A DNA stretch of 64,000 nucleotides, taken from assembly GCF_028748185.1 (NCBI RefSeq), contig NZ_CP118164.1:5791814-5855813 (forward strand), in the 5' to 3' direction. Positions 1 to 64,000 of the stretch are shown here, piece by piece. Below the pieces are notes generated by a model that ran no database searches, was not told where the DNA came from, and saw only the letters and a program-made list of their open reading frames with translations. The DNA comes from Bremerella sp. P1 (lineage in GTDB: Bacteria > Planctomycetota > Planctomycetia > Pirellulales > Pirellulaceae). Position numbers and translations under genes: made by a program. Each line of letters starts with the position of its first letter. The stretch's first letter is position 1.

Positions 1-453
1 CACATGACACTGCGCAGTTCGTCCGCTGCCGCGGTGTTTGACAGGTTTTTCCCACCAGCGATCAAAGACGATACCATTCGCGAGAATTCGCTCATACACT
101 TGGGTGCATTGCGACCGGTCCCAACCGTAATCTTCGGCGAAGGCCAGTAGTGTCTCATGGATACTCGAAAGAAAAAACTGCTTCCGCTGGTGGTCGACCT
201 GCGTCACATATTGGTTCAGATTTAGATAATAACCTACATCGAGCACGTCGAGCATTTCAACTTTAACGAGGTGCTGCGAGGCAACTTCCGTGAAGCTCAC
301 CACCAGCTTCGCGATCTCGCGTGACGGCGTTTTTTTCAATTCGAGTTGGAATAGGTCGAAGATGTAGCCCGCACGTACCGGTCCATGCTCGACCAACCGG
401 CGACCGAGTTCCGGTGTGTATTCGTGTGCTAGATATCGCAAATACTTGGCCAT
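1..453 (-). CDS. Hypothetical protein, 3' end outside window
   Basis: An open reading frame starts at the ATG complementary to 451-453 and runs off the left edge, giving at least 151 residues. A GAGG Shine-Dalgarno-like sequence lies about 9 bases upstream of the start. The visible product is soluble and mainly helical, rich in charged and aromatic residues (it begins MAKYLRYLAHEY and includes FDRWWEKP), with no signal peptide or membrane segment. I do not recognise the family. It reads in the same direction as the winged-helix gene at 874-1284 but is separated from it by about 420 bases, so co-transcription is uncertain. Confidence 0.6.
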   Translation of the reverse strand, partial: MAKYLRYLAHEYTPELGRRLVEHGPVRAGYIFDLFQLELKKTPSREIAKLVVSFTEVASQHLVKVEMLDVLDVGYYLNLNQYVTQVDHQRKQFFLSSIHETLLAFAEDYGWDRSQCTQVYERILANGIVFDRWWEKPVKHRGSGRTAQCHV

Positions 454-873
454 CGCTGCCGCCTCGACAAGAGCATAAGGCACAAAACAGATCCCGCCTA
501 AGCAGGTCACGCTATGCTATACGCATACTGCGCTCATTGCCATATTGTGAGCGATTCAAGCACTGCTTCCGCGTTGCTTGCCTACCGCGTAAGTCTCGAT
601 GTTTGTCTGGTTAGATACGTGAGCCTGCTTTTGGTGCCGACTTGAGCCAATGGCGGTTCGTCCTGGGCTACTAAAGTGGAGCATTCGTTAGGATCGCAGT
701 TAGCACATAGGTCATGAAAGACTACCAGTTGAAAACTGGTTTCATGCGCGGGTGCAGGTCAAGTAGCTGCAGGTTTTTGTGCAACACGACGAATCTCTGT
801 CATCCCGGGAGTAGAACAAGCTCGCTTTAGGCTGAAAATTCTAGTTGTCAGGAAGCCGCGAGAGAATTGCAAC
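454..873. other. Non-coding gap
   Basis: About 420 bases lie between two reverse-strand genes. I see no frame with convincing coding character, no RNA gene and no strong terminator. It probably carries the promoter of the left-edge gene, but I cannot place it. Confidence 0.4.
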
Positions 874-1284
874 TTATCGATTTGCATCCCCAGAGTCTGT
901 GTCATCGGCCAGCAGTTCCAACAGATCGTTGATCGATCTATGTGCTTCGACTGGGTGTCTTAGCGGTTGATCTCCCAGGATGAAGTAGTGATTCTGACGT
1001 CCGACTTTCTCTTTTCGGATGACTTCGCTTTCTTCCAGGTCAGCAATGATTCTCTGAACGGCACGTTCCGTAATGCCAACTTCGATGGCAACCTGCCTAA
1101 GTACCATGTTTGGGTTTCTAGATAGCAGGATCAAGACGTGGGAATGATTGGTTAAAAAGGTCCACCGCGCGTGGGACTGCTCCTGAACCGTGCTTGATTC
1201 GACTGTTTTTTGGCGGGGCTGTGCCTTATTAGAAGAGTTTGAAGATTTGCTGGCACGCGAAGTTTTTTTGCGTTTCACCGCCAT
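874..1284 (-). CDS. Winged helix-turn-helix transcriptional regulator
   Basis: This gene encodes 136 residues: a basic, serine-rich N-terminus (about 1-38), then a winged-helix domain at about 40-115. Key stretches are the conserved [14 protein letters not shown] helix, [19 protein letters not shown] as recognition region, and GRQNHYFI in the wing, followed by LRHPVE. This matches a MarR/ArsR-like regulator type common in environmental bacteria. It is transcribed divergently from the dabB-dabA-cys operon that starts at 1553, with a 268-base shared upstream region, so it is a natural candidate regulator of that operon; that link is inferred from position only. No effector-binding domain is visible. 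Confidence 0.75.
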
Positions 1285-1472
1285 GAATTCACCTTTGCAG
1301 AAAATGGCCCATTGGGGATTTCAGTGGGGCGCGTAAGGCCGTACTGCGAAAGAACTTATCTTAGCTCGCTTGTCGTGATTCAGCAATCCGGAATTCTGTG
1401 TCGTCTTTTAGTTTCATTCGTTTTTGCTCAACCGAAACAAGAAAAACTGCCGAAAAGTTATGCGACGCAGGA

Positions 1473-1501
1473 TTGACGACAAGAAAGTCGTGCTTTAGAC
1501 T
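1473..1501 (+). promoter_or_regulatory. Candidate sigma-70 promoter for the dab-cys operon
   Basis: TTGACG at 1473-1478 and TAGACT at 1496-1501 are separated by exactly 17 bases, ahead of the dabB start at 1553. The match is to the housekeeping consensus by eye; planctomycete promoters are poorly conserved, so this is tentative. Confidence 0.35.
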
Positions 1502-1552
1502 TCGTGCGTTGTGATCGTGACCGGTTAAGCCAGACCAAAGTAGGAATTCGCA

Positions 1553-3148
1553 ATGTTGGACGCAGCCGTACTTTTATTAGTCGTGCCTCTTTGTCTTGTA
1601 TTGGCGATGGTGATACCCACTTCGTGGGCGAATCGGCATCCGCTGGAAATAAGACGCTTTGCTCAAGTTGCTGTTATAGCTGCGGGAGGGTTCTACTTCG
1701 TCGGATCACTGATGCTGTTGCAACGAGAAATCATCACTGGAAGCATCTCCTTCTCATCAGCAAGCGATCTTTGGATGTTTGCCATATTCTTTGATCCACT
1801 TTCGGCGATGATGTCACTGCTGATTGCCTATGTTGCCTGGATTATTACGCGGTTCTCAATCAAGTACCTAAACGGCGATTCAAACGAGGGACGCTACTAC
1901 AAGTGGCTTTTGGTGTGTCTGGGAGCAATTCTAGGTCTCGTGGTGAGTGGGAATCTCATTCAGCTATTTGGTTTCTGGATACTGACCAGCCTCGCGTTGC
2001 ACCAGCTACTTATCCACTACAGCCATCGACCTTGGGCAATTTGGACGGCTCGTAAGAAGTTTCTGATCAGCCGACTCGGCGACGTGTTCCTGGCCACGGC
2101 TATCTTTCTGACATATCAAATCTGGGGAACGGTCGAGCTTAAAATGCTTTTCTCGAACGTTCAGGCGACAGCAAGCCTGGGCATGCATGACCCAAGAGTA
2201 ACGATTGTGTCCGTGCTGTTCGTTCTAAGTGCCTTAACAAAATCGGCTCAGTTTCCGTTTCATACCTGGTTGCCAGATACCTTAGAGACCCCAACTCCCG
2301 TATCTGCGTTGATGCATGCCGGCATCATTAACGCTGGGGGCTTTCTGCTCATCCGCCTGTATCCCATTGTCGGTCAATCTGGGATCGCCCTATCTCTCTG
2401 CTTGCTGATCGGAGGAATTACGTGCCTCTTGGGTGGAATTATCATGACAACCCAGTCCAGCATTAAAAAGAAGCTGGCTTACAGCACGATGTCGCAAATG
2501 GGCTTCATGATGATGCAATGCGGGGTGGGGGCATTCTCGGCAGCTTTTGTTCACATCATCTTTCACTCGCTCTACAAGTCTCATGCATTTCTTCGATCTG
2601 GCAGTGCAGTTGCAAATCACAAAGGCAGAGATCCGGAAGATCAGATCTCACTTACAGAAAATAGTTGGGCAATAGCTCTCGGTGCGGCAGCTTCGTTCGG
2701 GGTTCTAGCAGGCACTGGTTGGTTGCTGGGCATTGATGTTGTGAAAGCAGACGGGCGAGTACTGCTCGGACTGATTCTAGCTCTTTCCCTGGCTCAAATA
2801 CTTGCGGAAGTAATCCGTGCTCGCTCAACCAAAGCCGTGTTGCTCGGCGTAGCTGTTGTGATGCTGATGGCTGCTATGTACCTGTTAAGCCACGAAGCAA
2901 TGCACCGACTCGCATTTGAAAATACAACGGGGGATTTGCCAGTGTTCAGTCCGGCGATGTGGATTGTCGTGGGAATCGTAACTTTGGGGTTTGTTGGCCT
3001 GGCGGGGTTTCAAATTGCAAGGGTCAAATACCGGAACTCATCGTTTGTGCAAGCAGTTTATGTTCATGCGTTAAACGGGTTCTACCTGGACATTGCTGCA
3101 CGTCGTGTGACCGGATTGCTGTGGGGGCGATCTGCTCCAACGCCTTAG
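1553..3148 (+). CDS. dabB: DabB-type proton-translocating subunit (NuoL/NdhF-like)
   Basis: The product has 531 residues and is a polytopic membrane protein of the proton-antiporter (NuoL/MrpA) family, shorter than a respiratory NuoL. The diagnostic core is visible at about 230-265: HTWLPDTLETPTPVSALMHA, then a glycine-rich membrane helix. In DAB systems this subunit is thought to couple proton flux to inorganic-carbon hydration by DabA. AGGAATT at 1542-1548 is a good ribosome site for the ATG at 1553. The gene is followed 44 bases downstream by its expected partner DabA, and no other Complex I genes are nearby, which supports the DabB rather than respiratory assignment. Confidence 0.88.
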   Translation: MLDAAVLLLVVPLCLVLAMVIPTSWANRHPLEIRRFAQVAVIAAGGFYFVGSLMLLQREIITGSISFSSASDLWMFAIFFDPLSAMMSLLIAYVAWIITRFSIKYLNGDSNEGRYYKWLLVCLGAILGLVVSGNLIQLFGFWILTSLALHQLLIHYSHRPWAIWTARKKFLISRLGDVFLATAIFLTYQIWGTVELKMLFSNVQATASLGMHDPRVTIVSVLFVLSALTKSAQFPFHTWLPDTLETPTPVSALMHAGIINAGGFLLIRLYPIVGQSGIALSLCLLIGGITCLLGGIIMTTQSSIKKKLAYSTMSQMGFMMMQCGVGAFSAAFVHIIFHSLYKSHAFLRSGSAVANHKGRDPEDQISLTENSWAIALGAAASFGVLAGTGWLLGIDVVKADGRVLLGLILALSLAQILAEVIRARSTKAVLLGVAVVMLMAAMYLLSHEAMHRLAFENTTGDLPVFSPAMWIVVGIVTLGFVGLAGFQIARVKYRNSSFVQAVYVHALNGFYLDIAARRVTGLLWGRSAPTP

Positions 3149-3192
3149 TTTGTTCATTCACTCATAAAGCAGGGTTATCAAGGAATTCTGAC

Positions 3193-5682
3193 ATGATTTC
3201 ATCGCTAGAATCATCGAATAGCTTGCTGAAGAATTCTCCCAAGCCAGTTCGGCCGATCATCGAAAACAAATCGCAAGACATTCAGCAAGTCATCGAGAAA
3301 CTATACGAGTCTATTGCTCCCCTTTGGCCGCTGAAAGACTTTGTCGCCGTGAATCCATTTCTCGGATTCACTGGCAAAACTCTTCTCGAAACTGATTCAC
3401 TTCTGAAAACGATTAGTGATGTCGACCTTCTTCCGTCGCTGGAATACTGCCGAGAAGTCTATCGAGATGGTTCGATTTCGACGGATGATGTGGCAAACGC
3501 TTACCAACAGGTCGCTCGAGATAATTCGGCGAGTCTTGCCGATGTGTCCCTGGCCGAGGTAATGGACTGGCTACAGAGCGACATTAAGCCAGCAAACCAT
3601 AGTCGACGTCGAATCTGGACGATGGCCGAGGTGTTAGATCGCGAGAGCAGAGGAGAACGAAGCAATCAAATCATTAATGATATGACACGATTCCTATCTG
3701 GATACTTCGACGAAGGCGAGGCTTCCTGGTCGATGCCCTGGCAGGATGACGCGCCCTACAAAGCCTGGAAGCAGGTGAGCTCGACAAGCTATCGCATGGA
3801 TCTGCTCGGTATGCGGGGCTTCAGGAATTTCGTCCGTAGCTTGCCAGAAGATTCTGATCGAGCGATTGCCCTGTTATTGAAGAAAGCTGACGTACCGAAT
3901 CGACTTCTCTTCTTGTTTTGTATTTGCCAGCTCGCCTCCATTTCGGGTTGGGCATCGTATGCTCGGAACCAATTAGGACAATCAGAGAACCCGGATTCTT
4001 GCCTGAAGGATTTACTTGCGATTCGGTTGGCCCACGACGTATTTCTAATTGAGTCTAGTCGACAAAGTATCTCATCATGTTTTCATGAAGACGTTTGGAA
4101 CAACCGTGACTACATTCAGCAGATGTTGACGCCTAGTCGCACCAGTGTCGTGCGGTATGTGCTGCTTGTCGCTCAGGAAATGAAATTCCAGCAGATCCTT
4201 GCTTCCGGTCTGTTGGATCGAGATATCGATAAAACAGGCGATGTGGACGCTCTTGCCCAGATGGTGTTCTGCATCGACGTTCGTTCCGAACCAATTCGCC
4301 GCCATTTAGAACTTGTCGATGAGCGAGTAGAAACATTCGGTTTCGCTGGGTTCTTCGGCATGCCGTTGCGTCATACGACGGGGGAAGACTCAGTTGGCAG
4401 CGCGCACTGCCCTGTGCTTCTCAAACCCGCGTTCCAGGTCAACTGGAGTCCGGAAGAGCATGTCCGCTCTAGTCAAAAAAGTTGGCGACACGCTTGGAAA
4501 GCCTTCCGTTCCGGCCCGATATCGAGCCTGGGATTCGTCGAGACTTTGGGCTGGCTTACTGCCGGTAAGTTGCTGTCCGATTCTTACGGATGGGTCAAAA
4601 CACGATTTCAGCAACAGCCGTTTGACAGCAAGCCACAGGTGTATCCTGAGAACGAATCGCACATAGAGCACCGCGAAGAGCTTTCTCTGGAAAGCCGAAT
4701 CAGTTTTTGCAAAAGCTTTCTTACAAACCTTGGCTTAACCGAAGAATTTGCTCGCTTTGTTGTTGTGTGTGGGCATGCAGCGGACGTGCAAAACAACTTG
4801 TTTCAATCGGGCCTGGACTGTGGTGCCTGCGGAGGACATTCGGGAGAGCCCAACGCACGTATCGCGAGTTGGTGGTTGAACAGCCCGGATGTTCGGGCTG
4901 GACTAGCGACGCAGGGGATTGTGATTCCTGATAGCACCTGGTTTGTGCCGGCTGTTCATAACACGACGACGGAACAAATTGTGTTCACCGAGAAAACTCA
5001 TATACCTGAGGAGTTTCAAGACGAGTTCGCTCAGTTGATCTCAATTTGTAAAGAAGCGAGTCAACGCTGTGCAGAGAACCGTTCTGAAAGATATGGTACG
5101 TCGCAGAAAGAGGATTTGACGCGTAAGGCCCAGGACTGGAGTGACGTACGGCCGGAGTGGGGACTCGCTGGGAATGCCGCTTTCGTTGTCGCACCTCGTT
5201 CTCGGACACAATCGTTGGATCTGAAAGGCCGTGTATTTCTGCATAGCTACGAGGCGGAGAAAGACCGCGACGGAAGCGTGCTTGAGCTCATCATCACCGC
5301 TCCGATGATCGTTACCAGCTGGATCAACCTGCAGTATTTCGCGTCAACCGTTGATGCGAACAAGTACGGAAGTGGAAACAAGCTCATCCACAATGCCTTG
5401 GGCAAGTTCGGTGTTCTGGAAGGCAACGGAGGTGACCTTAAAACAGGACTTCCGTGGCAGTCTGTTCACAACGGCAAACAATGGCAGCATCAGCCACTGC
5501 GGTTGACTGTGATCATTGAAGCGCCGAAGGAACGGATCGAGCGAATTGTTCGTGCTCATGCTAACGTCCGAGAGCTAGTTTCAAATGGATGGATCACACT
5601 GCTCTGCTTGGAAGAGGATCGATTCTCCCGATGGAACGACTGCGGCACTTGGGAACCTTGGGATGATCAATCTACTAGCTAA
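3193..5682 (+). CDS. dabA: DabA-type inorganic carbon transporter subunit (DUF2309/UPF0753)
   Basis: The product has 829 residues. The ATG at 3193 is preceded by AAGGA and gives an N-terminus typical of the family (LWPLKDFVAVNPFLGF at about 44-59); a longer open frame upstream overlaps dabB and is not needed. Beta-carbonic-anhydrase-like zinc residues are intact: C360 and D362 in the CID motif, H528, and C543 fifteen residues later within LDCGACGG. The CxD motif and the H-x14-C spacing match characterised DabA. The protein is expected at the inner face of the membrane with DabB, converting CO2 to bicarbonate in an energy-coupled way. The next gene, cysD, starts 38 bases downstream on the same strand. 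Confidence 0.9.
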   Translation: MISSLESSNSLLKNSPKPVRPIIENKSQDIQQVIEKLYESIAPLWPLKDFVAVNPFLGFTGKTLLETDSLLKTISDVDLLPSLEYCREVYRDGSISTDDVANAYQQVARDNSASLADVSLAEVMDWLQSDIKPANHSRRRIWTMAEVLDRESRGERSNQIINDMTRFLSGYFDEGEASWSMPWQDDAPYKAWKQVSSTSYRMDLLGMRGFRNFVRSLPEDSDRAIALLLKKADVPNRLLFLFCICQLASISGWASYARNQLGQSENPDSCLKDLLAIRLAHDVFLIESSRQSISSCFHEDVWNNRDYIQQMLTPSRTSVVRYVLLVAQEMKFQQILASGLLDRDIDKTGDVDALAQMVFCIDVRSEPIRRHLELVDERVETFGFAGFFGMPLRHTTGEDSVGSAHCPVLLKPAFQVNWSPEEHVRSSQKSWRHAWKAFRSGPISSLGFVETLGWLTAGKLLSDSYGWVKTRFQQQPFDSKPQVYPENESHIEHREELSLESRISFCKSFLTNLGLTEEFARFVVVCGHAADVQNNLFQSGLDCGACGGHSGEPNARIASWWLNSPDVRAGLATQGIVIPDSTWFVPAVHNTTTEQIVFTEKTHIPEEFQDEFAQLISICKEASQRCAENRSERYGTSQKEDLTRKAQDWSDVRPEWGLAGNAAFVVAPRSRTQSLDLKGRVFLHSYEAEKDRDGSVLELIITAPMIVTSWINLQYFASTVDANKYGSGNKLIHNALGKFGVLEGNGGDLKTGLPWQSVHNGKQWQHQPLRLTVIIEAPKERIERIVRAHANVRELVSNGWITLLCLEEDRFSRWNDCGTWEPWDDQSTS

Positions 5683-5720
5683 TGGTGACTAGGTGACTTT
5701 TGCACAAGAGGATGAGCCTC

Positions 5721-6674
5721 ATGAATACGTCGATAGTGAATAGAGAAGAGCGGCAGAATGTCGTCTCAGGCGACTTGAACGCACACCTGAGAATGCTCGA
5801 GGAAGAGAGCATCTACATTTTCAGGGAAGTCGCCGAGTCGTTTGACAACCCCGTCTTACTTTACTCCATCGGGAAGGACTCCAGCGTGCTTTTGCACCTG
5901 GCCAGGAAGGCCTTTTATCCCGAGAAGCCTCCATTCCCGCTACTCCATATCGATTCGACATGGGAGTTTCGAGAAATGATTGAATTCCGTGAGCATTACG
6001 TTCGGGGAACGCTCGGAATGGAGGTTCTCGTGGAAATTAATCATGAGGGAGTTCGCCAAGGCATCAACCCTTTCGACTTTCCTAGTCCGGTTTACACGGA
6101 TGTGATGCGAACGGAACCACTGAAGAACGCCCTCACAAGGTATCGCTTTGATGCGGCGATAGGTGGGGGACGTCGGGAGGAGGAACGGTCGCGTGCGAAA
6201 GAGAGAGTCTTCTCCTTTCGAGATAAACATCATCGATGGGATCCACGTAACCAGCGGCCCGAGCTTTGGCGACTCTACAACACGTGGGTTCATCGTGGTC
6301 AAAGCATGCGTGTTTTTCCGCTCTCGGATTGGACGGAAGAAGAGATCTGGCAGTACATACTGCTGGAGAACATTCCACTCGTTCCGCTGTATTTTGCCAA
6401 AGAACGGCCAGTCGTTCACCGTGACGGCAATCTGATCATGGTTGATGACGATCGAATGCCTCTTGAGCCTGGCGAGGAGCCGGAGATGCGTAAGGTTCGT
6501 TTTAGGACGTTGGGATGCTATCCAGTCACGGGCGCAATCGAGTCCGAGGCAGCATCTGTCAGTCAGATTGTTCAAGAGTTGCGGTCGACTCGTCTGTCTG
6601 AACGAGCAGGGCGGGCGATTGATAAGGACGAAGAATCAGCAATGGAACGCAAGAAGCGACAAGGATATTTCTGA
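5721..6674 (+). CDS. cysD: Sulfate adenylyltransferase small subunit
   Basis: The product has 317 residues and is the catalytic subunit of ATP sulfurylase, which forms adenosine 5'-phosphosulfate from sulfate and ATP. The PP-loop is visible ([18 protein letters not shown]), as are [21 protein letters not shown] and the family C-terminal [11 protein letters not shown] place the start at ATG 5721 because AAGAGG lies about 8 bases upstream; a TTG at 5700 in the same frame is less likely. The stop codon overlaps the cysN start by one base, indicating translational coupling. Sulfate activation genes beside a DAB inorganic-carbon pump is an unexpected arrangement. Confidence 0.95.
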
Positions 6675-8470
6675 TGATCACTCATAAGAACAATACAATC
6701 GAACCTAATACTCAAACGGGCGAAACCATTGCAAGTCGTTTCGGAATACTTCGTCTACTTACATGTGGTAGCGTGGATGATGGCAAAAGTACCCTGATCG
6801 GACGACTCTTACTCGAAACCGGTGCAGTTTACGAAGATCATCTGCAAACGCTGCAGCTTGAGACCAAGCGGCACGGAACGACCGAGCTAGCAATTGATCC
6901 TGCTCTGATCGTCGATGGTCTGGAAGATGAAAGAGCCCAGGGAATTACGATCGATGTCGCCTATCGCTACCTTCGATCGCCTCGTCGAAAGATCATTATT
7001 GCGGATAGCCCCGGTCATGAGCAGTACACCAGGAATATGGTCACAGCTGCCTCACGTGCAGATGTAGCCTTAATACTGGTCGATGCGAGGAAAGGAATTG
7101 TTCAACAGACAAGGCGTCATGCTCTCATTGCCTCGATGTTAGGTATTGAACGATTTATCTTGGCGATTAACAAGATGGACCTCGTTGACTACCAAAGCAG
7201 CGTCTTTCATAAGATTGTCGACGAGTTTCAACACTTCGCAAAGACGTTCAGTGGCCTTGAAATCACTTCGATTCCTCTCTCGGGACTGTGTGGTGATAAC
7301 GTATGTCGACGAAGTGACAGGATGGAATGGTATCAGGGGCCAACGCTTCTTGATGCCTTGGAGTTATGTCAGGCGTCTCGTGGCAATCCGGCGGATGGCT
7401 TTCGTTTCCCAGTGCAGCGCATCGTACGCCCTGATTCCAAATTTCGCGGTGTGAGCGGAACCATTGTTACAGGCAAAGTCAAGGTCCATGATCCGATCGA
7501 AATCCTTCCACAAGGAAGAAAATCACGGATTCGATCGATAGTTACGATGGACGGAGAATATGAATCTGCTTCTGCTGGACAAGCGGTAACGATCACGTTG
7601 GAAGATGAGATTGATATTGGGCGGGGGGACTGGATCGTATCCCCTGACGTTTCGCCAGGGGTGAGTGCCGAGCTCAATGCAAAGCTGGTTTGGATGTCAA
7701 CGGACGCACTAGCCATCGGGAAAACCTATTGGCTAAAGTGCGGTACGAAAACGGTCATGGCTGAAGTTGCTTCGGTGCAATCAAAGATTTGTATCGAAAC
7801 TGGAAGTAGCAAAGCTGCGTCCACACTAGTGCTAAACGAAATTGGCCAATGCCATCTCCTACTTCACGAGCCTGTTGTTCATGAAAGTTACAACGGCATC
7901 CGTGAGATGGGGTCATTTATCCTCGTGGATAAGATTTCCCATGAGACGGTCGCGGCAGGAATCATTTCAAACGAAGGGAACAAAAGTAGCGCAAAGTCGA
8001 CGCCGATTGCTAACAAGAAGCAAATCAGCCAAGTAACGGCTGCCCAACGGAAATCCCGAGTGGGACATGATTCACATGCGGTTGTGATTAGCGGTCGACG
8101 GAGCGACGAACTCTTGCGGGTCGCGTATGACCTGGAACTCCGCCTCTTCAATGAGGGGTTTCATGTTGGCGTACTTGATGCAGAGGTCCTTCACGGAGAA
8201 CGCAAAGACAACCGCTCATATTCGGCGACCGGAAAGGTTGATGATCTTGGGCGAGGGATACAGCTTACTCAATCGATTAGTGAATTGGGTCTGATTTGCA
8301 TATCAGTATATGAAGCTGGTGACCGAGATCTCAAGATCGCGATTGGTCAAGAGTGTTCACAGAAGGGAATTCTGTATTTTGATCTCGACTCTCAGAGCAG
8401 TTCCGAAACAGAAGACATCGTTGAGAGCTTGTACAACGAAGTCGTCTCAAGCGTAGCAAGACAGCTGTAA
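6674..8470 (+). CDS. cysN: Sulfate adenylyltransferase large subunit with degenerate APS-kinase domain
   Basis: The product has 598 residues. The GTPase half is intact: G1 CGSVDDGKST at 31-40, G3 DSPGHEQYTRNM near 111-122, G4 NKMDL at 166-170, then EF-Tu-like beta-barrel domains to about 430. A linker leads to a C-terminal region (about 466-598) that aligns with CysC, for example EGFHVGVLDAEVLHG against the usual EKGYNVYLLDGDNVRHG. However, the Walker A motif GLSGxGKST is replaced by VISGRRSDELL at 471-481 and no GKS/T remains. The GTPase should drive APS synthesis with CysD; the APS-kinase domain looks catalytically dead. AAGGA at 6661-6665 serves as ribosome site. Confidence 0.92.
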   Translation: MITHKNNTIEPNTQTGETIASRFGILRLLTCGSVDDGKSTLIGRLLLETGAVYEDHLQTLQLETKRHGTTELAIDPALIVDGLEDERAQGITIDVAYRYLRSPRRKIIIADSPGHEQYTRNMVTAASRADVALILVDARKGIVQQTRRHALIASMLGIERFILAINKMDLVDYQSSVFHKIVDEFQHFAKTFSGLEITSIPLSGLCGDNVCRRSDRMEWYQGPTLLDALELCQASRGNPADGFRFPVQRIVRPDSKFRGVSGTIVTGKVKVHDPIEILPQGRKSRIRSIVTMDGEYESASAGQAVTITLEDEIDIGRGDWIVSPDVSPGVSAELNAKLVWMSTDALAIGKTYWLKCGTKTVMAEVASVQSKICIETGSSKAASTLVLNEIGQCHLLLHEPVVHESYNGIREMGSFILVDKISHETVAAGIISNEGNKSSAKSTPIANKKQISQVTAAQRKSRVGHDSHAVVISGRRSDELLRVAYDLELRLFNEGFHVGVLDAEVLHGERKDNRSYSATGKVDDLGRGIQLTQSISELGLICISVYEAGDRDLKIAIGQECSQKGILYFDLDSQSSSETEDIVESLYNEVVSSVARQL

Positions 8471-8516
8471 TTCAAAAGTTCAATCTAGCTGAGTTAACTC
8501 AAAAGGAGAGAGTGAG

Positions 8517-9077
8517 ATGGTATCTTCGCAGGGATCTTTCTGGTGGATGGACAAAGAACCATCTCAGAATTCTTCTGCCTCGCTTCGGCCGCAACGCAAG
8601 CCGACTCTTTGGCTTACCGATCAAGATCGTTGTGTGAACCGGCTGCTGACAAAGATTGAGAAAGCGTATGGTGATCCGATCGTTCGTGTTTCTGGCGAAC
8701 TATTTGAATCGCCAGAGTATCTTGTCTCAGTGATTGAGGAAAGCCTTGGAGACTATGCGATTGGCGAAGTTGTGATTCTAGGTCACTCTTACTTCTTGCC
8801 ATCCGGCCAGGCATTCGAGAGTTTTAGACCAGGCGATTCCGCTTCGGAATCAACTAATCTGCTGCAACGAATGGCCAAACGACAGGAAGCTAACAAACTG
8901 GCCGAACAAAGATTACTTGGCGTGAATCTTGAATTGGCACAATTGTGTGCACTTAACAAGCATCCGCTCATTGCCGAAATCCAGGTGACGTCACTATTCT
9001 TTCGCGTCGAATCACATGCAGTCTGTTGCTACAACGAAAGAACGATGCAATTCGAGGCCTTGGGGACTGGCTCTTAA
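8517..9077 (+). CDS. Beta-carbonic-anhydrase-like protein lacking zinc ligands
   Basis: The product has 186 residues, with an AGGAGAG ribosome site just upstream of ATG 8517. By eye it follows a beta-carbonic anhydrase from end to end. KPTLWLTDQDR at 28-38 lies where KPxxLWxxCSDSR belongs; DPIVRVSGELF at 53-63 matches the strand after it; EVVILGHSYF at 84-93 matches IIxCGHxxCG; NxELAQLCALNKHPLIAE near the C-terminus matches the NVxxQVxxLxxHP helix. H90 is kept, but the two cysteine ligands are T34 and F93 and the Asp-Arg dyad is altered, so zinc catalysis is unlikely. It is the last gene of the dab-cys operon, 46 bases after cysN. The assignment rests on visual alignment only. Confidence 0.6.
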   Translation: MVSSQGSFWWMDKEPSQNSSASLRPQRKPTLWLTDQDRCVNRLLTKIEKAYGDPIVRVSGELFESPEYLVSVIEESLGDYAIGEVVILGHSYFLPSGQAFESFRPGDSASESTNLLQRMAKRQEANKLAEQRLLGVNLELAQLCALNKHPLIAEIQVTSLFFRVESHAVCCYNERTMQFEALGTGS

Positions 9078-9316
9078 ATCCCCGGGTCATCGATGTCTCT
9101 TGAATTCCCGATAGCATTGTTCTGCTTTTTGGGCCTTGTGATACGAAGAATTCGTTAGCTTGCACATTACGTGGTAGTGGAAAAGTAATTGCCACTTTTC
9201 ACAGTTCGCATTAACATTTAGAGATACGTCTAGAGCTTACGAGTTTTAAGGCGATTCTTAGCGCAACGCTGGAGTTCCTGTAGTCCCACCTAATCCTCCT
9301 TTGCTGGGTCTCCCTC

Positions 9317-11839
9317 GTGAAAATCATAGACCTCTCCCAATGGTCTCCTGTTGGCGTCTTCTTGCTGTTGCTTCTTCTCCTTCCGAATGTGGCGTGCGCG
9401 GATTCTTTCGAAACGATTCGCCCACTGCTTTCTAAATACTGCGTTGGATGCCATGGAGCTCACGAGCAGAACGCGCATGTCCGCTTTGATCGTCTTAAGG
9501 GTTTTGACTATTCGGACCAACATCTGTGGACGATGGTGCATGAGGCATTGACTAGCGGTGACATGCCGCCTAAGGAGGAACTTCAGCCGACCGAGGCAGA
9601 AAAACGGCAGATCTTAACGTGGATTGTCCAACAGGCAGCCCAAAACGCCAACGAGATATATGGAACCCAGCGCAGGTTGAATCGTCGTGAGTTCTCGGCC
9701 GCACTGCAAGATCTAACAGGACTGCCAATCGACTTTGCCGTGGGTATTCCGGAGGATGCCAAAGTCGATGGTTTCGATACCGGGGCCACCGCACTGCAGG
9801 ATGGGGCCGATTCGGTGGCCCAGTGGCTCGAAGTAACCCGGCGGGCCGTCGACAGTATTCGCTTTCTGGAACCTATCCAAGAGCGAGTCATTCGTATTGA
9901 TTTCCGGGACCACGAGTTCACCGACTTCCGTAAGTTCGTCGAGGCCAATTGGGGTGATGAAGGCGTATTCACTCGCTCCAAACGACTAACATGTAAAAAG
10001 GAGATTGGACTCTATCTGCCGACACAATGGACTGGCGATCGTGGTGATTCCTTTCTTGCTTTGCCTGTGCCTAAGGACAAGTCCACCGTCTTGAAAGTGA
10101 GCCTTAGTGTGGTAGCCAGGCGACCAATGCCTGGGCTGCCGAACCCGATGTTGTGGGTCAAGGTAGGTGGCAGCTATATCGACTATCGGCCCATTAATGA
10201 AGAGCCGCAGACGTTGACCTACGCAGTTCGGATGGAGGACTGCTTGGTTGAAGATGATGTCGTCAAAATCATGCTCCGATCCTTTGTTGAAGTTCCTTAC
10301 AGCGTAGCCGGTTTTGCGAACGATGACCGCAGTAAGCCAGAAGATAAGATTCCGGGTGGAATTGGCATATATCGACCAGCGTTTGATCGCAAAGTGCTGC
10401 GTGATCCGGAACTGCAGCCTGTTCCGACTATCGTGATAGAGTCGGTTGAAGTCGACTACGATCATCGAATCCAGTGGCCACCTACGCATTGGAATGAGGC
10501 GATTGAAGATCGCCAAGATAATGAACAATACGCTCTTGCATTGTTGAAGCTCTGGATGGATCGGGCTTGGCGACGACCCGTGCCGGATGACGAACGGGAG
10601 AAATTCATTGCTCTTTATCGCTACCTTCGTGGAGAAGGACTCTCCTTTGATGAAGCTCTGCGCGGCGTATTTCAATCGGTGCTGATGGGAGGTCCATTTC
10701 GCTACCTGGCATCTCCTTCAGACTCTGATCCAGTTGTTGCGCAACATGCCATTGCTTCGCGGCTGAGTTTTATGCTGGTCGGATCACCACCAGATGAAGA
10801 GCTACGGCACTTGGCAGCCGCAGGCAAACTCCGCATTCCCTCTGTCGTCGATGCTCAGGTCGACCGTCTTCTATCCGATCCCCGAAGCATGGAATTCTAT
10901 CGTTGCTTTGTAACGCAATGGTTGAACATGGATCAGCCTATTACGTTGACGATGTCTCACTTCAAGAAGCAAGACTTCAAGTTTGGGCGAAATCTTAAGG
11001 ACTCGATGAACGCGGAAACCGTTCAATATGTCGCTCGGCTCTTCGCGGAAAACCGGCCGGCTGTCGAATTGGTTGCTAGTGACTGGACGATGATGAACGA
11101 TATCTTGGCATTTCATTATGGAGTCGCTGGAGTTGAGGGAGCCGAATTTCGCAAAGTGATTTTGCGGCCGGATGAATGCGATCCGCGAGGTGGGGGTATT
11201 TTGGGGCACGCTGGAATCCAGTCGATGCTGTGTTGGATGGGCGACAACTGGGTGATCTATCGAGGCGCTTGGGCCCTCAATCACATCCTGGACGATCCGC
11301 CGCCACCACCGCCACTGGAAGTCCCCGAGCTATTACCCTTTGATAAACAGAACCAGGGAAAACACTTTCGCGAGCTACTTGTCCAACATCAGGCGGATAG
11401 CAAGTGCAATGTGTGTCACAAAAAGATTGATCCCTTAGGATTCGCTTTTCAGAATTTCGACCTAAGCGGTCGTTGGCGGGAAGTTGAACATGACCGTTAT
11501 CATCGTGCCGAACTTGACGGGAAAATCGAATGGCGCGGGCAAGGAGAGACGCGTCCCGTTGATGGGAAGGGATCTTTGCCTCGCGGCGAAGAGTTCGCAG
11601 ATTATCACGAATTCAAGCAATTGCTTGCTGAAGCGTATCTCGATGACATCGTCAAGGGAATGCTGAAGAAGTTGACACTCTATGGTACCGGACGCACGGC
11701 CAACGTCGTCGATATCATAACGATACAGGCTATCATGAAAGAGCAGGCGGAACAGCAGTACCCAATGCGTGATCTGCTCAAAGCTTTAATTCGCTCCAAA
11801 ATCTTTTGCGAGTCGTCTACCAGCCCTAGCAATGGATAA
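9317..11839 (+). CDS. DUF1592/DUF1588-family planctomycete cytochrome-like protein
   Basis: The product has 840 residues, starting at GTG 9317, with a signal peptide ending near residue 29 (VGVFLLLLLLLPNVACADS). A c-type heme motif, CVGCH, sits at 42-46 in a PSCyt1-type domain. The order expected for the family follows: DUF1587 (RRLNRREFSAALQDLTGLP), DUF1595, DUF1592 (central, ending around the HAGIQSML region) and DUF1588 with CNVCHKKIDPLGFAFQNFD near 697-715, then DUF1585. It is presumably an exported, membrane-associated electron-transfer protein; the substrate of these paralogous systems is unknown. The DUF1552 gene begins 6 bases downstream, the usual partner arrangement. Confidence 0.88.
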   Translation: MKIIDLSQWSPVGVFLLLLLLLPNVACADSFETIRPLLSKYCVGCHGAHEQNAHVRFDRLKGFDYSDQHLWTMVHEALTSGDMPPKEELQPTEAEKRQILTWIVQQAAQNANEIYGTQRRLNRREFSAALQDLTGLPIDFAVGIPEDAKVDGFDTGATALQDGADSVAQWLEVTRRAVDSIRFLEPIQERVIRIDFRDHEFTDFRKFVEANWGDEGVFTRSKRLTCKKEIGLYLPTQWTGDRGDSFLALPVPKDKSTVLKVSLSVVARRPMPGLPNPMLWVKVGGSYIDYRPINEEPQTLTYAVRMEDCLVEDDVVKIMLRSFVEVPYSVAGFANDDRSKPEDKIPGGIGIYRPAFDRKVLRDPELQPVPTIVIESVEVDYDHRIQWPPTHWNEAIEDRQDNEQYALALLKLWMDRAWRRPVPDDEREKFIALYRYLRGEGLSFDEALRGVFQSVLMGGPFRYLASPSDSDPVVAQHAIASRLSFMLVGSPPDEELRHLAAAGKLRIPSVVDAQVDRLLSDPRSMEFYRCFVTQWLNMDQPITLTMSHFKKQDFKFGRNLKDSMNAETVQYVARLFAENRPAVELVASDWTMMNDILAFHYGVAGVEGAEFRKVILRPDECDPRGGGILGHAGIQSMLCWMGDNWVIYRGAWALNHILDDPPPPPPLEVPELLPFDKQNQGKHFRELLVQHQADSKCNVCHKKIDPLGFAFQNFDLSGRWREVEHDRYHRAELDGKIEWRGQGETRPVDGKGSLPRGEEFADYHEFKQLLAEAYLDDIVKGMLKKLTLYGTGRTANVVDIITIQAIMKEQAEQQYPMRDLLKALIRSKIFCESSTSPSNG

Positions 11840-11845
11840 AGTGCC

Positions 11846-13180
11846 ATGAATCGAAAAGCCAATCCGATCACGCGTCGAACGGTCCTTCGCGGTCTTGGAG
11901 CGACCATCGCATTGCCTTGCCTGGAAATTATGTCAGGTAAGACAAGGGCTGCTTCGCAGGGACAAAGAGATCCTTCTCGGCTTGCCTGTTTCTATATTCC
12001 CGGGTGCATCAATCAATACAACTGGTTTCCCGAAGACACCGGTTTTGACTACACAATCTCTCCTTCGCATCAGCCGCTTTCCCATCACCGAGACAAGTTT
12101 ACTGTTCTCACAAGCCTTTCGCATATCGAAGGTCGGATTAGCGGGCACCCTCATCCCTACAACTTTTTGACGGGTCACAACATCAATATAACTCCAGGAG
12201 TAATGACCAATACGGTATCCATGGATCAGGTAGCCGCCAAGCATATTGGGCCGACGTACCTGCCTTCGTTGGCATTGTCTTGGACCTCTGGAGTGGGTGC
12301 CGCAACGCTGTCACGCAATGAGTTGGGCGTTGATATCCCCGCCACCAGTGACTACCGCTACGTCTTTGAAAACCTCTTTCCACCAGCCGACCCATCGCAG
12401 CTTAAACAAGCCAAGGCACGTATCGCCCTCAATCGCAGCATCCTTGACACCGCCGTGAGCGATGCAAAGCAGCTACAGCGTCAGCTCGGTAGGACGGACA
12501 AGCAGCGCATAGAACAGTATCTGACATCGATTCGCGAAGTGGAAAAGCGGCTGGACGACCGCGATGCCATTTTGCAGAAGGGACGCCCCAAGTTCGACGA
12601 GAAGAGCGTGAGGACAGAACCCAATTATGAGTCGAGCATGCGAGAGCATATAGAGTTGATGATGGATTTGATTGTGCTCGCTTTTCAAACCGACATGACC
12701 CGTGTTGTTACCCAAAGCCTTGGTGGCGAAGCAGGGCCGGTCTACACCGAATACAAAGATTGGTCGAAGGCTACCGGCGCGCCGACTCGTGGCGTGCATG
12801 ACTATCATCACAAGGGTTCCGGAAATCGGGGCGCCGACAATCCAGACACGAAACTTATTGGTCTTCGCGATCGGATGTACTGCGAGTGTGTGGCGAACTT
12901 AATGGATAAGCTTTCTGCGATTGAAGCAAGTGAAGGCACCTTGCTCGACCACACCGTGTTGCTTATGGGAGGCTCTCAGATCAGCAGCCATTCAGGCAGC
13001 AGCTTCCCTCTGTTGTTGGCCGGTGGCAAACTACTTGGATTCCGTCACGGGCAGCACCTAAAGTGGAAGAGCAATGAGCGATCGGCATCAGACCTCTATT
13101 TGACGATCTTGCAGCAATTGCGCTGTCCGATCGACTCATTTAAGGAAAGCAAGAGCCCGATCACCGAAGTACTAGTATGA
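11846..13180 (+). CDS. DUF1552 family Tat-exported protein
   Basis: The product has 444 residues with a twin-arginine signal at the N-terminus (TRRTVLRGLGATIALPCLE). The body shows family features such as FYIPGCINQYNWFP, a histidine-rich patch (GHPHPYNFLTGH), SMDQVAAKHIG and GVHDYHHKGSG, and a C-terminal LLMGGSQISSHSG segment. DUF1552 is a planctomycete/verrucomicrobial family of unknown biochemical role, seen almost always beside DUF1592-type cytochromes, as here. It is related in fold to the DUF1501/sulfatase-like group, so a hydrolytic or metal-dependent role is possible but unproven. It is likely co-transcribed with its neighbours on both sides. Confidence 0.88.
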   Translation: MNRKANPITRRTVLRGLGATIALPCLEIMSGKTRAASQGQRDPSRLACFYIPGCINQYNWFPEDTGFDYTISPSHQPLSHHRDKFTVLTSLSHIEGRISGHPHPYNFLTGHNINITPGVMTNTVSMDQVAAKHIGPTYLPSLALSWTSGVGAATLSRNELGVDIPATSDYRYVFENLFPPADPSQLKQAKARIALNRSILDTAVSDAKQLQRQLGRTDKQRIEQYLTSIREVEKRLDDRDAILQKGRPKFDEKSVRTEPNYESSMREHIELMMDLIVLAFQTDMTRVVTQSLGGEAGPVYTEYKDWSKATGAPTRGVHDYHHKGSGNRGADNPDTKLIGLRDRMYCECVANLMDKLSAIEASEGTLLDHTVLLMGGSQISSHSGSSFPLLLAGGKLLGFRHGQHLKWKSNERSASDLYLTILQQLRCPIDSFKESKSPITEVLV

Positions 13181-13183
13181 TGG

Positions 13184-14164
13184 ATGTTTTGTACGATGCC
13201 TTGGAACCATTCACTTATCGGATTCTTGCTCGGGGTAAGCATATTCTGTTCTTGCCGGTCTGGTGTTGCGACTGATCGCCCCAAGCAAATTGATTTGCTC
13301 GATGGCCACGATCGGTGGGTCCTCGCCGTCGCGATTAGTCCCGATAGTAAATGGCTGGTGTCTTGTGGGGACGATCAGATTCTGAGGCGATGGGACTTGA
13401 GAACAGGCAAGCTCGTACGAATTCTTCGACGCTTCGAGAGTGCCATCACCACTGTAGCCTATCACTCTGACGGAAAGCGAGTTGCCGTCGGTGCTTACGA
13501 TGGCACACTTCAAGTTCTCAATGCTCAAAATGGAAACGTATTGAAGTCCTTCGATGGGCACGACGTAGCAGTTACAGTCGTGCGTTTCGATCCGAGCGGG
13601 AAGTACCTGGCATCGGGCAGCGCCGACGACTCGTTAGTTTTGTGGGACGCGAACCAAGGGGATGAGTTACTCACTATCCACCAGGGCAACGAATATGACG
13701 TTACCGCATTAGCCTTCAGCCCTGACGGGGGGCGAATTGTAACAGGGGACGGCGAGAGTGAGATTAAAGTCTGGAGTACGACCAACGGAGAGGAAGTCGA
13801 AACGCTTCGCGGTCACACCGAAACGGTAACGGCACTCGCCTACAGTCCGTCAGGCAAGCACCTCGTATCCGCGAGTTGGGACGATACTTTACGCGTGTGG
13901 GATGCTCGCACGGGTGAAGAGGTTCATGTCCTACGAGGACATACAGCCGATATCACATCGGTCATGTTTTCTCCTGATGATTCTTACATCGTCTCGGCCG
14001 GGGATGACAAAACGATCCGTATTTGGAATGCTGAAACCCACCAGTTGCAAACGACCATCCCTGCTCATAATGATCCGGTGATCTGTCTGGCAATCAGTTC
14101 CAATGGTCGACTACTTGTCTCGGGCAGTAAGGAAGTGATAGGCGTCTGGACATTGCTCCAATGA
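13184..14164 (+). CDS. Exported WD40-repeat protein
   Basis: The product has 326 residues. The ATG at 13184 lies three bases after the DUF1552 stop; an ATG at 13196 is an alternative. A short hydrophobic N-terminus with cysteines (FLLGVSIFCSCRSG) looks like a signal or lipoprotein signal peptide. About seven WD40 repeats follow, each with the GH...WD pattern (for example LVLWDANQGDELLTI, LRVWDARTGEEVHVLRGH, IRIWNAETHQLQTTI), enough to close a single seven-bladed propeller. It is a probable scaffold for the DUF1592/DUF1552 pair; no enzymatic motif is visible. Confidence 0.85.
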   Translation: MFCTMPWNHSLIGFLLGVSIFCSCRSGVATDRPKQIDLLDGHDRWVLAVAISPDSKWLVSCGDDQILRRWDLRTGKLVRILRRFESAITTVAYHSDGKRVAVGAYDGTLQVLNAQNGNVLKSFDGHDVAVTVVRFDPSGKYLASGSADDSLVLWDANQGDELLTIHQGNEYDVTALAFSPDGGRIVTGDGESEIKVWSTTNGEEVETLRGHTETVTALAYSPSGKHLVSASWDDTLRVWDARTGEEVHVLRGHTADITSVMFSPDDSYIVSAGDDKTIRIWNAETHQLQTTIPAHNDPVICLAISSNGRLLVSGSKEVIGVWTLLQ

Positions 14165-14227
14165 CCTAAGGCTAACGATAGAAAGCTTGTCGATTCGCTC
14201 CCAACCGGAGAGCGTACTGATAGAACA

Positions 14228-15622
14228 TCAGTAGATGTAAAGCAATTCACAGCCGAAGAAGTGCATTGTTTCTGCTTCGCCACTTTCTTGGATAAATGCC
14301 CCTGGTGGCATCAGCGTGTATGAGGCGGTTCCTGCTAGGTTATCGGTGAATACGACTTCGAGAATTCCTTCATACTGAGTCGTCACGTAGCGACTGCTAC
14401 TAGCGGAACTGGGACGAAGGATTGAACCGCCAGCACCATACAAGGCATCATCGCGACTATATCGCCAGAGGAAGTCGACGTCGAAGGTCAAGTTGACCTG
14501 AGGCGAGAGATCTAGGCTTAGAGAGGGATGAATGTCTATCAAATTGTAGGGAGCGATGACTCCTGATTCGCCAAAATACTTGAGCTTAGGATACAGCGGG
14601 TTGAAGGTTCCAAGTTTGGCGTCGTTGGGATCGGTGTCGCCACTAATGAAATCAACCTTGAGGTCGAATCCAGGCTCGAAGACAAGATCATGCATCTGAT
14701 AGCCTATCTGCATCGCGAGTGACCAAGCCTCAATTCGTTTCTCGCCAAACTCACCAAGTTGGATGAACAACTCGGGATTCCAACTCCAAGAATTCCATGT
14801 GCCGTATAGGCGAGTACCAAACGTATGGCGAAGTTCTCTGCCGGTTCCTTCGTCAAATACGGCTTGCGTGTTCTCCGAACCGATATAGTAAAGATCCACC
14901 CCAACAGACTCGGAGGCATCGTCGGTGCATTCAATTAGGTCGATCGTGGCGTATAAACTCCAAAGCTGTTGTGTGCGGCTCCATTGGTCGTCGAAGGCTC
15001 CAACTTCCGCTCGGACGGGACGTCCGTAGAAGATGAAGGTCTGCGATTGGTCGCGAATTTGTCGGAGTTCGATGGTATCGAATGAACGAAGTACATTCGT
15101 GCCGTAGCGGGTAGAGATGAGACGTCCCGAACCGAATTCGGTGAGTTGCCGCCCGAGACGGAAACGCCATACATCTTCGCTGTCCAGTTCGATATCAACG
15201 AATGCCTGCAAGATGTCGGAGATGTCTTCATCAATAGGCGAAGGCATCGGCTCGACATCGACCGCAGGTGCGACAATGAGTTCGCCGAAGAAGCGAGTGT
15301 TCTGCATGGGATGCCAGTCGAGTGTTGGCAATGCCCTCAGCCAGAGATAGCCATCTCGATCTCCCGCATTCATCCCCCAGTTTGCGTTTTCAAGCTTTTC
15401 ATACCTCGCACGTAGTTCCGTGCCCGTTGTAACGTAACCACTGGCAGTTGAAATGTACTTGAGTGGAACCCACCATTGGCCTTGAGGCAGGTCCGTTGAT
15501 TCCAGGAAGGACCAGTCTTCGTTGTATCGCAATGGACCGCTAGCTTTCTCAGTCTGCTGAGCCGATGATGTCGTCCATAAGACAAGAAGTAAACCAATGC
15601 TAAGAATTCCATTTCGATACAT
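14228..15622 (-). CDS. Alginate-export-type outer-membrane porin
   Basis: The product has 464 residues: a signal peptide (to about SSAQQ at 22) and then alternating beta-strand sequence rich in aromatic residues. Features of the alginate_exp porin family are visible: VTTGTELRARYEKLEN near 60, FRLGRQLTEFGSGRLISTR in the middle, and SGDTDPNDAKLGTFNPLYPK followed by the SGVIAPYNLIDIHPSL segment. The protein ends on an aromatic residue (ELLYIY), as usual for outer-membrane barrels. It probably forms an outer-membrane channel for an anionic or sugar-like solute; despite the family name, no alginate gene is nearby. It converges with the WD40 gene and has no same-strand partner close by. Confidence 0.8.
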   Translation of the reverse strand: MYRNGILSIGLLLVLWTTSSAQQTEKASGPLRYNEDWSFLESTDLPQGQWWVPLKYISTASGYVTTGTELRARYEKLENANWGMNAGDRDGYLWLRALPTLDWHPMQNTRFFGELIVAPAVDVEPMPSPIDEDISDILQAFVDIELDSEDVWRFRLGRQLTEFGSGRLISTRYGTNVLRSFDTIELRQIRDQSQTFIFYGRPVRAEVGAFDDQWSRTQQLWSLYATIDLIECTDDASESVGVDLYYIGSENTQAVFDEGTGRELRHTFGTRLYGTWNSWSWNPELFIQLGEFGEKRIEAWSLAMQIGYQMHDLVFEPGFDLKVDFISGDTDPNDAKLGTFNPLYPKLKYFGESGVIAPYNLIDIHPSLSLDLSPQVNLTFDVDFLWRYSRDDALYGAGGSILRPSSASSSRYVTTQYEGILEVVFTDNLAGTASYTLMPPGAFIQESGEAETMHFFGCELLYIY

Positions 15623-15751
15623 CGGAAGCTTAAGGTTACGCCACGAAATCAGTAAGTGGAGGACTGATATCAGATTCGTGAGCTATGAGTATTGAACGAT
15701 CTTGCTCTAGATGCCATTTGATCTTGGTGAGTCGAGAGCATCTGAATAATG

Positions 15752-16639
15752 TCATCCTAGCTCAGATCTCCATCGTCCCGGAGAAAGACCGACGATCTTT
15801 TTAAAGTGGCGACTGAAGTGAGCCTGGTCTGCAAATCCACAAGCCGAAGCGACACTAGCCAGCGACAAGTCAGGCACACTTCGCATAAGCTCTTGCGAGC
15901 GTTCGATTCGGATCTTTGTTAGATAGAAGTAGGGAGGGTGACCGGTCGCGTGTTTGAAAAGCCTTGAAAAATAGAAGGAACTCACGCCTGCCGCGTTGGC
16001 CAATTCATCAAGCGAGATACTTTGGTTAAATCGATCGTTCAGAATCTCAGTGACTCGTCGCAGTGCGGCGACATCCAACGCCGGGATATGATTGTCGGCT
16101 TGCTTCAGAATTGAAGCATGGTCTAACAGGCGACTTACGATCGCTCTGACTGCGACGTCGACATAGAGTCGCCCATTGGGACTGCCGCTATTCGCCTCAA
16201 TCCAAACCGATTCGATAAGACCATGCAGGTAAGTATCGTGACGATCACCACGAAAGATCCCGTTCAGATCATCTTTTAGTTGAACTGAAGTGATATCAGC
16301 TGCTTTGCAAAGTTCTTCGGCTGGAAGACTCAAGCTAAGCAGTTCAAAGACGCCATCTCCCTCGATCTCAGACTGTAGGTTTGCGGGAGTAACGATAAAT
16401 CGCCCAGGTGCTCCTTTGACCGAAAACTTGCCTTGTCCCAGGTCGATATCCGCCCTGGACCAACCACGACTTATCATCTGGATATGAAAGTCAGGCGTGG
16501 GGGGGCTGCCAAATGCCTCTCGAATTCGTGCGCGACATATAGAGACTGGTGTCCCCGAGACTTCGCGGACTTCGGAAGCCATGCAACGATTCTGCCATTC
16601 GCGACTTCGTGCCCACGTGGCGAAGCTATCGTACACCAT
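15752..16639 (-). CDS. AraC-family transcriptional regulator
   Basis: The product has 295 residues. The N-terminal two thirds is a cupin-like sensor region (about 20-175). The C-terminal domain (about 195-295) is a canonical AraC double helix-turn-helix: SLDELANAAGVSSFYFSRLF as the first and VASACGFADQAHFSRHFKK as the second, followed by VGLSPGRWR. It is divergent from the gene block beginning at 17559 (isochorismatase-type hydrolase, amidohydrolase, nitroreductase) and may control it, though the 919-base gap makes this uncertain. The inducer is not predictable from sequence. Confidence 0.87.
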   Translation of the reverse strand: MVYDSFATWARSREWQNRCMASEVREVSGTPVSICRARIREAFGSPPTPDFHIQMISRGWSRADIDLGQGKFSVKGAPGRFIVTPANLQSEIEGDGVFELLSLSLPAEELCKAADITSVQLKDDLNGIFRGDRHDTYLHGLIESVWIEANSGSPNGRLYVDVAVRAIVSRLLDHASILKQADNHIPALDVAALRRVTEILNDRFNQSISLDELANAAGVSSFYFSRLFKHATGHPPYFYLTKIRIERSQELMRSVPDLSLASVASACGFADQAHFSRHFKKIVGLSPGRWRSELG

Positions 16640-17558
16640 GCTTGATGCCTACCCAGATCTACAAAGTAGAGAACGCTTGAGCACGAAACGTGATCAGCCG
16701 GAGGCCGAGTAACGATCGATTATGTTGGTCAAGTTCTGGCGACTACTCGGACCGCGCTCAAAGCATTTCAGAGAAAGTTACCGCTGGACTAGAAGCTACT
16801 CGTATTCTTGTCGCTGTGGAATAACAAAACTGACTACGCTCATTCCCCTCTTAAGAAAAAGCTGAACTAGATTAGCAGTAAACGAACTGCAGTAGAAAAG
16901 AGGAACAGCCGCGCATTGATTAGCTTGGCGAACTTTCTTCGATGGTATCCCTTGGGAGCCCAGGCATTCACTGGAAAGTCCCTATGGGCGATTTGCTTGG
17001 TGTTTGCGAAGTCTCTTAAAGATGGCAAATCGCGGTCGAAACAATTTTGTCATTTCTCATGTGATATCAAAAAAATTGCGCGCCTAAATAAAGAGGGTCA
17101 GCAACCTACTCCTGTCGGCTGTGTTTTGAGCAAGATCGTTCAATACTTAGTCTTCACAGGTCGCCATTATGCTACCGCGAATGGTCCTCGATGTCGGCCG
17201 ACACGCCCTCGTATCGGGGCAGAATTGGTGTCGTTTCGTGCTGAGTCCCTCAAGCTGTGCAACACCGATTCAAGCGATGGGCGTGTCGCCGCGGCATCCG
17301 ATTGTGATCGCTCGGATTGTTAAGAAGTCTTCATCATTTCGATGAGCGTAGACAACCTACAACCAGCTTTGCGATTTCGATCTGTCGCCGAAAGGCGTGT
17401 TGTCAATTGAAAAGTTTTGCGTTGCACGCATGTGGTTTAGTGGTTTTTAAGCGAAGAGTTTTCAGGCTTTCACTTAGAGGCGCGATGGTTTCCGAGTCGC
17501 TTGGTTAGTGATCTCGGTGACCTATTGCTTCCCATTTTCAATGGATGGAGAGAGTTTA
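16640..17558. other. Long non-coding gap between divergent genes
   Basis: About 919 bases separate the AraC gene from the isochorismatase-type gene. The open frames inside have neither a good start site nor recognisable protein character. A GGAGAGAG ribosome site at 17546-17553 belongs to the downstream gene. I see no RNA gene or repeat. The length suggests decayed sequence or an extended regulatory region. Confidence 0.4.
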
Positions 17559-18233
17559 ATGGCAAGCGTTCTTCCCAATACTGATGGTGGATTGCTCACC
17601 AAAGATAATTGCGCTTTAGTCTTCATCGATCATCAGCCTCAGATGGCATTCGGTGTGGCAAGCGGAATTGATCGGCAACTTCTGGTGAACAATGTCCTAC
17701 TACTTGCCAAAGGGGCAAAAGAATTCGGCGTGCCTACCATCTTGACGACGGTCGAAACCGAATCGTTTAGTGGTCCTATGTGGCCGGAGTTGCTTGATGT
17801 ATTTCCCGATCAGGATCCGATTGAACGGACAGGCATGAATTCGTGGGATACGCCCGCTTTCCGGGAAGCTGTCAAGGCAACTGGAAAGAAAAACATCATC
17901 ATGTCTGGGCTTTGGACTGAGGTCTGCATCACCTGGCCGACACTCAACATGATCGGAGAAGGGTACAACATCTTCGTCGTGGAAGATGCGTGCGGGGGGA
18001 CGTCGCCGGCAGCTCATGATGCGGCTCTTTCACGCATGGTACAGGCTGGTGCGGTTCGTATGACGACGGTCGGAACCGTTCTCGAGTTCCAAAGAGATTG
18101 GGCGAATCGCGAGCATTACGACGCGCTTATGCAGCTCTTTCGCGATCACGGCGGTGCATACGGCATTGGTATTGAGTATTGCTACACCATGGTGCACAAA
18201 GCCCCGCCTGCTCGTAAGGTACCAAGTTCGTAG
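17559..18233 (+). CDS. Isochorismatase-family hydrolase (YcaC-like)
   Basis: The product has 224 residues from ATG 17559, chosen because GGAGAGAG precedes it; an ATG at 17508 lacks such a site. The cysteine-hydrolase fold is evident: D24 in VFIDHQPQ, TEVCITWPTLNMI with the nucleophile C123, then VEDACGGTSPAAHDAALSRM and a C-terminal EFQRDW segment typical of YcaC-like proteins. The substrate is unknown; such enzymes act on amides or related small molecules. An amidohydrolase gene follows on the same strand after about 150 bases, so the two may act together. Confidence 0.85.
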   Translation: MASVLPNTDGGLLTKDNCALVFIDHQPQMAFGVASGIDRQLLVNNVLLLAKGAKEFGVPTILTTVETESFSGPMWPELLDVFPDQDPIERTGMNSWDTPAFREAVKATGKKNIIMSGLWTEVCITWPTLNMIGEGYNIFVVEDACGGTSPAAHDAALSRMVQAGAVRMTTVGTVLEFQRDWANREHYDALMQLFRDHGGAYGIGIEYCYTMVHKAPPARKVPSS

Positions 18234-18381
18234 TTCCAGGCCGTCGGCTGCGAATTGCAAAACGCCTACGCCCAAATGTTTGCGCAACCGAAGAGTTTTT
18301 CGCGGCAGTGGCAACATGGGTACTAACAGTTGTCGAGTCCATAGGCGCTCGATGAGATCCCCAGTGTAGGAATAGGAAAAC

Positions 18382-20163
18382 ATGGCCCCCGAAACGATTC
18401 TCTTCGGCGGACGTATCACCACTCAGAATCCTTCTAAACCCGAGGTGACAGCACTGTCGATTGAAGGTGGACGGGTTGTTGCGATCGGGAGTAACGATGA
18501 GATACTTGCAAGTGCCATCGCGTCGACCGAGGTCATCGACCTTGAGAATCGCCGGGTAATTCCGGGACTAAACGATTCCCACTTACACGTGATTCGCGCT
18601 GGACTCTTCGCAAATCTCGAACTCCGCTGGGATGGGATTCCCACGATCGCCGAAGCGATGCGACAACTGAAGGACCAAGCCCAAAGAACGCCTCCTCCAC
18701 AATGGGTTCGCGTAATTGGTGGGTGGAACGAGTTTCAGTTTGCTGAAGGACGGATGCCGACTTTTGAGGAGATAAATGAAGCGGCTCCTGATACTCCGGT
18801 GTTTCTTCTTCATCTCTACGATTCAGCGATGTTAAACAAGGCCGCCATTCGGGCGCTCGGCCTCGACGAAAATACGAAGAACCCGCCTGGTGGTCTTTTC
18901 GCTCGTGACCATCGAGGAAAGCCGACGGGGCTACTCATCGCTGAACCTAATGCGTTGATTCTTTACTCGACAATAGCCAACGCTCCAAAGCTCTCGCGAG
19001 AAGACCAACTCAACTCAACGCGTCACTTTATGAGGGAGTTGAATCGATTTGGTGTAACAAGTGTCGCCGACGCAGGCGGTGGAGGGCAGAATTATCCCAA
19101 TGACTATGACGTCATCAGCCAACTCGAAAAAGACGGTCACTTGACGTTAAGGATTGCTTATAGTCTTTTCGCCCAGAAACCGGGTGAGGAACTAAGTGAC
19201 TACCTTCGCTGGCTTGACATGACCCATCCGGGCGATGGCTCTGATATGTTGCGCGTTAACGGGGCAGGGGAGAACCTGGTTTGGAGTGCCGCCGACTTTG
19301 AAAACTTCCTACAGCCGCGACCAGATCTTAAGCCGGTGATGGAATCGGAACTTGAGGCGATTGTTTTCAAACTGGCCGAAGCAAAATGGCCGTGGCGTAT
19401 TCATGCAACATACGATGAGACGATAGACCGATTCTTGAACATATTCGAGCGGGTCCACCAAGAGCACCCAATCGATGGTCTACGCTGGTTTATTGACCAT
19501 GCGGAGACAGTGACCACCCGAAACCTCGAACGGATTAAACGGTTGGGTGGTGGCGTCGCGATTCAACATCGGATGGCCTACCAAGGAGAGTACTTCATTC
19601 GTCGTTACGGCGCGGAAGAAGTCAAACGACATCCACCGATTCGTGAGATGCTGAAGATGGGCCTTCCCGTGGGTGCCGGCACGGATGGAACGCGTGTTGC
19701 AAGCTATCATCCGTGGACCTGTCTCTGGTGGCTAGTGACGGGCAAAACCGTTGGTGGGACAGTACTTCACGCTAGTGAAGATTGTCTTTCTCGAGAAGAG
19801 GCGCTTCGCCTGTACACACAGGGAAGTGCCTGGTTCAGTGGAGAAGATGACCATAAGGGGACATTGTCTCCAGGTAGTTTTGCTGACTTGGCGGTGTTGA
19901 GCGAAGACTACTTCTCCATTGAGCCTGATCGAATACGTAGTTTGGAAAGCCTACTGACACTTGTTGGAGGCAAGGTCGTCTATGGAAAACAGGAGTACGC
20001 GAATCTTGCGCCGGAGCTACCGCCGGTGAGTCCCGATTGGTCCCCAGTTGCTCACTACGGGGGCTACAACAACACGAATACCATTCCGCCGAGTCATGAA
20101 CATGCACCCATCATGGCCGCCGACGGTCGTGTATGGACGACTGGTTGTGGCTGCGGCGTCTAG
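18382..20163 (+). CDS. YtcJ-like metal-dependent amidohydrolase
   Basis: The product has 593 residues with no signal peptide. It starts with a small beta-sandwich (ETILFGGRITTQ), then the metal-binding NDSHLHV at about 54-60, LLHLYDSAMLNKAA, VTSVADAGGGG near 235, and VGAGTDGTRVASYHPW near 431 with the conserved aspartate. This corresponds to amidohydrolase family 3 (YtcJ type). The extreme C-terminus is the unusual TTGCGCGV. The true substrate is unknown. It sits between an isochorismatase-type hydrolase and a nitroreductase, which suggests breakdown or detoxification of a small organic compound. Confidence 0.87.
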   Translation: MAPETILFGGRITTQNPSKPEVTALSIEGGRVVAIGSNDEILASAIASTEVIDLENRRVIPGLNDSHLHVIRAGLFANLELRWDGIPTIAEAMRQLKDQAQRTPPPQWVRVIGGWNEFQFAEGRMPTFEEINEAAPDTPVFLLHLYDSAMLNKAAIRALGLDENTKNPPGGLFARDHRGKPTGLLIAEPNALILYSTIANAPKLSREDQLNSTRHFMRELNRFGVTSVADAGGGGQNYPNDYDVISQLEKDGHLTLRIAYSLFAQKPGEELSDYLRWLDMTHPGDGSDMLRVNGAGENLVWSAADFENFLQPRPDLKPVMESELEAIVFKLAEAKWPWRIHATYDETIDRFLNIFERVHQEHPIDGLRWFIDHAETVTTRNLERIKRLGGGVAIQHRMAYQGEYFIRRYGAEEVKRHPPIREMLKMGLPVGAGTDGTRVASYHPWTCLWWLVTGKTVGGTVLHASEDCLSREEALRLYTQGSAWFSGEDDHKGTLSPGSFADLAVLSEDYFSIEPDRIRSLESLLTLVGGKVVYGKQEYANLAPELPPVSPDWSPVAHYGGYNNTNTIPPSHEHAPIMAADGRVWTTGCGCGV

Positions 20164-20301
20164 GCCTCACTTTCATTTCAAATGCGGGATCATCCGAAAT
20201 TACTTTGAGACCTGACTTCATGCTTCAAGAATCCGACACTTCCGTACCGTCGCGCTAGTTTTCTCAATAAAGACTTTATTTCAACAACCTGAGACAAGTA
20301 A

Positions 20302-20910
20302 ATGAATGTTATTGACGCTGCCTACCAACGACGTGCCATCAAGCACTTTGAACCGAATCATGAAATCTCCGCGGATGAAGAGCGAAAGCTGCTCGAAGCA
20401 ACGATTCAATCCCCGACCAGTTTCAATATCCAGCATTGGCGATTCGTCATTCTGCGGGATCCCCAACTGCGGTCAAAGATCCGAACTGAATTAGGGAATG
20501 ATCAGGCGCAGATGACCGACGCTTCTTTACTCGTTTTGTTTACAGCAGATATGAAAGCTTGGGAGAAGGAACCGCATCGGTATTGGAAAAATGCACCCCA
20601 GGAAGTCGCCGATTTACTCGTGAATTGGATGGGGCCCTTTCATGAAGGGCGGGAATGGCTTCAACGGGATGAAGCCCAGCGTTCGATCGGAATGGCAATG
20701 CAAACGTTGATGCTTGTCGCCAAAGGGATGGGCTACGAGTCATGTCCTATGATTGGCTTTGATATCGAGAAAGTTGCGGAACTTATTAAGTTGCCAGAAG
20801 ATCACGTCATGGGACCGATGATTGCCATTGGCAAAGGAACGAAAGACGCATGGCCCAAGCCTGGTCAACTGACTTTGGACGAGATTTGCTTCGAAAATAG
20901 CTTCACCTAA
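20302..20910 (+). CDS. Nitroreductase-family flavoprotein
   Basis: The product has 202 residues. The FMN-binding N-terminus is clear (DAAYQRRAIKHFEP, then ATIQSPTSFNIQHWRFVILR), as is the later QTLMLVAKGMGYESCPMIGFD and the C-terminal PMIAIGKGTKDAWPKPG. The length fits NfnB/YdfN-type NAD(P)H-dependent nitro- or quinone reductases working as homodimers. It is the third gene of a same-strand run starting at 17559 and precedes a thioredoxin-reductase-like gene, consistent with redox or xenobiotic defence. Confidence 0.87.
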   Translation: MNVIDAAYQRRAIKHFEPNHEISADEERKLLEATIQSPTSFNIQHWRFVILRDPQLRSKIRTELGNDQAQMTDASLLVLFTADMKAWEKEPHRYWKNAPQEVADLLVNWMGPFHEGREWLQRDEAQRSIGMAMQTLMLVAKGMGYESCPMIGFDIEKVAELIKLPEDHVMGPMIAIGKGTKDAWPKPGQLTLDEICFENSFT

Positions 20911-21024
20911 ATCGATCCAATCAGCGAGAATAGAGAGAAATTCGTTCTCGCGGGTTGTCCGGATCTACGATAGAAGGTTTGGCGCCGCCGATCGATGCAA
21001 GGCTTTTTCGTAGTGAGATGATCG

Positions 21025-22665
21025 ATGACAGTTGAATTGGCATTTCCCACGCTCGACGATGACCAAATGCGTGAGGTGCAGCGTTTGGGAGAAAGGCTGG
21101 AAGTTAGGGCCGAATCGGTACTGATTCCTGCTGGGCAAAAGGATTACCCATTCTTTGTTATCGAAAGCGGCAAAGTGAAAATCCTTGAAATAGATGAGGA
21201 CCACGAGACGTTGATCGCGACGCATGGCGCTAGGGCGTTTACGGGCGACGTCGACATGCTGACTGGGAGGTCTTCAATTTTCACGGCCAGAGCCGCTGAG
21301 GACTCTGTCGTTTATACGTTTCCCGCAGAGCAACTTCGTAGGCTGCTTGCTTCCTGTCCCCATCTGAGTGAATTGCTGCTCGAGGCATTTCAGTCTCGCA
21401 GAAAACTCTTGGACAGACTGCCTTTTCTAGGCGTAAGAGTGATCGGCAAATCGAATAATGCGAACACTTCGCGGTTGAGGGAATTCCTGTACAAAAACCA
21501 TGTGCCGCACACCTTCATCGAAGTGGAGTCGTCCGAAGGTAAACAGCAGAGGCGTATCCTCAACGCAGACTCTCTCGAGCTTCCAATCGTACGATGCAAC
21601 GGGCACACGATTGGGAATCCCTCAATGCGGGAATTCGCACGATGCTTAGGCATTGATAAGTCGGTTGAAGGAGAAACTTTCGATTTAGCGATTGTCGGTG
21701 GTGGACCGGCCGGACTTGCTGCGGCGGTCTACGCGGCTAGCGAAGCCCTAGATGTGCTTGTCATTGATAAGGTCGGTCCGGGAGGGCAAGCTGGGAGCAG
21801 TTCCAAGATCGAAAACTTTATCGGCTTCCCTTCCGGGATTTCGGGAAATGAACTCGCCAGTCGTAGCTATCTACAGGCACTTAAGTTTGGTGCGACGTTT
21901 ATCGCGCCGGAAGTCGTGACAGGCCTGGAGTCAGACGACGAAGAAGGACATCGTCTACGGCTGGAAAGCGGACAGATCGTCCATGCAAGATGTGTCTTGG
22001 TTACCAGTGGTGTAACGTATCGCCAACTTGGTATCCCGGGATGTACCAGGTTTGAAGGAGCAGGAGTCTACTATGCCGCGACCTCGGTCGAATCGAGGGC
22101 GTGTGCTGATGCCCACGCGGTGGTCGTTGGTGGAGGAAACTCCGCAGGGCAAGCTGCGATGTTTCTGGCAAATTCATCGGAGCACGTTCACTTGTTGATC
22201 CGTGGAGATGATTTGGCCAAAAGCATGTCAGCCTATCTATGCGATAGAATCGGAAATCACCCGCGGATCGAAGTGCATCGCAATACTGAAGTTGATGAAG
22301 TATGTGGAGGTGATTGCGTCGAATTGATTCGCATGCGGAATAATGCAACCGGTGCGGTCACCAACATTGAGTGCTCCGGCCTATTCATATTCATCGGGGC
22401 GCGTCCGCATACCCAGTGGTTACCCGAAGACGTCTTGCTTGATGAAAAAGGATTCGTACTGACGGGGACGAGTTTCTTTTCTGATGAGAGACTTCGCGGT
22501 CACTGGCCAATTGACCGTCCACCTTGTGATCTGGAGACGACAAGGCCCGGCATCTTGGCCGGAGGGGATGTGAGGTCAGGTTCGACCAAGCGTTGTGGCT
22601 TTGCCGTCGGGGATGGGTCGCTTGCGGTGGCATGTGTGCACCGATATCTCAATGGATTGACTTAA
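21025..22665 (+). CDS. Thioredoxin-reductase-like FAD protein with N-terminal CRP-type domain
   Basis: The product has 546 residues in three parts. Residues about 1-130 form a cyclic-nucleotide-binding (CRP-like) sensor fold (FVIESGKVKILEID, TGDVDMLTGRSSIFTARA). Residues about 137-215 are a glutaredoxin/thioredoxin-like domain without an active CxxC. Residues about 220-546 are an FAD/NAD(P) oxidoreductase with IVGGGPAGLAAAVYAA and VVGGGNSAGQAA. Where thioredoxin reductase has its redox CxxC, this protein reads GGQAGSSSKIENF, so direct thioredoxin reduction is unlikely. The domain order is known from other bacteria, but the function is not settled. Confidence 0.86.
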   Translation: MTVELAFPTLDDDQMREVQRLGERLEVRAESVLIPAGQKDYPFFVIESGKVKILEIDEDHETLIATHGARAFTGDVDMLTGRSSIFTARAAEDSVVYTFPAEQLRRLLASCPHLSELLLEAFQSRRKLLDRLPFLGVRVIGKSNNANTSRLREFLYKNHVPHTFIEVESSEGKQQRRILNADSLELPIVRCNGHTIGNPSMREFARCLGIDKSVEGETFDLAIVGGGPAGLAAAVYAASEALDVLVIDKVGPGGQAGSSSKIENFIGFPSGISGNELASRSYLQALKFGATFIAPEVVTGLESDDEEGHRLRLESGQIVHARCVLVTSGVTYRQLGIPGCTRFEGAGVYYAATSVESRACADAHAVVVGGGNSAGQAAMFLANSSEHVHLLIRGDDLAKSMSAYLCDRIGNHPRIEVHRNTEVDEVCGGDCVELIRMRNNATGAVTNIECSGLFIFIGARPHTQWLPEDVLLDEKGFVLTGTSFFSDERLRGHWPIDRPPCDLETTRPGILAGGDVRSGSTKRCGFAVGDGSLAVACVHRYLNGLT

Positions 22666-22721
22666 TCCTCGGGAGTGTCCGAAGGAAACCGACGACTGCT
22701 AATCCGGGGGGAATGGCAAGC

Positions 22722-23747
22722 ATGTTTCGAATTCTATCTCTTCCCGGTGGTGGCCTTCGGGGAGCGTTTGCCATCGGTTTTCTGGCAGAGATAGAGCAAT
22801 GTCTTGAACACCCAATCGGCGAGTACTTTGACCTAATTGCGGGCACTTCAACCGGTTCCATTACCGCAAGTGCGTTATGTCATGGAATGACGGCCAAAGC
22901 CCTAGAGGACTTTTACAACGACTACTCGGAACAAATCTTTCGGCCTCGGGAACGCTATACTCCCAACCGGGCATTTCGACCAATTTATTCGCTTCTTAGA
23001 TCGATTTTAGCGACCAGAACTTCTATTGATCTCGATCACTTCTTTCAGTCTCGCTATTGCCCTTTCAGTCTGAACGATGCGTTGGAGGCTGGCTTTGGTG
23101 ATTGTCGACTTTCTGAACTTTCCAAAAGCCGACTGCTTGTTCCTTCCGTGAATCTAAGCGATGGCAAGACAAGAGTGTTTCGGACCCCGCATCTTCCGCG
23201 CCGAAGCGATTCTCATGACTGGCGCGTCGTTGATGTGATCATCGCTTCAGCGGCTGCCCCGACCTATTTTCCCCACAAAACGATGCCTGATGGCAAGAGT
23301 TATGTCGATGGAGGGCTCTGGGCGAACGATCCCGGATTAGCAGCTATCTCAGAAACAGTTCGCATCACCGAGCAGTGCCGTCGAGAAGAGGACATCCCTT
23401 TTAATCTCTCCGATATTTGGATGCTGTCCCTTGGCACGGGGCAATCAAGCTATTCCCTCTCGCCACCCAACGCGGACGCAGGCATGTTGTATTGGAGTCG
23501 GCACATCGCGGAAGTCATGAGCATATCTCAAGTGCAAGGAACACAGTTGCCTTTGCGTTTTGTTTTAGAGTCGCGATATCGCCAGGTAGACTTCGACCTT
23601 AACGATCCGACATGGACTTTGGACAACACAGCCGTCACTCGTGACCTGTTTCAACTTGGTCATGACCGTGCAAGTGAGTTGTTCAGTGAAATCCGCGATC
23701 CCTATTTCTCTGAGCCAACAACCCCCTTTGTCCCCTTCAATCAATAG
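22722..23747 (+). CDS. Patatin-like phospholipase
   Basis: The product has 341 residues. I choose ATG 22722 because the G-run at 22706-22711 then sits about 10 bases upstream; ATG 22713 adds three residues. The oxyanion loop GGGLRG is at 9-14, the nucleophile elbow GTSTG at 41-45 with S43, and the catalytic aspartate D196 in YVDGGLWANDPG, forming the Ser-Asp dyad of patatins. It is likely a cytoplasmic acyl hydrolase; no signal peptide or membrane segment is seen. The start lies about 55 bases after the preceding gene, on the same strand. Confidence 0.88.
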   Translation: MFRILSLPGGGLRGAFAIGFLAEIEQCLEHPIGEYFDLIAGTSTGSITASALCHGMTAKALEDFYNDYSEQIFRPRERYTPNRAFRPIYSLLRSILATRTSIDLDHFFQSRYCPFSLNDALEAGFGDCRLSELSKSRLLVPSVNLSDGKTRVFRTPHLPRRSDSHDWRVVDVIIASAAAPTYFPHKTMPDGKSYVDGGLWANDPGLAAISETVRITEQCRREEDIPFNLSDIWMLSLGTGQSSYSLSPPNADAGMLYWSRHIAEVMSISQVQGTQLPLRFVLESRYRQVDFDLNDPTWTLDNTAVTRDLFQLGHDRASELFSEIRDPYFSEPTTPFVPFNQ

Positions 23748-23813
23748 ATCTCCGTTAGAGGCTGAGACGAATGATCGAACCACCAACCTACGCACGACGC
23801 CTTGACCACGGAA

Positions 23814-25415
23814 ATGGATAAGATGGCAAACGAGGCAGAAGATGCAATCGCGAACCAATCACCTCTCGCGAATCCTGTTTTTCGAGCAATCTGGATTGCC
23901 AGTGTTGCTTCTAATATTGGTACATGGGTCCAGGACGTTGGTACCGCCTGGCTCATGACGACCTTGGCGCCTTCCCCCATGATGGTCGCGCTCGTGCAGG
24001 CAGCGGCAACCGCGCCGATGTTTGTTTTGGCTTTACCGGCTGGGGCGCTTGCAGACATTGTTGATCGACGAAAACTGATTCTGCTTGCCCAACTGTGGAT
24101 GCTGATTGCCGCGGCAAGTCTTACCGTTCTTACCTTTACTGAAAGTGTTACCCCATTCGTATTGCTTGCAATTACATTCGCTCTCGGTGTTGGGTTTGCC
24201 TTGAATTCACCTGCCTGGCAAGCTATTGTTCCCGATCTTGTACCTTCGCAGCAACTGGACAGTGCCGTCACGTTGACTGGCGTCGGAATCAATGTAGCAC
24301 GAGCGATTGGGCCAGCAATTGGTGGGGTGCTGGTTGCACGTGCCGGCCCGGAGGCCGCGTTTCTCTTTAATTCAGTAAGCTATCTGGGCGTTTTATTTGT
24401 GCTGTATCGGTGGCAGCCTGTACCAACGGGCGAACGGACGCCGAAGGAAAGCATCGGTGGAGCGATAGCCATTGGTGTCCGCTATGTAAGCCACAATCCT
24501 GTCTTTCAAATCGTTCTTCTGCGAACGCTGGCATTCATCTTCTTCGGAAGTGCACTCTGGGCGCATTTACCGCTTATCGCCAAAGATCAGCTGGGCACGG
24601 AAGCTGGAGGATACGGTTTGCTACTTGGAACGATTTGAATCGGTGCGGTGGGAACAGCATTCTTACTTCCAAGACTTAGGAAAAGAATCTCGAGCAACTC
24701 GATCGTGACGGGATCGACAGTAGGCCTTGCGGCTGCTTTCGTCGCAATGGGCTTCGTCCCTAGTCTTCCATTGATGTGTATCGTTCTACTCCCTGTCGGA
24801 GCATTCTGGGTAGCCAACCTGTCGAGCTTGAATGTTTCTGCGCAAACGACGATCGCTCAATGGGTGAAAGCACGTGCACTTGCCGTGTACTTGTTAGTGT
24901 TTTTCGGTGGAATGTCGAGCGGTGCTATTTTTTGGGGAGTGATCGCTAGCCAGTTGGGAATTCAGAATTCCCTTGTCTTGGCCGCTTCGGGAATGATTGT
25001 GACAACGATTGCAACTTTACCTTTCCCACTAAGAAAGGTCGAGAAGCAAGGACTGCTGCCTTCTTTACATTGGCCAGTTCCTTACGTTGCACTCAATTCC
25101 GTGGACGATTCGAGTCCCGTGATTGTGACAATCGACTACCAAGTCGCCATCGAAGACCAGGAAGGCTATCTTGAACTGATGAAGAAGCTAAGTCAAGCTC
25201 GGCTCCGAACTGGCGCCTATCGCTGGTTTCTTTCACAGGACGTCGCGAACCATGAACGCTGGATAGAGACCTTCTTTGTCGCCTCCTGGGCGGAACATGA
25301 ACGTCAGCACCATCGTGTCTCTAATGAAGACGCCTTGATTCAATCACAGATTGCAGAACTACTTGTTGACGATAATCCGCCTCGGGTTAGTCATCAGATT
25401 ATCAGGTATGCCTAG
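23814..25415 (+). pseudogene. MFS_3-type exporter interrupted by an in-frame TGA
   Basis: One continuous frame encodes a major-facilitator exporter of the EntS-like MFS_3 family, but codon 275 (24636-24638) is TGA. Before it lie NPVFRAIWIASVASNIGTWV and LALPAGALADIVDRRKL. After it, in the same frame, come IGAVGTAFLLPRL, further membrane helices, and the soluble C-terminal monooxygenase-like tail usual for this family (to IIRYA). Relatives read LLGxIGIGAV here, so a single GGA-to-TGA change explains the stop. Everything else looks intact over 533 codons. It is either a very recent pseudogene, a sequencing error, or a read-through. The start is uncertain (ATG 23814 or 23823). Confidence 0.8.
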
Positions 25416-25458
25416 CAGTTGAGAGTGATCGACGGAACGGCTTTGTCGATCGCCTGTA

Positions 25459-26718
25459 TCAATCTGCTGTGCGCAATTCTTCAAAATCATTGACCACAGC
25501 CTCGGCAGCACGTCGCCCTGAGGCCATGGCTCCGTTGATGGAAGCCGTGTCGCAGTAATCACCGCAACGATATACGCCGGTTGAGAGACGAGAACTTTTC
25601 TCGACAGGTTCGAGTGCCGGAGCAACCTGCCGAGGCAACGCGTAGTGAATGGGATACGTTCTCAAATGTCGCCAGCCGTAGACTGTCGAACCAAACCACT
25701 CGCGGAGTTGACTCGAGACGGCATCTACTTGCGGTTCCTGTTTGGCCTTAAGTAGAGCTGTGACAGAGATTAACGATTGTCCTGGTGGAGCATAGTTGGC
25801 TGCTAGTTGGCTCGGTACACAAACGTTATTAATCGGACCAAGCCCTTGTCCATTGAGCATGAGAATAGGCTCTTCAATTGGCGGTTCATCCGCAGCAAAG
25901 TACATGCACACGACGCGATTGGCTTCGCTTTCAGGAGAGTTCCCGGTAAGCTTTCTCGCAGTTGGTTCGTCAGTCGCGACTACAATGTGCTTTGCGGTTA
26001 ATTGGAGACCAGATGACAGTTCCACGCCCCCCGCGCGTACCGCTTTTACTGGTGAATTTAGTCTTAGAACGCCCTCCGGTAGTCGACTGGCCAACTGGTT
26101 AGGTATCGCCCGCATTCCATCCGACGGCAACGCAGCGTCACCCGTTGAGAACATCCGGAACACGAATTCACACATTCGACGCGAAGTATTTAAATCCTGT
26201 TCCAGGAATATGCCACCCAGAAACGGGCGGAAGAACCTTTCGATGACAGTTGGAGAAAAACCTCGTTGCTGAAGCATCTCAATTGTTGTGATCTCAGGAC
26301 TCTTGTAGAGCCGGCGCAGGTCAGCAGTTGTCGTATCGTGACGGAACTTGGCGATACGTATCTTGTCCATAGCAGAGGCAACTGGTGACAGCGCAGTAGC
26401 GAGTAAGTCGCCGGGTTTTCGCCATGGATCGGAAAAACGGCGAAACTTGCCGTCGTGCCAGATAAGGGCCCCCGGTGCAAAGCGGTTTAGCTTAAGCTCG
26501 GGATAGTTGAGAATTCTTTTTGCCTCTGGATATGCCGTCAAAAAGACTTGAAAACCTCGATCAAGAAGAAAGCCCTCGTACTCATCGGTTGCGATCCTTC
26601 CTCCGGCTGAATCGCTAGATTCAAGCACCAATAACTTGAGTCCCTTCGAACAGAGTTCTTCCGCACAGGTCAATCCAGCGATGCCGGCTCCAACGATGAT
26701 TACGTCCCATTCCGCCAT
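25459..26718 (-). CDS. FAD-dependent amine oxidase/phytoene-desaturase-like protein
   Basis: The product has 419 residues from the ATG complementary to 26716-26718, which is preceded by GGTGAGAA. The N-terminal dinucleotide-binding motif is plain (WDVIIVGAGIAGLTCAEEL), followed by LVLESSDSAGGRIATDEYEG. The C-terminus carries the FAD-closing motif YRCGDYCDTASINGAMASGRRAAEAV. The nearest known types are NAD(P)/FAD-dependent oxidoreductases related to protoporphyrinogen oxidase and carotenoid desaturases; the substrate cannot be told. It starts only 8 bases downstream of the DUF427 stop, so the two are probably one transcript. Confidence 0.87.
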   Translation of the reverse strand: MAEWDVIIVGAGIAGLTCAEELCSKGLKLLVLESSDSAGGRIATDEYEGFLLDRGFQVFLTAYPEAKRILNYPELKLNRFAPGALIWHDGKFRRFSDPWRKPGDLLATALSPVASAMDKIRIAKFRHDTTTADLRRLYKSPEITTIEMLQQRGFSPTVIERFFRPFLGGIFLEQDLNTSRRMCEFVFRMFSTGDAALPSDGMRAIPNQLASRLPEGVLRLNSPVKAVRAGGVELSSGLQLTAKHIVVATDEPTARKLTGNSPESEANRVVCMYFAADEPPIEEPILMLNGQGLGPINNVCVPSQLAANYAPPGQSLISVTALLKAKQEPQVDAVSSQLREWFGSTVYGWRHLRTYPIHYALPRQVAPALEPVEKSSRLSTGVYRCGDYCDTASINGAMASGRRAAEAVVNDFEELRTAD

Positions 26719-26726
26719 AATATTTC

Positions 26727-27332
26727 TCACCAACCAAACGTACCCGACTCGCCCTTGAACGGCCCAACTATTTCCGGAGTGATCCACCCACCGTAGAAAT
26801 TCCCGGCTTGTGGCAGAACAGGATGGCCATCAACAAAGCAATCAATTCGACCTGGATAAAACGAAAAGAATCCCTTGATTGGTTCGAATTGGACAGATGG
26901 CTGATCATACGACCAACCAATATCTAGTTGTGCTGCCCGCCCCGGTATCTCCAATGACCAATAACTCGCCTGTCCCTTCCACTCACAGAAGGTTCGGCTT
27001 TCGGATCGGCTGAGATACTGTTGATCTACATCCGTCAGTGGTAGGTAGAACGTTGGCGGACTAGCCGTTTCACAGACGCGCAAGCTCCGTGCCGTGCGTG
27101 CAATAATGGTCTCGCCAGAACGGATAATTACCTCGCGATTATCCTCCACAATCGCTGGAGGTCTCGGGTAATCCCAGACCGATTCCTGCCCTTCCTTAGG
27201 TTCTATCGCAAACGCCGGGCGACGTTGCCCCGTATTCTTCCACTGACCCCTGGCAAGCTTAATCCTCTCCGAGTGTTCCATGATTTGAAGACTATTCGAA
27301 AGTAACTGTTGTTCTTGCTCTATGCTCGACAC
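26727..27332 (-). CDS. DUF427 domain-containing protein
   Basis: The product has 201 residues from GTG; an internal ATG at codon 18 (complement of 27279-27281) is an alternative, and neither has a clear ribosome site. The DUF427 signature is present twice in part: WDYPRPPAIVEDNREVIIRS in the first half, and FCEWKGQASYWSLEI followed by FYPGRIDCFVDGHPV in the second. The family is a small beta-barrel fold of unknown function, often beside oxidoreductases. Its position between a PQQ-type propeller and an FAD oxidase on the same strand suggests a three-gene operon. Confidence 0.85.
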   Translation of the reverse strand: MSSIEQEQQLLSNSLQIMEHSERIKLARGQWKNTGQRRPAFAIEPKEGQESVWDYPRPPAIVEDNREVIIRSGETIIARTARSLRVCETASPPTFYLPLTDVDQQYLSRSESRTFCEWKGQASYWSLEIPGRAAQLDIGWSYDQPSVQFEPIKGFFSFYPGRIDCFVDGHPVLPQAGNFYGGWITPEIVGPFKGESGTFGW

Positions 27333-27349
27333 ACTTCGCAGGATCGACG

Positions 27350-28714
27350 TCAGTCTTCCTTAGAAATGCAATACAAGTGATCAACTGTGCGAAGATAGAT
27401 TCGACCGTCGGCTAAGGCAGGCGTTCCCCAGGCTTGTTGATCAAGTTCATTCACTGAGACCACTTCAAGTTCGTCACCTGCCGAGATGACATATGTGTTT
27501 CCATTGGAATCCATCGCATAAACATATTGACCATCCGACCACGGTGAAGCCCAGAATGCAGGAGCACGACCAACCCGACTTCGATACTTCAACTTCCCAC
27601 TTTCAGCATCTACACAGCGAACGACTCCAAGACGACGTTCAAAGAAGTACAGATTGCCGTTCAGGTAAGTGGGGGATGCCATTTGGATGCCAGATTCATC
27701 CATCCTCCACTGAACAAACTCACCGATGTTACCGTCGTCGGGAGGAGTAATGTCACCACTTCCGCCTGGCTTGATAGCATAAAGTCGACCCCCTCCGTCA
27801 TCGTCGCCGCCTCGATTGCGGAACTCATTTCCGATGAAGAGTCGATCGCCAATCGCGACTGGTGTTGCGGACGATCGCCCTTTATTCATATCAATTTGCC
27901 AAAGCAGCTTTCCACTCGATGGATCATAAGAGCGATAAATCATTCCACCGACAATCAATTCGTTCCTTAGGGAGTTCTTCCAGATGAAAGGACTGCTGTA
28001 TTGGGAAGACTCATCGCGATTGACTCGCCAGACTTCGTTGCCAGTCTTCGTATCCAAGGCAACCAGGAACGATTGTTCCTGATTGTCGACCTGAACAAAC
28101 AAACGATCGTTGAGAAGTGTCGGAGAACTTGCCGTACCCCATCCGGCACGCATTTCGTAAACGCCTAGGTCCTTTTGCCACAGCAAATTACCTTCCATAT
28201 CCAGGCAGAAGACTCCATTCATGCCGAAGTATACGTAGATCCGTCGGCCGTCAGTGACAGGGGTCTCGGTCGAATAAGTATTTGTGCTGTGTCTTGATAG
28301 TGTCGGCTTCCCTGTCTTCACAGTTTTACGCCAGACGACATCTCCCTCATTTCCATTGATGCAAACCACATCAAAGTGGTAATTGACATTTACCAGGTCG
28401 TTGCGATCACGCCCATAACCGCCATTGTTTGACTCTGGTCGAGTTGCGTCACCTTTGTTCGGATCAGAAGGAACCGCAGCTGTCAGGAACACGCGATTGT
28501 CCCAAACTATCGGCTGAGACCAGCCTTCACCTTGGAGAGGAATCTTCCAACGGATATTGGTTTGAGTTCCGTCTTCATCTGACCAGGTAATTGGGAGCGG
28601 CGCAGCCGAAATTGCGTTCGAATCTGCACCGCGAAACTGAGGGTAGTTTTCGGCGATGCAAAACTGCGACAGCGAAACGAGAACGAACAACGCCGCTAAT
28701 ATCCGAAGTTTCAT
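27350..28714 (-). CDS. Exported PQQ-type beta-propeller protein (BamB-like)
   Basis: The product has 454 residues from the ATG complementary to 28712-28714, with a GGAAGG-type ribosome site in front. A signal peptide ends near residue 22 (CIAENYPQFRG). Blades of the PQQ/quinoprotein-like propeller follow: NIRWKIPLQGEGWSQPIVWD, GDVVWRKTVKTGKP, GNEVWRVNRDESSQYSSPFI, GKLLWQIDMNKGRSSATPVA and AWGTPALADGRIYLRTVDHL. The PQQ-binding residues of true dehydrogenases are not evident, so a binding or scaffold role is more likely. Many paralogues of this kind occur in planctomycetes. Confidence 0.87.
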   Translation of the reverse strand: MKLRILAALFVLVSLSQFCIAENYPQFRGADSNAISAAPLPITWSDEDGTQTNIRWKIPLQGEGWSQPIVWDNRVFLTAAVPSDPNKGDATRPESNNGGYGRDRNDLVNVNYHFDVVCINGNEGDVVWRKTVKTGKPTLSRHSTNTYSTETPVTDGRRIYVYFGMNGVFCLDMEGNLLWQKDLGVYEMRAGWGTASSPTLLNDRLFVQVDNQEQSFLVALDTKTGNEVWRVNRDESSQYSSPFIWKNSLRNELIVGGMIYRSYDPSSGKLLWQIDMNKGRSSATPVAIGDRLFIGNEFRNRGGDDDGGGRLYAIKPGGSGDITPPDDGNIGEFVQWRMDESGIQMASPTYLNGNLYFFERRLGVVRCVDAESGKLKYRSRVGRAPAFWASPWSDGQYVYAMDSNGNTYVISAGDELEVVSVNELDQQAWGTPALADGRIYLRTVDHLYCISKED

Positions 28715-29312
28715 GTCCCCATCCTTCCACATAGTGTCTTGTATTGGCCTCGCGGTCTTAGCTGCAGCATGAAGCTGTTGAAATCAAATCGAACGAGTTT
28801 TGGTAGAAGATGCAAGCGATTTCACACGCTCCTGCGAGCGAACACCGTAAATTAGCCAGTGTGACAACAGTAGATGTGAGAAAAGTGGCCTTACGTTCAG
28901 GTCCTTACTTTGCGAAACAGGAACTCGAACTAACCTGCCCTCACGAATGAAACCAGTCTTTAAGAGCTACTCTTCAAGAATTCTTTCCCCTGGAAGAAGT
29001 GTATCACGAGGGCTTTCCCAAGCGGTGTCCGACACTGTCTGAAGTTAAGATGATGCAACCATTGGTTGTTGGTGGGAGCTGAATTCCTTCAGACTTGAAC
29101 CAATGAATCCGATTCCGAAGCGTGAGTAATTTGAGAAAGCGCATAACACTCAAATGTGCGCGAACTCAACTACACACTTCTACACACTTTGCACCCCGAA
29201 TACGCGCATTTCCCGAGAATTATTGCGATTGAATAAGACGATTTGCAACGTTTTGCGAATCATCGTAAACTACTCCTGTTATACGGTTTCAGGCTAAAAG
29301 AGCAGGGCTTTC
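28715..29312. other. Non-coding gap with IS scar
   Basis: About 600 bases without a credible gene. It holds the IS end remnant at 28931 and, near 29170-29190, a short direct repeat of a CTACACAC-like unit. The rest shows no recognisable structure. Confidence 0.4.
28931..29002 (+). mobile_element. Solo end of the IS3-family element (remnant)
   Basis: From about 28933 the sequence ACCTGCCC, a T, then CACGAATGAAACCAGTCTTT repeats the outer left end of the intact IS at 51126-52407, followed by a diverged match (TTCAAGAATTCTTTCCCCTGG) to its terminal hairpin. No transposase sequence remains. It marks an old insertion of the same IS family about 22 kb away from the intact copy. Confidence 0.7.
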
Positions 29313-29366
<54 letters not shown>

Positions 29367-29367
29367 G

Positions 29368-29405
29368 ACCCTGGTTTAGCAAATAAAGCTCAACCAGGGT
29401 TTTTT
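29368..29405 (+). terminator. Rho-independent terminator
   Basis: A perfect 9-bp stem (ACCCTGGTT at 29368-29376 with AACCAGGGT at 29392-29400) is followed by a T-run. It lies 4 bases after the tRNA remnant and is repeated almost exactly at 50534-50572. Confidence 0.85.
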
Positions 29406-29635
29406 CGTGCCTCCTCTGAGGTTGGGATAGAATCGGTTCGTTTTATCCCACTATCTCGCAACGAGTTGCGTGGCCGCGTTTTCTCTTCTTGGTTGTCTCT
29501 GTCTAAGTGAGACATAACCCGGCCGATCTCTTTGACCAATCTCAACGGCTCAATTTGGCGTTTGTCTCACCAATTTGGCAGAGACACTACCGCCGGGTTA
29601 ATAGGGTGTTGGGCTCGGTAGAGTGAGGCATACGC
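29406..29635 (+). repeat. Structured repeat, copy A (upstream of ECF sigma gene)
   Basis: About 230 bases shared with 50573-50800. Conserved hairpins in order: GGGATA...TATCCC (29425-29449), CGCAAC-GA-GTTGCG (29457-29470), GTCTC...GAGAC (29495-29513), and GTCTC-N12-GAGAC (29564-29585). An outer pair, TAACCCGGC near 29515 and GCCGGGTTA near 29592, would enclose the last two domains. It lies between a terminator and an ECF sigma gene. I do not recognise it as a known RNA family. Confidence 0.7.
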
Positions 29636-29835
29636 GAACTTGGGCTTAAGCAAATTTGAGTAGTCTGACTTCTAAGCAGCACTCGCAAACGCGGGACGGT
29701 TCGTCCTTGGGCTATCGACATCAATCGTCCAAGAATAGTACCGACGAAGAAAACTGGCAAATTCCCGTGAATACCTTGAAAATGTCCGTAATCTTCAAGC
29801 TTCGGCCACGCTAACTCATTTAGAGGGACAACAAG

Positions 29836-30390
29836 TTGCCGGATGACATTGCTGAACAATTCGAGAAGTACCGCGAGTATCTCGGGGTCCTGGGGCGTAT
29901 GCAACTTGACGATCAGTTGGCTGGGAAAGTGGACCTGTCAGGTGTAGTTCAATTGACACTATTCGAAGCAAGCCGCAGTGGATGGGAAGAGCGTACCGAA
30001 GATGATCGGCTTCCGTGGATACGACGAATATTTGCCCACAACCTACTGGACGAGATTCGCAAGTTCCGTTCCCAGACGCGTGATGTCACTCGAGAGCACT
30101 CGATTGAGCAATCGGCCTCCCGGCTGAATCAATGGCTCGCGAGCGAACAGTCCACTCCGAGCAGGAAAGCCATGATGGCGGAAGAAGAGTTGCGGCTGGC
30201 AATCGCGCTTGCATGCCTGCCTGATGCACAGCGAGTGGCAATCGAACTACATCATCTCAAGGGCTTGCCGCTTGATCATATCAGTCAACGAATGAACAAG
30301 ACCAAAGGCGCCGTTGCCGCATTGATCTTCAGAGGCACATCGAACCTGCGTGAACTTTTGACTAACCAGCAGGACAATCCTGATGTCTGA
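29836..30390 (+). CDS. ECF-type RNA polymerase sigma factor
   Basis: The product has 184 residues. It starts at TTG 29836, supported by GAGGGA at 29823-29828. Region 2 is seen in VQLTLFEASRSGW...RLPWIRRIFAHNLLDEIRKF, and region 4 in LRLAIALACLPDAQRVAIEL followed by GLPLDHISQRMNKTKGAVAALIFRG. This is the planctomycete short-ECF type that normally precedes a serine/threonine-kinase gene with an overlapping start; such a start (ATG 30383) is present but the kinase gene is destroyed. The structured repeat lies in its leader. Target promoters are unknown. Confidence 0.87.
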   Translation: MPDDIAEQFEKYREYLGVLGRMQLDDQLAGKVDLSGVVQLTLFEASRSGWEERTEDDRLPWIRRIFAHNLLDEIRKFRSQTRDVTREHSIEQSASRLNQWLASEQSTPSRKAMMAEEELRLAIALACLPDAQRVAIELHHLKGLPLDHISQRMNKTKGAVAALIFRGTSNLRELLTNQQDNPDV

Positions 30391-30605
30391 TTCCTACAAC
30401 TCCAAATTTCTGGATGATCCCGAATTCCAATCGCTCTTGGTTGGCTGCCTGGAATCGCTACAACGTGAAGAGACGATTGATCGCCAGGCTCTCGCCAAAG
30501 ACTTTCGAAGTATGCCGCTGAGATCGGCAAGTTTCTCCAGGACAGGCAGCTTCTAGAGCAGGTTGCCTCCGGCTTCGGAGATGTTGAGCCCTCGCGAGTT
30601 ACGAT
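30383..30605 (+). pseudogene. N-terminal fragment of a Ser/Thr-kinase-type gene, frameshifted
   Basis: ATG 30383 overlaps the sigma gene by 8 bases. It encodes DDPEFQSLLVGCLESLQREE and DRQALAKDF, the usual N-terminus of the kinase partner of planctomycete ECF factors. Near 30506 one base appears to be missing: the next frame continues KYAAEIGKFLQDRQLLEQVA and SGFGDVEP, exactly the expected sequel. After about 30605 kinase sequence stops and phage terminase sequence begins in the same frame. The catalytic kinase domain is absent. Confidence 0.7.
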
Positions 30606-31233
30606 CTCGGCCTATGAACAGACGATTGATTCACGTAGCGGAAAGGAAGCGTTTGCTGTTGGTGATTCGATCGTGCTCGTATTCGAGCAAGATGACCAAT
30701 ACGACGTGCTGCCGTTCTTCTGGGTGCCAGAGGAAGGTGCCAAGCGGCGCGAGAAACGCGATCATGCTCCGTACATACCCTGGATCCAGCAAAGGTACAT
30801 CGAAGCCTCACCCGGTTAAGTCGTCGACTACGAACGTATTCGTGCACGGATCAACGAACTAGGAAAACGGTTCGAGATCGAGCAGGTCGCGATCGACCGT
30901 TGGAATGCGACACAATTGGCTACGCAGCTCGATGATGATGGATTCGAGATCGTGTCCTTCGGCCAAGGCTACGCAAGTATATCGGCGCCGACGAAGAAGC
31001 TGGAAGAGTTGGTGTTGTCTCGGAAGCTACGCCATTCCGGTCATCCTGTGTTGCGTTGGATGGCAGGCAACGTGGCGATCGAGCAGGACGCAGCCGATAA
31101 CTGGAAGCCGTCGAAGAAGAAGAGTCAGGAGCGGATTGATGGAATTGTCGCTCTGGTGATGGCGGCGGATCTGGCGACTCGGCACGTGGAGTATGAAAGT
31201 CCCTATAGCAAGCGGGGGATGTTGTTTCTTTAA
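30606..31233 (+). pseudogene. Phage terminase large-subunit C-terminal fragment
   Basis: The frame running 30606-31233 encodes the nuclease half of a phage large terminase: YDVLPFFWVPEEGAKRREKR, IEQVAIDRWNATQLATQLDD, FGQGYASISAPTKKLEELV, HPVLRWMAGNVAIEQDAADN and ERIDGIVALVMA. A TAA at 30817-30819 interrupts it where relatives read a residue between PG and VVDY, and the ATPase half is missing. It is a prophage relic; no other phage genes are visible nearby. Confidence 0.82.
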
Positions 31234-31549
31234 CTGTGTAGTGCCACGCCCAACGTGTCCTGGTTAATATAGCGAACTCGTTTAATCGGTAGTTTCTTGC
31301 ATGCTACTAAACCTCAGCCAGCGAGTCTCGATTAGGCGCTTTAGCGAACTGCCATCCGTATTACCTAATCCGAACAACCAGACCACCAGCACTGGAAATA
31401 TGCGTACGATCCGCATGTTCCGCAGTCGTTCATGTCTATGAGAGTCCGATCTCAGTTCTGGACCGTGCCCAATTCGACCTCCTAATGCGATGCCTGAGCT
31501 TGCTATCACGCGTGCCCAGGCCTGCGCCTATGCATGGTGAGATTGCCGA
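31234..31549. other. Non-coding gap upstream of the efflux island
   Basis: About 316 bases between the terminase relic and the efflux genes. The only structure I can point to is the 23-base dyad at 31397-31419, listed separately. No gene is evident. Confidence 0.4.
31397..31419. promoter_or_regulatory. Dyad-symmetric candidate operator
   Basis: AATATGCG, seven bases, CGCATGTT form a 23-base imperfect dyad about 130 bases before the first efflux gene. Size and spacing would suit a dimeric metal-responsive regulator, but no regulator gene is adjacent, so the role is a guess. Confidence 0.25.
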
Positions 31550-33004
31550 ATGCTGGCACTTGATTCCAAAACCTATTGTTGCCTATCTCTTTTGCTGCTG
31601 GTTGGCGGCTGCGCTACGACTGCCCCGTCGCCCAGTGCGAAGCCGGCGTTGGCTGATCCGAGTCTGCATGCGGCAGCTCGTTTGCCTGACGCTGAGGTTG
31701 ACGTCGCGGTTGTGCCCTCTGTGGTCGACCTTCCGGCGGAACCGATTGACGAGCCGGTCGTTCAATTGACTGCCTACCAAGGGGAAGATTCATCAGAAAC
31801 GCTCGCCGGACTCGAGCAGATGGCGCGGAACCGAAATCCACGGCTGACGCGGCTCTATCAGGAGTATCAAGGTTCGTTGGCCAAGTCGCAGTATGCCGAC
31901 AAGTTGCCCGATCCTCGTTTCGGAGCCAACGTGTTTGGCAACGCCATTGAGACGGCCGCCGGATCACAGCGGGCCAACATGACCTTCAGCCAGGCAATTC
32001 CCTGGCTTTCACGCCTACGAGCCGATGAGCAGCGGGCAATATTCGAGGCGTATGCCATCGCTGCAGAGCTTGAAGCGGAAACGCTGCGGGTCGAAGCGGC
32101 CGTTCGGACGAATTGGTACCGCTTGTATGTGCTCGATCAGCAGATCGAGATTGCTCAAGCGAATCAGCAGCTGCTTCAATCGCTGATCGATGTTGCCAAT
32201 GCCAGGATCGCGACAGGGGCCGCTTCGCAGGGGGATGTCCTGCTGGGGACGCTGGAGCTTTCGCAACTAGAAGAACGGCTGCTCACCTACCGGCGTCAAC
32301 GCCTCGGCGTGCAGGCCGAGCTCAACCGGCTGGTGGCTCGCGATACGGAAACGCCGATCGGCTCGCCGAAAACAATTCAGCCGAGTTTGCCAACAGTAAG
32401 TGCTGATGAACTAGCGCACATTGCGATTCAGAATCAGCCAGAGATTGAGGCCGCGCAGATGAAAGCCCATGCCACTCGCTGGGGCGTGGAGGTTGTCCGG
32501 CTGATGCGCCGGCCTGAGTTCGTCCTTTCGGCCAGTTACTACCCGACCGACGACAATCGTCCACCGAGCACCGTTGTGGATGTCGGGCAAGACCCATGGG
32601 CGTTGGGTGCTCAGGTCAGTATTCCGATCTGGCATAACAAATACGATGCCATGGAGATCGAAGCGAAGTGGAAGCATCAGGCCGCGCATAGTTCTGTCGA
32701 AGAACTCGCGGATCGGTACGAAGCGATGATCGTCGACCTGTTGGCCGAGGCGCGGCGTGCCCAGGAAACGGCATCGCTTTACGAGTCGACGATCCTTCCC
32801 CAGGCCCGTCAGACGCTGGATGCCGACCAGCAGGCCTATGCCAACGGGGCGGTCGAGTTCGATCGGGTGATTCGCGACTATCGCAGTCTGCTGACCCTGG
32901 AAGTGGGCTACCACCAGGCCATGGGCGATCTGGCGACCGCAGTTGCCAAACTGTCCCAGACGAGCGGAACGGATGTCACATTGCTGGTTCCACCACAGCC
33001 TTGA
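31550..33004 (+). CDS. TolC-family outer-membrane efflux lipoprotein (CusC-like)
   Basis: The product has 484 residues. A lipobox LVGGC places lipidation at C21, and GGTGAG precedes the start. After a low-complexity linker come the two long helical-hairpin repeats of outer-membrane efflux proteins, with coiled-coil stretches (LRVEAAVRTNWYRLYVLDQQ, GDVLLGTLELSQLEERLL, EARRAQETASLYESTILPQA). It forms the outer-membrane tunnel for the CusB/CusA pair encoded downstream. Base composition from here to about 41 kb looks distinctly GC-richer than the first 30 kb, which fits acquisition as a block. Confidence 0.88.
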   Translation: MLALDSKTYCCLSLLLLVGGCATTAPSPSAKPALADPSLHAAARLPDAEVDVAVVPSVVDLPAEPIDEPVVQLTAYQGEDSSETLAGLEQMARNRNPRLTRLYQEYQGSLAKSQYADKLPDPRFGANVFGNAIETAAGSQRANMTFSQAIPWLSRLRADEQRAIFEAYAIAAELEAETLRVEAAVRTNWYRLYVLDQQIEIAQANQQLLQSLIDVANARIATGAASQGDVLLGTLELSQLEERLLTYRRQRLGVQAELNRLVARDTETPIGSPKTIQPSLPTVSADELAHIAIQNQPEIEAAQMKAHATRWGVEVVRLMRRPEFVLSASYYPTDDNRPPSTVVDVGQDPWALGAQVSIPIWHNKYDAMEIEAKWKHQAAHSSVEELADRYEAMIVDLLAEARRAQETASLYESTILPQARQTLDADQQAYANGAVEFDRVIRDYRSLLTLEVGYHQAMGDLATAVAKLSQTSGTDVTLLVPPQP

Positions 33005-33117
33005 TTCGTGCCAAAGTCTTTACACTCAGCGGGTTTGCTCTCATGAACCGACGTTGACGTTCGATGGATCTCGGCCTAGACTTCCTTGTACTAGTTGAAT
33101 TAACCCTGGAAGGTCTC

Positions 33118-33573
33118 GTGTCCGATATTCTCCGCAAAACGACCGTTCTCACGGCAATTGTCGCGTTGCTGCTGCCGTCGTTTTGTCTGGGCTCAGTCGG
33201 CAATTGTGCTTGTTCCGATAGTGGCAATGCGGCCTCAGCTTGCCAGTGCTGCTGCATGGCACAAGCGTCCTCGCTCACCGCAGGCTGCCCCCACTGCTGC
33301 ACGAAGTCGAAGCCGACAACGGACGACCGTGGTGATTCAGTCGCTGCCGATTCCATTTGTCACTGTGAAGCAGCGGCATTACCTCCGTCCGTTTCTCTTT
33401 TCACTGGGGACGGTTCGGTAGCCGATGGGTTGATTGCTCTGGCGCTTGAAGCCGACTTGGCTCCGTATGTTACGGTTTGCAGCCGTGACCGACAGCCGCT
33501 CGAGGATGGGAACTCTCTTCCCTCACCCGAGCCAAGATTCCGACAGATCATGCTTTGCGTTTGGTTGACCTAA
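33118..33573 (+). CDS. Small cysteine-rich exported protein of the efflux island
   Basis: The product has 151 residues from GTG 33118, chosen because GGAAGG sits about 5 bases upstream. A signal peptide (TTVLTAIVALLLPSFCLGSV) is followed by a dense cysteine cluster: CACSD, CQCCCM, CPHCC and, further on, CHCEA. The C-terminal 70 residues carry few recognisable features. I do not know a named family. Its place between the TolC-like gene and the metal-binding lipoprotein suggests a periplasmic copper or silver binding protein; that is inference from cysteine content and neighbours. Confidence 0.65.
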   Translation: MSDILRKTTVLTAIVALLLPSFCLGSVGNCACSDSGNAASACQCCCMAQASSLTAGCPHCCTKSKPTTDDRGDSVAADSICHCEAAALPPSVSLFTGDGSVADGLIALALEADLAPYVTVCSRDRQPLEDGNSLPSPEPRFRQIMLCVWLT

Positions 33574-33688
33574 CGACGTTGCGATTTCTCTAAGTCGCTC
33601 CGCGTTTACCGGTACGTTCTGATGCTTTCGTCGAACCGGTGAATTGTGTTCTTACGTCATTCATTCTTCCAATCTGAAAAGGTTTGTC

Positions 33689-33994
33689 ATGCGCTATTTG
33701 TTTGCCTCCATTGCTTTGTTGGGACTTGTCGTTGGTTGCACTCAGGGACCTTCTTCCTCAACTCCGGAAACCACTGCCGTGGCCACGGTGAATGATCACT
33801 GCCCGATCATGGGTGGCGACATTACGCCGGAAGGCGGCACGGTTGAGTGGAACGGGAAAACAATTGGGTTCTGCTGCGATGGCTGCGATGAGAAATGGGA
33901 GGCCCTTTCCGACGAGGAAAAGGTAGAGAAGCTGGCTGCTGCTGAGCATGCCGACGAAGGCATGCACGATCACGGCGACCACGACCACTCGTAG
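33689..33994 (+). CDS. Metal-binding lipoprotein with CPIMGG / CCDGC motifs
   Basis: The product has 101 residues from ATG 33689 (AAAAGG upstream). Lipobox VVGC gives a lipidated cysteine near 17. The mature part is YHS-like: DHCPIMGGDITPEGG, then GFCCDGCDEKWEAL, ending in a histidine-rich tail (GMHDHGDHDHS). Such small proteins are frequent beside CusBA-type pumps and are expected to bind copper or a similar soft metal in the periplasm. Confidence 0.8.
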   Translation: MRYLFASIALLGLVVGCTQGPSSSTPETTAVATVNDHCPIMGGDITPEGGTVEWNGKTIGFCCDGCDEKWEALSDEEKVEKLAAAEHADEGMHDHGDHDHS

Positions 33995-34116
33995 TTGGCC
34001 AGGTTGCTGATACGTGAGCGGCTGGTCGATACCATTCCCGGCGCGGTCCAAACGCCAGGCAGGCGTTTCGGTCCAGCCGCTCTTTACCTTTCGATTTTCG
34101 TGACAGGAACGTTGCC

Positions 34117-36168
34117 ATGTCGACGTCATCTCACTCTTCCGGTCAGCAAGCGACGCCCCAGCCACCCAGGCACACGGCAAGTTGGTGGATCGCACGTCTT
34201 GCTCCCATTGGACTATTCCTTCTAGCTGGCATCCTGCTGATTGTGCTGCTGGGCGTTGCTCAGCGTGTTGGCTGGATCGGAACCGATGGCGGCCCGCAGG
34301 CGACGTCAGGCGGCGACTCGCAGCAGATCTACACGTGTCCAATGCATCCGCAGATACGTCAGCCTGGACCGGGGCGTTGTCCGATCTGTGGGATGGCGTT
34401 GGTACCGGCTGCTTCAGGCAGCGCCGATCTGGATGAGTTCGCCGTGACGATCGAGCCTGCCCAGCGTCGCTTGGCCCAGATCGAAACGGCCCCGGTCACG
34501 TCGAAACCAGTTTCGACCACGATCGAAACGATCGGCGCGATCGAGATCGACGAGAGCCGTCAGGCAACGATCTCCGCCTATATCGATGGACGCGTGGAAC
34601 GTTTGTTTGCCGACTACACCGGGGTGGTTGTCGCGAAGGGGGATCACCTGGCGGTTGTCTACAGCCCACAGTTGTACGCGGCCCAGGCCGAGTACCTGGA
34701 AGCCCGCAACACGGTCCAGCGGATGAGTAACACGTCGCTGGCCGCCATTCGCGAGGCGCAGCAAAAGCTGATGGAGAACGCCCGGCAGAAGCTCATTGAA
34801 TTGGGAATGACCGAAGAGCAAGTTCAGCAACTGGAAACGAGCGGCAAGGCCGAGTCTCGGCTCACCATCTACGCCCCGATGGGCGGAACGGTGATCGAGA
34901 AGCTGGCCGAAGAAGGGAAGTACATCAAAGCGGGCGAGCCGATTTATCGCATTGCCAACCTGTCGACGGTGTGGCTCATGCTGGAACTCTATCCCGAAGA
35001 TGCCTCGCAGATTCGCTTCGGTCAGCAGGTAAAAGCCGAGCTGACATCGCTTCCCGGCGAGACGCTTACCGGGCGGGTGGCCTTCATCGATCCGGAAGTG
35101 AACGTGAAGAACCGTACGGTCGGCGTGCGTGTCGAGTTCAAGAATGATGCGGGACGTTTACGCCCAGGCGACTACGCCGAGGCACAAATTGAAATACCGA
35201 TCGGGCCTCAAGGAACGGTTTACGACGAGCAACTGGCCGGCAAGTGGATCAGCCCGATGCATCCCCAGGTCATTCGCGACGAGCCGGGCCCGTGCCCTAT
35301 CTGCGGCATGGACCTGGTGCCGACATCGCGATACGGCTACGCCGACGAACCGATCGACCGGAAGGCCTCGACGGTCATTCCCCGGTCGGCGCTTCTGATG
35401 GCCGGGAAGAATAGCGTGGTGTATGTCGAGACCGACCCGGGCCGCTTCGAGATCCGCACCATAAAGCTGGGCCCGATCTTGAAGGATGAGGCCGTCGTGC
35501 TGGAAGGGGTCAAGCCAGGCGAAATGGTCGCGACCTCTGGTAACTTCCTGATCGATTCGCAAATGCAGCTGGCCGGCAAACCGAGCCTGATCGATCCGTC
35601 CCGTTACGTCATGAAGCAGAACCGCAATACACCGATGGAGTTCAACTCGATCGACATCACCCAGCTCGAGGGTCTCGGTGGCCAGGATCTGGAAGCGTTG
35701 TACCAGGTCTACTTCAAGATTCAAAGCCAGCTTGCGGCGGACAAGAAGCCCAAGGCAGAAGACGCGCAGCAGCTGTTTCAGTTGGCCACGAATCTCTCGC
35801 AGCACCCTCAGCTTAGCGAGTCGCTCCGCGAGCAACTGGCGACGATCGCCAAGAATGCCGAGCACCTGCACCATATGTCGCTTGAAGAGGCCCGCAAGAA
35901 CTTCAAGCCGATCAGTCATGCCGTGTTGAACCTGGCGACGACCATTCGCGGGCAAGGAGCATCGCAGCCGTTCCACCAGTTCTTCTGCCCAATGGTCAAA
36001 GGAGGTGAAGGAGACTGGCTTCAGGCCAACGATCGATTGTTGAACCCCTACTATGGCAGCCAGATGCTCCGCTGTGGCGAGCATGTCAGGACGATCCAGC
36101 CCGATGCGGTGGCGGATCATGTTCATCCCCCTGAAGCAAAGCCTGACATGACAGAAGGAGACCAATAG
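34117..36168 (+). CDS. cusB: CusB-type periplasmic adaptor with two metal-binding modules
   Basis: The product has 683 residues with one N-terminal membrane helix (about 28-51). A heavy-metal-binding module (YTCPMHPQIRQPGPGRCPIC) lies at about 72-97 and a second, lacking the first cysteine (WISPMHPQVIRDEPGPCPIC), at about 377-403, inserted inside the adaptor. The lipoyl/barrel core (TISAYIDGRVERLFADYTGV, LTIYAPMGGTVIEKLAEEGK) is normal. A C-terminal DUF3347-like domain ends in FCPMVKGGEGDWLQ and NPYYGSQMLRCGEH. It joins the inner-membrane CusA to the outer-membrane tunnel and probably loads metal. Confidence 0.9.
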   Translation: MSTSSHSSGQQATPQPPRHTASWWIARLAPIGLFLLAGILLIVLLGVAQRVGWIGTDGGPQATSGGDSQQIYTCPMHPQIRQPGPGRCPICGMALVPAASGSADLDEFAVTIEPAQRRLAQIETAPVTSKPVSTTIETIGAIEIDESRQATISAYIDGRVERLFADYTGVVVAKGDHLAVVYSPQLYAAQAEYLEARNTVQRMSNTSLAAIREAQQKLMENARQKLIELGMTEEQVQQLETSGKAESRLTIYAPMGGTVIEKLAEEGKYIKAGEPIYRIANLSTVWLMLELYPEDASQIRFGQQVKAELTSLPGETLTGRVAFIDPEVNVKNRTVGVRVEFKNDAGRLRPGDYAEAQIEIPIGPQGTVYDEQLAGKWISPMHPQVIRDEPGPCPICGMDLVPTSRYGYADEPIDRKASTVIPRSALLMAGKNSVVYVETDPGRFEIRTIKLGPILKDEAVVLEGVKPGEMVATSGNFLIDSQMQLAGKPSLIDPSRYVMKQNRNTPMEFNSIDITQLEGLGGQDLEALYQVYFKIQSQLAADKKPKAEDAQQLFQLATNLSQHPQLSESLREQLATIAKNAEHLHHMSLEEARKNFKPISHAVLNLATTIRGQGASQPFHQFFCPMVKGGEGDWLQANDRLLNPYYGSQMLRCGEHVRTIQPDAVADHVHPPEAKPDMTEGDQ

Positions 36169-36169
36169 C

Positions 36170-39100
36170 ATGATGCGTGCAATCATCTCGTTCTGTGTTC
36201 GTGAACCCCTGGTGATGTTGGTCGTGACGACGGTCGTGATCGTTTCCGGATGGTTCGCCATGCGGAACGTCCCCATCGATGCGATACCTAACATCGGCGA
36301 GAATCAGGTGATTGTCTTCACGGCCTGGCCGGGGCGATCTCCCAAGGATGTCGAAGACCAGATCACCTACCCCCTTTCGGTCGCCATGTTGGCGGTGCCG
36401 AATGCAGAGTCGGTGCGTGGGAAAAGCCTGTTCGGGTATAGCTTCGTGCAGGTCACGTTTCACGACAGTACCGACTTTTACTGGGCGCGGTCGCGGGTGA
36501 TGGAGCAACTGGGAACGGCCACGGCCATGTTGCCGGACGGGGTGGTTCCGACGCTCGGTCCCGACGCCACCGGGCTCGGCCAGGTTCTGTACTACACGCT
36601 CGATCCGCCTGAAGGGATGAATTTGGCCCAGCTGCGCTCGCTGCAGGATTTCGTAGTGAAGTACGAACTTCAATCGGTCCCCGGAGTGAGCGAAGTCGCC
36701 AGCGTGGGCGGGTATGTGCGGCAGTATCAGATTGAAATCGATCCCGATCGCCTGCGTTTCCACAACGTGCCGCTCGACCAACTGGTCGATGCAGTCCGCA
36801 AGTCGAACATTGACGTCGGAGCCAAGACGATCGAATCAGGCGGCATGGAGTTCATCATCCGCGGACGCGGGTTCATCGGCGCTAATCAGGACAGCGACGA
36901 GGCGATTGCCGATATTGAAAAGACGGTAGTCCGTTCCCGCGACGGCATACCATTGCGCATTCGCGACCTGGGGCATGTGCAACTGGGGCCGGAGTTCCGG
37001 CGCGGTGCGATCGACCTCAACGGCACCGAGGCGGTCGGGGGCGTCGTGGTGATGCGCTACGGCGAAAACCCACGGGCGGTGATCGACCGCGTGAAGCAGA
37101 AGATCGAGCAAATCGAACCTAGCCTGCATGGCGTGAAGGTCAACATTGTCTACGACCGTACTGGCCTGATCGATGAAACGATCGCCACGTTGACCTCGGC
37201 GCTGACCCAGGAGGTTCTCATTACGGCGGTGGTGATCCTGTTGTTCCTGCTGCATATCCGGGCGAGCATCGTTGTCGCGGTTACCTTGCCCATTGCCGTG
37301 CTTCTTGCGTTCGTGGCGATGTACGTGTTTGGCATCGATGCCAACATTATGTCGCTGGCCGGCATTGCGATCGCGATCGGTACGATGGTCGACATGGGGA
37401 TCATCGTTTCCGAGACCATCTACGACCAATTGGCCGACTGGGAACGGGAAGGCTGCCCTGGCGGACGCGCTCGACGGTTGGAGGTAATACAAGAGGCGGC
37501 CAGTGAAGTCGCCCCGGCGGTGGTTACCGCCGTGATGACGACGGTGGTCAGTTTTCTGCCGGTGTTCATGTTAACGGGACGCGACTACAAGCTATTCGCA
37601 CCGCTGGCCTGGACAAAAACGTTTTCACTGCTGGCGGCATTGATCGTCGCCGTGACACTCGTGCCGGTGCTGAGTCGTTTCCTTCTTCAATCTTCCGAGC
37701 AAAAAAAGCGAACCCGTCTCTTTGCCGCTGGCTGCTTTGCCAGTACCGGCTTCATGCTGGGATGGACGCTCGGAAATGTGATTCAGGCAGCCACCGGCAT
37801 GCCCTTCACGGTCGTGGTTCTGGCGATGACAGGCATCTTTGCTGCGGCCGGCTATTGGATGCTTGGTGAACGTCTGCGGCCGGTCGACGAGAATCCTGTC
37901 AGCCGGTTCATACTCTGGGGGTACGAACCATTATTGCGGCTTTTCTTGGCCCGAAAGGGTGCCTTCCTGGTGGTTCCAAGCGTGGTGATCGCACTTGGGC
38001 TGGGGGCTTGGATCGGCCTGCCAACCATTCTGAAACCGGTGGAAGAAGGATCGAAGCTGCTGGGGGCGAACCTTGATGAAGTGCCAGGCTATGTCGACCT
38101 AAAGCATACGTTCACCGGTCTGGAATCGGATGACTGGATCGCGCTCGACGAAGGGAGTTGGTTCTACATGCCGACGCTCTACCCGGCCGCCAGTTTCTCG
38201 CAAGCCATGGAGGTGTTGCAAACGCAGGACGCATTGATCCGGGAGATCCCGGAAGTCGAAAACGTATTGGGCAAGATCGGCCGCGTCGAATCGGCTCTCG
38301 ATCCGGCCCCAGCTGCGATGATCGAAACGTACGTCATGCTCAAGCCGGTAGACCAATGGCGGGAAGGTATCACGACTCAAGATATCTGGGAACAGATCAA
38401 CGCCTTGGCGACGTTGCCCGGCGTGACGCCTGCGTCCCCACTTCAGCCGATTGAAGGTCGCGTGGTGATGCTGCAAAGCGGTATTAAAGCGTCGATGGCA
38501 ATCCGGATTTATGGTGATAGCCTGGATGGCCTGGCCGATGCTTCGATGAAAGTTGCCGAGCATCTCAAGACGCTTCCTCAGGTCAATGGAGCGACGGTGA
38601 ACCCCGACATCGTGCTGGGCAAGCCCTACGTCGAGTTCGACGTCAACCGCGATGCGGCGGCGCGCTATGGAATGTCGACGGCGATGGTCAACCAGGTGAT
38701 CGAAACGGCCCTGGGCGGTTCGAACGTAACGAAGACGGTCGAAGGACGCGAGCGTTACCCCGTGCGGGTTCGGTACGAGCGTCATCTGCGCGAGCAACTC
38801 TATGAGCTAACGAACCTGCCGGTCGTCACGCATTCCGGCGAGGTGGTTCCCCTTTCCAATCTGGCGACGATGAACACGACCTGGGGGCCAGGCGTGATCA
38901 ACAGCGAAGACGCCCGCTTAGTAGCACACGTGTCCTTTCAGCCGTCCGGCTCGATGGGCGACCTGGAAACGGCTGCGTCAGTGAAGCAAAGTTTGCTTTC
39001 TGCACAGCAAGATAAAAGTCTTGAGTTGCCCAAGGGGTATTCTCTTGAACCAGTCGGGTCGTTTCAAAACCAGATCGAAGCGAACCAGCGACTGCTGTGG

Positions 39101-39634
39101 GTGATTCCACTGGTGATGTTGATCAACCTATTCATTATTTATTTGCAGTTTCGTCACATACCAATCTCGGTGGCGGTCTTCGCTGGCATACCCGTGGCAT
39201 TTGCTGGGGGGATGTTGTGCCTGGCGATCAACTCGGTCGAGATCAACACGGCCGTGTGGGTGGGGTTCATTGCCTTGTTTGGTATTGCCGTCGACGATGG
39301 CGTGGTGATGGCAACGTACTTAGATCAGGTCTTCACGCGGAAACGCTTAAGCACGATCGAAGACATCCGCAATGCGACCGTCGAGGCGGGCATGAAGCGG
39401 ATTCGTCCCTGCTTGATGACCACCTTCACGACGATCATCGCCCTGGTACCGGTCATCATATCAACGGGGCGCGGCAGTGATGTGGCCAAGGCAATGGCCT
39501 GGCCGGTTGTCGGCGGCATGACGGTCGAGCTGCTGACACTGTTCGTCGTGCCGGTTGTCTTCGCCGCGTTCAAGGAATTCAAGATGAACCTGGGCATGCA
39601 CGATCGGCACTGGGTAGGAACCGAAGACTCGTAA
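36170..39634 (+). CDS. cusA: CusA-type heavy-metal RND efflux pump
   Basis: The product has 1154 residues and starts two bases after cusB, with AGAAGGAG as ribosome site; a second ATG follows immediately. Features of the HME-RND family: IPNIGENQVIVFTAWPGRSP at the N-terminus, transmembrane segments around 335-520 and 960-1130 (IAIAIGTMVDMGIIVSETIY, IALFGIAVDDGVVMATYLDQ), and WFYMPTLYP carrying a conserved methionine of the metal relay. An extra hydrophobic stretch near 505-560 makes it somewhat longer than E. coli CusA. The predicted substrate is Cu(I)/Ag(I), driven by the proton gradient. Confidence 0.93.
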   Translation: MMRAIISFCVREPLVMLVVTTVVIVSGWFAMRNVPIDAIPNIGENQVIVFTAWPGRSPKDVEDQITYPLSVAMLAVPNAESVRGKSLFGYSFVQVTFHDSTDFYWARSRVMEQLGTATAMLPDGVVPTLGPDATGLGQVLYYTLDPPEGMNLAQLRSLQDFVVKYELQSVPGVSEVASVGGYVRQYQIEIDPDRLRFHNVPLDQLVDAVRKSNIDVGAKTIESGGMEFIIRGRGFIGANQDSDEAIADIEKTVVRSRDGIPLRIRDLGHVQLGPEFRRGAIDLNGTEAVGGVVVMRYGENPRAVIDRVKQKIEQIEPSLHGVKVNIVYDRTGLIDETIATLTSALTQEVLITAVVILLFLLHIRASIVVAVTLPIAVLLAFVAMYVFGIDANIMSLAGIAIAIGTMVDMGIIVSETIYDQLADWEREGCPGGRARRLEVIQEAASEVAPAVVTAVMTTVVSFLPVFMLTGRDYKLFAPLAWTKTFSLLAALIVAVTLVPVLSRFLLQSSEQKKRTRLFAAGCFASTGFMLGWTLGNVIQAATGMPFTVVVLAMTGIFAAAGYWMLGERLRPVDENPVSRFILWGYEPLLRLFLARKGAFLVVPSVVIALGLGAWIGLPTILKPVEEGSKLLGANLDEVPGYVDLKHTFTGLESDDWIALDEGSWFYMPTLYPAASFSQAMEVLQTQDALIREIPEVENVLGKIGRVESALDPAPAAMIETYVMLKPVDQWREGITTQDIWEQINALATLPGVTPASPLQPIEGRVVMLQSGIKASMAIRIYGDSLDGLADASMKVAEHLKTLPQVNGATVNPDIVLGKPYVEFDVNRDAAARYGMSTAMVNQVIETALGGSNVTKTVEGRERYPVRVRYERHLREQLYELTNLPVVTHSGEVVPLSNLATMNTTWGPGVINSEDARLVAHVSFQPSGSMGDLETAASVKQSLLSAQQDKSLELPKGYSLEPVGSFQNQIEANQRLLWVIPLVMLINLFIIYLQFRHIPISVAVFAGIPVAFAGGMLCLAINSVEINTAVWVGFIALFGIAVDDGVVMATYLDQVFTRKRLSTIEDIRNATVEAGMKRIRPCLMTTFTTIIALVPVIISTGRGSDVAKAMAWPVVGGMTVELLTLFVVPVVFAAFKEFKMNLGMHDRHWVGTEDS

Positions 39635-39651
39635 TACGGAAAGGTCCCTGA

Positions 39652-40896
39652 TCAATCCACTGGGAAACGAGCCTTTGTCATCTTGCCATACCCGGCCGGC
39701 CAGCGGCTGTTTATCTCGACCTCGCCGACCAATTCGTCTTTGCCAAGTTCGGCCGAAGGATCGCTCTGCAGCTTGTCGGCCGCGTCGATATAGATTCGCA
39801 TCAGGTACTTGCCAGGGGGCAGTTTGCCGTCGCTCAGCCTCTTGGCCTGGGCAGAATCTCTGGGGGCTGTCACGCTGAGCGAATGCTGCCAGAGCCCCTT
39901 CGCGCCGAACACGGCCCGGTCGGAAGTGGCGACGCGGTGCTCGGACCATCCGGCGTCCGTTTCGCGATAGAGGTCTACCTGCAATAGCTTCTTATCGTAC
40001 TTAGCCGGGATACCATCGAGCTTGAGCCAGATCTCGGTGACGTTGGAAACTTCGTCACTGGCGCGAGGCAACTGGTCTGCCGTCTGGTACGTTCCCCTGA
40101 CGGTCGCGGCGTAGTCGTCGAGGAAGCGGCGGAACTGCTTGTACGAACGATCCCCCACAAGCATCTTTTGCCCGCCACCGTGCTCGACCTGAAGCGTCGG
40201 CTTGGTCAGCAGCAGACTTTGCCGTGGCTGCTTCGGGTTGATCAAGTCGGCATCGAGCATATACTTCAGCGTCGCTTGCGGATCATTCAGGACGATCCAC
40301 GAGACCTCTTCGCCATGCTCGGCGACTTGCTTCTGATTGCGATCGGGCGAGTGACACGCCGCACAGCGGCCCACCTCGGTCCAGATGTTGTCGATGAACG
40401 AAGCCATGACCCGGTCTTTTCGAGCATGACGAATGACCTCAACCGGCAGTGTGGGGCCAGCCGGCTGTGGTTTTCCCTCGTTCGACAACAGCGACGAGTC
40501 CTTCACGGCCGCCAGAATCCAAGCCCTGAACGCCGACAGTTCCTTCTCGCGAATCTCCTGCGTCACCGGGTTCGGGTCGTCTGGGGCTCGCTCGATGAAC
40601 GTCAGGATCTTCGACGCCTCTGGATTGTCGACATCAATCAATCTGGCTTGCCGCAGGGCCGCAAACGTATCGGCCTGGTTCGGGCGAATGTACTGCTTCA
40701 GGTCGACACCACTGAGATGACACTCGGTACAGCTCGATGGTTTTGCCGCCTGAAAGATGGGAAGGATTCGCCGCTTGAAGATTTGCTGTGACGAGCTGGA
40801 TCCCAGATCCTCGCCCCGTAGGTGACGCGACGCGAAATTCACCTCGCCCGATCCCAGTAGTAGCACCACGAGTAGAAACATGCGGCCGTTTGTCAT
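39652..40896 (-). CDS. Exported diheme cytochrome-like protein
   Basis: The product has 414 residues with a signal peptide (MFLLVVLLLGSGEVNFASRH). Two c-type heme motifs are visible: CTECH at 56-60 and CAACH near 179-183. The C-terminal third is a beta-rich domain without cysteines. The type is common in planctomycetes and has no assigned role. It is convergent with cusA (17 bases between stops) and shares its GC-rich composition, but is not part of that operon. Confidence 0.78.
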   Translation of the reverse strand: MTNGRMFLLVVLLLGSGEVNFASRHLRGEDLGSSSSQQIFKRRILPIFQAAKPSSCTECHLSGVDLKQYIRPNQADTFAALRQARLIDVDNPEASKILTFIERAPDDPNPVTQEIREKELSAFRAWILAAVKDSSLLSNEGKPQPAGPTLPVEVIRHARKDRVMASFIDNIWTEVGRCAACHSPDRNQKQVAEHGEEVSWIVLNDPQATLKYMLDADLINPKQPRQSLLLTKPTLQVEHGGGQKMLVGDRSYKQFRRFLDDYAATVRGTYQTADQLPRASDEVSNVTEIWLKLDGIPAKYDKKLLQVDLYRETDAGWSEHRVATSDRAVFGAKGLWQHSLSVTAPRDSAQAKRLSDGKLPPGKYLMRIYIDAADKLQSDPSAELGKDELVGEVEINSRWPAGYGKMTKARFPVD

Positions 40897-41130
40897 GGGA
40901 AGAGCTCCCCGGTTCCAATGGTAGAAGTGTTTTTACTCGGAAGGATTCGTTGGATTAGCAACTTAAGATAGTCTCTTCGGATTGATAAACCGAAGGGTGT
41001 GAGAGAATAGCAAATCGTGAACAATGATGTCAGCATATCTGACTTGTCTTCTGGTGCAAAAGCAAAGTAAGAAAAACGCTTCTGGAGTCCACTAACTCCG
41101 AGCGAATTTGCCATCAGGAAAGGCTTGCGA

Positions 41131-41466
41131 ATGATCTTTCGCGCTATCATCGCCGGCTTGGTTGTCGCCGCCGTCTCGCTGATTGCCCACCGTTTCCCGC
41201 GGATCGGAGGCATACTGCTGACCCTGCCCGTGGTCAGCATCGTGGCGTTTGTGACCGTCTGGTGGAAAGATCAAGAGCTTTGGAACATCTCGAAGCTGGC
41301 CCGTGAGACGCTGATACTCGTCCCCTTGGGGACTACCGTTCTTCGTGCCGCTGGCATTATCAGAACGCCTCGGGCTAGGCTTCTGGCCGCATTCGTTCTC
41401 GACCTAGCTTTAGTCTCGGCAACAATTGGTTTGTGGTTTGCGTTCGGGCCGAAAATTGAGAACTAG
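41131..41466 (+). CDS. DUF3147 family membrane protein
   Basis: The product has 111 residues from ATG 41131, with AGGAAAGG about 7 bases upstream; a TTG two codons earlier is less likely. Four hydrophobic segments are visible (FRAIIAGLVVAAVSLIAH, IGGILLTLPVVSIVAFVTVW, LILVPLGTTVL, LLAAFVLDLALVSATIGLWF). Length and the GGILLTLP segment match DUF3147, a small inner-membrane family of unknown role. It stands alone. Confidence 0.8.
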   Translation: MIFRAIIAGLVVAAVSLIAHRFPRIGGILLTLPVVSIVAFVTVWWKDQELWNISKLARETLILVPLGTTVLRAAGIIRTPRARLLAAFVLDLALVSATIGLWFAFGPKIEN

Positions 41467-42005
41467 ATCGACCGGACTTGGCGTGAAAACTTAATCCGTG
41501 GTGTTTGTTAGTTGATTCAACTTTTCCCCAGGAGGATCTGTCTTGAGTAGTCTTGCGATAGTGTGTTGAAAGTTAGTGAGGCATCTATCGAGCGTGATTG
41601 CACGCACAGGCCGCCTAAGGCGATAGCTATTCAGAAATAGATCGGTTTTTCTCGCAAATCCGGCTCTTGCCAAATGTCAATGTTCTCGGTTCGCGAAAGA
41701 CTCAGTTCGGGGTGCAAAGCCAACCCTCCGCAATTCAGTAAAGGGTTCCGTTCGCTCAGCGGTAGGCCGAAAAGGACTCGAAATCAGCAAAGCATTGCTG
41801 CATCAAGCTTTCCAAGTTTTCAGTAAACAGAGAACTCTCACTAAGAGGGTTCTGCAAGGGGAGCAGACACAAACCGGCTTATCTCAATGAGAGCGATCTA
41901 AGCCTGAATTCTGCCGTTGTCCACCAAGTCGGCTGAGACGCTACCGGTGGGTTCGGCAGGTTCTAAGCTACGACATGATTCTACATATCCCGGGGGAAAT
42001 AAGGT
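41467..42005. other. Non-coding gap downstream of the giant gene
   Basis: About 540 bases between DUF3147 and the 3' end of the giant gene. It contains the diverged third copy of the structured repeat (41829-41955). Around 41665-41690 there is a weak tRNA T-arm-like string (GCAAATCCGGCTCTTGCCA), too poor to call. No gene is evident. Confidence 0.45.
41829..41955 (+). repeat. Structured repeat, diverged copy C
   Basis: A hairpin AGAACTCTC-ACTAA-GAGGGTTCT (41831-41853) replaces the GTCTC hairpin of the other copies. It is followed by 41867-41955, which aligns base by base with 29514-29602: ACACAAACCGGC against ACATAACCCGGC at the left, and CACCAAGTCGGCTGAGACGC against CACCAATTTGGCAGAGACAC at the right, then CTACCGGTGGGTT. 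The 5' half of copies A and B (terminator and first hairpins) is missing. Confidence 0.5.
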
Positions 42006-45000
42006 TTAATCAAAAAACCAGTCGATGGATAACGCGTCAAATTGGTGGTCGTCCTCAATTTCAGCATTCACTGGCAAATCGTCATCTGAGAACACGGCGT
42101 CGATGATCCGAGGGTCAAGATTAGTGGTGGTCAAAGGAACTCTGTCGAGTTGTTCAGACGAATCGGACACGAGTTCTATTTCTTCGATATTCGGTTGTGA
42201 ATCATAATCGTAGACATCAGCGTTGAAGTACTCGGACACATGAGCGTATGAGAGAACGCTGGTTGCTGAATCTTGTTCCGGTTCTCCCTCAAAGGTAAGA
42301 CGTGGGGCGCTAATCCGTGATTCGGCTAATACCCTGGCTTGGAGGATATCACCACTCGAGGAGTCTTTACGTCTGCCGTAGTTCCTAACAAACAAAGCGA
42401 AATCGGAAAGATCTATCCTGCCACTTTGGTCGTAGTCGAATCGGTATGCGTCGGGTTCATCAACGCCCGGTTGTTTGCCGTAGTTTCTGATCAGTCCAGC
42501 GAAGTCGCCGAGCCCAATACGGCCATCGTCATTTGTGTCATAAATAACCGGCAAAAATGATCCTCGATGGTCCGATACTATTAGCAGATGTTGTTCATTG
42601 TTTACTCTCTTGGTCTCTTTAAGCAGGATGGCATCTGCGCTACCAGGCGACGGGTACTCGCCGATGATTTCCATGGGGACGCCAACGCCGTTTTCACGAT
42701 CTACAGGAACTAGCAGGTTGGCAATCAAAACGCGTTCGCCCAGCTGAAACCCAGTAAAATCGACACCAGTCAAGCTCAGGCGGAAGATGGTCTCGCTGGA
42801 TTGAGCTTCCGTCAAAACGGAACTACCACTACCTAAGCTTGACAGAAATATCGGCTCTTCGAACCAACCGCTCTTCGTAGTAAGCGTGAACTCAAGATCA
42901 ATGATTTGCTCGAATAGATCTTCATTGATCGTGATCCACAACTGAGCAGGAACATCTTGCCATTCATTGAAAATGGCCTGCTCATCGTCCGCCGTTTGCT
43001 GGCTTGTTCCCACAGGTAGATTGGTTTCCGAAACTAATCGCAATTCAGAATAGGAAGCTCCAATGACAAATATTCGCTGTTCAGTTGAACTTGATCCACC
43101 ATCTTCATCCGAGACTGTGAGTCGGACTGCGTATTGATCGGCCGCAGGAGGCGTGAAGCGAAACTCGGTCATTTCAACTCCGCTGCCTTCTGCGACTACG
43201 TCCTGATTGCCTAGTGCAAAGACTTGATACGAAAAGGTCAGCTCGTCATTCACACCCGCCAGATCTGTCGCTGACGTCATGACAACAATTTCGTTTCCGA
43301 CGACTCTCACATCGCTTATGGATTCGATTGTCGGGGCCGGCGATGCGTTGGCGACGATCATCTGAAAGCTGACCAGAGATGTCTGTGTGCCGTCGACAAG
43401 TAAAGAAATTTGAACCACATCCGAGTCCACCGGACCATCGGAGGGAGCAAATGACCAACTCCACGTACCATCGCCGTTGTCAGTGACCTCTCCGATGGAA
43501 GCCTGCAATTCAGCGTTTGCGGAGGGATTATACCTACCGGAGTTTACCACCGTTTCCGATTCGTAGGACCAAACGGTCGAGGCGTCAACTGTCATTTCGT
43601 CAACGGCAATGACTCGGGATAGGTGAAAGCTTTGAAGTCCGTCCGTGATCTGTAAGTCGACCGTTACGAAGCCAGCCTCGTTGATTGTCAGATCGAACGA
43701 TGATTCTGTCGAATCAATGAGCGTCGCATCACCTTGCGTGACCTTCCATTGAAAGCTTAAGTTTCCGTCGTCGAAGGTGTCAGGTATATCGATTCCGAAA
43801 TATTCTTCGGTGCCGGCCAAGATACCCTTAGGAAGAATAAGGTCGGCGATAATCGATCCGACAGTCTGAATATTCTGGCCTAGATGGAAAGTAGCATTGT
43901 CAATTTGAAGCGTTCTCATGCCGGCCGCATCTTCGGTCCAGACAAAGTCCGTGGAGTCACTTGCGAAGAAAGCCACCTGATCCTGCGGATCTCCCAGGAT
44001 CGTTATTGATGAGTCTGCTGGCAGATAGCCTCCGAAAAGATCCTCGCCGTTGTTGACCAGGATTCCCTCGCTCGTCACCGACACGTACACGATATCTTCC
44101 AGGGAATTGCTCGTCACATCAATCTCTGGGAGGTCCCGGTCCTCGATGGTCCCCAATGCCAAGTCTCGGTACAGGACGGCGTTTGTTACGGAATCTAAAA
44201 TGAGCGATATCGATTCCGTTCCTTCAGGTATCGTATCGCTGAAAACATTAACAGTGATCTGCTTCGATTCCAAGTCGCCCGGATCCCATTGGAGTTGTCC
44301 AACATTTTCCTCATAGTCGAGCCCAGCCAGGGCGGTAAGACCATCGGTACGATAGTTGACAGTGATGGGTAAATTGCTCGACGCGATTGTCAGAGGCGTG
44401 ACGTCAAAGACAAGTTGAGTGATCCCATCACCTTCTTCTACAAAGGCATCGGAAACCATCACATAGACCGGCAGGATGTTTCCAATCGTCGCGTTACTAA
44501 CGACTGATTCGATCTCGGTGCGAGTTGTTCTGGCACTAAAGTCTTCGGCAGTGATCAACCCTGACGCAAAGTCCGCCAAGTCGTCAGAAACTTTTGTTTG
44601 CAAGACCTTTTGAATGGTAACGATGCCTTCGACATAACTGACACCCACGGGCACTGCGATCTCGCGAGCAAGGCCATTGAGATCGGCAATAACTGCAGTG
44701 GAAGCTTCAATGACTTCCGTGCTCAGATTCACGCCAGAGCGAACGGAGACGCCCTGGATCACGCTTCGAATCACACTTGTTTTCGTTAGATCAAGATTCG
44801 AACTTTCCGAAGCGATTTTCTCCGCAATGTCCGAGAAAGCCAAATCGGCAAATAGCGAGAGCGAAAGAGTCGACTCAGCGCCGTGAAACAGGCTGGCCAG
44901 TTCGATTACGGTGTTGTAGACCTCAGTATCCAGCAGGAACATTCTTCCTGCCGCCACGTTCCCATTGATTGCCTGAGAGAGAAAGTCGAAATCGACACTG

Positions 45001-48000
45001 GATACGTCCGTAACACCGATGGCATCAAGGTACCGCGCCTCCGAATCCCGCACGCCTTCCAAGTCGAGTGGAAAATGACCGTCGACAACTAGCTTTGTGA
45101 TTAACGTGGAGGTTGGGGTTGTCGTCACGAAGTTCGACGGAGAGGTGAAGGGAATCTTAAATGGCAGGTTAACCGACGTATCGATCCCTCCTATCGTCAC
45201 CCACTGACCTTCGTTCGGATCCAGAATATCATTCCCGTTCACGTCAGCGATTTCGCTACCAAACACCAAAACGTTTCCGTCCGAATCGGCTGATCCAAGC
45301 GGCTCGTGTTCCGTGCGAATGCCGTTGAAATCCACGTCAAAGAAGACTGTTGTTCCCTCTGGGTAGCCGCCAAAGACTTTCTTCCAGGTGAGCTTCTTAA
45401 CCTGCTCAGGAACGGAAGCCTTAAGGCTCTCGCCAACATCTTCGATCCACTCTCCTGCGTTTTGAAGTTCCCTTTTGACGTCATCGAGCGTGACGTTTTC
45501 GCCGATTAGATCGCCAATGGCGACTGTCCCGCCTGCCAGAATTGAATCTAATTTTGCCCCCAGAAACTCAATGCCCGTTCCAAAGAGCTTTTCAAGATGG
45601 CTGCCCAGATTGTCAAGAATGAGGTCCTTGCCAATCTCCTTTAAGAGTTCTCGCGAGAACTTCCAAGGATCGCTATTAAAATCAGCGTTCACCGCAGGGC
45701 CATCAATTCCCAAAACAGCATTCGGATCTGGGTACTTATCGCCCAAGTAGTTGATCGTGTGGGCCGTTATGTTGGTGATGACGTTGAAGGGGGGGGGCAG
45801 GAATGTGGAAGCAATTTCCACCGCTTGGATGATTTCGTCGATATCACGATTGGCACCACTACGAGTTAGTAACTTGTCGAGTTCGTTTGCTGCGTGCGAG
45901 AATTGTCCGTTGTTGATCTCATTCTCAACCTGCGTGTTGAGATTCGCAATTGCAGTGCTACTAAGTTGATCGTTGTCGATTAGTCGCACTTGAGAACGTC
46001 TCAGGGCCGGGTCGACTGGAAGAAGCGCATTGGAAGCCGAGTCGAGATTGACAGAAAACCGTTTGAGGGCCTCCTTGAGATCATCGTCAATGAGTGGCAC
46101 TAAGACATCTAAGGAGGTCTGACCTGGAGCAAACGTGACTGAGTTGAAAACTGGACGGAAGTCTATACCTATCCGGGCCGATTCCTGCGAGTAGCCAAGG
46201 CCCACCACGATCGGATCCGTCGATGCATGCGACAAATACAACTTAAGCTTCGCGTTATCACTTCCCTCGCCAACAAGCTGTGAAGTGTTCTTCCAGAACA
46301 CGCGAGGCAATTCGTCATTGTCCCTCACCGAAAGAGACGCGAAAGGCGTCCCTTCGAGAATACCTCCGCCGCTTGTTGGACTTGAAAGCCTGACGTAAAG
46401 ACTTTCCGTCGCCTCGACTTCCTGATCGTCTGTGATCGACACAAGAAGGGTAGCCGACGTAGCAAATGCGGGAATGATAACCTGCGTCGGAGCAGTAAAG
46501 TCACTATTTCGCTTGGCCGTGCCCGAGTAAGTAATGGGAACGACGATCGGCTTATTTGAGGGTGCGGAAAGAGTGATTAACAGCTTGGTTGTCCCGTCCG
46601 ATTCACTAATGCTCTTTTCATCTTGAAGCAGGTCGATCAGCGGATCGTTATCAGCAACATCTAAGGCGAAAGAGGTTAGGTCGCCTCGTTCTGCTCCAAC
46701 AGGCGTGCCTAGATCAATAAAAAGCTGTTCCGGGGGCTCATTGACTTCGTCTTCGTTCAGAGTGATGTCGAATGTGAATGATGTCTGCAGCGGAGCAAAT
46801 GTGATGATCGACTCGGAAATCGTGTAATCGGAGCCATCATTGCTAGTGCCGGTCACGACAAAAGGAACGGTCACTTCACTGTCCGACGGTTTATCCAACG
46901 AAACGCTAACTTGGTAGACTTCGCCTTCGTATGCCTTCGCCTTTTCGACGTCAAAGGATACCCGCGAGATATCATTATCGAGAATGTCAGTCAAAACGGA
47001 CTGTGTAGTCCCCAGTTGGACACCATCCGTTGGTTGTAACGTGACGATAAAATTCTCGATGTCTTCGCGAATGTTATCGTCCACAATATTCACCTGAATG
47101 GAAGCTTCCAATCGACCAGGCGAGAATAATAAACTCCCACTCAGCAGGTGGTAGTCAGCACCATTGGTTGCTGTCCCTGCGACAACGTAAGGGATGCTGA
47201 TTTCCGTATCGGAGATTCTGGAGAGTCGTGCCCTTACGAATAAGGTTTCAACGTCTTCCGAAGTGACACGATATGCTGAATCGAGAAATATGACCGGAGC
47301 GTCATTCTGAGAGATGATTACCGTTGCAACCGACGGTTCCGAGGATTCCAGCGATGTTACTGCCCCAATCGGCTGGCCCATCGTAACAATGATGGATTCC
47401 GCCAGTTCGGTCACATTGTCGTCTTTGATCTGAATGTCAAATGAACCTGTCATAGAGCCGGCAGGAACGATCAACTGGGATGGCACCGGCGATGAGAAGT
47501 CGTTTTCGTCGGTCTTCCCAGAATAGATCAACGGAATGCTGACATCCTGCCCGGAGACCTTATCTAGCGATGCCCAAATCGTAACGGTTCCAGCATCCTC
47601 TTCCACAATCTGGGCCTTCGATGTGAAGAAGACTGTCGGTAGAGGATCGTTGTCCGCAACTTCAATCGTATGCGTCGACTTGATTCCGACGCTGGTCGCA
47701 TTGGTACCCGCCAAACTCAAAACAAGATTTTCAACGCCCTCGGATAGGTCATCCTCATTCAGAGAAACTGAGATGACACCCTGCGTCTTCCCTTCGGGGA
47801 TCACAACGCTGGTTTGCGTGATCGCGAATTCCGAACTATCAAGGTCTCCTGCGACGTTGAACGGGATGGTTAGGTCACTTTCCGCCGGGGTACCATTTTC
47901 CAATTCAACAATGATTTGTACTTCCCCGGTGTTTTCGCTTACCTGAGTAATCTCTGTGGCAAACGAAACTGGCACGCCGACTGCAGCAGTGTATTCGAGT

Positions 48001-49997
48001 GTCGATACCAGTGAGTCACTGTCGGTAACCGTCAACAGGACGGCATAGAACCCATCGTTGCTGTAAGCGTGATCAATCGTATGAAGATCGGGCCCACTGA
48101 GAACGGTGCCGTCGCCAAAATCCCACTGGTAGGTGAGTGTGTCGGAGACTCCGTCTAATGCCATGACTTCGAATGTCAGTTGCTGGTTGGCTTCACCGGT
48201 GACGAATGTGTTATCAGCACGGAGAACCGGCGCCGCATCGTGAACCATAATGTCTTGCCGGAATACTTCTCCGTAATTGCCATCTTCATCTTCGAGCGTA
48301 ATCACAATCGTATGCAAGCTGCCGCCGACGGAGTAAATATGCTCGACTGAGCCCGTTTGGGTCGCGATCGATTGGGTGCCGTCTCCCCAGTCGATCCGGG
48401 CTGTCGTGCTATCGGTACCAGGGTCGCTCAGGTTGACCGGCAACAGGAAGGTAGCCGCTTCGACCGGGCTATTGAACGAACCGACGGTCAGCTCGGGAAT
48501 CACATTGGCGATCGTGATTGATTTCGTCTGCTCCGCCACGCCACCATAGGCATCGACCACGATAACCTTCACGTCGAATACGCCGTCATCAACAAACGTG
48601 TGTTTAACTTTTTCCCCCGTGACTAGTTGTCCGTTTCCAAAGTCCCATAGGTAGGTGAGTGGGTCGCCGTCAGCGTCGCTCGATCCCGTAGCAGAGAACT
48701 CAATCTGGTTGCCTTCCAACCATGCACTCTCCGCAGTCACAATCTCGATATCGCCGACCGGCAACGTATTAAGGACATTCACCACCCGCGATTTGGCCGA
48801 AGAAGATTGATCGCTGGTCCGATCGTTGTCTTGATCGGTCGCTTCGATGTTGATCTGGTAGCTACCGATTCCGTACGAATCGAAGTTGAAAGAGTCAGAC
48901 GAGACGTTAGCGTCGTAAGAGCGTGTGAAGATTAGTTCGCCATTTCGGGTGATCGAAACGGTTGATTCGCTACCAGATGTGTCGTCAATCGACCAGGAAA
49001 AGTTTTGTTCGAGACCAGCGGTTTCCGAACCAGACGATCCAGTGATCTCGATTGTTGGACCGTCTTCATCGTCGTCGTTAATTGTGCGGCCGACAATGAC
49101 ACTGGCGCTATCCGTCCCGTCGGTCGCGGAGACATCCAATTGGTAATAGCCTATGCCTTGTGATCCATCAATGAGAAAAGAGCCGTTTTGACTATTTGAA
49201 GTAGCGATAACAGCGCCATCGAGACGAAGCGTCGCCGATACACTTACCGAATCTCCATCTGGATCGGAAGCCGACCAGCCGATATTGTATGGGAGTCCGT
49301 CGTCTTCGAAATATCCGCTTGGTCCCGAGATCGATATATCAGGGCGTCGATTGGCAACTATCTTAACGTTATCGATGAACCAGTTGTCTTGTTGACGATA
49401 GGAGCTGAAGTAGTATCGTGTGTCTGATGCAGTTGAATCGAAAAAGATAGCGGTATTCGAGTGAATTGCGGCAGGAGGCAAAGTAAGAGTTATTGCCTTA
49501 AAACTCGAGCTCGGGATGGTTGCGTAGTTGAGCGTCGATAGCGTTACGAAACTTCCATCCGCTTTGCGATAACGAATTACGAGATCATCGCCCGCTTCTG
49601 GCGAGTCGCCCGTTCCGCCTTGTTGTACCTTAAAGGTGAGAGTCGCTGACCTATAGGACGAAAGGTTGAGGTCCTTGGTTTGAATTCCTGTCTGGACGAA
49701 AGAAGCAAATTTGTACCCGCCGGTTAGGTTTGCAGCGTAGCTCCCATCCGCATTTTGAGGATGCGCGTATGAATCGAATGTTGAAGTCGACTCGTTTTCA
49801 CGCTGTACTGATGACCAAGACGTCCACGCCCAGTTAGAGCCAAAAGCACCGGACTCAAAACTTTCTGAGAACACCGTCGTAGCCAGCATCCGCCGTTCTT
49901 CTAAGAACTCTGCTGCGAGTCGGCGAGAATTGCCACGGTTACGGGCTGTTTTTTTAGACTGCTGTCGACGTTGACGGGCACGTAGCTTGCTAGTCAT
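42006..49997 (-). CDS. Giant secreted PKD / Calx-beta / dockerin protein
   Basis: From the ATG complementary to 49995-49997 the product has 2663 residues; the frame is open 29 codons further (to 50084), and residue numbers here use that longer frame. A basic N-terminus ends in the planctomycete export signature LEERRMLA (about 59-66). Then come a jelly-roll domain (about 70-245), Ig-like segments, PKD domains (WDFGNG about 480, WGDGTQ about 562, WDFGDGT about 654), six Calx-beta repeats (about 709-1365), a helical stretch (about 1370-1560), calcium-loop sequence (DVDFNGIRTE, DVNGNDILDPNEG), another Calx-beta (about 1874-1979), further Ig/PKD folds, and a dockerin pair (DTNDDGRIGLGDFAGLI, DYDQSGRIDLSDFALFV; about 2515-2570). 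It is a likely calcium-dependent cell-surface or matrix protein. Confidence 0.87.
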   Translation of the reverse strand: MTSKLRARQRRQQSKKTARNRGNSRRLAAEFLEERRMLATTVFSESFESGAFGSNWAWTSWSSVQRENESTSTFDSYAHPQNADGSYAANLTGGYKFASFVQTGIQTKDLNLSSYRSATLTFKVQQGGTGDSPEAGDDLVIRYRKADGSFVTLSTLNYATIPSSSFKAITLTLPPAAIHSNTAIFFDSTASDTRYYFSSYRQQDNWFIDNVKIVANRRPDISISGPSGYFEDDGLPYNIGWSASDPDGDSVSVSATLRLDGAVIATSNSQNGSFLIDGSQGIGYYQLDVSATDGTDSASVIVGRTINDDDEDGPTIEITGSSGSETAGLEQNFSWSIDDTSGSESTVSITRNGELIFTRSYDANVSSDSFNFDSYGIGSYQINIEATDQDNDRTSDQSSSAKSRVVNVLNTLPVGDIEIVTAESAWLEGNQIEFSATGSSDADGDPLTYLWDFGNGQLVTGEKVKHTFVDDGVFDVKVIVVDAYGGVAEQTKSITIANVIPELTVGSFNSPVEAATFLLPVNLSDPGTDSTTARIDWGDGTQSIATQTGSVEHIYSVGGSLHTIVITLEDEDGNYGEVFRQDIMVHDAAPVLRADNTFVTGEANQQLTFEVMALDGVSDTLTYQWDFGDGTVLSGPDLHTIDHAYSNDGFYAVLLTVTDSDSLVSTLEYTAAVGVPVSFATEITQVSENTGEVQIIVELENGTPAESDLTIPFNVAGDLDSSEFAITQTSVVIPEGKTQGVISVSLNEDDLSEGVENLVLSLAGTNATSVGIKSTHTIEVADNDPLPTVFFTSKAQIVEEDAGTVTIWASLDKVSGQDVSIPLIYSGKTDENDFSSPVPSQLIVPAGSMTGSFDIQIKDDNVTELAESIIVTMGQPIGAVTSLESSEPSVATVIISQNDAPVIFLDSAYRVTSEDVETLFVRARLSRISDTEISIPYVVAGTATNGADYHLLSGSLLFSPGRLEASIQVNIVDDNIREDIENFIVTLQPTDGVQLGTTQSVLTDILDNDISRVSFDVEKAKAYEGEVYQVSVSLDKPSDSEVTVPFVVTGTSNDGSDYTISESIITFAPLQTSFTFDITLNEDEVNEPPEQLFIDLGTPVGAERGDLTSFALDVADNDPLIDLLQDEKSISESDGTTKLLITLSAPSNKPIVVPITYSGTAKRNSDFTAPTQVIIPAFATSATLLVSITDDQEVEATESLYVRLSSPTSGGGILEGTPFASLSVRDNDELPRVFWKNTSQLVGEGSDNAKLKLYLSHASTDPIVVGLGYSQESARIGIDFRPVFNSVTFAPGQTSLDVLVPLIDDDLKEALKRFSVNLDSASNALLPVDPALRRSQVRLIDNDQLSSTAIANLNTQVENEINNGQFSHAANELDKLLTRSGANRDIDEIIQAVEIASTFLPPPFNVITNITAHTINYLGDKYPDPNAVLGIDGPAVNADFNSDPWKFSRELLKEIGKDLILDNLGSHLEKLFGTGIEFLGAKLDSILAGGTVAIGDLIGENVTLDDVKRELQNAGEWIEDVGESLKASVPEQVKKLTWKKVFGGYPEGTTVFFDVDFNGIRTEHEPLGSADSDGNVLVFGSEIADVNGNDILDPNEGQWVTIGGIDTSVNLPFKIPFTSPSNFVTTTPTSTLITKLVVDGHFPLDLEGVRDSEARYLDAIGVTDVSSVDFDFLSQAINGNVAAGRMFLLDTEVYNTVIELASLFHGAESTLSLSLFADLAFSDIAEKIASESSNLDLTKTSVIRSVIQGVSVRSGVNLSTEVIEASTAVIADLNGLAREIAVPVGVSYVEGIVTIQKVLQTKVSDDLADFASGLITAEDFSARTTRTEIESVVSNATIGNILPVYVMVSDAFVEEGDGITQLVFDVTPLTIASSNLPITVNYRTDGLTALAGLDYEENVGQLQWDPGDLESKQITVNVFSDTIPEGTESISLILDSVTNAVLYRDLALGTIEDRDLPEIDVTSNSLEDIVYVSVTSEGILVNNGEDLFGGYLPADSSITILGDPQDQVAFFASDSTDFVWTEDAAGMRTLQIDNATFHLGQNIQTVGSIIADLILPKGILAGTEEYFGIDIPDTFDDGNLSFQWKVTQGDATLIDSTESSFDLTINEAGFVTVDLQITDGLQSFHLSRVIAVDEMTVDASTVWSYESETVVNSGRYNPSANAELQASIGEVTDNGDGTWSWSFAPSDGPVDSDVVQISLLVDGTQTSLVSFQMIVANASPAPTIESISDVRVVGNEIVVMTSATDLAGVNDELTFSYQVFALGNQDVVAEGSGVEMTEFRFTPPAADQYAVRLTVSDEDGGSSSTEQRIFVIGASYSELRLVSETNLPVGTSQQTADDEQAIFNEWQDVPAQLWITINEDLFEQIIDLEFTLTTKSGWFEEPIFLSSLGSGSSVLTEAQSSETIFRLSLTGVDFTGFQLGERVLIANLLVPVDRENGVGVPMEIIGEYPSPGSADAILLKETKRVNNEQHLLIVSDHRGSFLPVIYDTNDDGRIGLGDFAGLIRNYGKQPGVDEPDAYRFDYDQSGRIDLSDFALFVRNYGRRKDSSSGDILQARVLAESRISAPRLTFEGEPEQDSATSVLSYAHVSEYFNADVYDYDSQPNIEEIELVSDSSEQLDRVPLTTTNLDPRIIDAVFSDDDLPVNAEIEDDHQFDALSIDWFFD
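45789..45797. repeat. Homopolymer G9 (C9 in the coding strand) inside the giant gene
   Basis: Nine consecutive G on the plus strand encode three prolines in STFLPPPFNVI on the coding strand, in the helical middle region. Nothing comparable is seen elsewhere in the gene. Tracts of this length are prone to slippage. Confidence 0.75.
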
Positions 49998-50533
49998 TGG
50001 CTGGCCATCCAATGCGCATCGGGAACGCGGCATACAAAACAAAGGTGTGGAATCAAATGGCACCAGTGAGGCCTCTCTTCTCACGCGTGCAGTGTTAGGG
50101 AATATTGTAATAATTGTGCGGGTTTTGACAGGAACGAAACCGGAACAGATAAGAAAAACTTGATCTTTTGTCCAAAGAGGTGGTTAGCACGTAACTTCAG
50201 TCAGAAAAGCAATTTAGCGGTCGCACAAGTATTTGTAAGAAATCCACATTGCCACTTAGGTTGCGAATAGTGGGCCGTGGAATATTTGGAAGCAGTCCAC
50301 TGCACATTTGAGGATTCACGTGTGGATCTCGTCATTGAGCGAGCAACGCAAGGAATACGAAGCAACGCTCGGTAACGTGTGTCGCAAACGAAGTTGCTTA
50401 TAGAAATCGCGCGTTCATGGTTCGCAAAAAGGTCGCTTCACGAGGTGGCTTGATATCGTCTCCATTGGTTGCCGAGCATATTCTGCGGTAGGTCTCTCTT
50501 TTATTCCGAAGACAGTCAGCCTCGCTCCACTAA
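49998..50533. other. Non-coding region upstream of the giant gene
   Basis: About 536 bases, presumably holding the promoter of the giant gene (reverse strand). I cannot place a promoter with confidence and see no gene. The last bases before the terminator at 50534 (CAGCCTCGCTCCAC) resemble a worn tRNA 3' end by comparison with the equivalent position of copy A. Confidence 0.4.
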
Positions 50534-50572
50534 AACCCTGGTTTAGCGAATAGTGCTCAACCAGGGTTTTTT
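50534..50572 (+). terminator. Rho-independent terminator, second copy
   Basis: AACCCTGGTT pairs with AACCAGGGTT across a 15-base loop and is followed by T-run and CGTGCCTCC, almost identical to 29368-29405. No gene ends directly upstream on this strand, so it appears to travel with the repeat rather than serve a local gene. Confidence 0.8.
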
Positions 50573-50800
50573 CGTGCCTCCTTTGAGGCTGGGATAGAAG
50601 TGCGTTGTTTTATCCCATTAACACGCAACGAGTTGCGATGGCGTGTCTTCTTTACGCGAGTCTCTCTGTCAAAGAGAGACATAACCCGGGCCATCTAAGC
50701 TAGTCCTCTCAGTCGCTCAATTTGGCGTTTGTCTCACCAATTTGGCATAGACACTACCTCTGGGTTAATAGAGTGTTGGGTTCGGAGTAGCGAGGCACAT
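50573..50800 (+). repeat. Structured repeat, copy B (upstream of truncated ECF sigma gene)
   Basis: It aligns over its length with 29406-29635. GGGATA...TATCCC and CGCAACGAGTTGCG are retained. The GTCTC hairpin is here GTCTCTCT-GTCAA-AGAGAGAC: its sequence differs from copy A but pairing is kept and extended. CTCAATTTGGCGTTTGTCTC and CACCAATTTGGCA are identical between copies. A further 8-bp hairpin lies just downstream (GCCTGGCA at 50815-50822 with TGCCAGGC at 50835-50842). Confidence 0.7.
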
Positions 50801-50932
50801 CCTAGTCGAAAATAGCCTGGCATTAGGGCTCTCGTGCCAGGCGTGCTCAAATAACTTTGAAATTCTTGCCACACTAAGCACCGCTTGTGGAAAGTAACAA
50901 TACCGACACTGCTTTACAGGGTTTGTATTGAT

Positions 50933-51125
50933 ATGCTTTCGGAAGACCAACAAGTTCGATTTACTGCTTTTTGGACCGACGCTCAGCCGAGTGTGAGTCA
51001 GTATGTGGCATCACTGATTCGGGACCAGTGGGCGGTTCGAGATGTCGTTCAGAATACTTCCATGATTCTGCTGCGGAAGTATCCAGAGTACGACGATACT
51101 CAGCCCTTTCTTCCGTGGGCATTGG
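50933..51125 (+). pseudogene. ECF sigma factor cut by the IS element
   Basis: ATG 50933 opens a frame encoding SEDQQVRFTAFWTDAQPSVS, then VRDVVQNTSMILLRKYPEYD and PFLPWAL, which is region 2 of a planctomycete ECF sigma factor. Recognisable sigma sequence stops at the first base of the IS (51126); the remaining few codons read into the IS end. Region 4 is lost and is not found on the other side of the IS, where a DUF1501 gene fragment begins instead. Confidence 0.8.
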
Positions 51126-51154
51126 TGACCTGCCCCCACGAATGAAACCAGTCT

Positions 51155-52018
51155 TTAAGTTGTAGTTTTCAAGGATTCTTCCAGGGGAAGGTGCTGGAGC
51201 GTAGCGGAAGCAGCTTCCCCTGGAAGAATTGCCTCCGGTGCCGGTGGACGGTACCCCAGCGAACTGTGCGGGCGTACCGTGTTGTACTCGACGCGCCATC
51301 GTTCGATCAACACTTTTGCCTCCAGGAGCGTGTCTAAGAGCTCTCGATCGAGCAGTTCATCGCGTAACTTCCCGTTGAAGGATTCGATATAGCCATTCTC
51401 CCACGGGCTGCCTGGTTCAATGTACAAGGTGTTCACCTCGACTCGTTCCAGCCAGTCACGCACCTTTGTGGCGGTGAACTCTGAGCCGTTGTCGCTCCGG
51501 ATGAAGTCCGGCACGCCTCGGCGAACAAACAGGTCACTAAGCCGCTCCAAGACGTCCTCACTGGTTAGTTGTCGGGCCACGTCGATCGCCAGGCACTCAC
51601 GTGTGTATTCATCGATCAGTGTCAGCATCCGGAAGGCTCGACCATCGTGCGTTCGGTGATGCACGAAGTCATAGCTCCAGACCTCATCGCGTTGACTCGG
51701 CCGCAAGCGAACACACGAACCATCATTAAGCCACAGGCGACGTCGTTTAGGCTGCCTTTTCGGCACTTTCAGGCCTTCACGACGCCACAGGCGTTCAATG
51801 CGTTTATGGTTCACCTGCCAACCTTTCCGTCGTAGCATCTCGGTAATTCGCCGATAGCCATAACGGCCGTACTGTTCAGCAAGTTCAATCATCTCCCGGA
51901 CCAGGCGAGGCTCGTCATCGGGAACCCAGCGAACACGGCGCTGCGTGGAACGAGGCTGTCCCAGCACCCGGCAGGCCCTCCGTTCTGAGACTCGCTCGCG
52001 TCCCAAGGTATCTCGCAC
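51155..52018 (-). CDS. IS3-family transposase OrfB (DDE integrase core)
   Basis: From the first ATG this frame has 287 residues, but it is open and homologous further upstream (SPDKRRRFVEHV), so the natural product is probably an OrfAB fusion made by -1 frameshifting at 52057-52063. The DDE core is present: YDFVHHRT (first D), RSDNGSEF (second D) and PGSPWENGYIESFNGKLRDEL (E). A YGRYGYRRITEMLRRKGWQV helix-turn segment precedes it. The reading frame is intact, so the element may be active. Confidence 0.92.
   Translation of the reverse strand: MRDTLGRERVSERRACRVLGQPRSTQRRVRWVPDDEPRLVREMIELAEQYGRYGYRRITEMLRRKGWQVNHKRIERLWRREGLKVPKRQPKRRRLWLNDGSCVRLRPSQRDEVWSYDFVHHRTHDGRAFRMLTLIDEYTRECLAIDVARQLTSEDVLERLSDLFVRRGVPDFIRSDNGSEFTATKVRDWLERVEVNTLYIEPGSPWENGYIESFNGKLRDELLDRELLDTLLEAKVLIERWRVEYNTVRPHSSLGYRPPAPEAILPGEAASATLQHLPLEESLKTTT
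51175..51229. repeat. Perfect 16-bp inverted repeat at the IS 3' end
   Basis: ATTCTTCCAGGGGAAG at 51175-51190 pairs without mismatch with 51214-51229 across a 23-base loop. It overlaps the last codons of OrfB and lies about 40 bases inside the IS end. A diverged half of it survives in the remnant at 28931. Confidence 0.85.
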
Positions 52019-52050
52019 GTGCTCGACGAATCGCCGTCGCTTGTCCGGGC

Positions 52051-52329
52051 TCAGAAGTTTCCCGAAGCGGCCTCCTTCAGGATCGCCTTGTCGAGTTCGG
52101 CATCAGCCAGCAGTCGCTTCAGGCGAGCGTTCTCTTTCTCGAGCTCTTTCAAACGCTTGGCCTGATCGGTACGAACACCACCATACTCCTTCCGCCAGCG
52201 GTAGTACGTCTGCTCTGTGACGCCGATGGCCTTGCAGGCCTGGGCAATTGTCTTGTCCTGCGAAAGAAGCACCTCCGCTTCGCGGAGATGCTGAATGATC
52301 TGCTCGGGCGTGAATCTTCTTCTAGGCAT
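52051..52329 (-). CDS. IS3-family OrfA (DNA-binding subunit)
   Basis: The product has 92 residues starting MPRRRFTPEQIIQHLREAE, with GAAGGGAGA as ribosome site. A helix-turn-helix (KTIAQACKAIGVTEQTYYRW) binds the IS ends, and a leucine-zipper-like helix (KRLKELEKENARLKRLLADA) mediates oligomerisation. The stop codon lies three bases after the frameshift heptamer. Confidence 0.92.
   Translation of the reverse strand: MPRRRFTPEQIIQHLREAEVLLSQDKTIAQACKAIGVTEQTYYRWRKEYGGVRTDQAKRLKELEKENARLKRLLADAELDKAILKEAASGNF
52057..52063 (-). other. Programmed -1 frameshift heptamer GGGAAAC
   Basis: On the coding strand the heptamer reads G GGA AAC in the OrfA frame, a canonical X-XXY-YYZ slippery site. Slippage by -1 gives GGG AAA C and joins OrfA to the OrfB frame, which is exactly -1 relative to OrfA. 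The OrfA stop TGA follows three bases later. Confidence 0.75.
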
Positions 52330-52407
52330 AAGAAATCTCCCTTCAAATGGGCATGCATTCAGCAAAAACTAATTTACCGAATGGACGCGGTTGAAGGGGG
52401 CAGGTCA

Positions 52408-53437
52408 GCTGCGTAGCATGCATACAGACGTGCCGGACCATGCTCGTGCCCAGATGCAGATGCACACCGGCAACTTTCAGTTTCCACGACCTTCGCTAGG
52501 AGTGTGGTCGCTCTATGGTTTGGGTTCGGTTTCTGAAAACTTGCCTGGGTATGTCTGGATCGAAGCGGCCCGAGGCAGCAAGCATATTCTCTCCAGCAGT
52601 TTCCTGCCGGGCGTCTATCAGGGTTCGGACATCTCGATGCCACCAGCGAGTACCGGGCAACAACGCAGACGCCGCCGAGAAGAATCAATCGAAGGCGTCG
52701 CCAACATCAAGAATTCCAGGCTAAGTCCGGCGCTACAGCGCAAACAGCTCGACTACGTTCAAGCGCTCAATCAAGAGAAGCTGAAACGGGAAGAACAACA
52801 GCCGGCGGTCGATGGCATCATCGAATCATTCGAACTCGCGTTCCGCATGCAAGACTCGTTGCCCTCGGTTATTGATACTTCTGGCGAATCACAGGAAACG
52901 CTGAATTTGTATGGGATTGGCAACCCAGAGACCGACGAGTTCGGCCGCAAGTGTCTCTTGGCCCGAAGATTAGCTGAGTCAGGCGTCCGTTTCATCGAAC
53001 TGAGTCACACCGGTGCATGGGACACGCACAGCGACCTGAAGGCCCGGCTATCGGAAAGCTGTCGGCAGGTCGACCGGCCAATCGCCGGGCTATTAAAAGA
53101 CCTGAAACGCCGCGACATGCTGAAAGACACGCTCGTGATTTGGGCCGGCGAATTCGGCCGCACACCACACGGCCAAGGGGGCAATGGCCGTGACCACAAC
53201 GCCAAAGGCTACACCACGTGGATGGCCGGCGGCGAAGTCAAAGGTGGCTTCAGCTACGGATCGACCGACGAACATGGCTACGAAGCAGCAATCGACAAGA
53301 TGCATACCAACGACTGGCACGCAACCATTCTGCATCTGCTTGGTTTGGATCACGAGCAACTAACTTATCGATACGCTGGTCGAGACTTCCGCCTGACTAA
53401 CGTTGCTGGGAAAGTTGCCAAAAAGCTTCTGGCCTAG
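52408..53437 (+). pseudogene. 3' fragment of a DUF1501 gene
   Basis: Directly after the IS end an open frame encodes the C-terminal part of a DUF1501 (sulfatase-related) protein: MHTDVPDHARAQMQMHTGN, VWSLYGLGSVSENLPGYVWI, LARRLAESGVRFIELSHTGA, VIWAGEFGRTPHGQG and GRDHNAKGYTTWMAGG. The first hundred or more residues of the family, including the export signal, are missing, so the gene is broken although about 340 codons remain open. The paired DUF1549/DUF1553 cytochrome gene normally found upstream is absent. Confidence 0.82.
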
Positions 53438-53694
53438 CCACGCGTCGACTGGTGAGAATGCCGATCCTCAGCGGATTTTGCATGCAGTTGAAAAGTAAAG
53501 AAATTCAAGTCGGGGAAACGGTATTTGAACTGTTCCACGATGCTGCATCTTACCAGCTACGGGGGAGCGTATCCTGGGGTAGTCCGTCACCGGCAAGTTT
53601 TTAAGGGGGTTTCCATTCTTTGTTGATTGAGAGGGTATTCGCATGGTTACAACGATGCAGACCCCTAACCGTGCTCTTCAGTCCGATGCGGATG

Positions 53695-53776
53695 TGACCT
53701 GCCCCCTTCAACCTCATCCCCTCGGTAAATTAGTTCTTGCTGAATGCATGCCCATTCGAAGGGAGATACATCCATG
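53695..53776 (+). mobile_element. Solo IS end, inverted relative to the intact IS
   Basis: TGACCTGCCCCCTTCAACC at 53695 onward, then CTCGGTAAATTAGTT and TGCTGAATGCATGCCCATT to AAGGGAGA, reproduces the OrfA-proximal end of the intact element (complement of 52326-52407), but stops just after the OrfA ribosome site. The two OrfA ends therefore face each other around the DUF1501 fragment. A short frame beginning at ATG 53643 with a GAGAGGG ribosome site is cut at this junction and may be another truncated gene. Confidence 0.8.
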
Positions 53777-53910
53777 CTGTGCCTTCACGACAGTAAACAG
53801 GGCGTTTGATAAATTATGTGATCTCAATGGTATCGCAGATGGACTATCATAGTAGCTTGCCACGTAGCGAACGTACCACCAGTCGGTTGCTCATGAACGG
53901 AAAGCTCGAA

Positions 53911-55920
53911 ATGATCGCACAAAACTTTTCGCGTTTGATCGTCCTTCTCGCAGCGTTGTGCTCAGCCGTAACCACTTTCGCGGATGGGGCCGGCGATGTA
54001 ACGCTACGGACCGATCATCCGCACTATCCAGGTGAAGGTGTATTTCAATCGGTCGACGATTGCATCCGTTTTGCAACCGATGGGAAAGCAGGCGATCAGG
54101 AAAAGGCCATTGCGCTTTATCTCTGGATGCTGACGCACCAGTGGCACCTTGCTTCGCCGCAGGAGTGGAATGTCCCAGGCGAGACGCCCGACACAAACAT
54201 CTGGCGCGACGACATGGTCGTGTACGACGCCAATCGGGCGCGGTTCTCCTACGGCTACGGCTTGTGCGGAACGGTTCATTCCTGGAACGAGCCGTACTGG
54301 AAAGCCCTGGGAATGCAGGTCCGCCGGCGCGAGTTTCCCGGCCACGTGAACAGCGAAGTGCGTTACGGCGGACGCTGGCATGCGTTCGATACGGATATGG
54401 CCGGCATTGTGTTTGGCAAAGACGGAGCTGTAGCCGGCTATGAGGACATCATCGCCGATCCATCGCTTGTCGAGCAAACACACGCTCCGTTGCCTTGCTA
54501 TCCGTTTGCCTGGCCCAGCGACTTTAAGTCGATGAAAAAGGGCTGGGAGAAAATCGCCCGAGGCGGCAATTGGCACAAAATGTATAACAGCGGCTACGTT
54601 GCACACCCTCCGATCGTACATGTGCGGCGAGGCGAAACGTTTACGCGGTGGTTCGATCCGGGTCACTATGGCGGCAAGGACAAGCGGCGGTTCTGGCATC
54701 ACCAGGACAACGGGCCTTTTCGCAACTGGACGTTTGCCAATCAGGGCACACCAGAGCATCGCGGCGCCGAGGCCAATTGCCGCGGCAACGCACGCTACTG
54801 CAATGGCGAGTTCGTCTATCAGCCGGACCTTACTTCCGTTGCGTATCGAGACGGCGTCGTCGATCAGTCGGCGAACGTCGTGCCGTCGATGGATCAGCCG
54901 AAGTTGCGAAGCCAAGATGGCAAACCGGCGATCGTGACGTTTGAACACTTCTCGCCCTATGTCATTTGCGGCGATCCGGTTGACGACGCCAACCCGATGT
55001 CCGGAACGGCAACGGACGGACTGATTGTCGAGGGAACTGCCGTGGGGAACGTTAGCGTGGAAATCTCCGTCGATCAAGGACAAACCTGGCACCGACTGAA
55101 TTCCGTGACGGGCAACTTTTCACACGATTTAACTGAACACGTAAAAGGACGCTATGGCTGGCAGTTGCGGTTCGGCTTCCAAGACAAAGCCGGCCTCGAC
55201 GCACTAAAGTTTACGACGACTACGCAGGTCTGTCAGGCCATCTATCCTCGTTTGACGGACGGCGGTTGCCGCGTTGCTTATCGCTGCGCCATGCGTGGCG
55301 TCACACCGGTGTTGCCGAACTTCGGATCGGACGAGGCAACGCTCCGGACGGTTGAGCAGAGGGATATGAGGTCTGACAACGTGGTTTACCAGCCTAGAAG
55401 TTCCCAGTCGCGCCTTGCCTATCGCACCACGAACAACAGGCCTGGGCATGTCGTGTTCCGCGTGAACGCAGGCGAGCGTGAACTACTCGAGGTGTATGCG
55501 GCGGTACGATATGGCGTGCGTGTGCCGCCGTCGGGCAACTGCGATTATCGCATCGAGATCTCCACCGACGATGGCGAATCATGGCGGCCGCTCGCCCGAG
55601 CCGACATCCCCGCTGACAACGAATTTTCCAGCGGTTGGATGTATGGAAAAGCGGACGTTGCAGAAAGCGATACGAACGAGGTGTTGGTGCGGATCCAGCT
55701 CTACCAGGGCGGATACCAGGCGGGAATGATCGACGCTCAGTTCTATGGAGTTTACCGAAGTGCGCCTCCGCCCAGCGCGATCGTAACCTACGGCTGGAAG
55801 GAAGCCGGCGAGTTAAAGCGACATACCGAACGGATTCCTACAGCGGCGCGTGAGCACGTATTCGAAGTGCCGACCGGCAAGATAGACGTCGATGAGTTCG
55901 TGCGTATTCAGGTACCATAA
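53911..55920 (+). CDS. Secreted transglutaminase-like protein
   Basis: The product has 669 residues from ATG 53911, chosen because GGAAAG lies 6 bases upstream and a signal peptide follows (SRLIVLLAALCSAVTTFADG). A transglutaminase-like papain fold is suggested by the triad order Cys-His-Asp: C119 in YGLCGTVHSW, H145 in GHVNSEV and D160 in FDTDM. The rest is beta-rich with sialidase-like or carbohydrate-binding character (VSVEISVDQGQTWHRL, YRIEISTDDGESWRPL). A peptidase or amidase role is possible; the substrate is unknown. The next gene starts 15 bases downstream, so they form an operon. Confidence 0.7.
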   Translation: MIAQNFSRLIVLLAALCSAVTTFADGAGDVTLRTDHPHYPGEGVFQSVDDCIRFATDGKAGDQEKAIALYLWMLTHQWHLASPQEWNVPGETPDTNIWRDDMVVYDANRARFSYGYGLCGTVHSWNEPYWKALGMQVRRREFPGHVNSEVRYGGRWHAFDTDMAGIVFGKDGAVAGYEDIIADPSLVEQTHAPLPCYPFAWPSDFKSMKKGWEKIARGGNWHKMYNSGYVAHPPIVHVRRGETFTRWFDPGHYGGKDKRRFWHHQDNGPFRNWTFANQGTPEHRGAEANCRGNARYCNGEFVYQPDLTSVAYRDGVVDQSANVVPSMDQPKLRSQDGKPAIVTFEHFSPYVICGDPVDDANPMSGTATDGLIVEGTAVGNVSVEISVDQGQTWHRLNSVTGNFSHDLTEHVKGRYGWQLRFGFQDKAGLDALKFTTTTQVCQAIYPRLTDGGCRVAYRCAMRGVTPVLPNFGSDEATLRTVEQRDMRSDNVVYQPRSSQSRLAYRTTNNRPGHVVFRVNAGERELLEVYAAVRYGVRVPPSGNCDYRIEISTDDGESWRPLARADIPADNEFSSGWMYGKADVAESDTNEVLVRIQLYQGGYQAGMIDAQFYGVYRSAPPPSAIVTYGWKEAGELKRHTERIPTAAREHVFEVPTGKIDVDEFVRIQVP

Positions 55921-55935
55921 ATAAAAGGATTAGGC

Positions 55936-57885
55936 ATGTTTTCACAACTGCAAGCGGTTCTATCCGGTTGTCTGCTCCTTTTCCTCACAGCGACCAGCCT
56001 GGCTGCGCCGCCGCACGCTGATTGGTTTCCCAAGGCGACGCCGCTGCCAAAACCGACAGGCGAAGTGATTCAAGCCGCGACGGTCGAAGAATTGTTTGCC
56101 GCCGCTCGCGATGTGAAGCCGGGCGGTACGGTTCTGATCGCGGACGGGCATTACCGAATGCCTCGGTACTTTGAGATCGCGACCGACAATGTCACTGTGC
56201 GCGGCGTCTCGGGGAATCGCGACAAGGTCGTGCTCGATGCCGCCGGAAGCCGCCATGGCGAACTGCTCGGCGTTACCGGCTGCGAAGGAGTAACGATCGC
56301 GGATTTGACGATTCAAAACGTCAAGTTCAACGGCATCAAGATTAACTCCGATCGTGGCGCTCAGCGCGTGACGGTACACAACTGCGTGCTGCACAACATC
56401 TGGCAGCGTGGTATCAAGGCGCCGGGTATCCGCGACGACGACCCAAGGCGGCGCCCGCGCGATTGTCGAGTTCAGTTTTGTTTGTTCTACAACGACCGGG
56501 CGAAACAATTTGCTGACGACCAAACCGACACGGCAAAGACGTTCAACGGCAATTACATCGGCGGCATTGACGTTAAGAATACGACCGACTGGAAGATCAC
56601 GGATAACGTCTTTATGGGCATCCAAGGACGGACGCGTGAAGGACGCGGATGCATCTACATCTCGGAGAACGGCCGCAAATGCGTGATTGAGCGGAACATC
56701 TTTCTGAACTGCGACATTGCGATTGCTTTGGGAAACCCGTCGTTGGAATACTCGAAGCACCACGCGGTCGATTGCACGGTCAGGGGCAATTTCATTTCGG
56801 ATTGCCCAGAGACGGGAATCCTGTCTTGTTACACCAAGGATTGCGAGATTGCCAACAACTCAATCCACGATCCCAATAGCCGGCTGGGAAGGCTCGTCTG
56901 GGTGCTGAACGCGAACGACGGGCTAAGCATCGTCAACAACTTGCTCGTCGGGCGGCCCGTCCTTACCACTAGCGACAGCCGGATTCAGCAGAAAGGTAAC
57001 ACCGTCTATTCGTCACTGGCAGAAGCCCGCACCGCGAATGGAACGGCGGGACAAAAGACTCTTTCTTTAACTCAAATGTCCGATGCTATCGAACTACCGA
57101 AAGAGTACGCAAAGCAGCAGGCGCAACAGCAAGCCTCGCTATTGAAGCCAGGCGTGCAACCAAAAGACGTCATCGAGGCGATGCGGAAAGTTCATCAGGG
57201 ATTCAATGGCCAGCAAGGCTATGTCGCGCAGTTCGGCGATTCAATCACTTATTCAATGGCGTTCTGGACGCCGATCGGCTGGGATGATCCGGATCGATTC
57301 CTGATGCACGACGACGGGATGCCCAAAGCGCCCAAGAACACCCGTTGGCGCGACTATGTGAAGGGAACGAAAGACAAAGGGCCCAAGCATGCCAACTACT
57401 CCGGTTGGACCGTCGGGCAATTAAATAGAGCAGTGGATGAAGTTCTAGCCCGCGACAAACCGGAAGTGGCGATCATCATGATCGGCACCAACGACATCTC
57501 GGGCGGCAAGCTGCCCGCGGCGTATCGTGTCGGGTTGGAACAGGTCGTGCAGAAATGCCTTGATGCGAAATGCGTTCCGATACTAAACACGATTCCTCCT
57601 CGCCGAGGCCGCGACGAGGCGGTGGCCGCCGCGAACGAGACGATCCGCAACGTCGCAACGGAGATGCACGTGCCGCTGGCGGACTTTCACTCCGAATGTG
57701 TGCGACTTCGTCCCGCCGATTCATGGGACGGTACGGTGATCTCCCGCGACGGCGTCCATCCCAGCGGCGGCAAGTCGAACGAGTACACCGAGGACAACAT
57801 GCGTAATTGCGGCTACGCCCTGCGCAACTGGATAAATTTCCTGGTCCTCAGACAGATTTACTTCCAAGTGCTCGACAAAGATTGA
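55936..57885 (+). CDS. Secreted right-handed beta-helix / SGNH hydrolase fusion
   Basis: The product has 649 residues with a signal peptide (SGCLLLFLTATSLAAPP). Residues about 40-370 form a parallel beta-helix of polysaccharide-lyase type, starting with GGTVLIADGHYRM and continuing through repeated N/D-rich coils. After a helical linker (KQQAQQQASLL) comes an SGNH esterase domain: block I FGDSITYS near 433, block III GTNDISGG near 517 and block V DGVHPSGG near 605. The pairing suggests a de-esterifying polysaccharide-degrading enzyme, perhaps on pectin-like or acetylated algal glycans. Activity of the helix domain cannot be confirmed by eye. Confidence 0.82.
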   Translation: MFSQLQAVLSGCLLLFLTATSLAAPPHADWFPKATPLPKPTGEVIQAATVEELFAAARDVKPGGTVLIADGHYRMPRYFEIATDNVTVRGVSGNRDKVVLDAAGSRHGELLGVTGCEGVTIADLTIQNVKFNGIKINSDRGAQRVTVHNCVLHNIWQRGIKAPGIRDDDPRRRPRDCRVQFCLFYNDRAKQFADDQTDTAKTFNGNYIGGIDVKNTTDWKITDNVFMGIQGRTREGRGCIYISENGRKCVIERNIFLNCDIAIALGNPSLEYSKHHAVDCTVRGNFISDCPETGILSCYTKDCEIANNSIHDPNSRLGRLVWVLNANDGLSIVNNLLVGRPVLTTSDSRIQQKGNTVYSSLAEARTANGTAGQKTLSLTQMSDAIELPKEYAKQQAQQQASLLKPGVQPKDVIEAMRKVHQGFNGQQGYVAQFGDSITYSMAFWTPIGWDDPDRFLMHDDGMPKAPKNTRWRDYVKGTKDKGPKHANYSGWTVGQLNRAVDEVLARDKPEVAIIMIGTNDISGGKLPAAYRVGLEQVVQKCLDAKCVPILNTIPPRRGRDEAVAAANETIRNVATEMHVPLADFHSECVRLRPADSWDGTVISRDGVHPSGGKSNEYTEDNMRNCGYALRNWINFLVLRQIYFQVLDKD

Positions 57886-58236
57886 GAGATCACCTCGCCG
57901 TACCTTGAAGACGAATTGCAAATGCTGTTTTGAACGGGACGTCTGTTGAAAATTCCGAAGAACGAGGAGGCTCGTTCTCACTGACAACCGCTTCAACCGC
58001 TCCGCTTCCAGGTCCTCGTTGGTGAAGCCGAGCGGGCGGCCCAAGGCGTATTCAATTGACCTGCCCCGTTTAACCATCTCCCAGACGAGGCGAGACTCGC
58101 CATTTCGACCAATCGGTGATCTTCTCGGCTGAGGCGATGTTTACGGCAGAGAGAGCAATTGCGAGGGCGAACAGGCTTCTGCCGTGCGAGTTGACTCGTG
58201 AGCTTGTTCTATTGTCTTCAGCAAAGGCGATTCCCA
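57886..58236. other. Gap between convergent genes with IS debris
   Basis: About 350 bases between two convergent gene ends. It contains the IS remnant at 58057-58115. The preceding 150 bases have no recognisable gene. Confidence 0.4.
58057..58115 (-). mobile_element. IS3-family remnant with internal deletion
   Basis: TGACCTGCCCC at 58057-58067, the IS terminal sequence, is followed at once by ACCATCTCCCAGACGAGGCG, which resembles an internal OrfB stretch of the intact IS (51890-51910, ATCATCTCCCGGACCAGGCG). The end and the interior have been joined by deletion. Confidence 0.5.
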
Positions 58237-61200
58237 TTACTCCGACGGCAAAGGAGCCTGAACGCTTGACATGAGGTAAGCAATCAGGTCACGGGTCTCG
58301 TCATCGCTCAGTTTTTGCAATTGACCTTCCGGCATCAGCGAGACTTGGCTCGTTTTCATCTCCTCTATTTCTTGTCGGTCGATCGTGACTGTCTCGTTTG
58401 GCGATTGCAGTGTGATAGTCCGCTCATTCATTTGGCTGATGACGCCATTGAGGACGCGACCATCGTCCATTGCTACCAGTACGGTCCGGAAATCGGCACC
58501 AACGCTCGCGCTTGGGTCGATGACATTCTCCAGAAGGTAGTCAAGATTCTTGCGATTAGAGCCGGTCAGGTCAGGTCCCAGCAGGGTCCCTTGCCCGAAC
58601 AATACATGGCAACTAGCGCAGGTGTTTTGAAACAACACGCGTCCTGCCGTCAGATCGGCTCGCGATAAGACGTCAGGCGATAGCTTCGCGCGATAGGCAT
58701 CGATCTGGGTACGCTTCTCGGCGGCACTAACTCGCAAGTCTCCCCAGAGTCGTGTCAAGTCGCGTGTCAGCGTTTCGTCTTCCAGTGAGGCGATCTGTCT
58801 GGCTTGAAATGCAGAAATCTCGCTCGCTGAAATGCTCTTCGCCTCGACCGCGTCAAGCAGCGCTCGAGCGGAATCTGTTCGTGACACCAATGTCTGAATC
58901 ATTTCAGTACGAGCTATCGCATCGAACTTACCTGCCCGCTGCAGGATCTTCGCGGGAATCGTAGGATCGTCGTAATGCGTCAATCCCTTCAGGGCGTCGA
59001 CCGTCATACCCGGTTCGTCCAAAAGAGCCACTAACGTTGAGCCATAGTCAGCCGGTGGACTTACCAACAGAGAACGAAGTGCCGATCGGCGTGCATCGGT
59101 CGGTCGCTCTTTATCGGTCACGATCGCGCGGATCTCATCCATAGCGCGGCCATCCCCAAACACGACACTCAGGTTTTGCACCAGAGTACGAATCTCTTCA
59201 TCTGATGACTGCCCAAACTTCTTCGCCGCCTCTCCCCAATGCGCGGGCGCCGCAACTTTCTGCCAACCGCTCAGCCCCAAGGCTATTCCGCGAATGACAC
59301 TTTCTCCGTGGCTGCATTTTCCAGCCGTAGCTAATTGCAGCATGCGATCCACAGCTGTCGGTTCGCGCTCGATTTCCTGCGTTACGCGTCGCACGATCAA
59401 TTCGGTCAATAAGGGCATCTCTGATTTTTCCGCGAGCGCGATCGCTTTCGCTAGGTCTCGTGGAACCGCTGGCTCAATCCCATACCAGACCATAAGCGGC
59501 AATCGCCCATCCTTCGCGAACTCCGGGCGAACCGCCAACCGCTCGGCGATCCTCCATCGTAGATCGACCGGCAGCCGCTGTAGAGAAGACGCCAGGTGCA
59601 GCTGCACGATCCCAGATGGATCTTTGGCTGCTAGATTCTCGAGTGTTTGCAATGCTTCGCTGGAAGGGGCTTTTCCTGCTTGCGTTGTCAGATCGACAAA
59701 GAATTTGAGCACGGCGGCCCGCTGGTATTCATCTTCGGTGGCTAAAGCCGAAATCCACCACGCTTCGTCCGCCGCACCGGTCGTCGCAATTGTCTCTAGT
59801 AGGCGAATTCGGGCTATGGGATCGCTGGTCTCCCGCAGGCGTTCTTTCAGTAGGTGATGAATTGCCGTCGATTCGGCCTTTGTTGCGGTGCGCTGGGTCA
59901 ACAGACGCCGCGATTGCCGAGCCCACCATGTGTTGCGATGCGCCAGAAGCGATACCAACTCAGCACTAGCTTTATCTTTCAGATCGAACGCCGCAAGCGT
60001 TTGCTGATCGCCGTAGGACAACTTGTAGATGCGCCCGCTACCGTAGTGAACGCCATCGTGATCGTGGCATTCGCCGGTATCACTCCAGTCGGCGATGAAG
60101 ACGCTACCATCGGGACCGGTGATCAATTCCATTCCTCGGTACCAGGGATCTTCGATAAAGCAAAAGTCGGCGCCGTGCGTCGCGACGTACCCCGCGCCGT
60201 CCCGTTTGAGCAGGTCGGTGTTGAGCCGCCGGCCATGCAAATTGAGCGTGTAGATACGATCGCGATATTCATCCGGCCAATTATCTCCCTGATAGATCAT
60301 CAGCCCGATATGGGCGTGCCCACCTCCCGCTTCGCTCGTGCTGTCGGTGACACCTTTACGAACGTCGGACCAGCCTTCTCCTTCGTCCCAATGAACGTGA
60401 TCGGCGACCTGCTTAATTAATTGGTACGAATGAGGATTGATGTCGATACCGAACATCCGTTCCGTATGGGCACTGGGGATTACCTGCCACAAATGCCCTA
60501 TCACCGTGTTGATGACAAACATCTCGCCATGCGAATCAAAGTCAAATCCCCACGAGTTCGTCATGCCGTGCATGACGGGTTCGGCGACCTCACGCGTCGG
60601 ATGGTAACGCCAAACTCCGGTGTTGATTGCAAATCGCTGGGAGTCGCTCGCGCCTGGTTTGCCGACCAAACTTGTACCTAAGATGCCATGCCGTCCGTAG
60701 AGCCAACCATCGGGGCCCCACTTCAGTCCATTGGCAGGCGTATGCGATATGCTGCTCCCGTCGACAAAACCATCGAGTACAACGACCGGGGCGCCATCGG
60801 GTACGTCGTCCCCGTCTTTGTCAGGTATGAATAGCAACTGGGGAAGACAGATCGCCCAGATTCCACCGTCTCCCACTTCGATGCTGGTCAACTTGCTCGC
60901 CTGATCCCAAAAAACGGTCCGCTTCTCAAACGTCCCATCTCCATCGGCGTCTTCAAAAATCAAGATCCGATCGCGCACATCGGCTTTGAACCCACCAAAT
61001 CCGCCCCCGGCCCAACTGAAGTTTTCGGCGACCCACAGCCTGCCTCGCTCGTCGAATGTCATCGCGATAGGGTTGCGGACATCGGGCTCCGCTGCAACCA
61101 ACGAAAGGCGAAATCCCGGAGGCAACTTCGTCTTGGCGATTACGTCGCTGGGGGCCATCGGTGTTGCGACCGCCCGTTCGGTATCCGGAGGGACGGGAAA

Positions 61201-61275
61201 CTCTTCACCGACCGACGTATTGCCGAGCGTGATAAGACCTACGACGGCGATCAACGCCTGCATTGCGAGTTTCAT
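58237..61275 (-). CDS. PVC-type heme-binding dehydrogenase-like protein with HEAT repeats
   Basis: The product has 1012 residues with a signal peptide. The N-terminal 420 residues form a sugar-dehydrogenase-like propeller of the TIGR02604 type (NPIAMTFDERGRLWVAENFS, GLKWGPDGWLYGRHG, GLMIYQGDNWPDEYRDRIY, ITGPDGSVFIADWSDTGECH). A helical HEAT-like segment covers about 430-860. The C-terminal TIGR02603 cytochrome domain has the heme motif CASCH near 885 and GTLLGPDLTGSNRKNLDYLL. It is probably a periplasmic oxidoreductase of unknown substrate, as are the many planctomycete paralogues. The SGNH hydrolase gene just upstream on the same strand may be co-transcribed. Confidence 0.9.
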   Translation of the reverse strand: MKLAMQALIAVVGLITLGNTSVGEEFPVPPDTERAVATPMAPSDVIAKTKLPPGFRLSLVAAEPDVRNPIAMTFDERGRLWVAENFSWAGGGFGGFKADVRDRILIFEDADGDGTFEKRTVFWDQASKLTSIEVGDGGIWAICLPQLLFIPDKDGDDVPDGAPVVVLDGFVDGSSISHTPANGLKWGPDGWLYGRHGILGTSLVGKPGASDSQRFAINTGVWRYHPTREVAEPVMHGMTNSWGFDFDSHGEMFVINTVIGHLWQVIPSAHTERMFGIDINPHSYQLIKQVADHVHWDEGEGWSDVRKGVTDSTSEAGGGHAHIGLMIYQGDNWPDEYRDRIYTLNLHGRRLNTDLLKRDGAGYVATHGADFCFIEDPWYRGMELITGPDGSVFIADWSDTGECHDHDGVHYGSGRIYKLSYGDQQTLAAFDLKDKASAELVSLLAHRNTWWARQSRRLLTQRTATKAESTAIHHLLKERLRETSDPIARIRLLETIATTGAADEAWWISALATEDEYQRAAVLKFFVDLTTQAGKAPSSEALQTLENLAAKDPSGIVQLHLASSLQRLPVDLRWRIAERLAVRPEFAKDGRLPLMVWYGIEPAVPRDLAKAIALAEKSEMPLLTELIVRRVTQEIEREPTAVDRMLQLATAGKCSHGESVIRGIALGLSGWQKVAAPAHWGEAAKKFGQSSDEEIRTLVQNLSVVFGDGRAMDEIRAIVTDKERPTDARRSALRSLLVSPPADYGSTLVALLDEPGMTVDALKGLTHYDDPTIPAKILQRAGKFDAIARTEMIQTLVSRTDSARALLDAVEAKSISASEISAFQARQIASLEDETLTRDLTRLWGDLRVSAAEKRTQIDAYRAKLSPDVLSRADLTAGRVLFQNTCASCHVLFGQGTLLGPDLTGSNRKNLDYLLENVIDPSASVGADFRTVLVAMDDGRVLNGVISQMNERTITLQSPNETVTIDRQEIEEMKTSQVSLMPEGQLQKLSDDETRDLIAYLMSSVQAPLPSE

Positions 61276-61329
61276 CTTTTCTGTTTTCCACGCTTATAGT
61301 AAGACAGCGAAATCGACCTTGGCGAGCTT

Positions 61330-62676
61330 CTACTTTTGTGGAAAAAGCTCCATGAGTGCGTCGGCGAAGATGCTGAGCCCCTCGGGTCCTGGATGATTGA
61401 TGCAGTTCACCATGAGGCTGTTGTATGGAATCCCTTGTCGCCATAGTCGTCCATAACGGAGGGACGCATCGGCAAGCGCTACTGGATGCCTGGCTGCGAA
61501 TTCACGCAGCCCCTTCACGTAAGGACGTGGGTCCTCATCGATGTCATTCTGTCGATCCAAGCCCATCCAGTCTGGTCGCACATAGTGAGGTGTCAGAATG
61601 ATCCACTCTGCGTCAATTCCCTGAAAATCGGTCAATAATTTGCCGTATCGATTCTCAACCATCTCGGGGTTCAGACCGGCGTCGTTCACAAACTCGCTGA
61701 TTGCTAGGTCCGGCTTGGCACCTAATACGGTTTCCTGATAGTTGTGAGGCTCACCCGGCGGAACCGCCAGGTAGGAACCGGTTGTCCGACCGCCCCAAGC
61801 TTCGGTGACCAGTTCGATCTTGGCTTGGGGAAAACGCTGCCGCAGCCTTACGACAAATTGCTGTTGCCAGTGCTCACGCTCTGGTTGGGCCAAGTAGGCG
61901 CCTTCGGTCACGCTGTCTCCCCAGGCCAATATGCGGAGCCGTTCACCGGATCGCAACTTGGCCAGTGCACGCGGAATTTTCTGCTCCGCCGGTGAAAGAG
62001 AGGTCATCGCCGGCTTGGGATATGCGGTCTCCATAATGGGAAACAAATTCTTCTTGGTCAGCCGCTCAATCTGGCCCGGTATCCAAACGTTCGCCAAACG
62101 ACGTTCCGTCGCGATGACCTGTGGTGCCTTCGGAGTCTCAGCCGCTGGTTTGCCGACTCGATATTCGAGTTCCCCCGCGCCGGTCAATACGATCGAATCA
62201 ATCCGCGAGAGGTAATGTTGATAACTGATAAATACCGGGCTCCCCTCGGCTATCCGCCCGCCGGCGACGCGACCGATCCCTCCCCAACGATTTTCAAATT
62301 CATAATCGCGGCCACGGACAAAAGTCTCGTCCGTCTCATTCGGCCCGCTACGAACGACTACGCTCGCCGGATCTAACAAGTCTGGAGCCGTTAGCGATTC
62401 GGCGATCAACGCCGCTAGGCGAGCCCCGCGTCGATACTGCGGCCCCGCGGGATCGTAAATTGGCAAACTCGCATGGCGTTCGGCCGTCACCGTAAACAGC
62501 CGCGGTGCATCGACCGCGACTAACGCTGACACTTTCGGATGGTTCTTACCGTCGGCGACGTCAACTTTTATTGCCCAGTCCCCAACCAAGGCAACGTGGG
62601 CCGCAGGCTCCGCGGCTGAAGTAACTGATGTCGCTAGCCCACTGATAAACAACGCTAACACATGGGTACGAAGCAC
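61330..62676 (-). CDS. Secreted SGNH/GDSL hydrolase
   Basis: The product has 448 residues from the GTG complementary to 62674-62676. This start is chosen over upstream ATGs because AGGAG lies 8 bases before it and a signal peptide begins at once (LRTHVLALFISGLATSVTSA). The first 200 residues are a beta-rich accessory domain; the esterase domain begins with LRILAWGDSVTEGAYL near 251 and continues through AWGGRTTGSYL and SEFVNDAG to INHPGPEG near the C-terminus (catalytic histidine). It is probably a deacetylase or esterase acting on extracellular glycans, in line with the beta-helix/SGNH gene nearby. Confidence 0.83.
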   Translation of the reverse strand: MLRTHVLALFISGLATSVTSAAEPAAHVALVGDWAIKVDVADGKNHPKVSALVAVDAPRLFTVTAERHASLPIYDPAGPQYRRGARLAALIAESLTAPDLLDPASVVVRSGPNETDETFVRGRDYEFENRWGGIGRVAGGRIAEGSPVFISYQHYLSRIDSIVLTGAGELEYRVGKPAAETPKAPQVIATERRLANVWIPGQIERLTKKNLFPIMETAYPKPAMTSLSPAEQKIPRALAKLRSGERLRILAWGDSVTEGAYLAQPEREHWQQQFVVRLRQRFPQAKIELVTEAWGGRTTGSYLAVPPGEPHNYQETVLGAKPDLAISEFVNDAGLNPEMVENRYGKLLTDFQGIDAEWIILTPHYVRPDWMGLDRQNDIDEDPRPYVKGLREFAARHPVALADASLRYGRLWRQGIPYNSLMVNCINHPGPEGLSIFADALMELFPQK

Positions 62677-63144
62677 GGCGATTCTCCTGAATGAAATGCA
62701 TGATTCTGAGCGAATCGGGGTAGGAACCGAGATTGTCTCGGCTATGGTGCGAAATGCTAATCTGGCGGGCAATGTTAAATATAGACTAAAGCTGACCTGC
62801 ATTAAGGGGGTAATTTCGGGAGTCGATTGCCGACAATACAAGCCAAGGTAATGTTGTGTGGGCCTGCTTCGGTAAGGCTCAACTCAGATAGGCTTAGGAA
62901 TCTCGTTGTGGTGTCGGTCGGTTCCTGGGAATTTATAGTCACCGGTGGGGAGGGCTCATCGGTCACCTTCTGTCGTGCCACGGCCGAAGAGATTCGCCCT
63001 CACCCTGCTAGAATACTGCCTGCTATTGATACTCCAAGGGCGATTTACTTGCGAGCCAAGGGCTAAGTTGCAAATGGACGACTAGGCCTGTCGCAATACC
63101 TTCGTTCTGGATTCCCACTTTAGGTGTAATCGTAATGATTCTGG
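62677..63144. other. Non-coding gap
   Basis: About 470 bases. It likely contains the promoter of the SGNH gene (reverse strand). A short plus-strand open frame at 62827-63066 starts at TTG without ribosome site or recognisable content. GCTGACCTGCATTAAGGGGG near 62800 vaguely resembles an IS end but not enough to call. Confidence 0.35.
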
Positions 63145-64000
63145 TTACTTGTAAGGAAACCGAAGAACACGGTTGTTGTAGCTGTCGGCGATATAGAGCC
63201 AGCCATCCTTCACCCTTACGCCGTGGGGTCGCGCTAGTTGTGATCTCAATGGATCATCCGTGAGGGCAGACCCTTGTTTCTCAGGAGTTCCCGCCAGTAA
63301 TTCAAGCAATCCGGTCTCTGGATTGTAGCGGCGAATCACGTGATTCTCTGTATCTGCGATGATCACGCGACCCTTCGGGTCAAGCGCCAGATGTTTCGGG
63401 CCGTTCAGCGTCGCCTCGATCGCTCGACCACCGTCTCCGGAATAGCCTTTCTTTCCGGACGCATTCACTACGGTACGGATGTGCCCCTTCGCATCCACCA
63501 CGGCAAGTGAGTGCCCGTTTCGCGAGAGGATGTAGACATTGCCCTTGCGATCGGCCAACACGGCTCGTGGGTCCTTGAGCGAGGACTGGTTTGCCAGCGC
63601 GCCTTCCTCAGGTGTGGCGTTCTCGCCATTGCCGGCAAAGGTGTCGATTCGACCTGTTTCCATGTCCACGACACGGATTCGACGGTTTGCCAGATCGACC
63701 AGATACAAGCATTTGAAATCCGGACCGAAGGAGATCGAGAAGATGCCGCCCAATTTGGCCTCGACCGCCGGACCACCGTCGCCAGAAAAGCCTTTCACGC
63801 CAGTTCCCGCGACTGTCGAGAGTTGGCCTGTCGCCATGTCCAGTTTACGCACACGGTAGTTGTGGGTATCGGCAATGTACAGGCTTCCTTTCAGTCCGAG
63901 CACGATGTCATGCATCTCTGTGAATGTGGCCTTCAGCGGATCCGCCTCTTCCCGTGCACGTTCGGGGCCTTTTTTTATCTCTGTGCCAGGAGCGCCTGCG
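63145..64000 (-). CDS. NHL-repeat beta-propeller protein, 5' end outside window
   Basis: The frame continues open to the right edge, giving 284 visible residues without a start. NHL-type blades repeat: LYIADTHNYRVRKLDMATGQ, GVKGFSGDGGPAVEAKLGGI, LYLVDLANRRIRVVDMETGR, YSGDGGRAIEATLNGPKHLA and VIIADTENHVIRRYNPETG. The SGDGGPA motif is typical of secreted planctomycete and acidobacterial propellers, where the N-terminus often carries a cytochrome or other catalytic domain, which would lie outside this window. Confidence 0.85.
   Translation of the reverse strand, partial: AGAPGTEIKKGPERAREEADPLKATFTEMHDIVLGLKGSLYIADTHNYRVRKLDMATGQLSTVAGTGVKGFSGDGGPAVEAKLGGIFSISFGPDFKCLYLVDLANRRIRVVDMETGRIDTFAGNGENATPEEGALANQSSLKDPRAVLADRKGNVYILSRNGHSLAVVDAKGHIRTVVNASGKKGYSGDGGRAIEATLNGPKHLALDPKGRVIIADTENHVIRRYNPETGLLELLAGTPEKQGSALTDDPLRSQLARPHGVRVKDGWLYIADSYNNRVLRFPYK

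Follow-up and report, generated by a model that had tools for sequence, protein, structure and literature searches.

A repeat beside tRNA-Met in Pirellulaceae is probably the shared end of serially inserted mobile islands

What is the repeat that occurs twice in this stretch of the Bremerella sp. P1 genome, each time pointing towards an ECF sigma gene? The window (the whole stretch of 64,000 nucleotides that was analysed) holds two copies, A and B, which align almost free of gaps in two blocks: 29349–29529 with 50516–50696 (80% identity), and 29540–29630 with 50707–50797 (87%). Both blocks keep the same order and a spacing of 21,167, and the similarity is far above chance (E = 4e-69 in a genome search with copy A). 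A preliminary description had reported shared motifs in the same order, and this is borne out, with each motif located where it was claimed: terminator arms (A 29368–29380/29388–29405; B 50535–50547/50555–50572), a GGGATA..TATCCC hairpin (29424–29449; 50591–50616), a CGCAACGAGTTGCG hairpin (29457–29470; 50624–50637) and a GTCTC..GAGAC hairpin (29495–29513; 50660–50680). We use LE for the ~270-nt unit common downstream of both junction types described below, and RE1 and RE2 for the two junction (far-end) types found upstream of it. Alignment and genome search place LE at 29360–29635 (copy A, probably the tRNA-proximal end of the next element) and 50527–50800 (copy B), both on the plus strand. 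A weak, decayed LE-like remnant lies at 41871–41953, also on the plus strand (R1 match, E = 6e-4).

The terminator proves to be the 3′ flank of tRNA-Met itself. Upstream of copy A, alignment to the intact gene reveals a 43-nt fragment of tRNA-Met that starts in the anticodon loop (CTCATAACC...) and runs to the 3′ end (29321–29363, plus strand); a tRNA search of the window called none. It is followed by a terminator-like hairpin and T run (29368–29405, plus strand; pattern match, 0 expected by chance, with no call from a consensus terminator scanner), and an identical kind of flank is found after intact tRNA genes.

Searching the own genome (G000) with copy A gives eight matches to the one unit: A at 5821162, B at 5842340, c2 at 5743441, c4 at 1742955 on the other strand, and the partial copies c5 (5779226), c6 (5864446), c7 (5905584) and c8 (5791282). 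Six of these form a row of uniform orientation that spans 162 kb and starts at an intact tRNA-Met(CAT) gene (5743381–5743455). Copy c2 starts within that gene, and c5, A, B, c6 and c7 come after it at spacings of 21–42 kb. Upstream of c6 is a slightly altered copy of the 43-nt tRNA fragment, while B, c5 and c7 are preceded by a second common sequence, in which the part common with the tRNA junction begins at CCACT. Hence two right ends can be defined on the plus strand. RE1 (29130–29320) belongs to the element preceding copy A and is 84–86% identical to the DNA preceding the tRNA fragment at c6 and to that preceding copy G008b; RE2 (50492–50526) belongs to the element between A and B and is common to c5, c7, G001, G006b, G007b, c13, c14 and G008c. 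No tRNA, terminator or far end was recognised beside c4 (G000:C1:1742955–1743179), which by eye is flanked by a KDPG-aldolase-like gene and by a cluster of genes on the other strand. Four positions (G000 5791282, G001:C68 104474 and 95020, G008 988241) have no more of LE than its final ~40 nt; the upstream DNA is alike in three of these four and contains a gene of ~800 aa of AhpC/TPR type. A 726-bp tandem unit was also seen at G000 5774237–5776902 (L011), inside the gene for a giant 3675-aa protein.

The cargo between A and B begins with a gene for a 184-aa ECF-type sigma factor (29836–30390, plus strand; PF08281, PF04545). This is followed on the same strand by a C-terminal remnant of a phage-type terminase large subunit (30667–31230; 92.6% over residues 344–531 of the TerL of the tRNA-proximal element) and by heavy-metal efflux genes for an outer-membrane efflux protein, a CusB-like and an AcrB/CusA-like protein (31550–39634; PF02321, PF16576/PF19335, PF00873). 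A giant Calx-beta protein gene occupies 42006–50084 on the minus strand (PF03160 in the 1664 aa scanned, 42009–47000). Beyond copy B lie the N-terminal part of an ECF sigma gene, interrupted by an insertion (50885–51145, plus strand; PF04542, 24.5 bits against a cut-off of 24), and an IS3-type transposase gene (51155–52018, minus strand; PF13683, PF00665, PF13276).

Within the genus the arrangement recurs. LE matches were found in 12 of 147 genomes searched, among them eight of the nine of the genus with the own genome counted; the ninth genome, which gave no match, is 68% complete. The four matches outside the genus include G039 (32 nt, tRNA end) and G107 (32 nt). For comparison we used 17 same-genus copies, excluding as strongly truncated c5–c8, the G001 copy at 59 kb with its two tail fragments, the G004 copy at 16.7 kb and the G008 tail. 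Upstream of the 17 we find an intact tRNA-Met (eight copies), the tRNA 3′ half (A and G008b), RE2 (B, G006b, G007b, c13, c14 and G008c) or, for c4, neither. All eight matching same-genus genomes have LE directly 3′ of an intact tRNA-Met (the LE of G003 lacks the final ~40 nt), with additional copies located after a tRNA 3′ half or RE2. The gene upstream of this tRNA is common to seven of the eight, the fetched G007 stretch being too short to judge, and the cargo downstream differs between the eight and is mosaic. As in additive islands, an intact tRNA forms one border, tRNA 3′-end repeats occur at the outer RE1 junctions, and one location holds different cassettes among relatives. At RE2 junctions the identity with the tRNA side is confined to CCAC/CAAC plus the downstream flank.

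Relatives of LE extend beyond the genus. A covariance model built from the 17 copies and run over 241 family genomes recovered all 17, together with four weak matches in three other genera, and a DNA search with one of the latter matched 45 of the 241 genomes, many matches being short. Among 24 other-genus relatives (weak matches L127 and L131–L136 excluded), 14 have an intact tRNA-Met upstream, two its 3′ half and eight no tRNA. The G026 copy, counted apart from these, has no tRNA-Met upstream; at this locus (L026, G026:C4 about 1423250–1423503) an RE1-like stretch comes ~150 nt or less after a truncated LE start, an arrangement that looks like what a deletion would leave, or like an element of very small size. 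A pattern scan of public contigs gave no match with the same-genus motif and five records with the other-clade motif (Rhodopirellula, Aporhodopirellula or Rubripirellula).

LE was compared with rpoB-domain DNA in eight genomes, among which its identity is uncoupled from that of the host. It is 0.99–1.00 identical in G019, G236 and G276, which represent three genera with rpoB identities of 0.81–0.82, and 0.98 identical in G239 and G268, from two genera (rpoB 0.81). The same-genus pair G236/G239 has an LE identity of 0.63 and an rpoB identity of 0.85. Since LE is nearly identical between genera whose rpoB is only 81–82% identical, it moves horizontally. In the own genus the similarity of tRNA-adjacent LE copies partly tracks the flanking gene (Spearman rho 0.69 over 21 dependent pairs from seven genomes), with exceptions such as G005. 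Three stretches from other genera (G019 13.6–37.2 kb and G249 18.5–40 kb of the fetched sequence, and G234 from 16991) all begin at GACCAGACGTGTCAC, and ~20 kb of them, in pieces, is 89–95% identical between two genera.

Which enzymes might join these ends is suggested by the gene content. No Phage_integrase was found in the own-genome array (13 matches lie elsewhere in the genome), and no site-specific recombinase was recognised in the window's two elements. Six elements have a serine recombinase gene, located internally or at the far end. In an RE2-ended element of G000, G006, G007 and G008 the gene encodes a large protein (519 aa, 89–91% identical) and lies 5–10 kb from LE, inside the element. 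A relative in G239 (56%) begins ~1.2 kb, and a broken one in G284 (69% over the first 293 residues) ~0.5 kb, before an RE2-like junction with the next LE. Recombinase genes usually lie next to the site of attachment. G007 additionally has a gene for a 406-aa tyrosine recombinase ~15.7 kb after c13 and a remnant of one ~8.5 kb after c14; since both are RE2-type copies, RE2 may not be exclusive to serine recombinases. Genes adjoining LE in G268 and in G239, considered as recombinase candidates, were set aside, being DoxX-like and transporter-like by eye. IntI-like C-terminal remnants occur downstream of LE in G006 (L046 about 15549–15782) and G007 (C15 89786–91094), with weak ones in G004 and G005; relatives of this stretch are found in 240 of the 241 family genomes, so that a link to integrons is not specific and was rejected.

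The serine recombinase of G000, G007 and G008 sits in a block together with DUF2924, ParB-methylase and TerL genes, to which G000 and G008 add a primase-like gene. By eye, none of the ORFs after TerL was recognised as a capsid gene. In G000 this conserved block covers ~15 kb (L010:1211–16592, G000 5750652–5766033); it has equivalents in G007 and G008, with sharp boundaries and flanks that differ. It is satellite-like and includes an HNH gene in G000 and G007. Later elements in G000 and in G006 contain terminase remnants, the mark of decayed members, and the remnant at 30667–31230 suggests that the element between A and B descends from an element of the serine recombinase/TerL type.

We consider it probable that LE is the shared end of mobile islands inserting serially at tRNA-Met in Pirellulaceae. 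The preliminary description had offered the end of a mobile unit as one of two options, and this option agrees with what is observed directly, namely the tandem array, the tRNA junctions, the transfer between genera and the recombinase genes. Copies A and B, each LE plus the tRNA 3′ flank, would be the tRNA-proximal ends of islands that inserted one after another on the 3′ side of tRNA-Met. Each incoming island would carry its own tRNA 3′ end and LE copy, the older islands and their LE being displaced outwards. At the far end, RE1 has 43 nt of tRNA identity from the anticodon loop, and RE2 only CCAC/CAAC plus the downstream flank, accompanied in six elements by the gene of a large serine recombinase. 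A start of identity within the anticodon loop is a pattern of tyrosine-recombinase islands, and RE1 may have been made by such an enzyme; the serine recombinases are likely candidates for action at these junctions. LE itself may be one arm of an attachment site, with short palindromes to which the recombinase or a helper binds, and in that case RNA structure would not be its point. Circular forms are predicted to join the right end of an element to CCACTT–terminator–LE or to CAACTTCTCTG–terminator–LE. Against this explanation stand the sharing of LE by both far-end types, unexpected for a simple attachment arm of one recombinase, and the internal position of the serine recombinase gene in G000, G006, G007 and G008, 5–10 kb inside. 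It is also at odds with c4, standing without recognised tRNA, terminator or far end, and with the partly host-linked similarity of tRNA-adjacent LE copies in the genus. Further points against it are the broken state of the G284 gene, the lack of a Phage_integrase match in the own-genome array, and the tyrosine recombinase gene and remnant of G007.

It is conceivable, if unlikely, that LE is instead oriT- or pac-like, a site that a helper recognises for transfer or packaging. This would account for a constant LE with variable far ends and for decayed recombinase genes, and the block running from serine recombinase to TerL with no recognised capsid genes in three elements points the same way. 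As a speculative extension, to which we give an equally low probability, LE could be a portable docking end shared by many otherwise unrelated Pirellulaceae islands, a conserved signal for transfer or packaging that bears hairpins and is recognised in trans. Cargo islands without a recombinase and terminase of their own would then still move via the serine recombinase and TerL block of a satellite-like relative, all at one tRNA-Met.

A quite unlikely alternative is that LE encodes a small RNA or a tRNA-linked RNA, a unit downstream of tRNA-Met that the islands restore as they do the tRNA 3′ end. In its favour, the eight tRNA-adjacent copies of the genus are complete or nearly so (G003 without the last ~40 nt), the strongly truncated ones being internal, and single-strand folding is more stable than that of shuffled sequence (z = −2.84 for A, −2.09 for B). 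However, the minus strand of A alone folds about equally well (z = −2.69), and the consensus fold against column shuffles (100 each) gives z-scores in the genus of −4.3 on the plus and −5.9 on the minus strand, falling to −0.8 and −0.95 in other genera. Because both strands fold alike, DNA palindromes are as plausible as RNA. The z-scores from a joint MAFFT alignment of the two clades (−2.98, −2.59) were discounted, since a 17-column gap in it was judged to be misplaced. Furthermore, LE is patchy in the family (45 of 241 genomes matched), no Rfam family reached its gathering score in the window (at a lax threshold six loci gave only tRNA and chance-level matches), and no promoter-like match was found on the plus strand of 29200–29900.

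The case for RNA had rested on a hairpin said to differ between A and B through compensatory change. In the aligned register this does not hold, as no pair is changed on both sides: from A to B, G61–C80 becomes C·C and T66·T75 becomes T–A, and the 8-bp helix of B arises from a shifted register. Among 29 A/B pairs examined, the one two-sided change is at pair 90–159 of a long-range stem (C–G to G–U); of the other differing pairs, 88–161 stays paired as a wobble and 135–148 is lost. Nor did the further copies supply the covariation that the preliminary description proposed to look for, none exceeding shuffles in the 17 of the genus. RNAalifold returned a covariation term of +0.68 (unfavourable) with two-sided changes in 5 of 48 pairs, and the named structure of 29 pairs has two such pairs, compared to 1.5 in shuffles, with a score equal to theirs. 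The GTCTC/GAGAC hairpin speaks for this alternative and for the preliminary description, being kept in other genera by two-sided changes as TCTGA/TCAGA or TCTCA/TGAGA. After identical rows were dropped, 165 of 180 cells are paired in 36 sequences (shuffles 139.3 ± 3.4, 0 of 5000 as high), a count in which relatedness is not controlled; in the same-genus copies alone 77 of 85 are paired (shuffles 77.4). The cross-genus pairing draws on few independent events, and fits an RNA or a protein-bound dyad alike.

Homologous recombination between LE copies on circular molecules, rather than a site-specific reaction, could also leave direct repeats. LE is indeed the stretch common to all junction types and the island content is mosaic, but many unrelated junctions have a sharp start, either at CCAC/CAAC or in the anticodon loop, as fits defined crossover points; this reading is improbable.

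There remains the proposal of a cis-regulatory RNA leader of ECF-kinase loci. The direction in which A and B point was correctly described, as each faces a sigma gene; the sequel is less regular, since the gene at A encodes region 4 domains and is followed next by the terminase remnant, and that at B encodes region 2 and is ended by the IS3-type insertion. At c2 the ECF gene lies on the strand opposite to LE. In six other copies (G001, G003, G004, G006b, G007a and G008b) the first neighbours carry no sigma domain by Pfam and are unrelated (DNA polymerase III alpha, GmrSD, AhpC/TPR, a hydrolase, DUF6666 and a gene of no family). Further copies exist, with a co-oriented sigma gene beside LE in two of nine Pfam-scanned (A and B, neighbours in one array); for the remaining eight, listed as ORFs alone, a small sigma gene is possible. 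LE is not specifically tied to the sigma genes following A and B, and a leader function, favoured by these two copies, contradicted by the other seven scanned and lacking covariation in the 17 copies, can be dismissed as most improbable.

If LE is the end of mobile islands, it provides a marker for tRNA-Met islands across Pirellulaceae, and the islands offer genes for metabolism and metal efflux a possible path from one genus to another. Since the near end stays constant beside two types of far end, one may ask what function conserves a ~270-nt end while the recombination junction varies.

No description of the LE element was recognised among the open-licence papers listed, judged by titles and the starts of abstracts. 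The array appears to be of a known kind, an additive tRNA island as in Alteromonas fGI1, here in Pirellulaceae. Successive cassettes target a conserved tRNA gene in fGI1, its length is variable and exceeds 110 kb in some strains, metal-efflux genes are among its cargo, and the final 52 nt of a tRNA are reported to be repeated at another island of the same Alteromonas genome (PMC4119200). The Pirellulaceae array resembles fGI1 in its conserved tRNA target, successive cassettes, variable length and metal-efflux cargo (PMC4119200). It differs in that two far-end types alternate in one array, and may differ in that its elements share an extra ~270-nt unit beyond the tRNA end. Methylophilaceae have an additive island with tRNA-Lys 3′-end repeats and a separate tRNA-Met tycheposon with large variable cargo (PMC10872708). 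The former is alike in its 3′-end repeats and the latter in its tRNA-Met border and cargo; the tycheposon has the tyrosine recombinase xerD, in contrast to the serine recombinase and the lack of a Phage_integrase match in the own-genome array (PMC10872708). Phage satellites and hitcher elements are similar in having integrase, primase-like and terminase genes and no recognised capsid genes (PMC11389934, PMC10803314). In contrast to satellites, the Pirellulaceae elements, compared here by gene content, measure 20–60 kb and carry large metabolic cargo (PMC11389934, PMC10803314). The less usual feature seems to be the one long near end common to both junction types.
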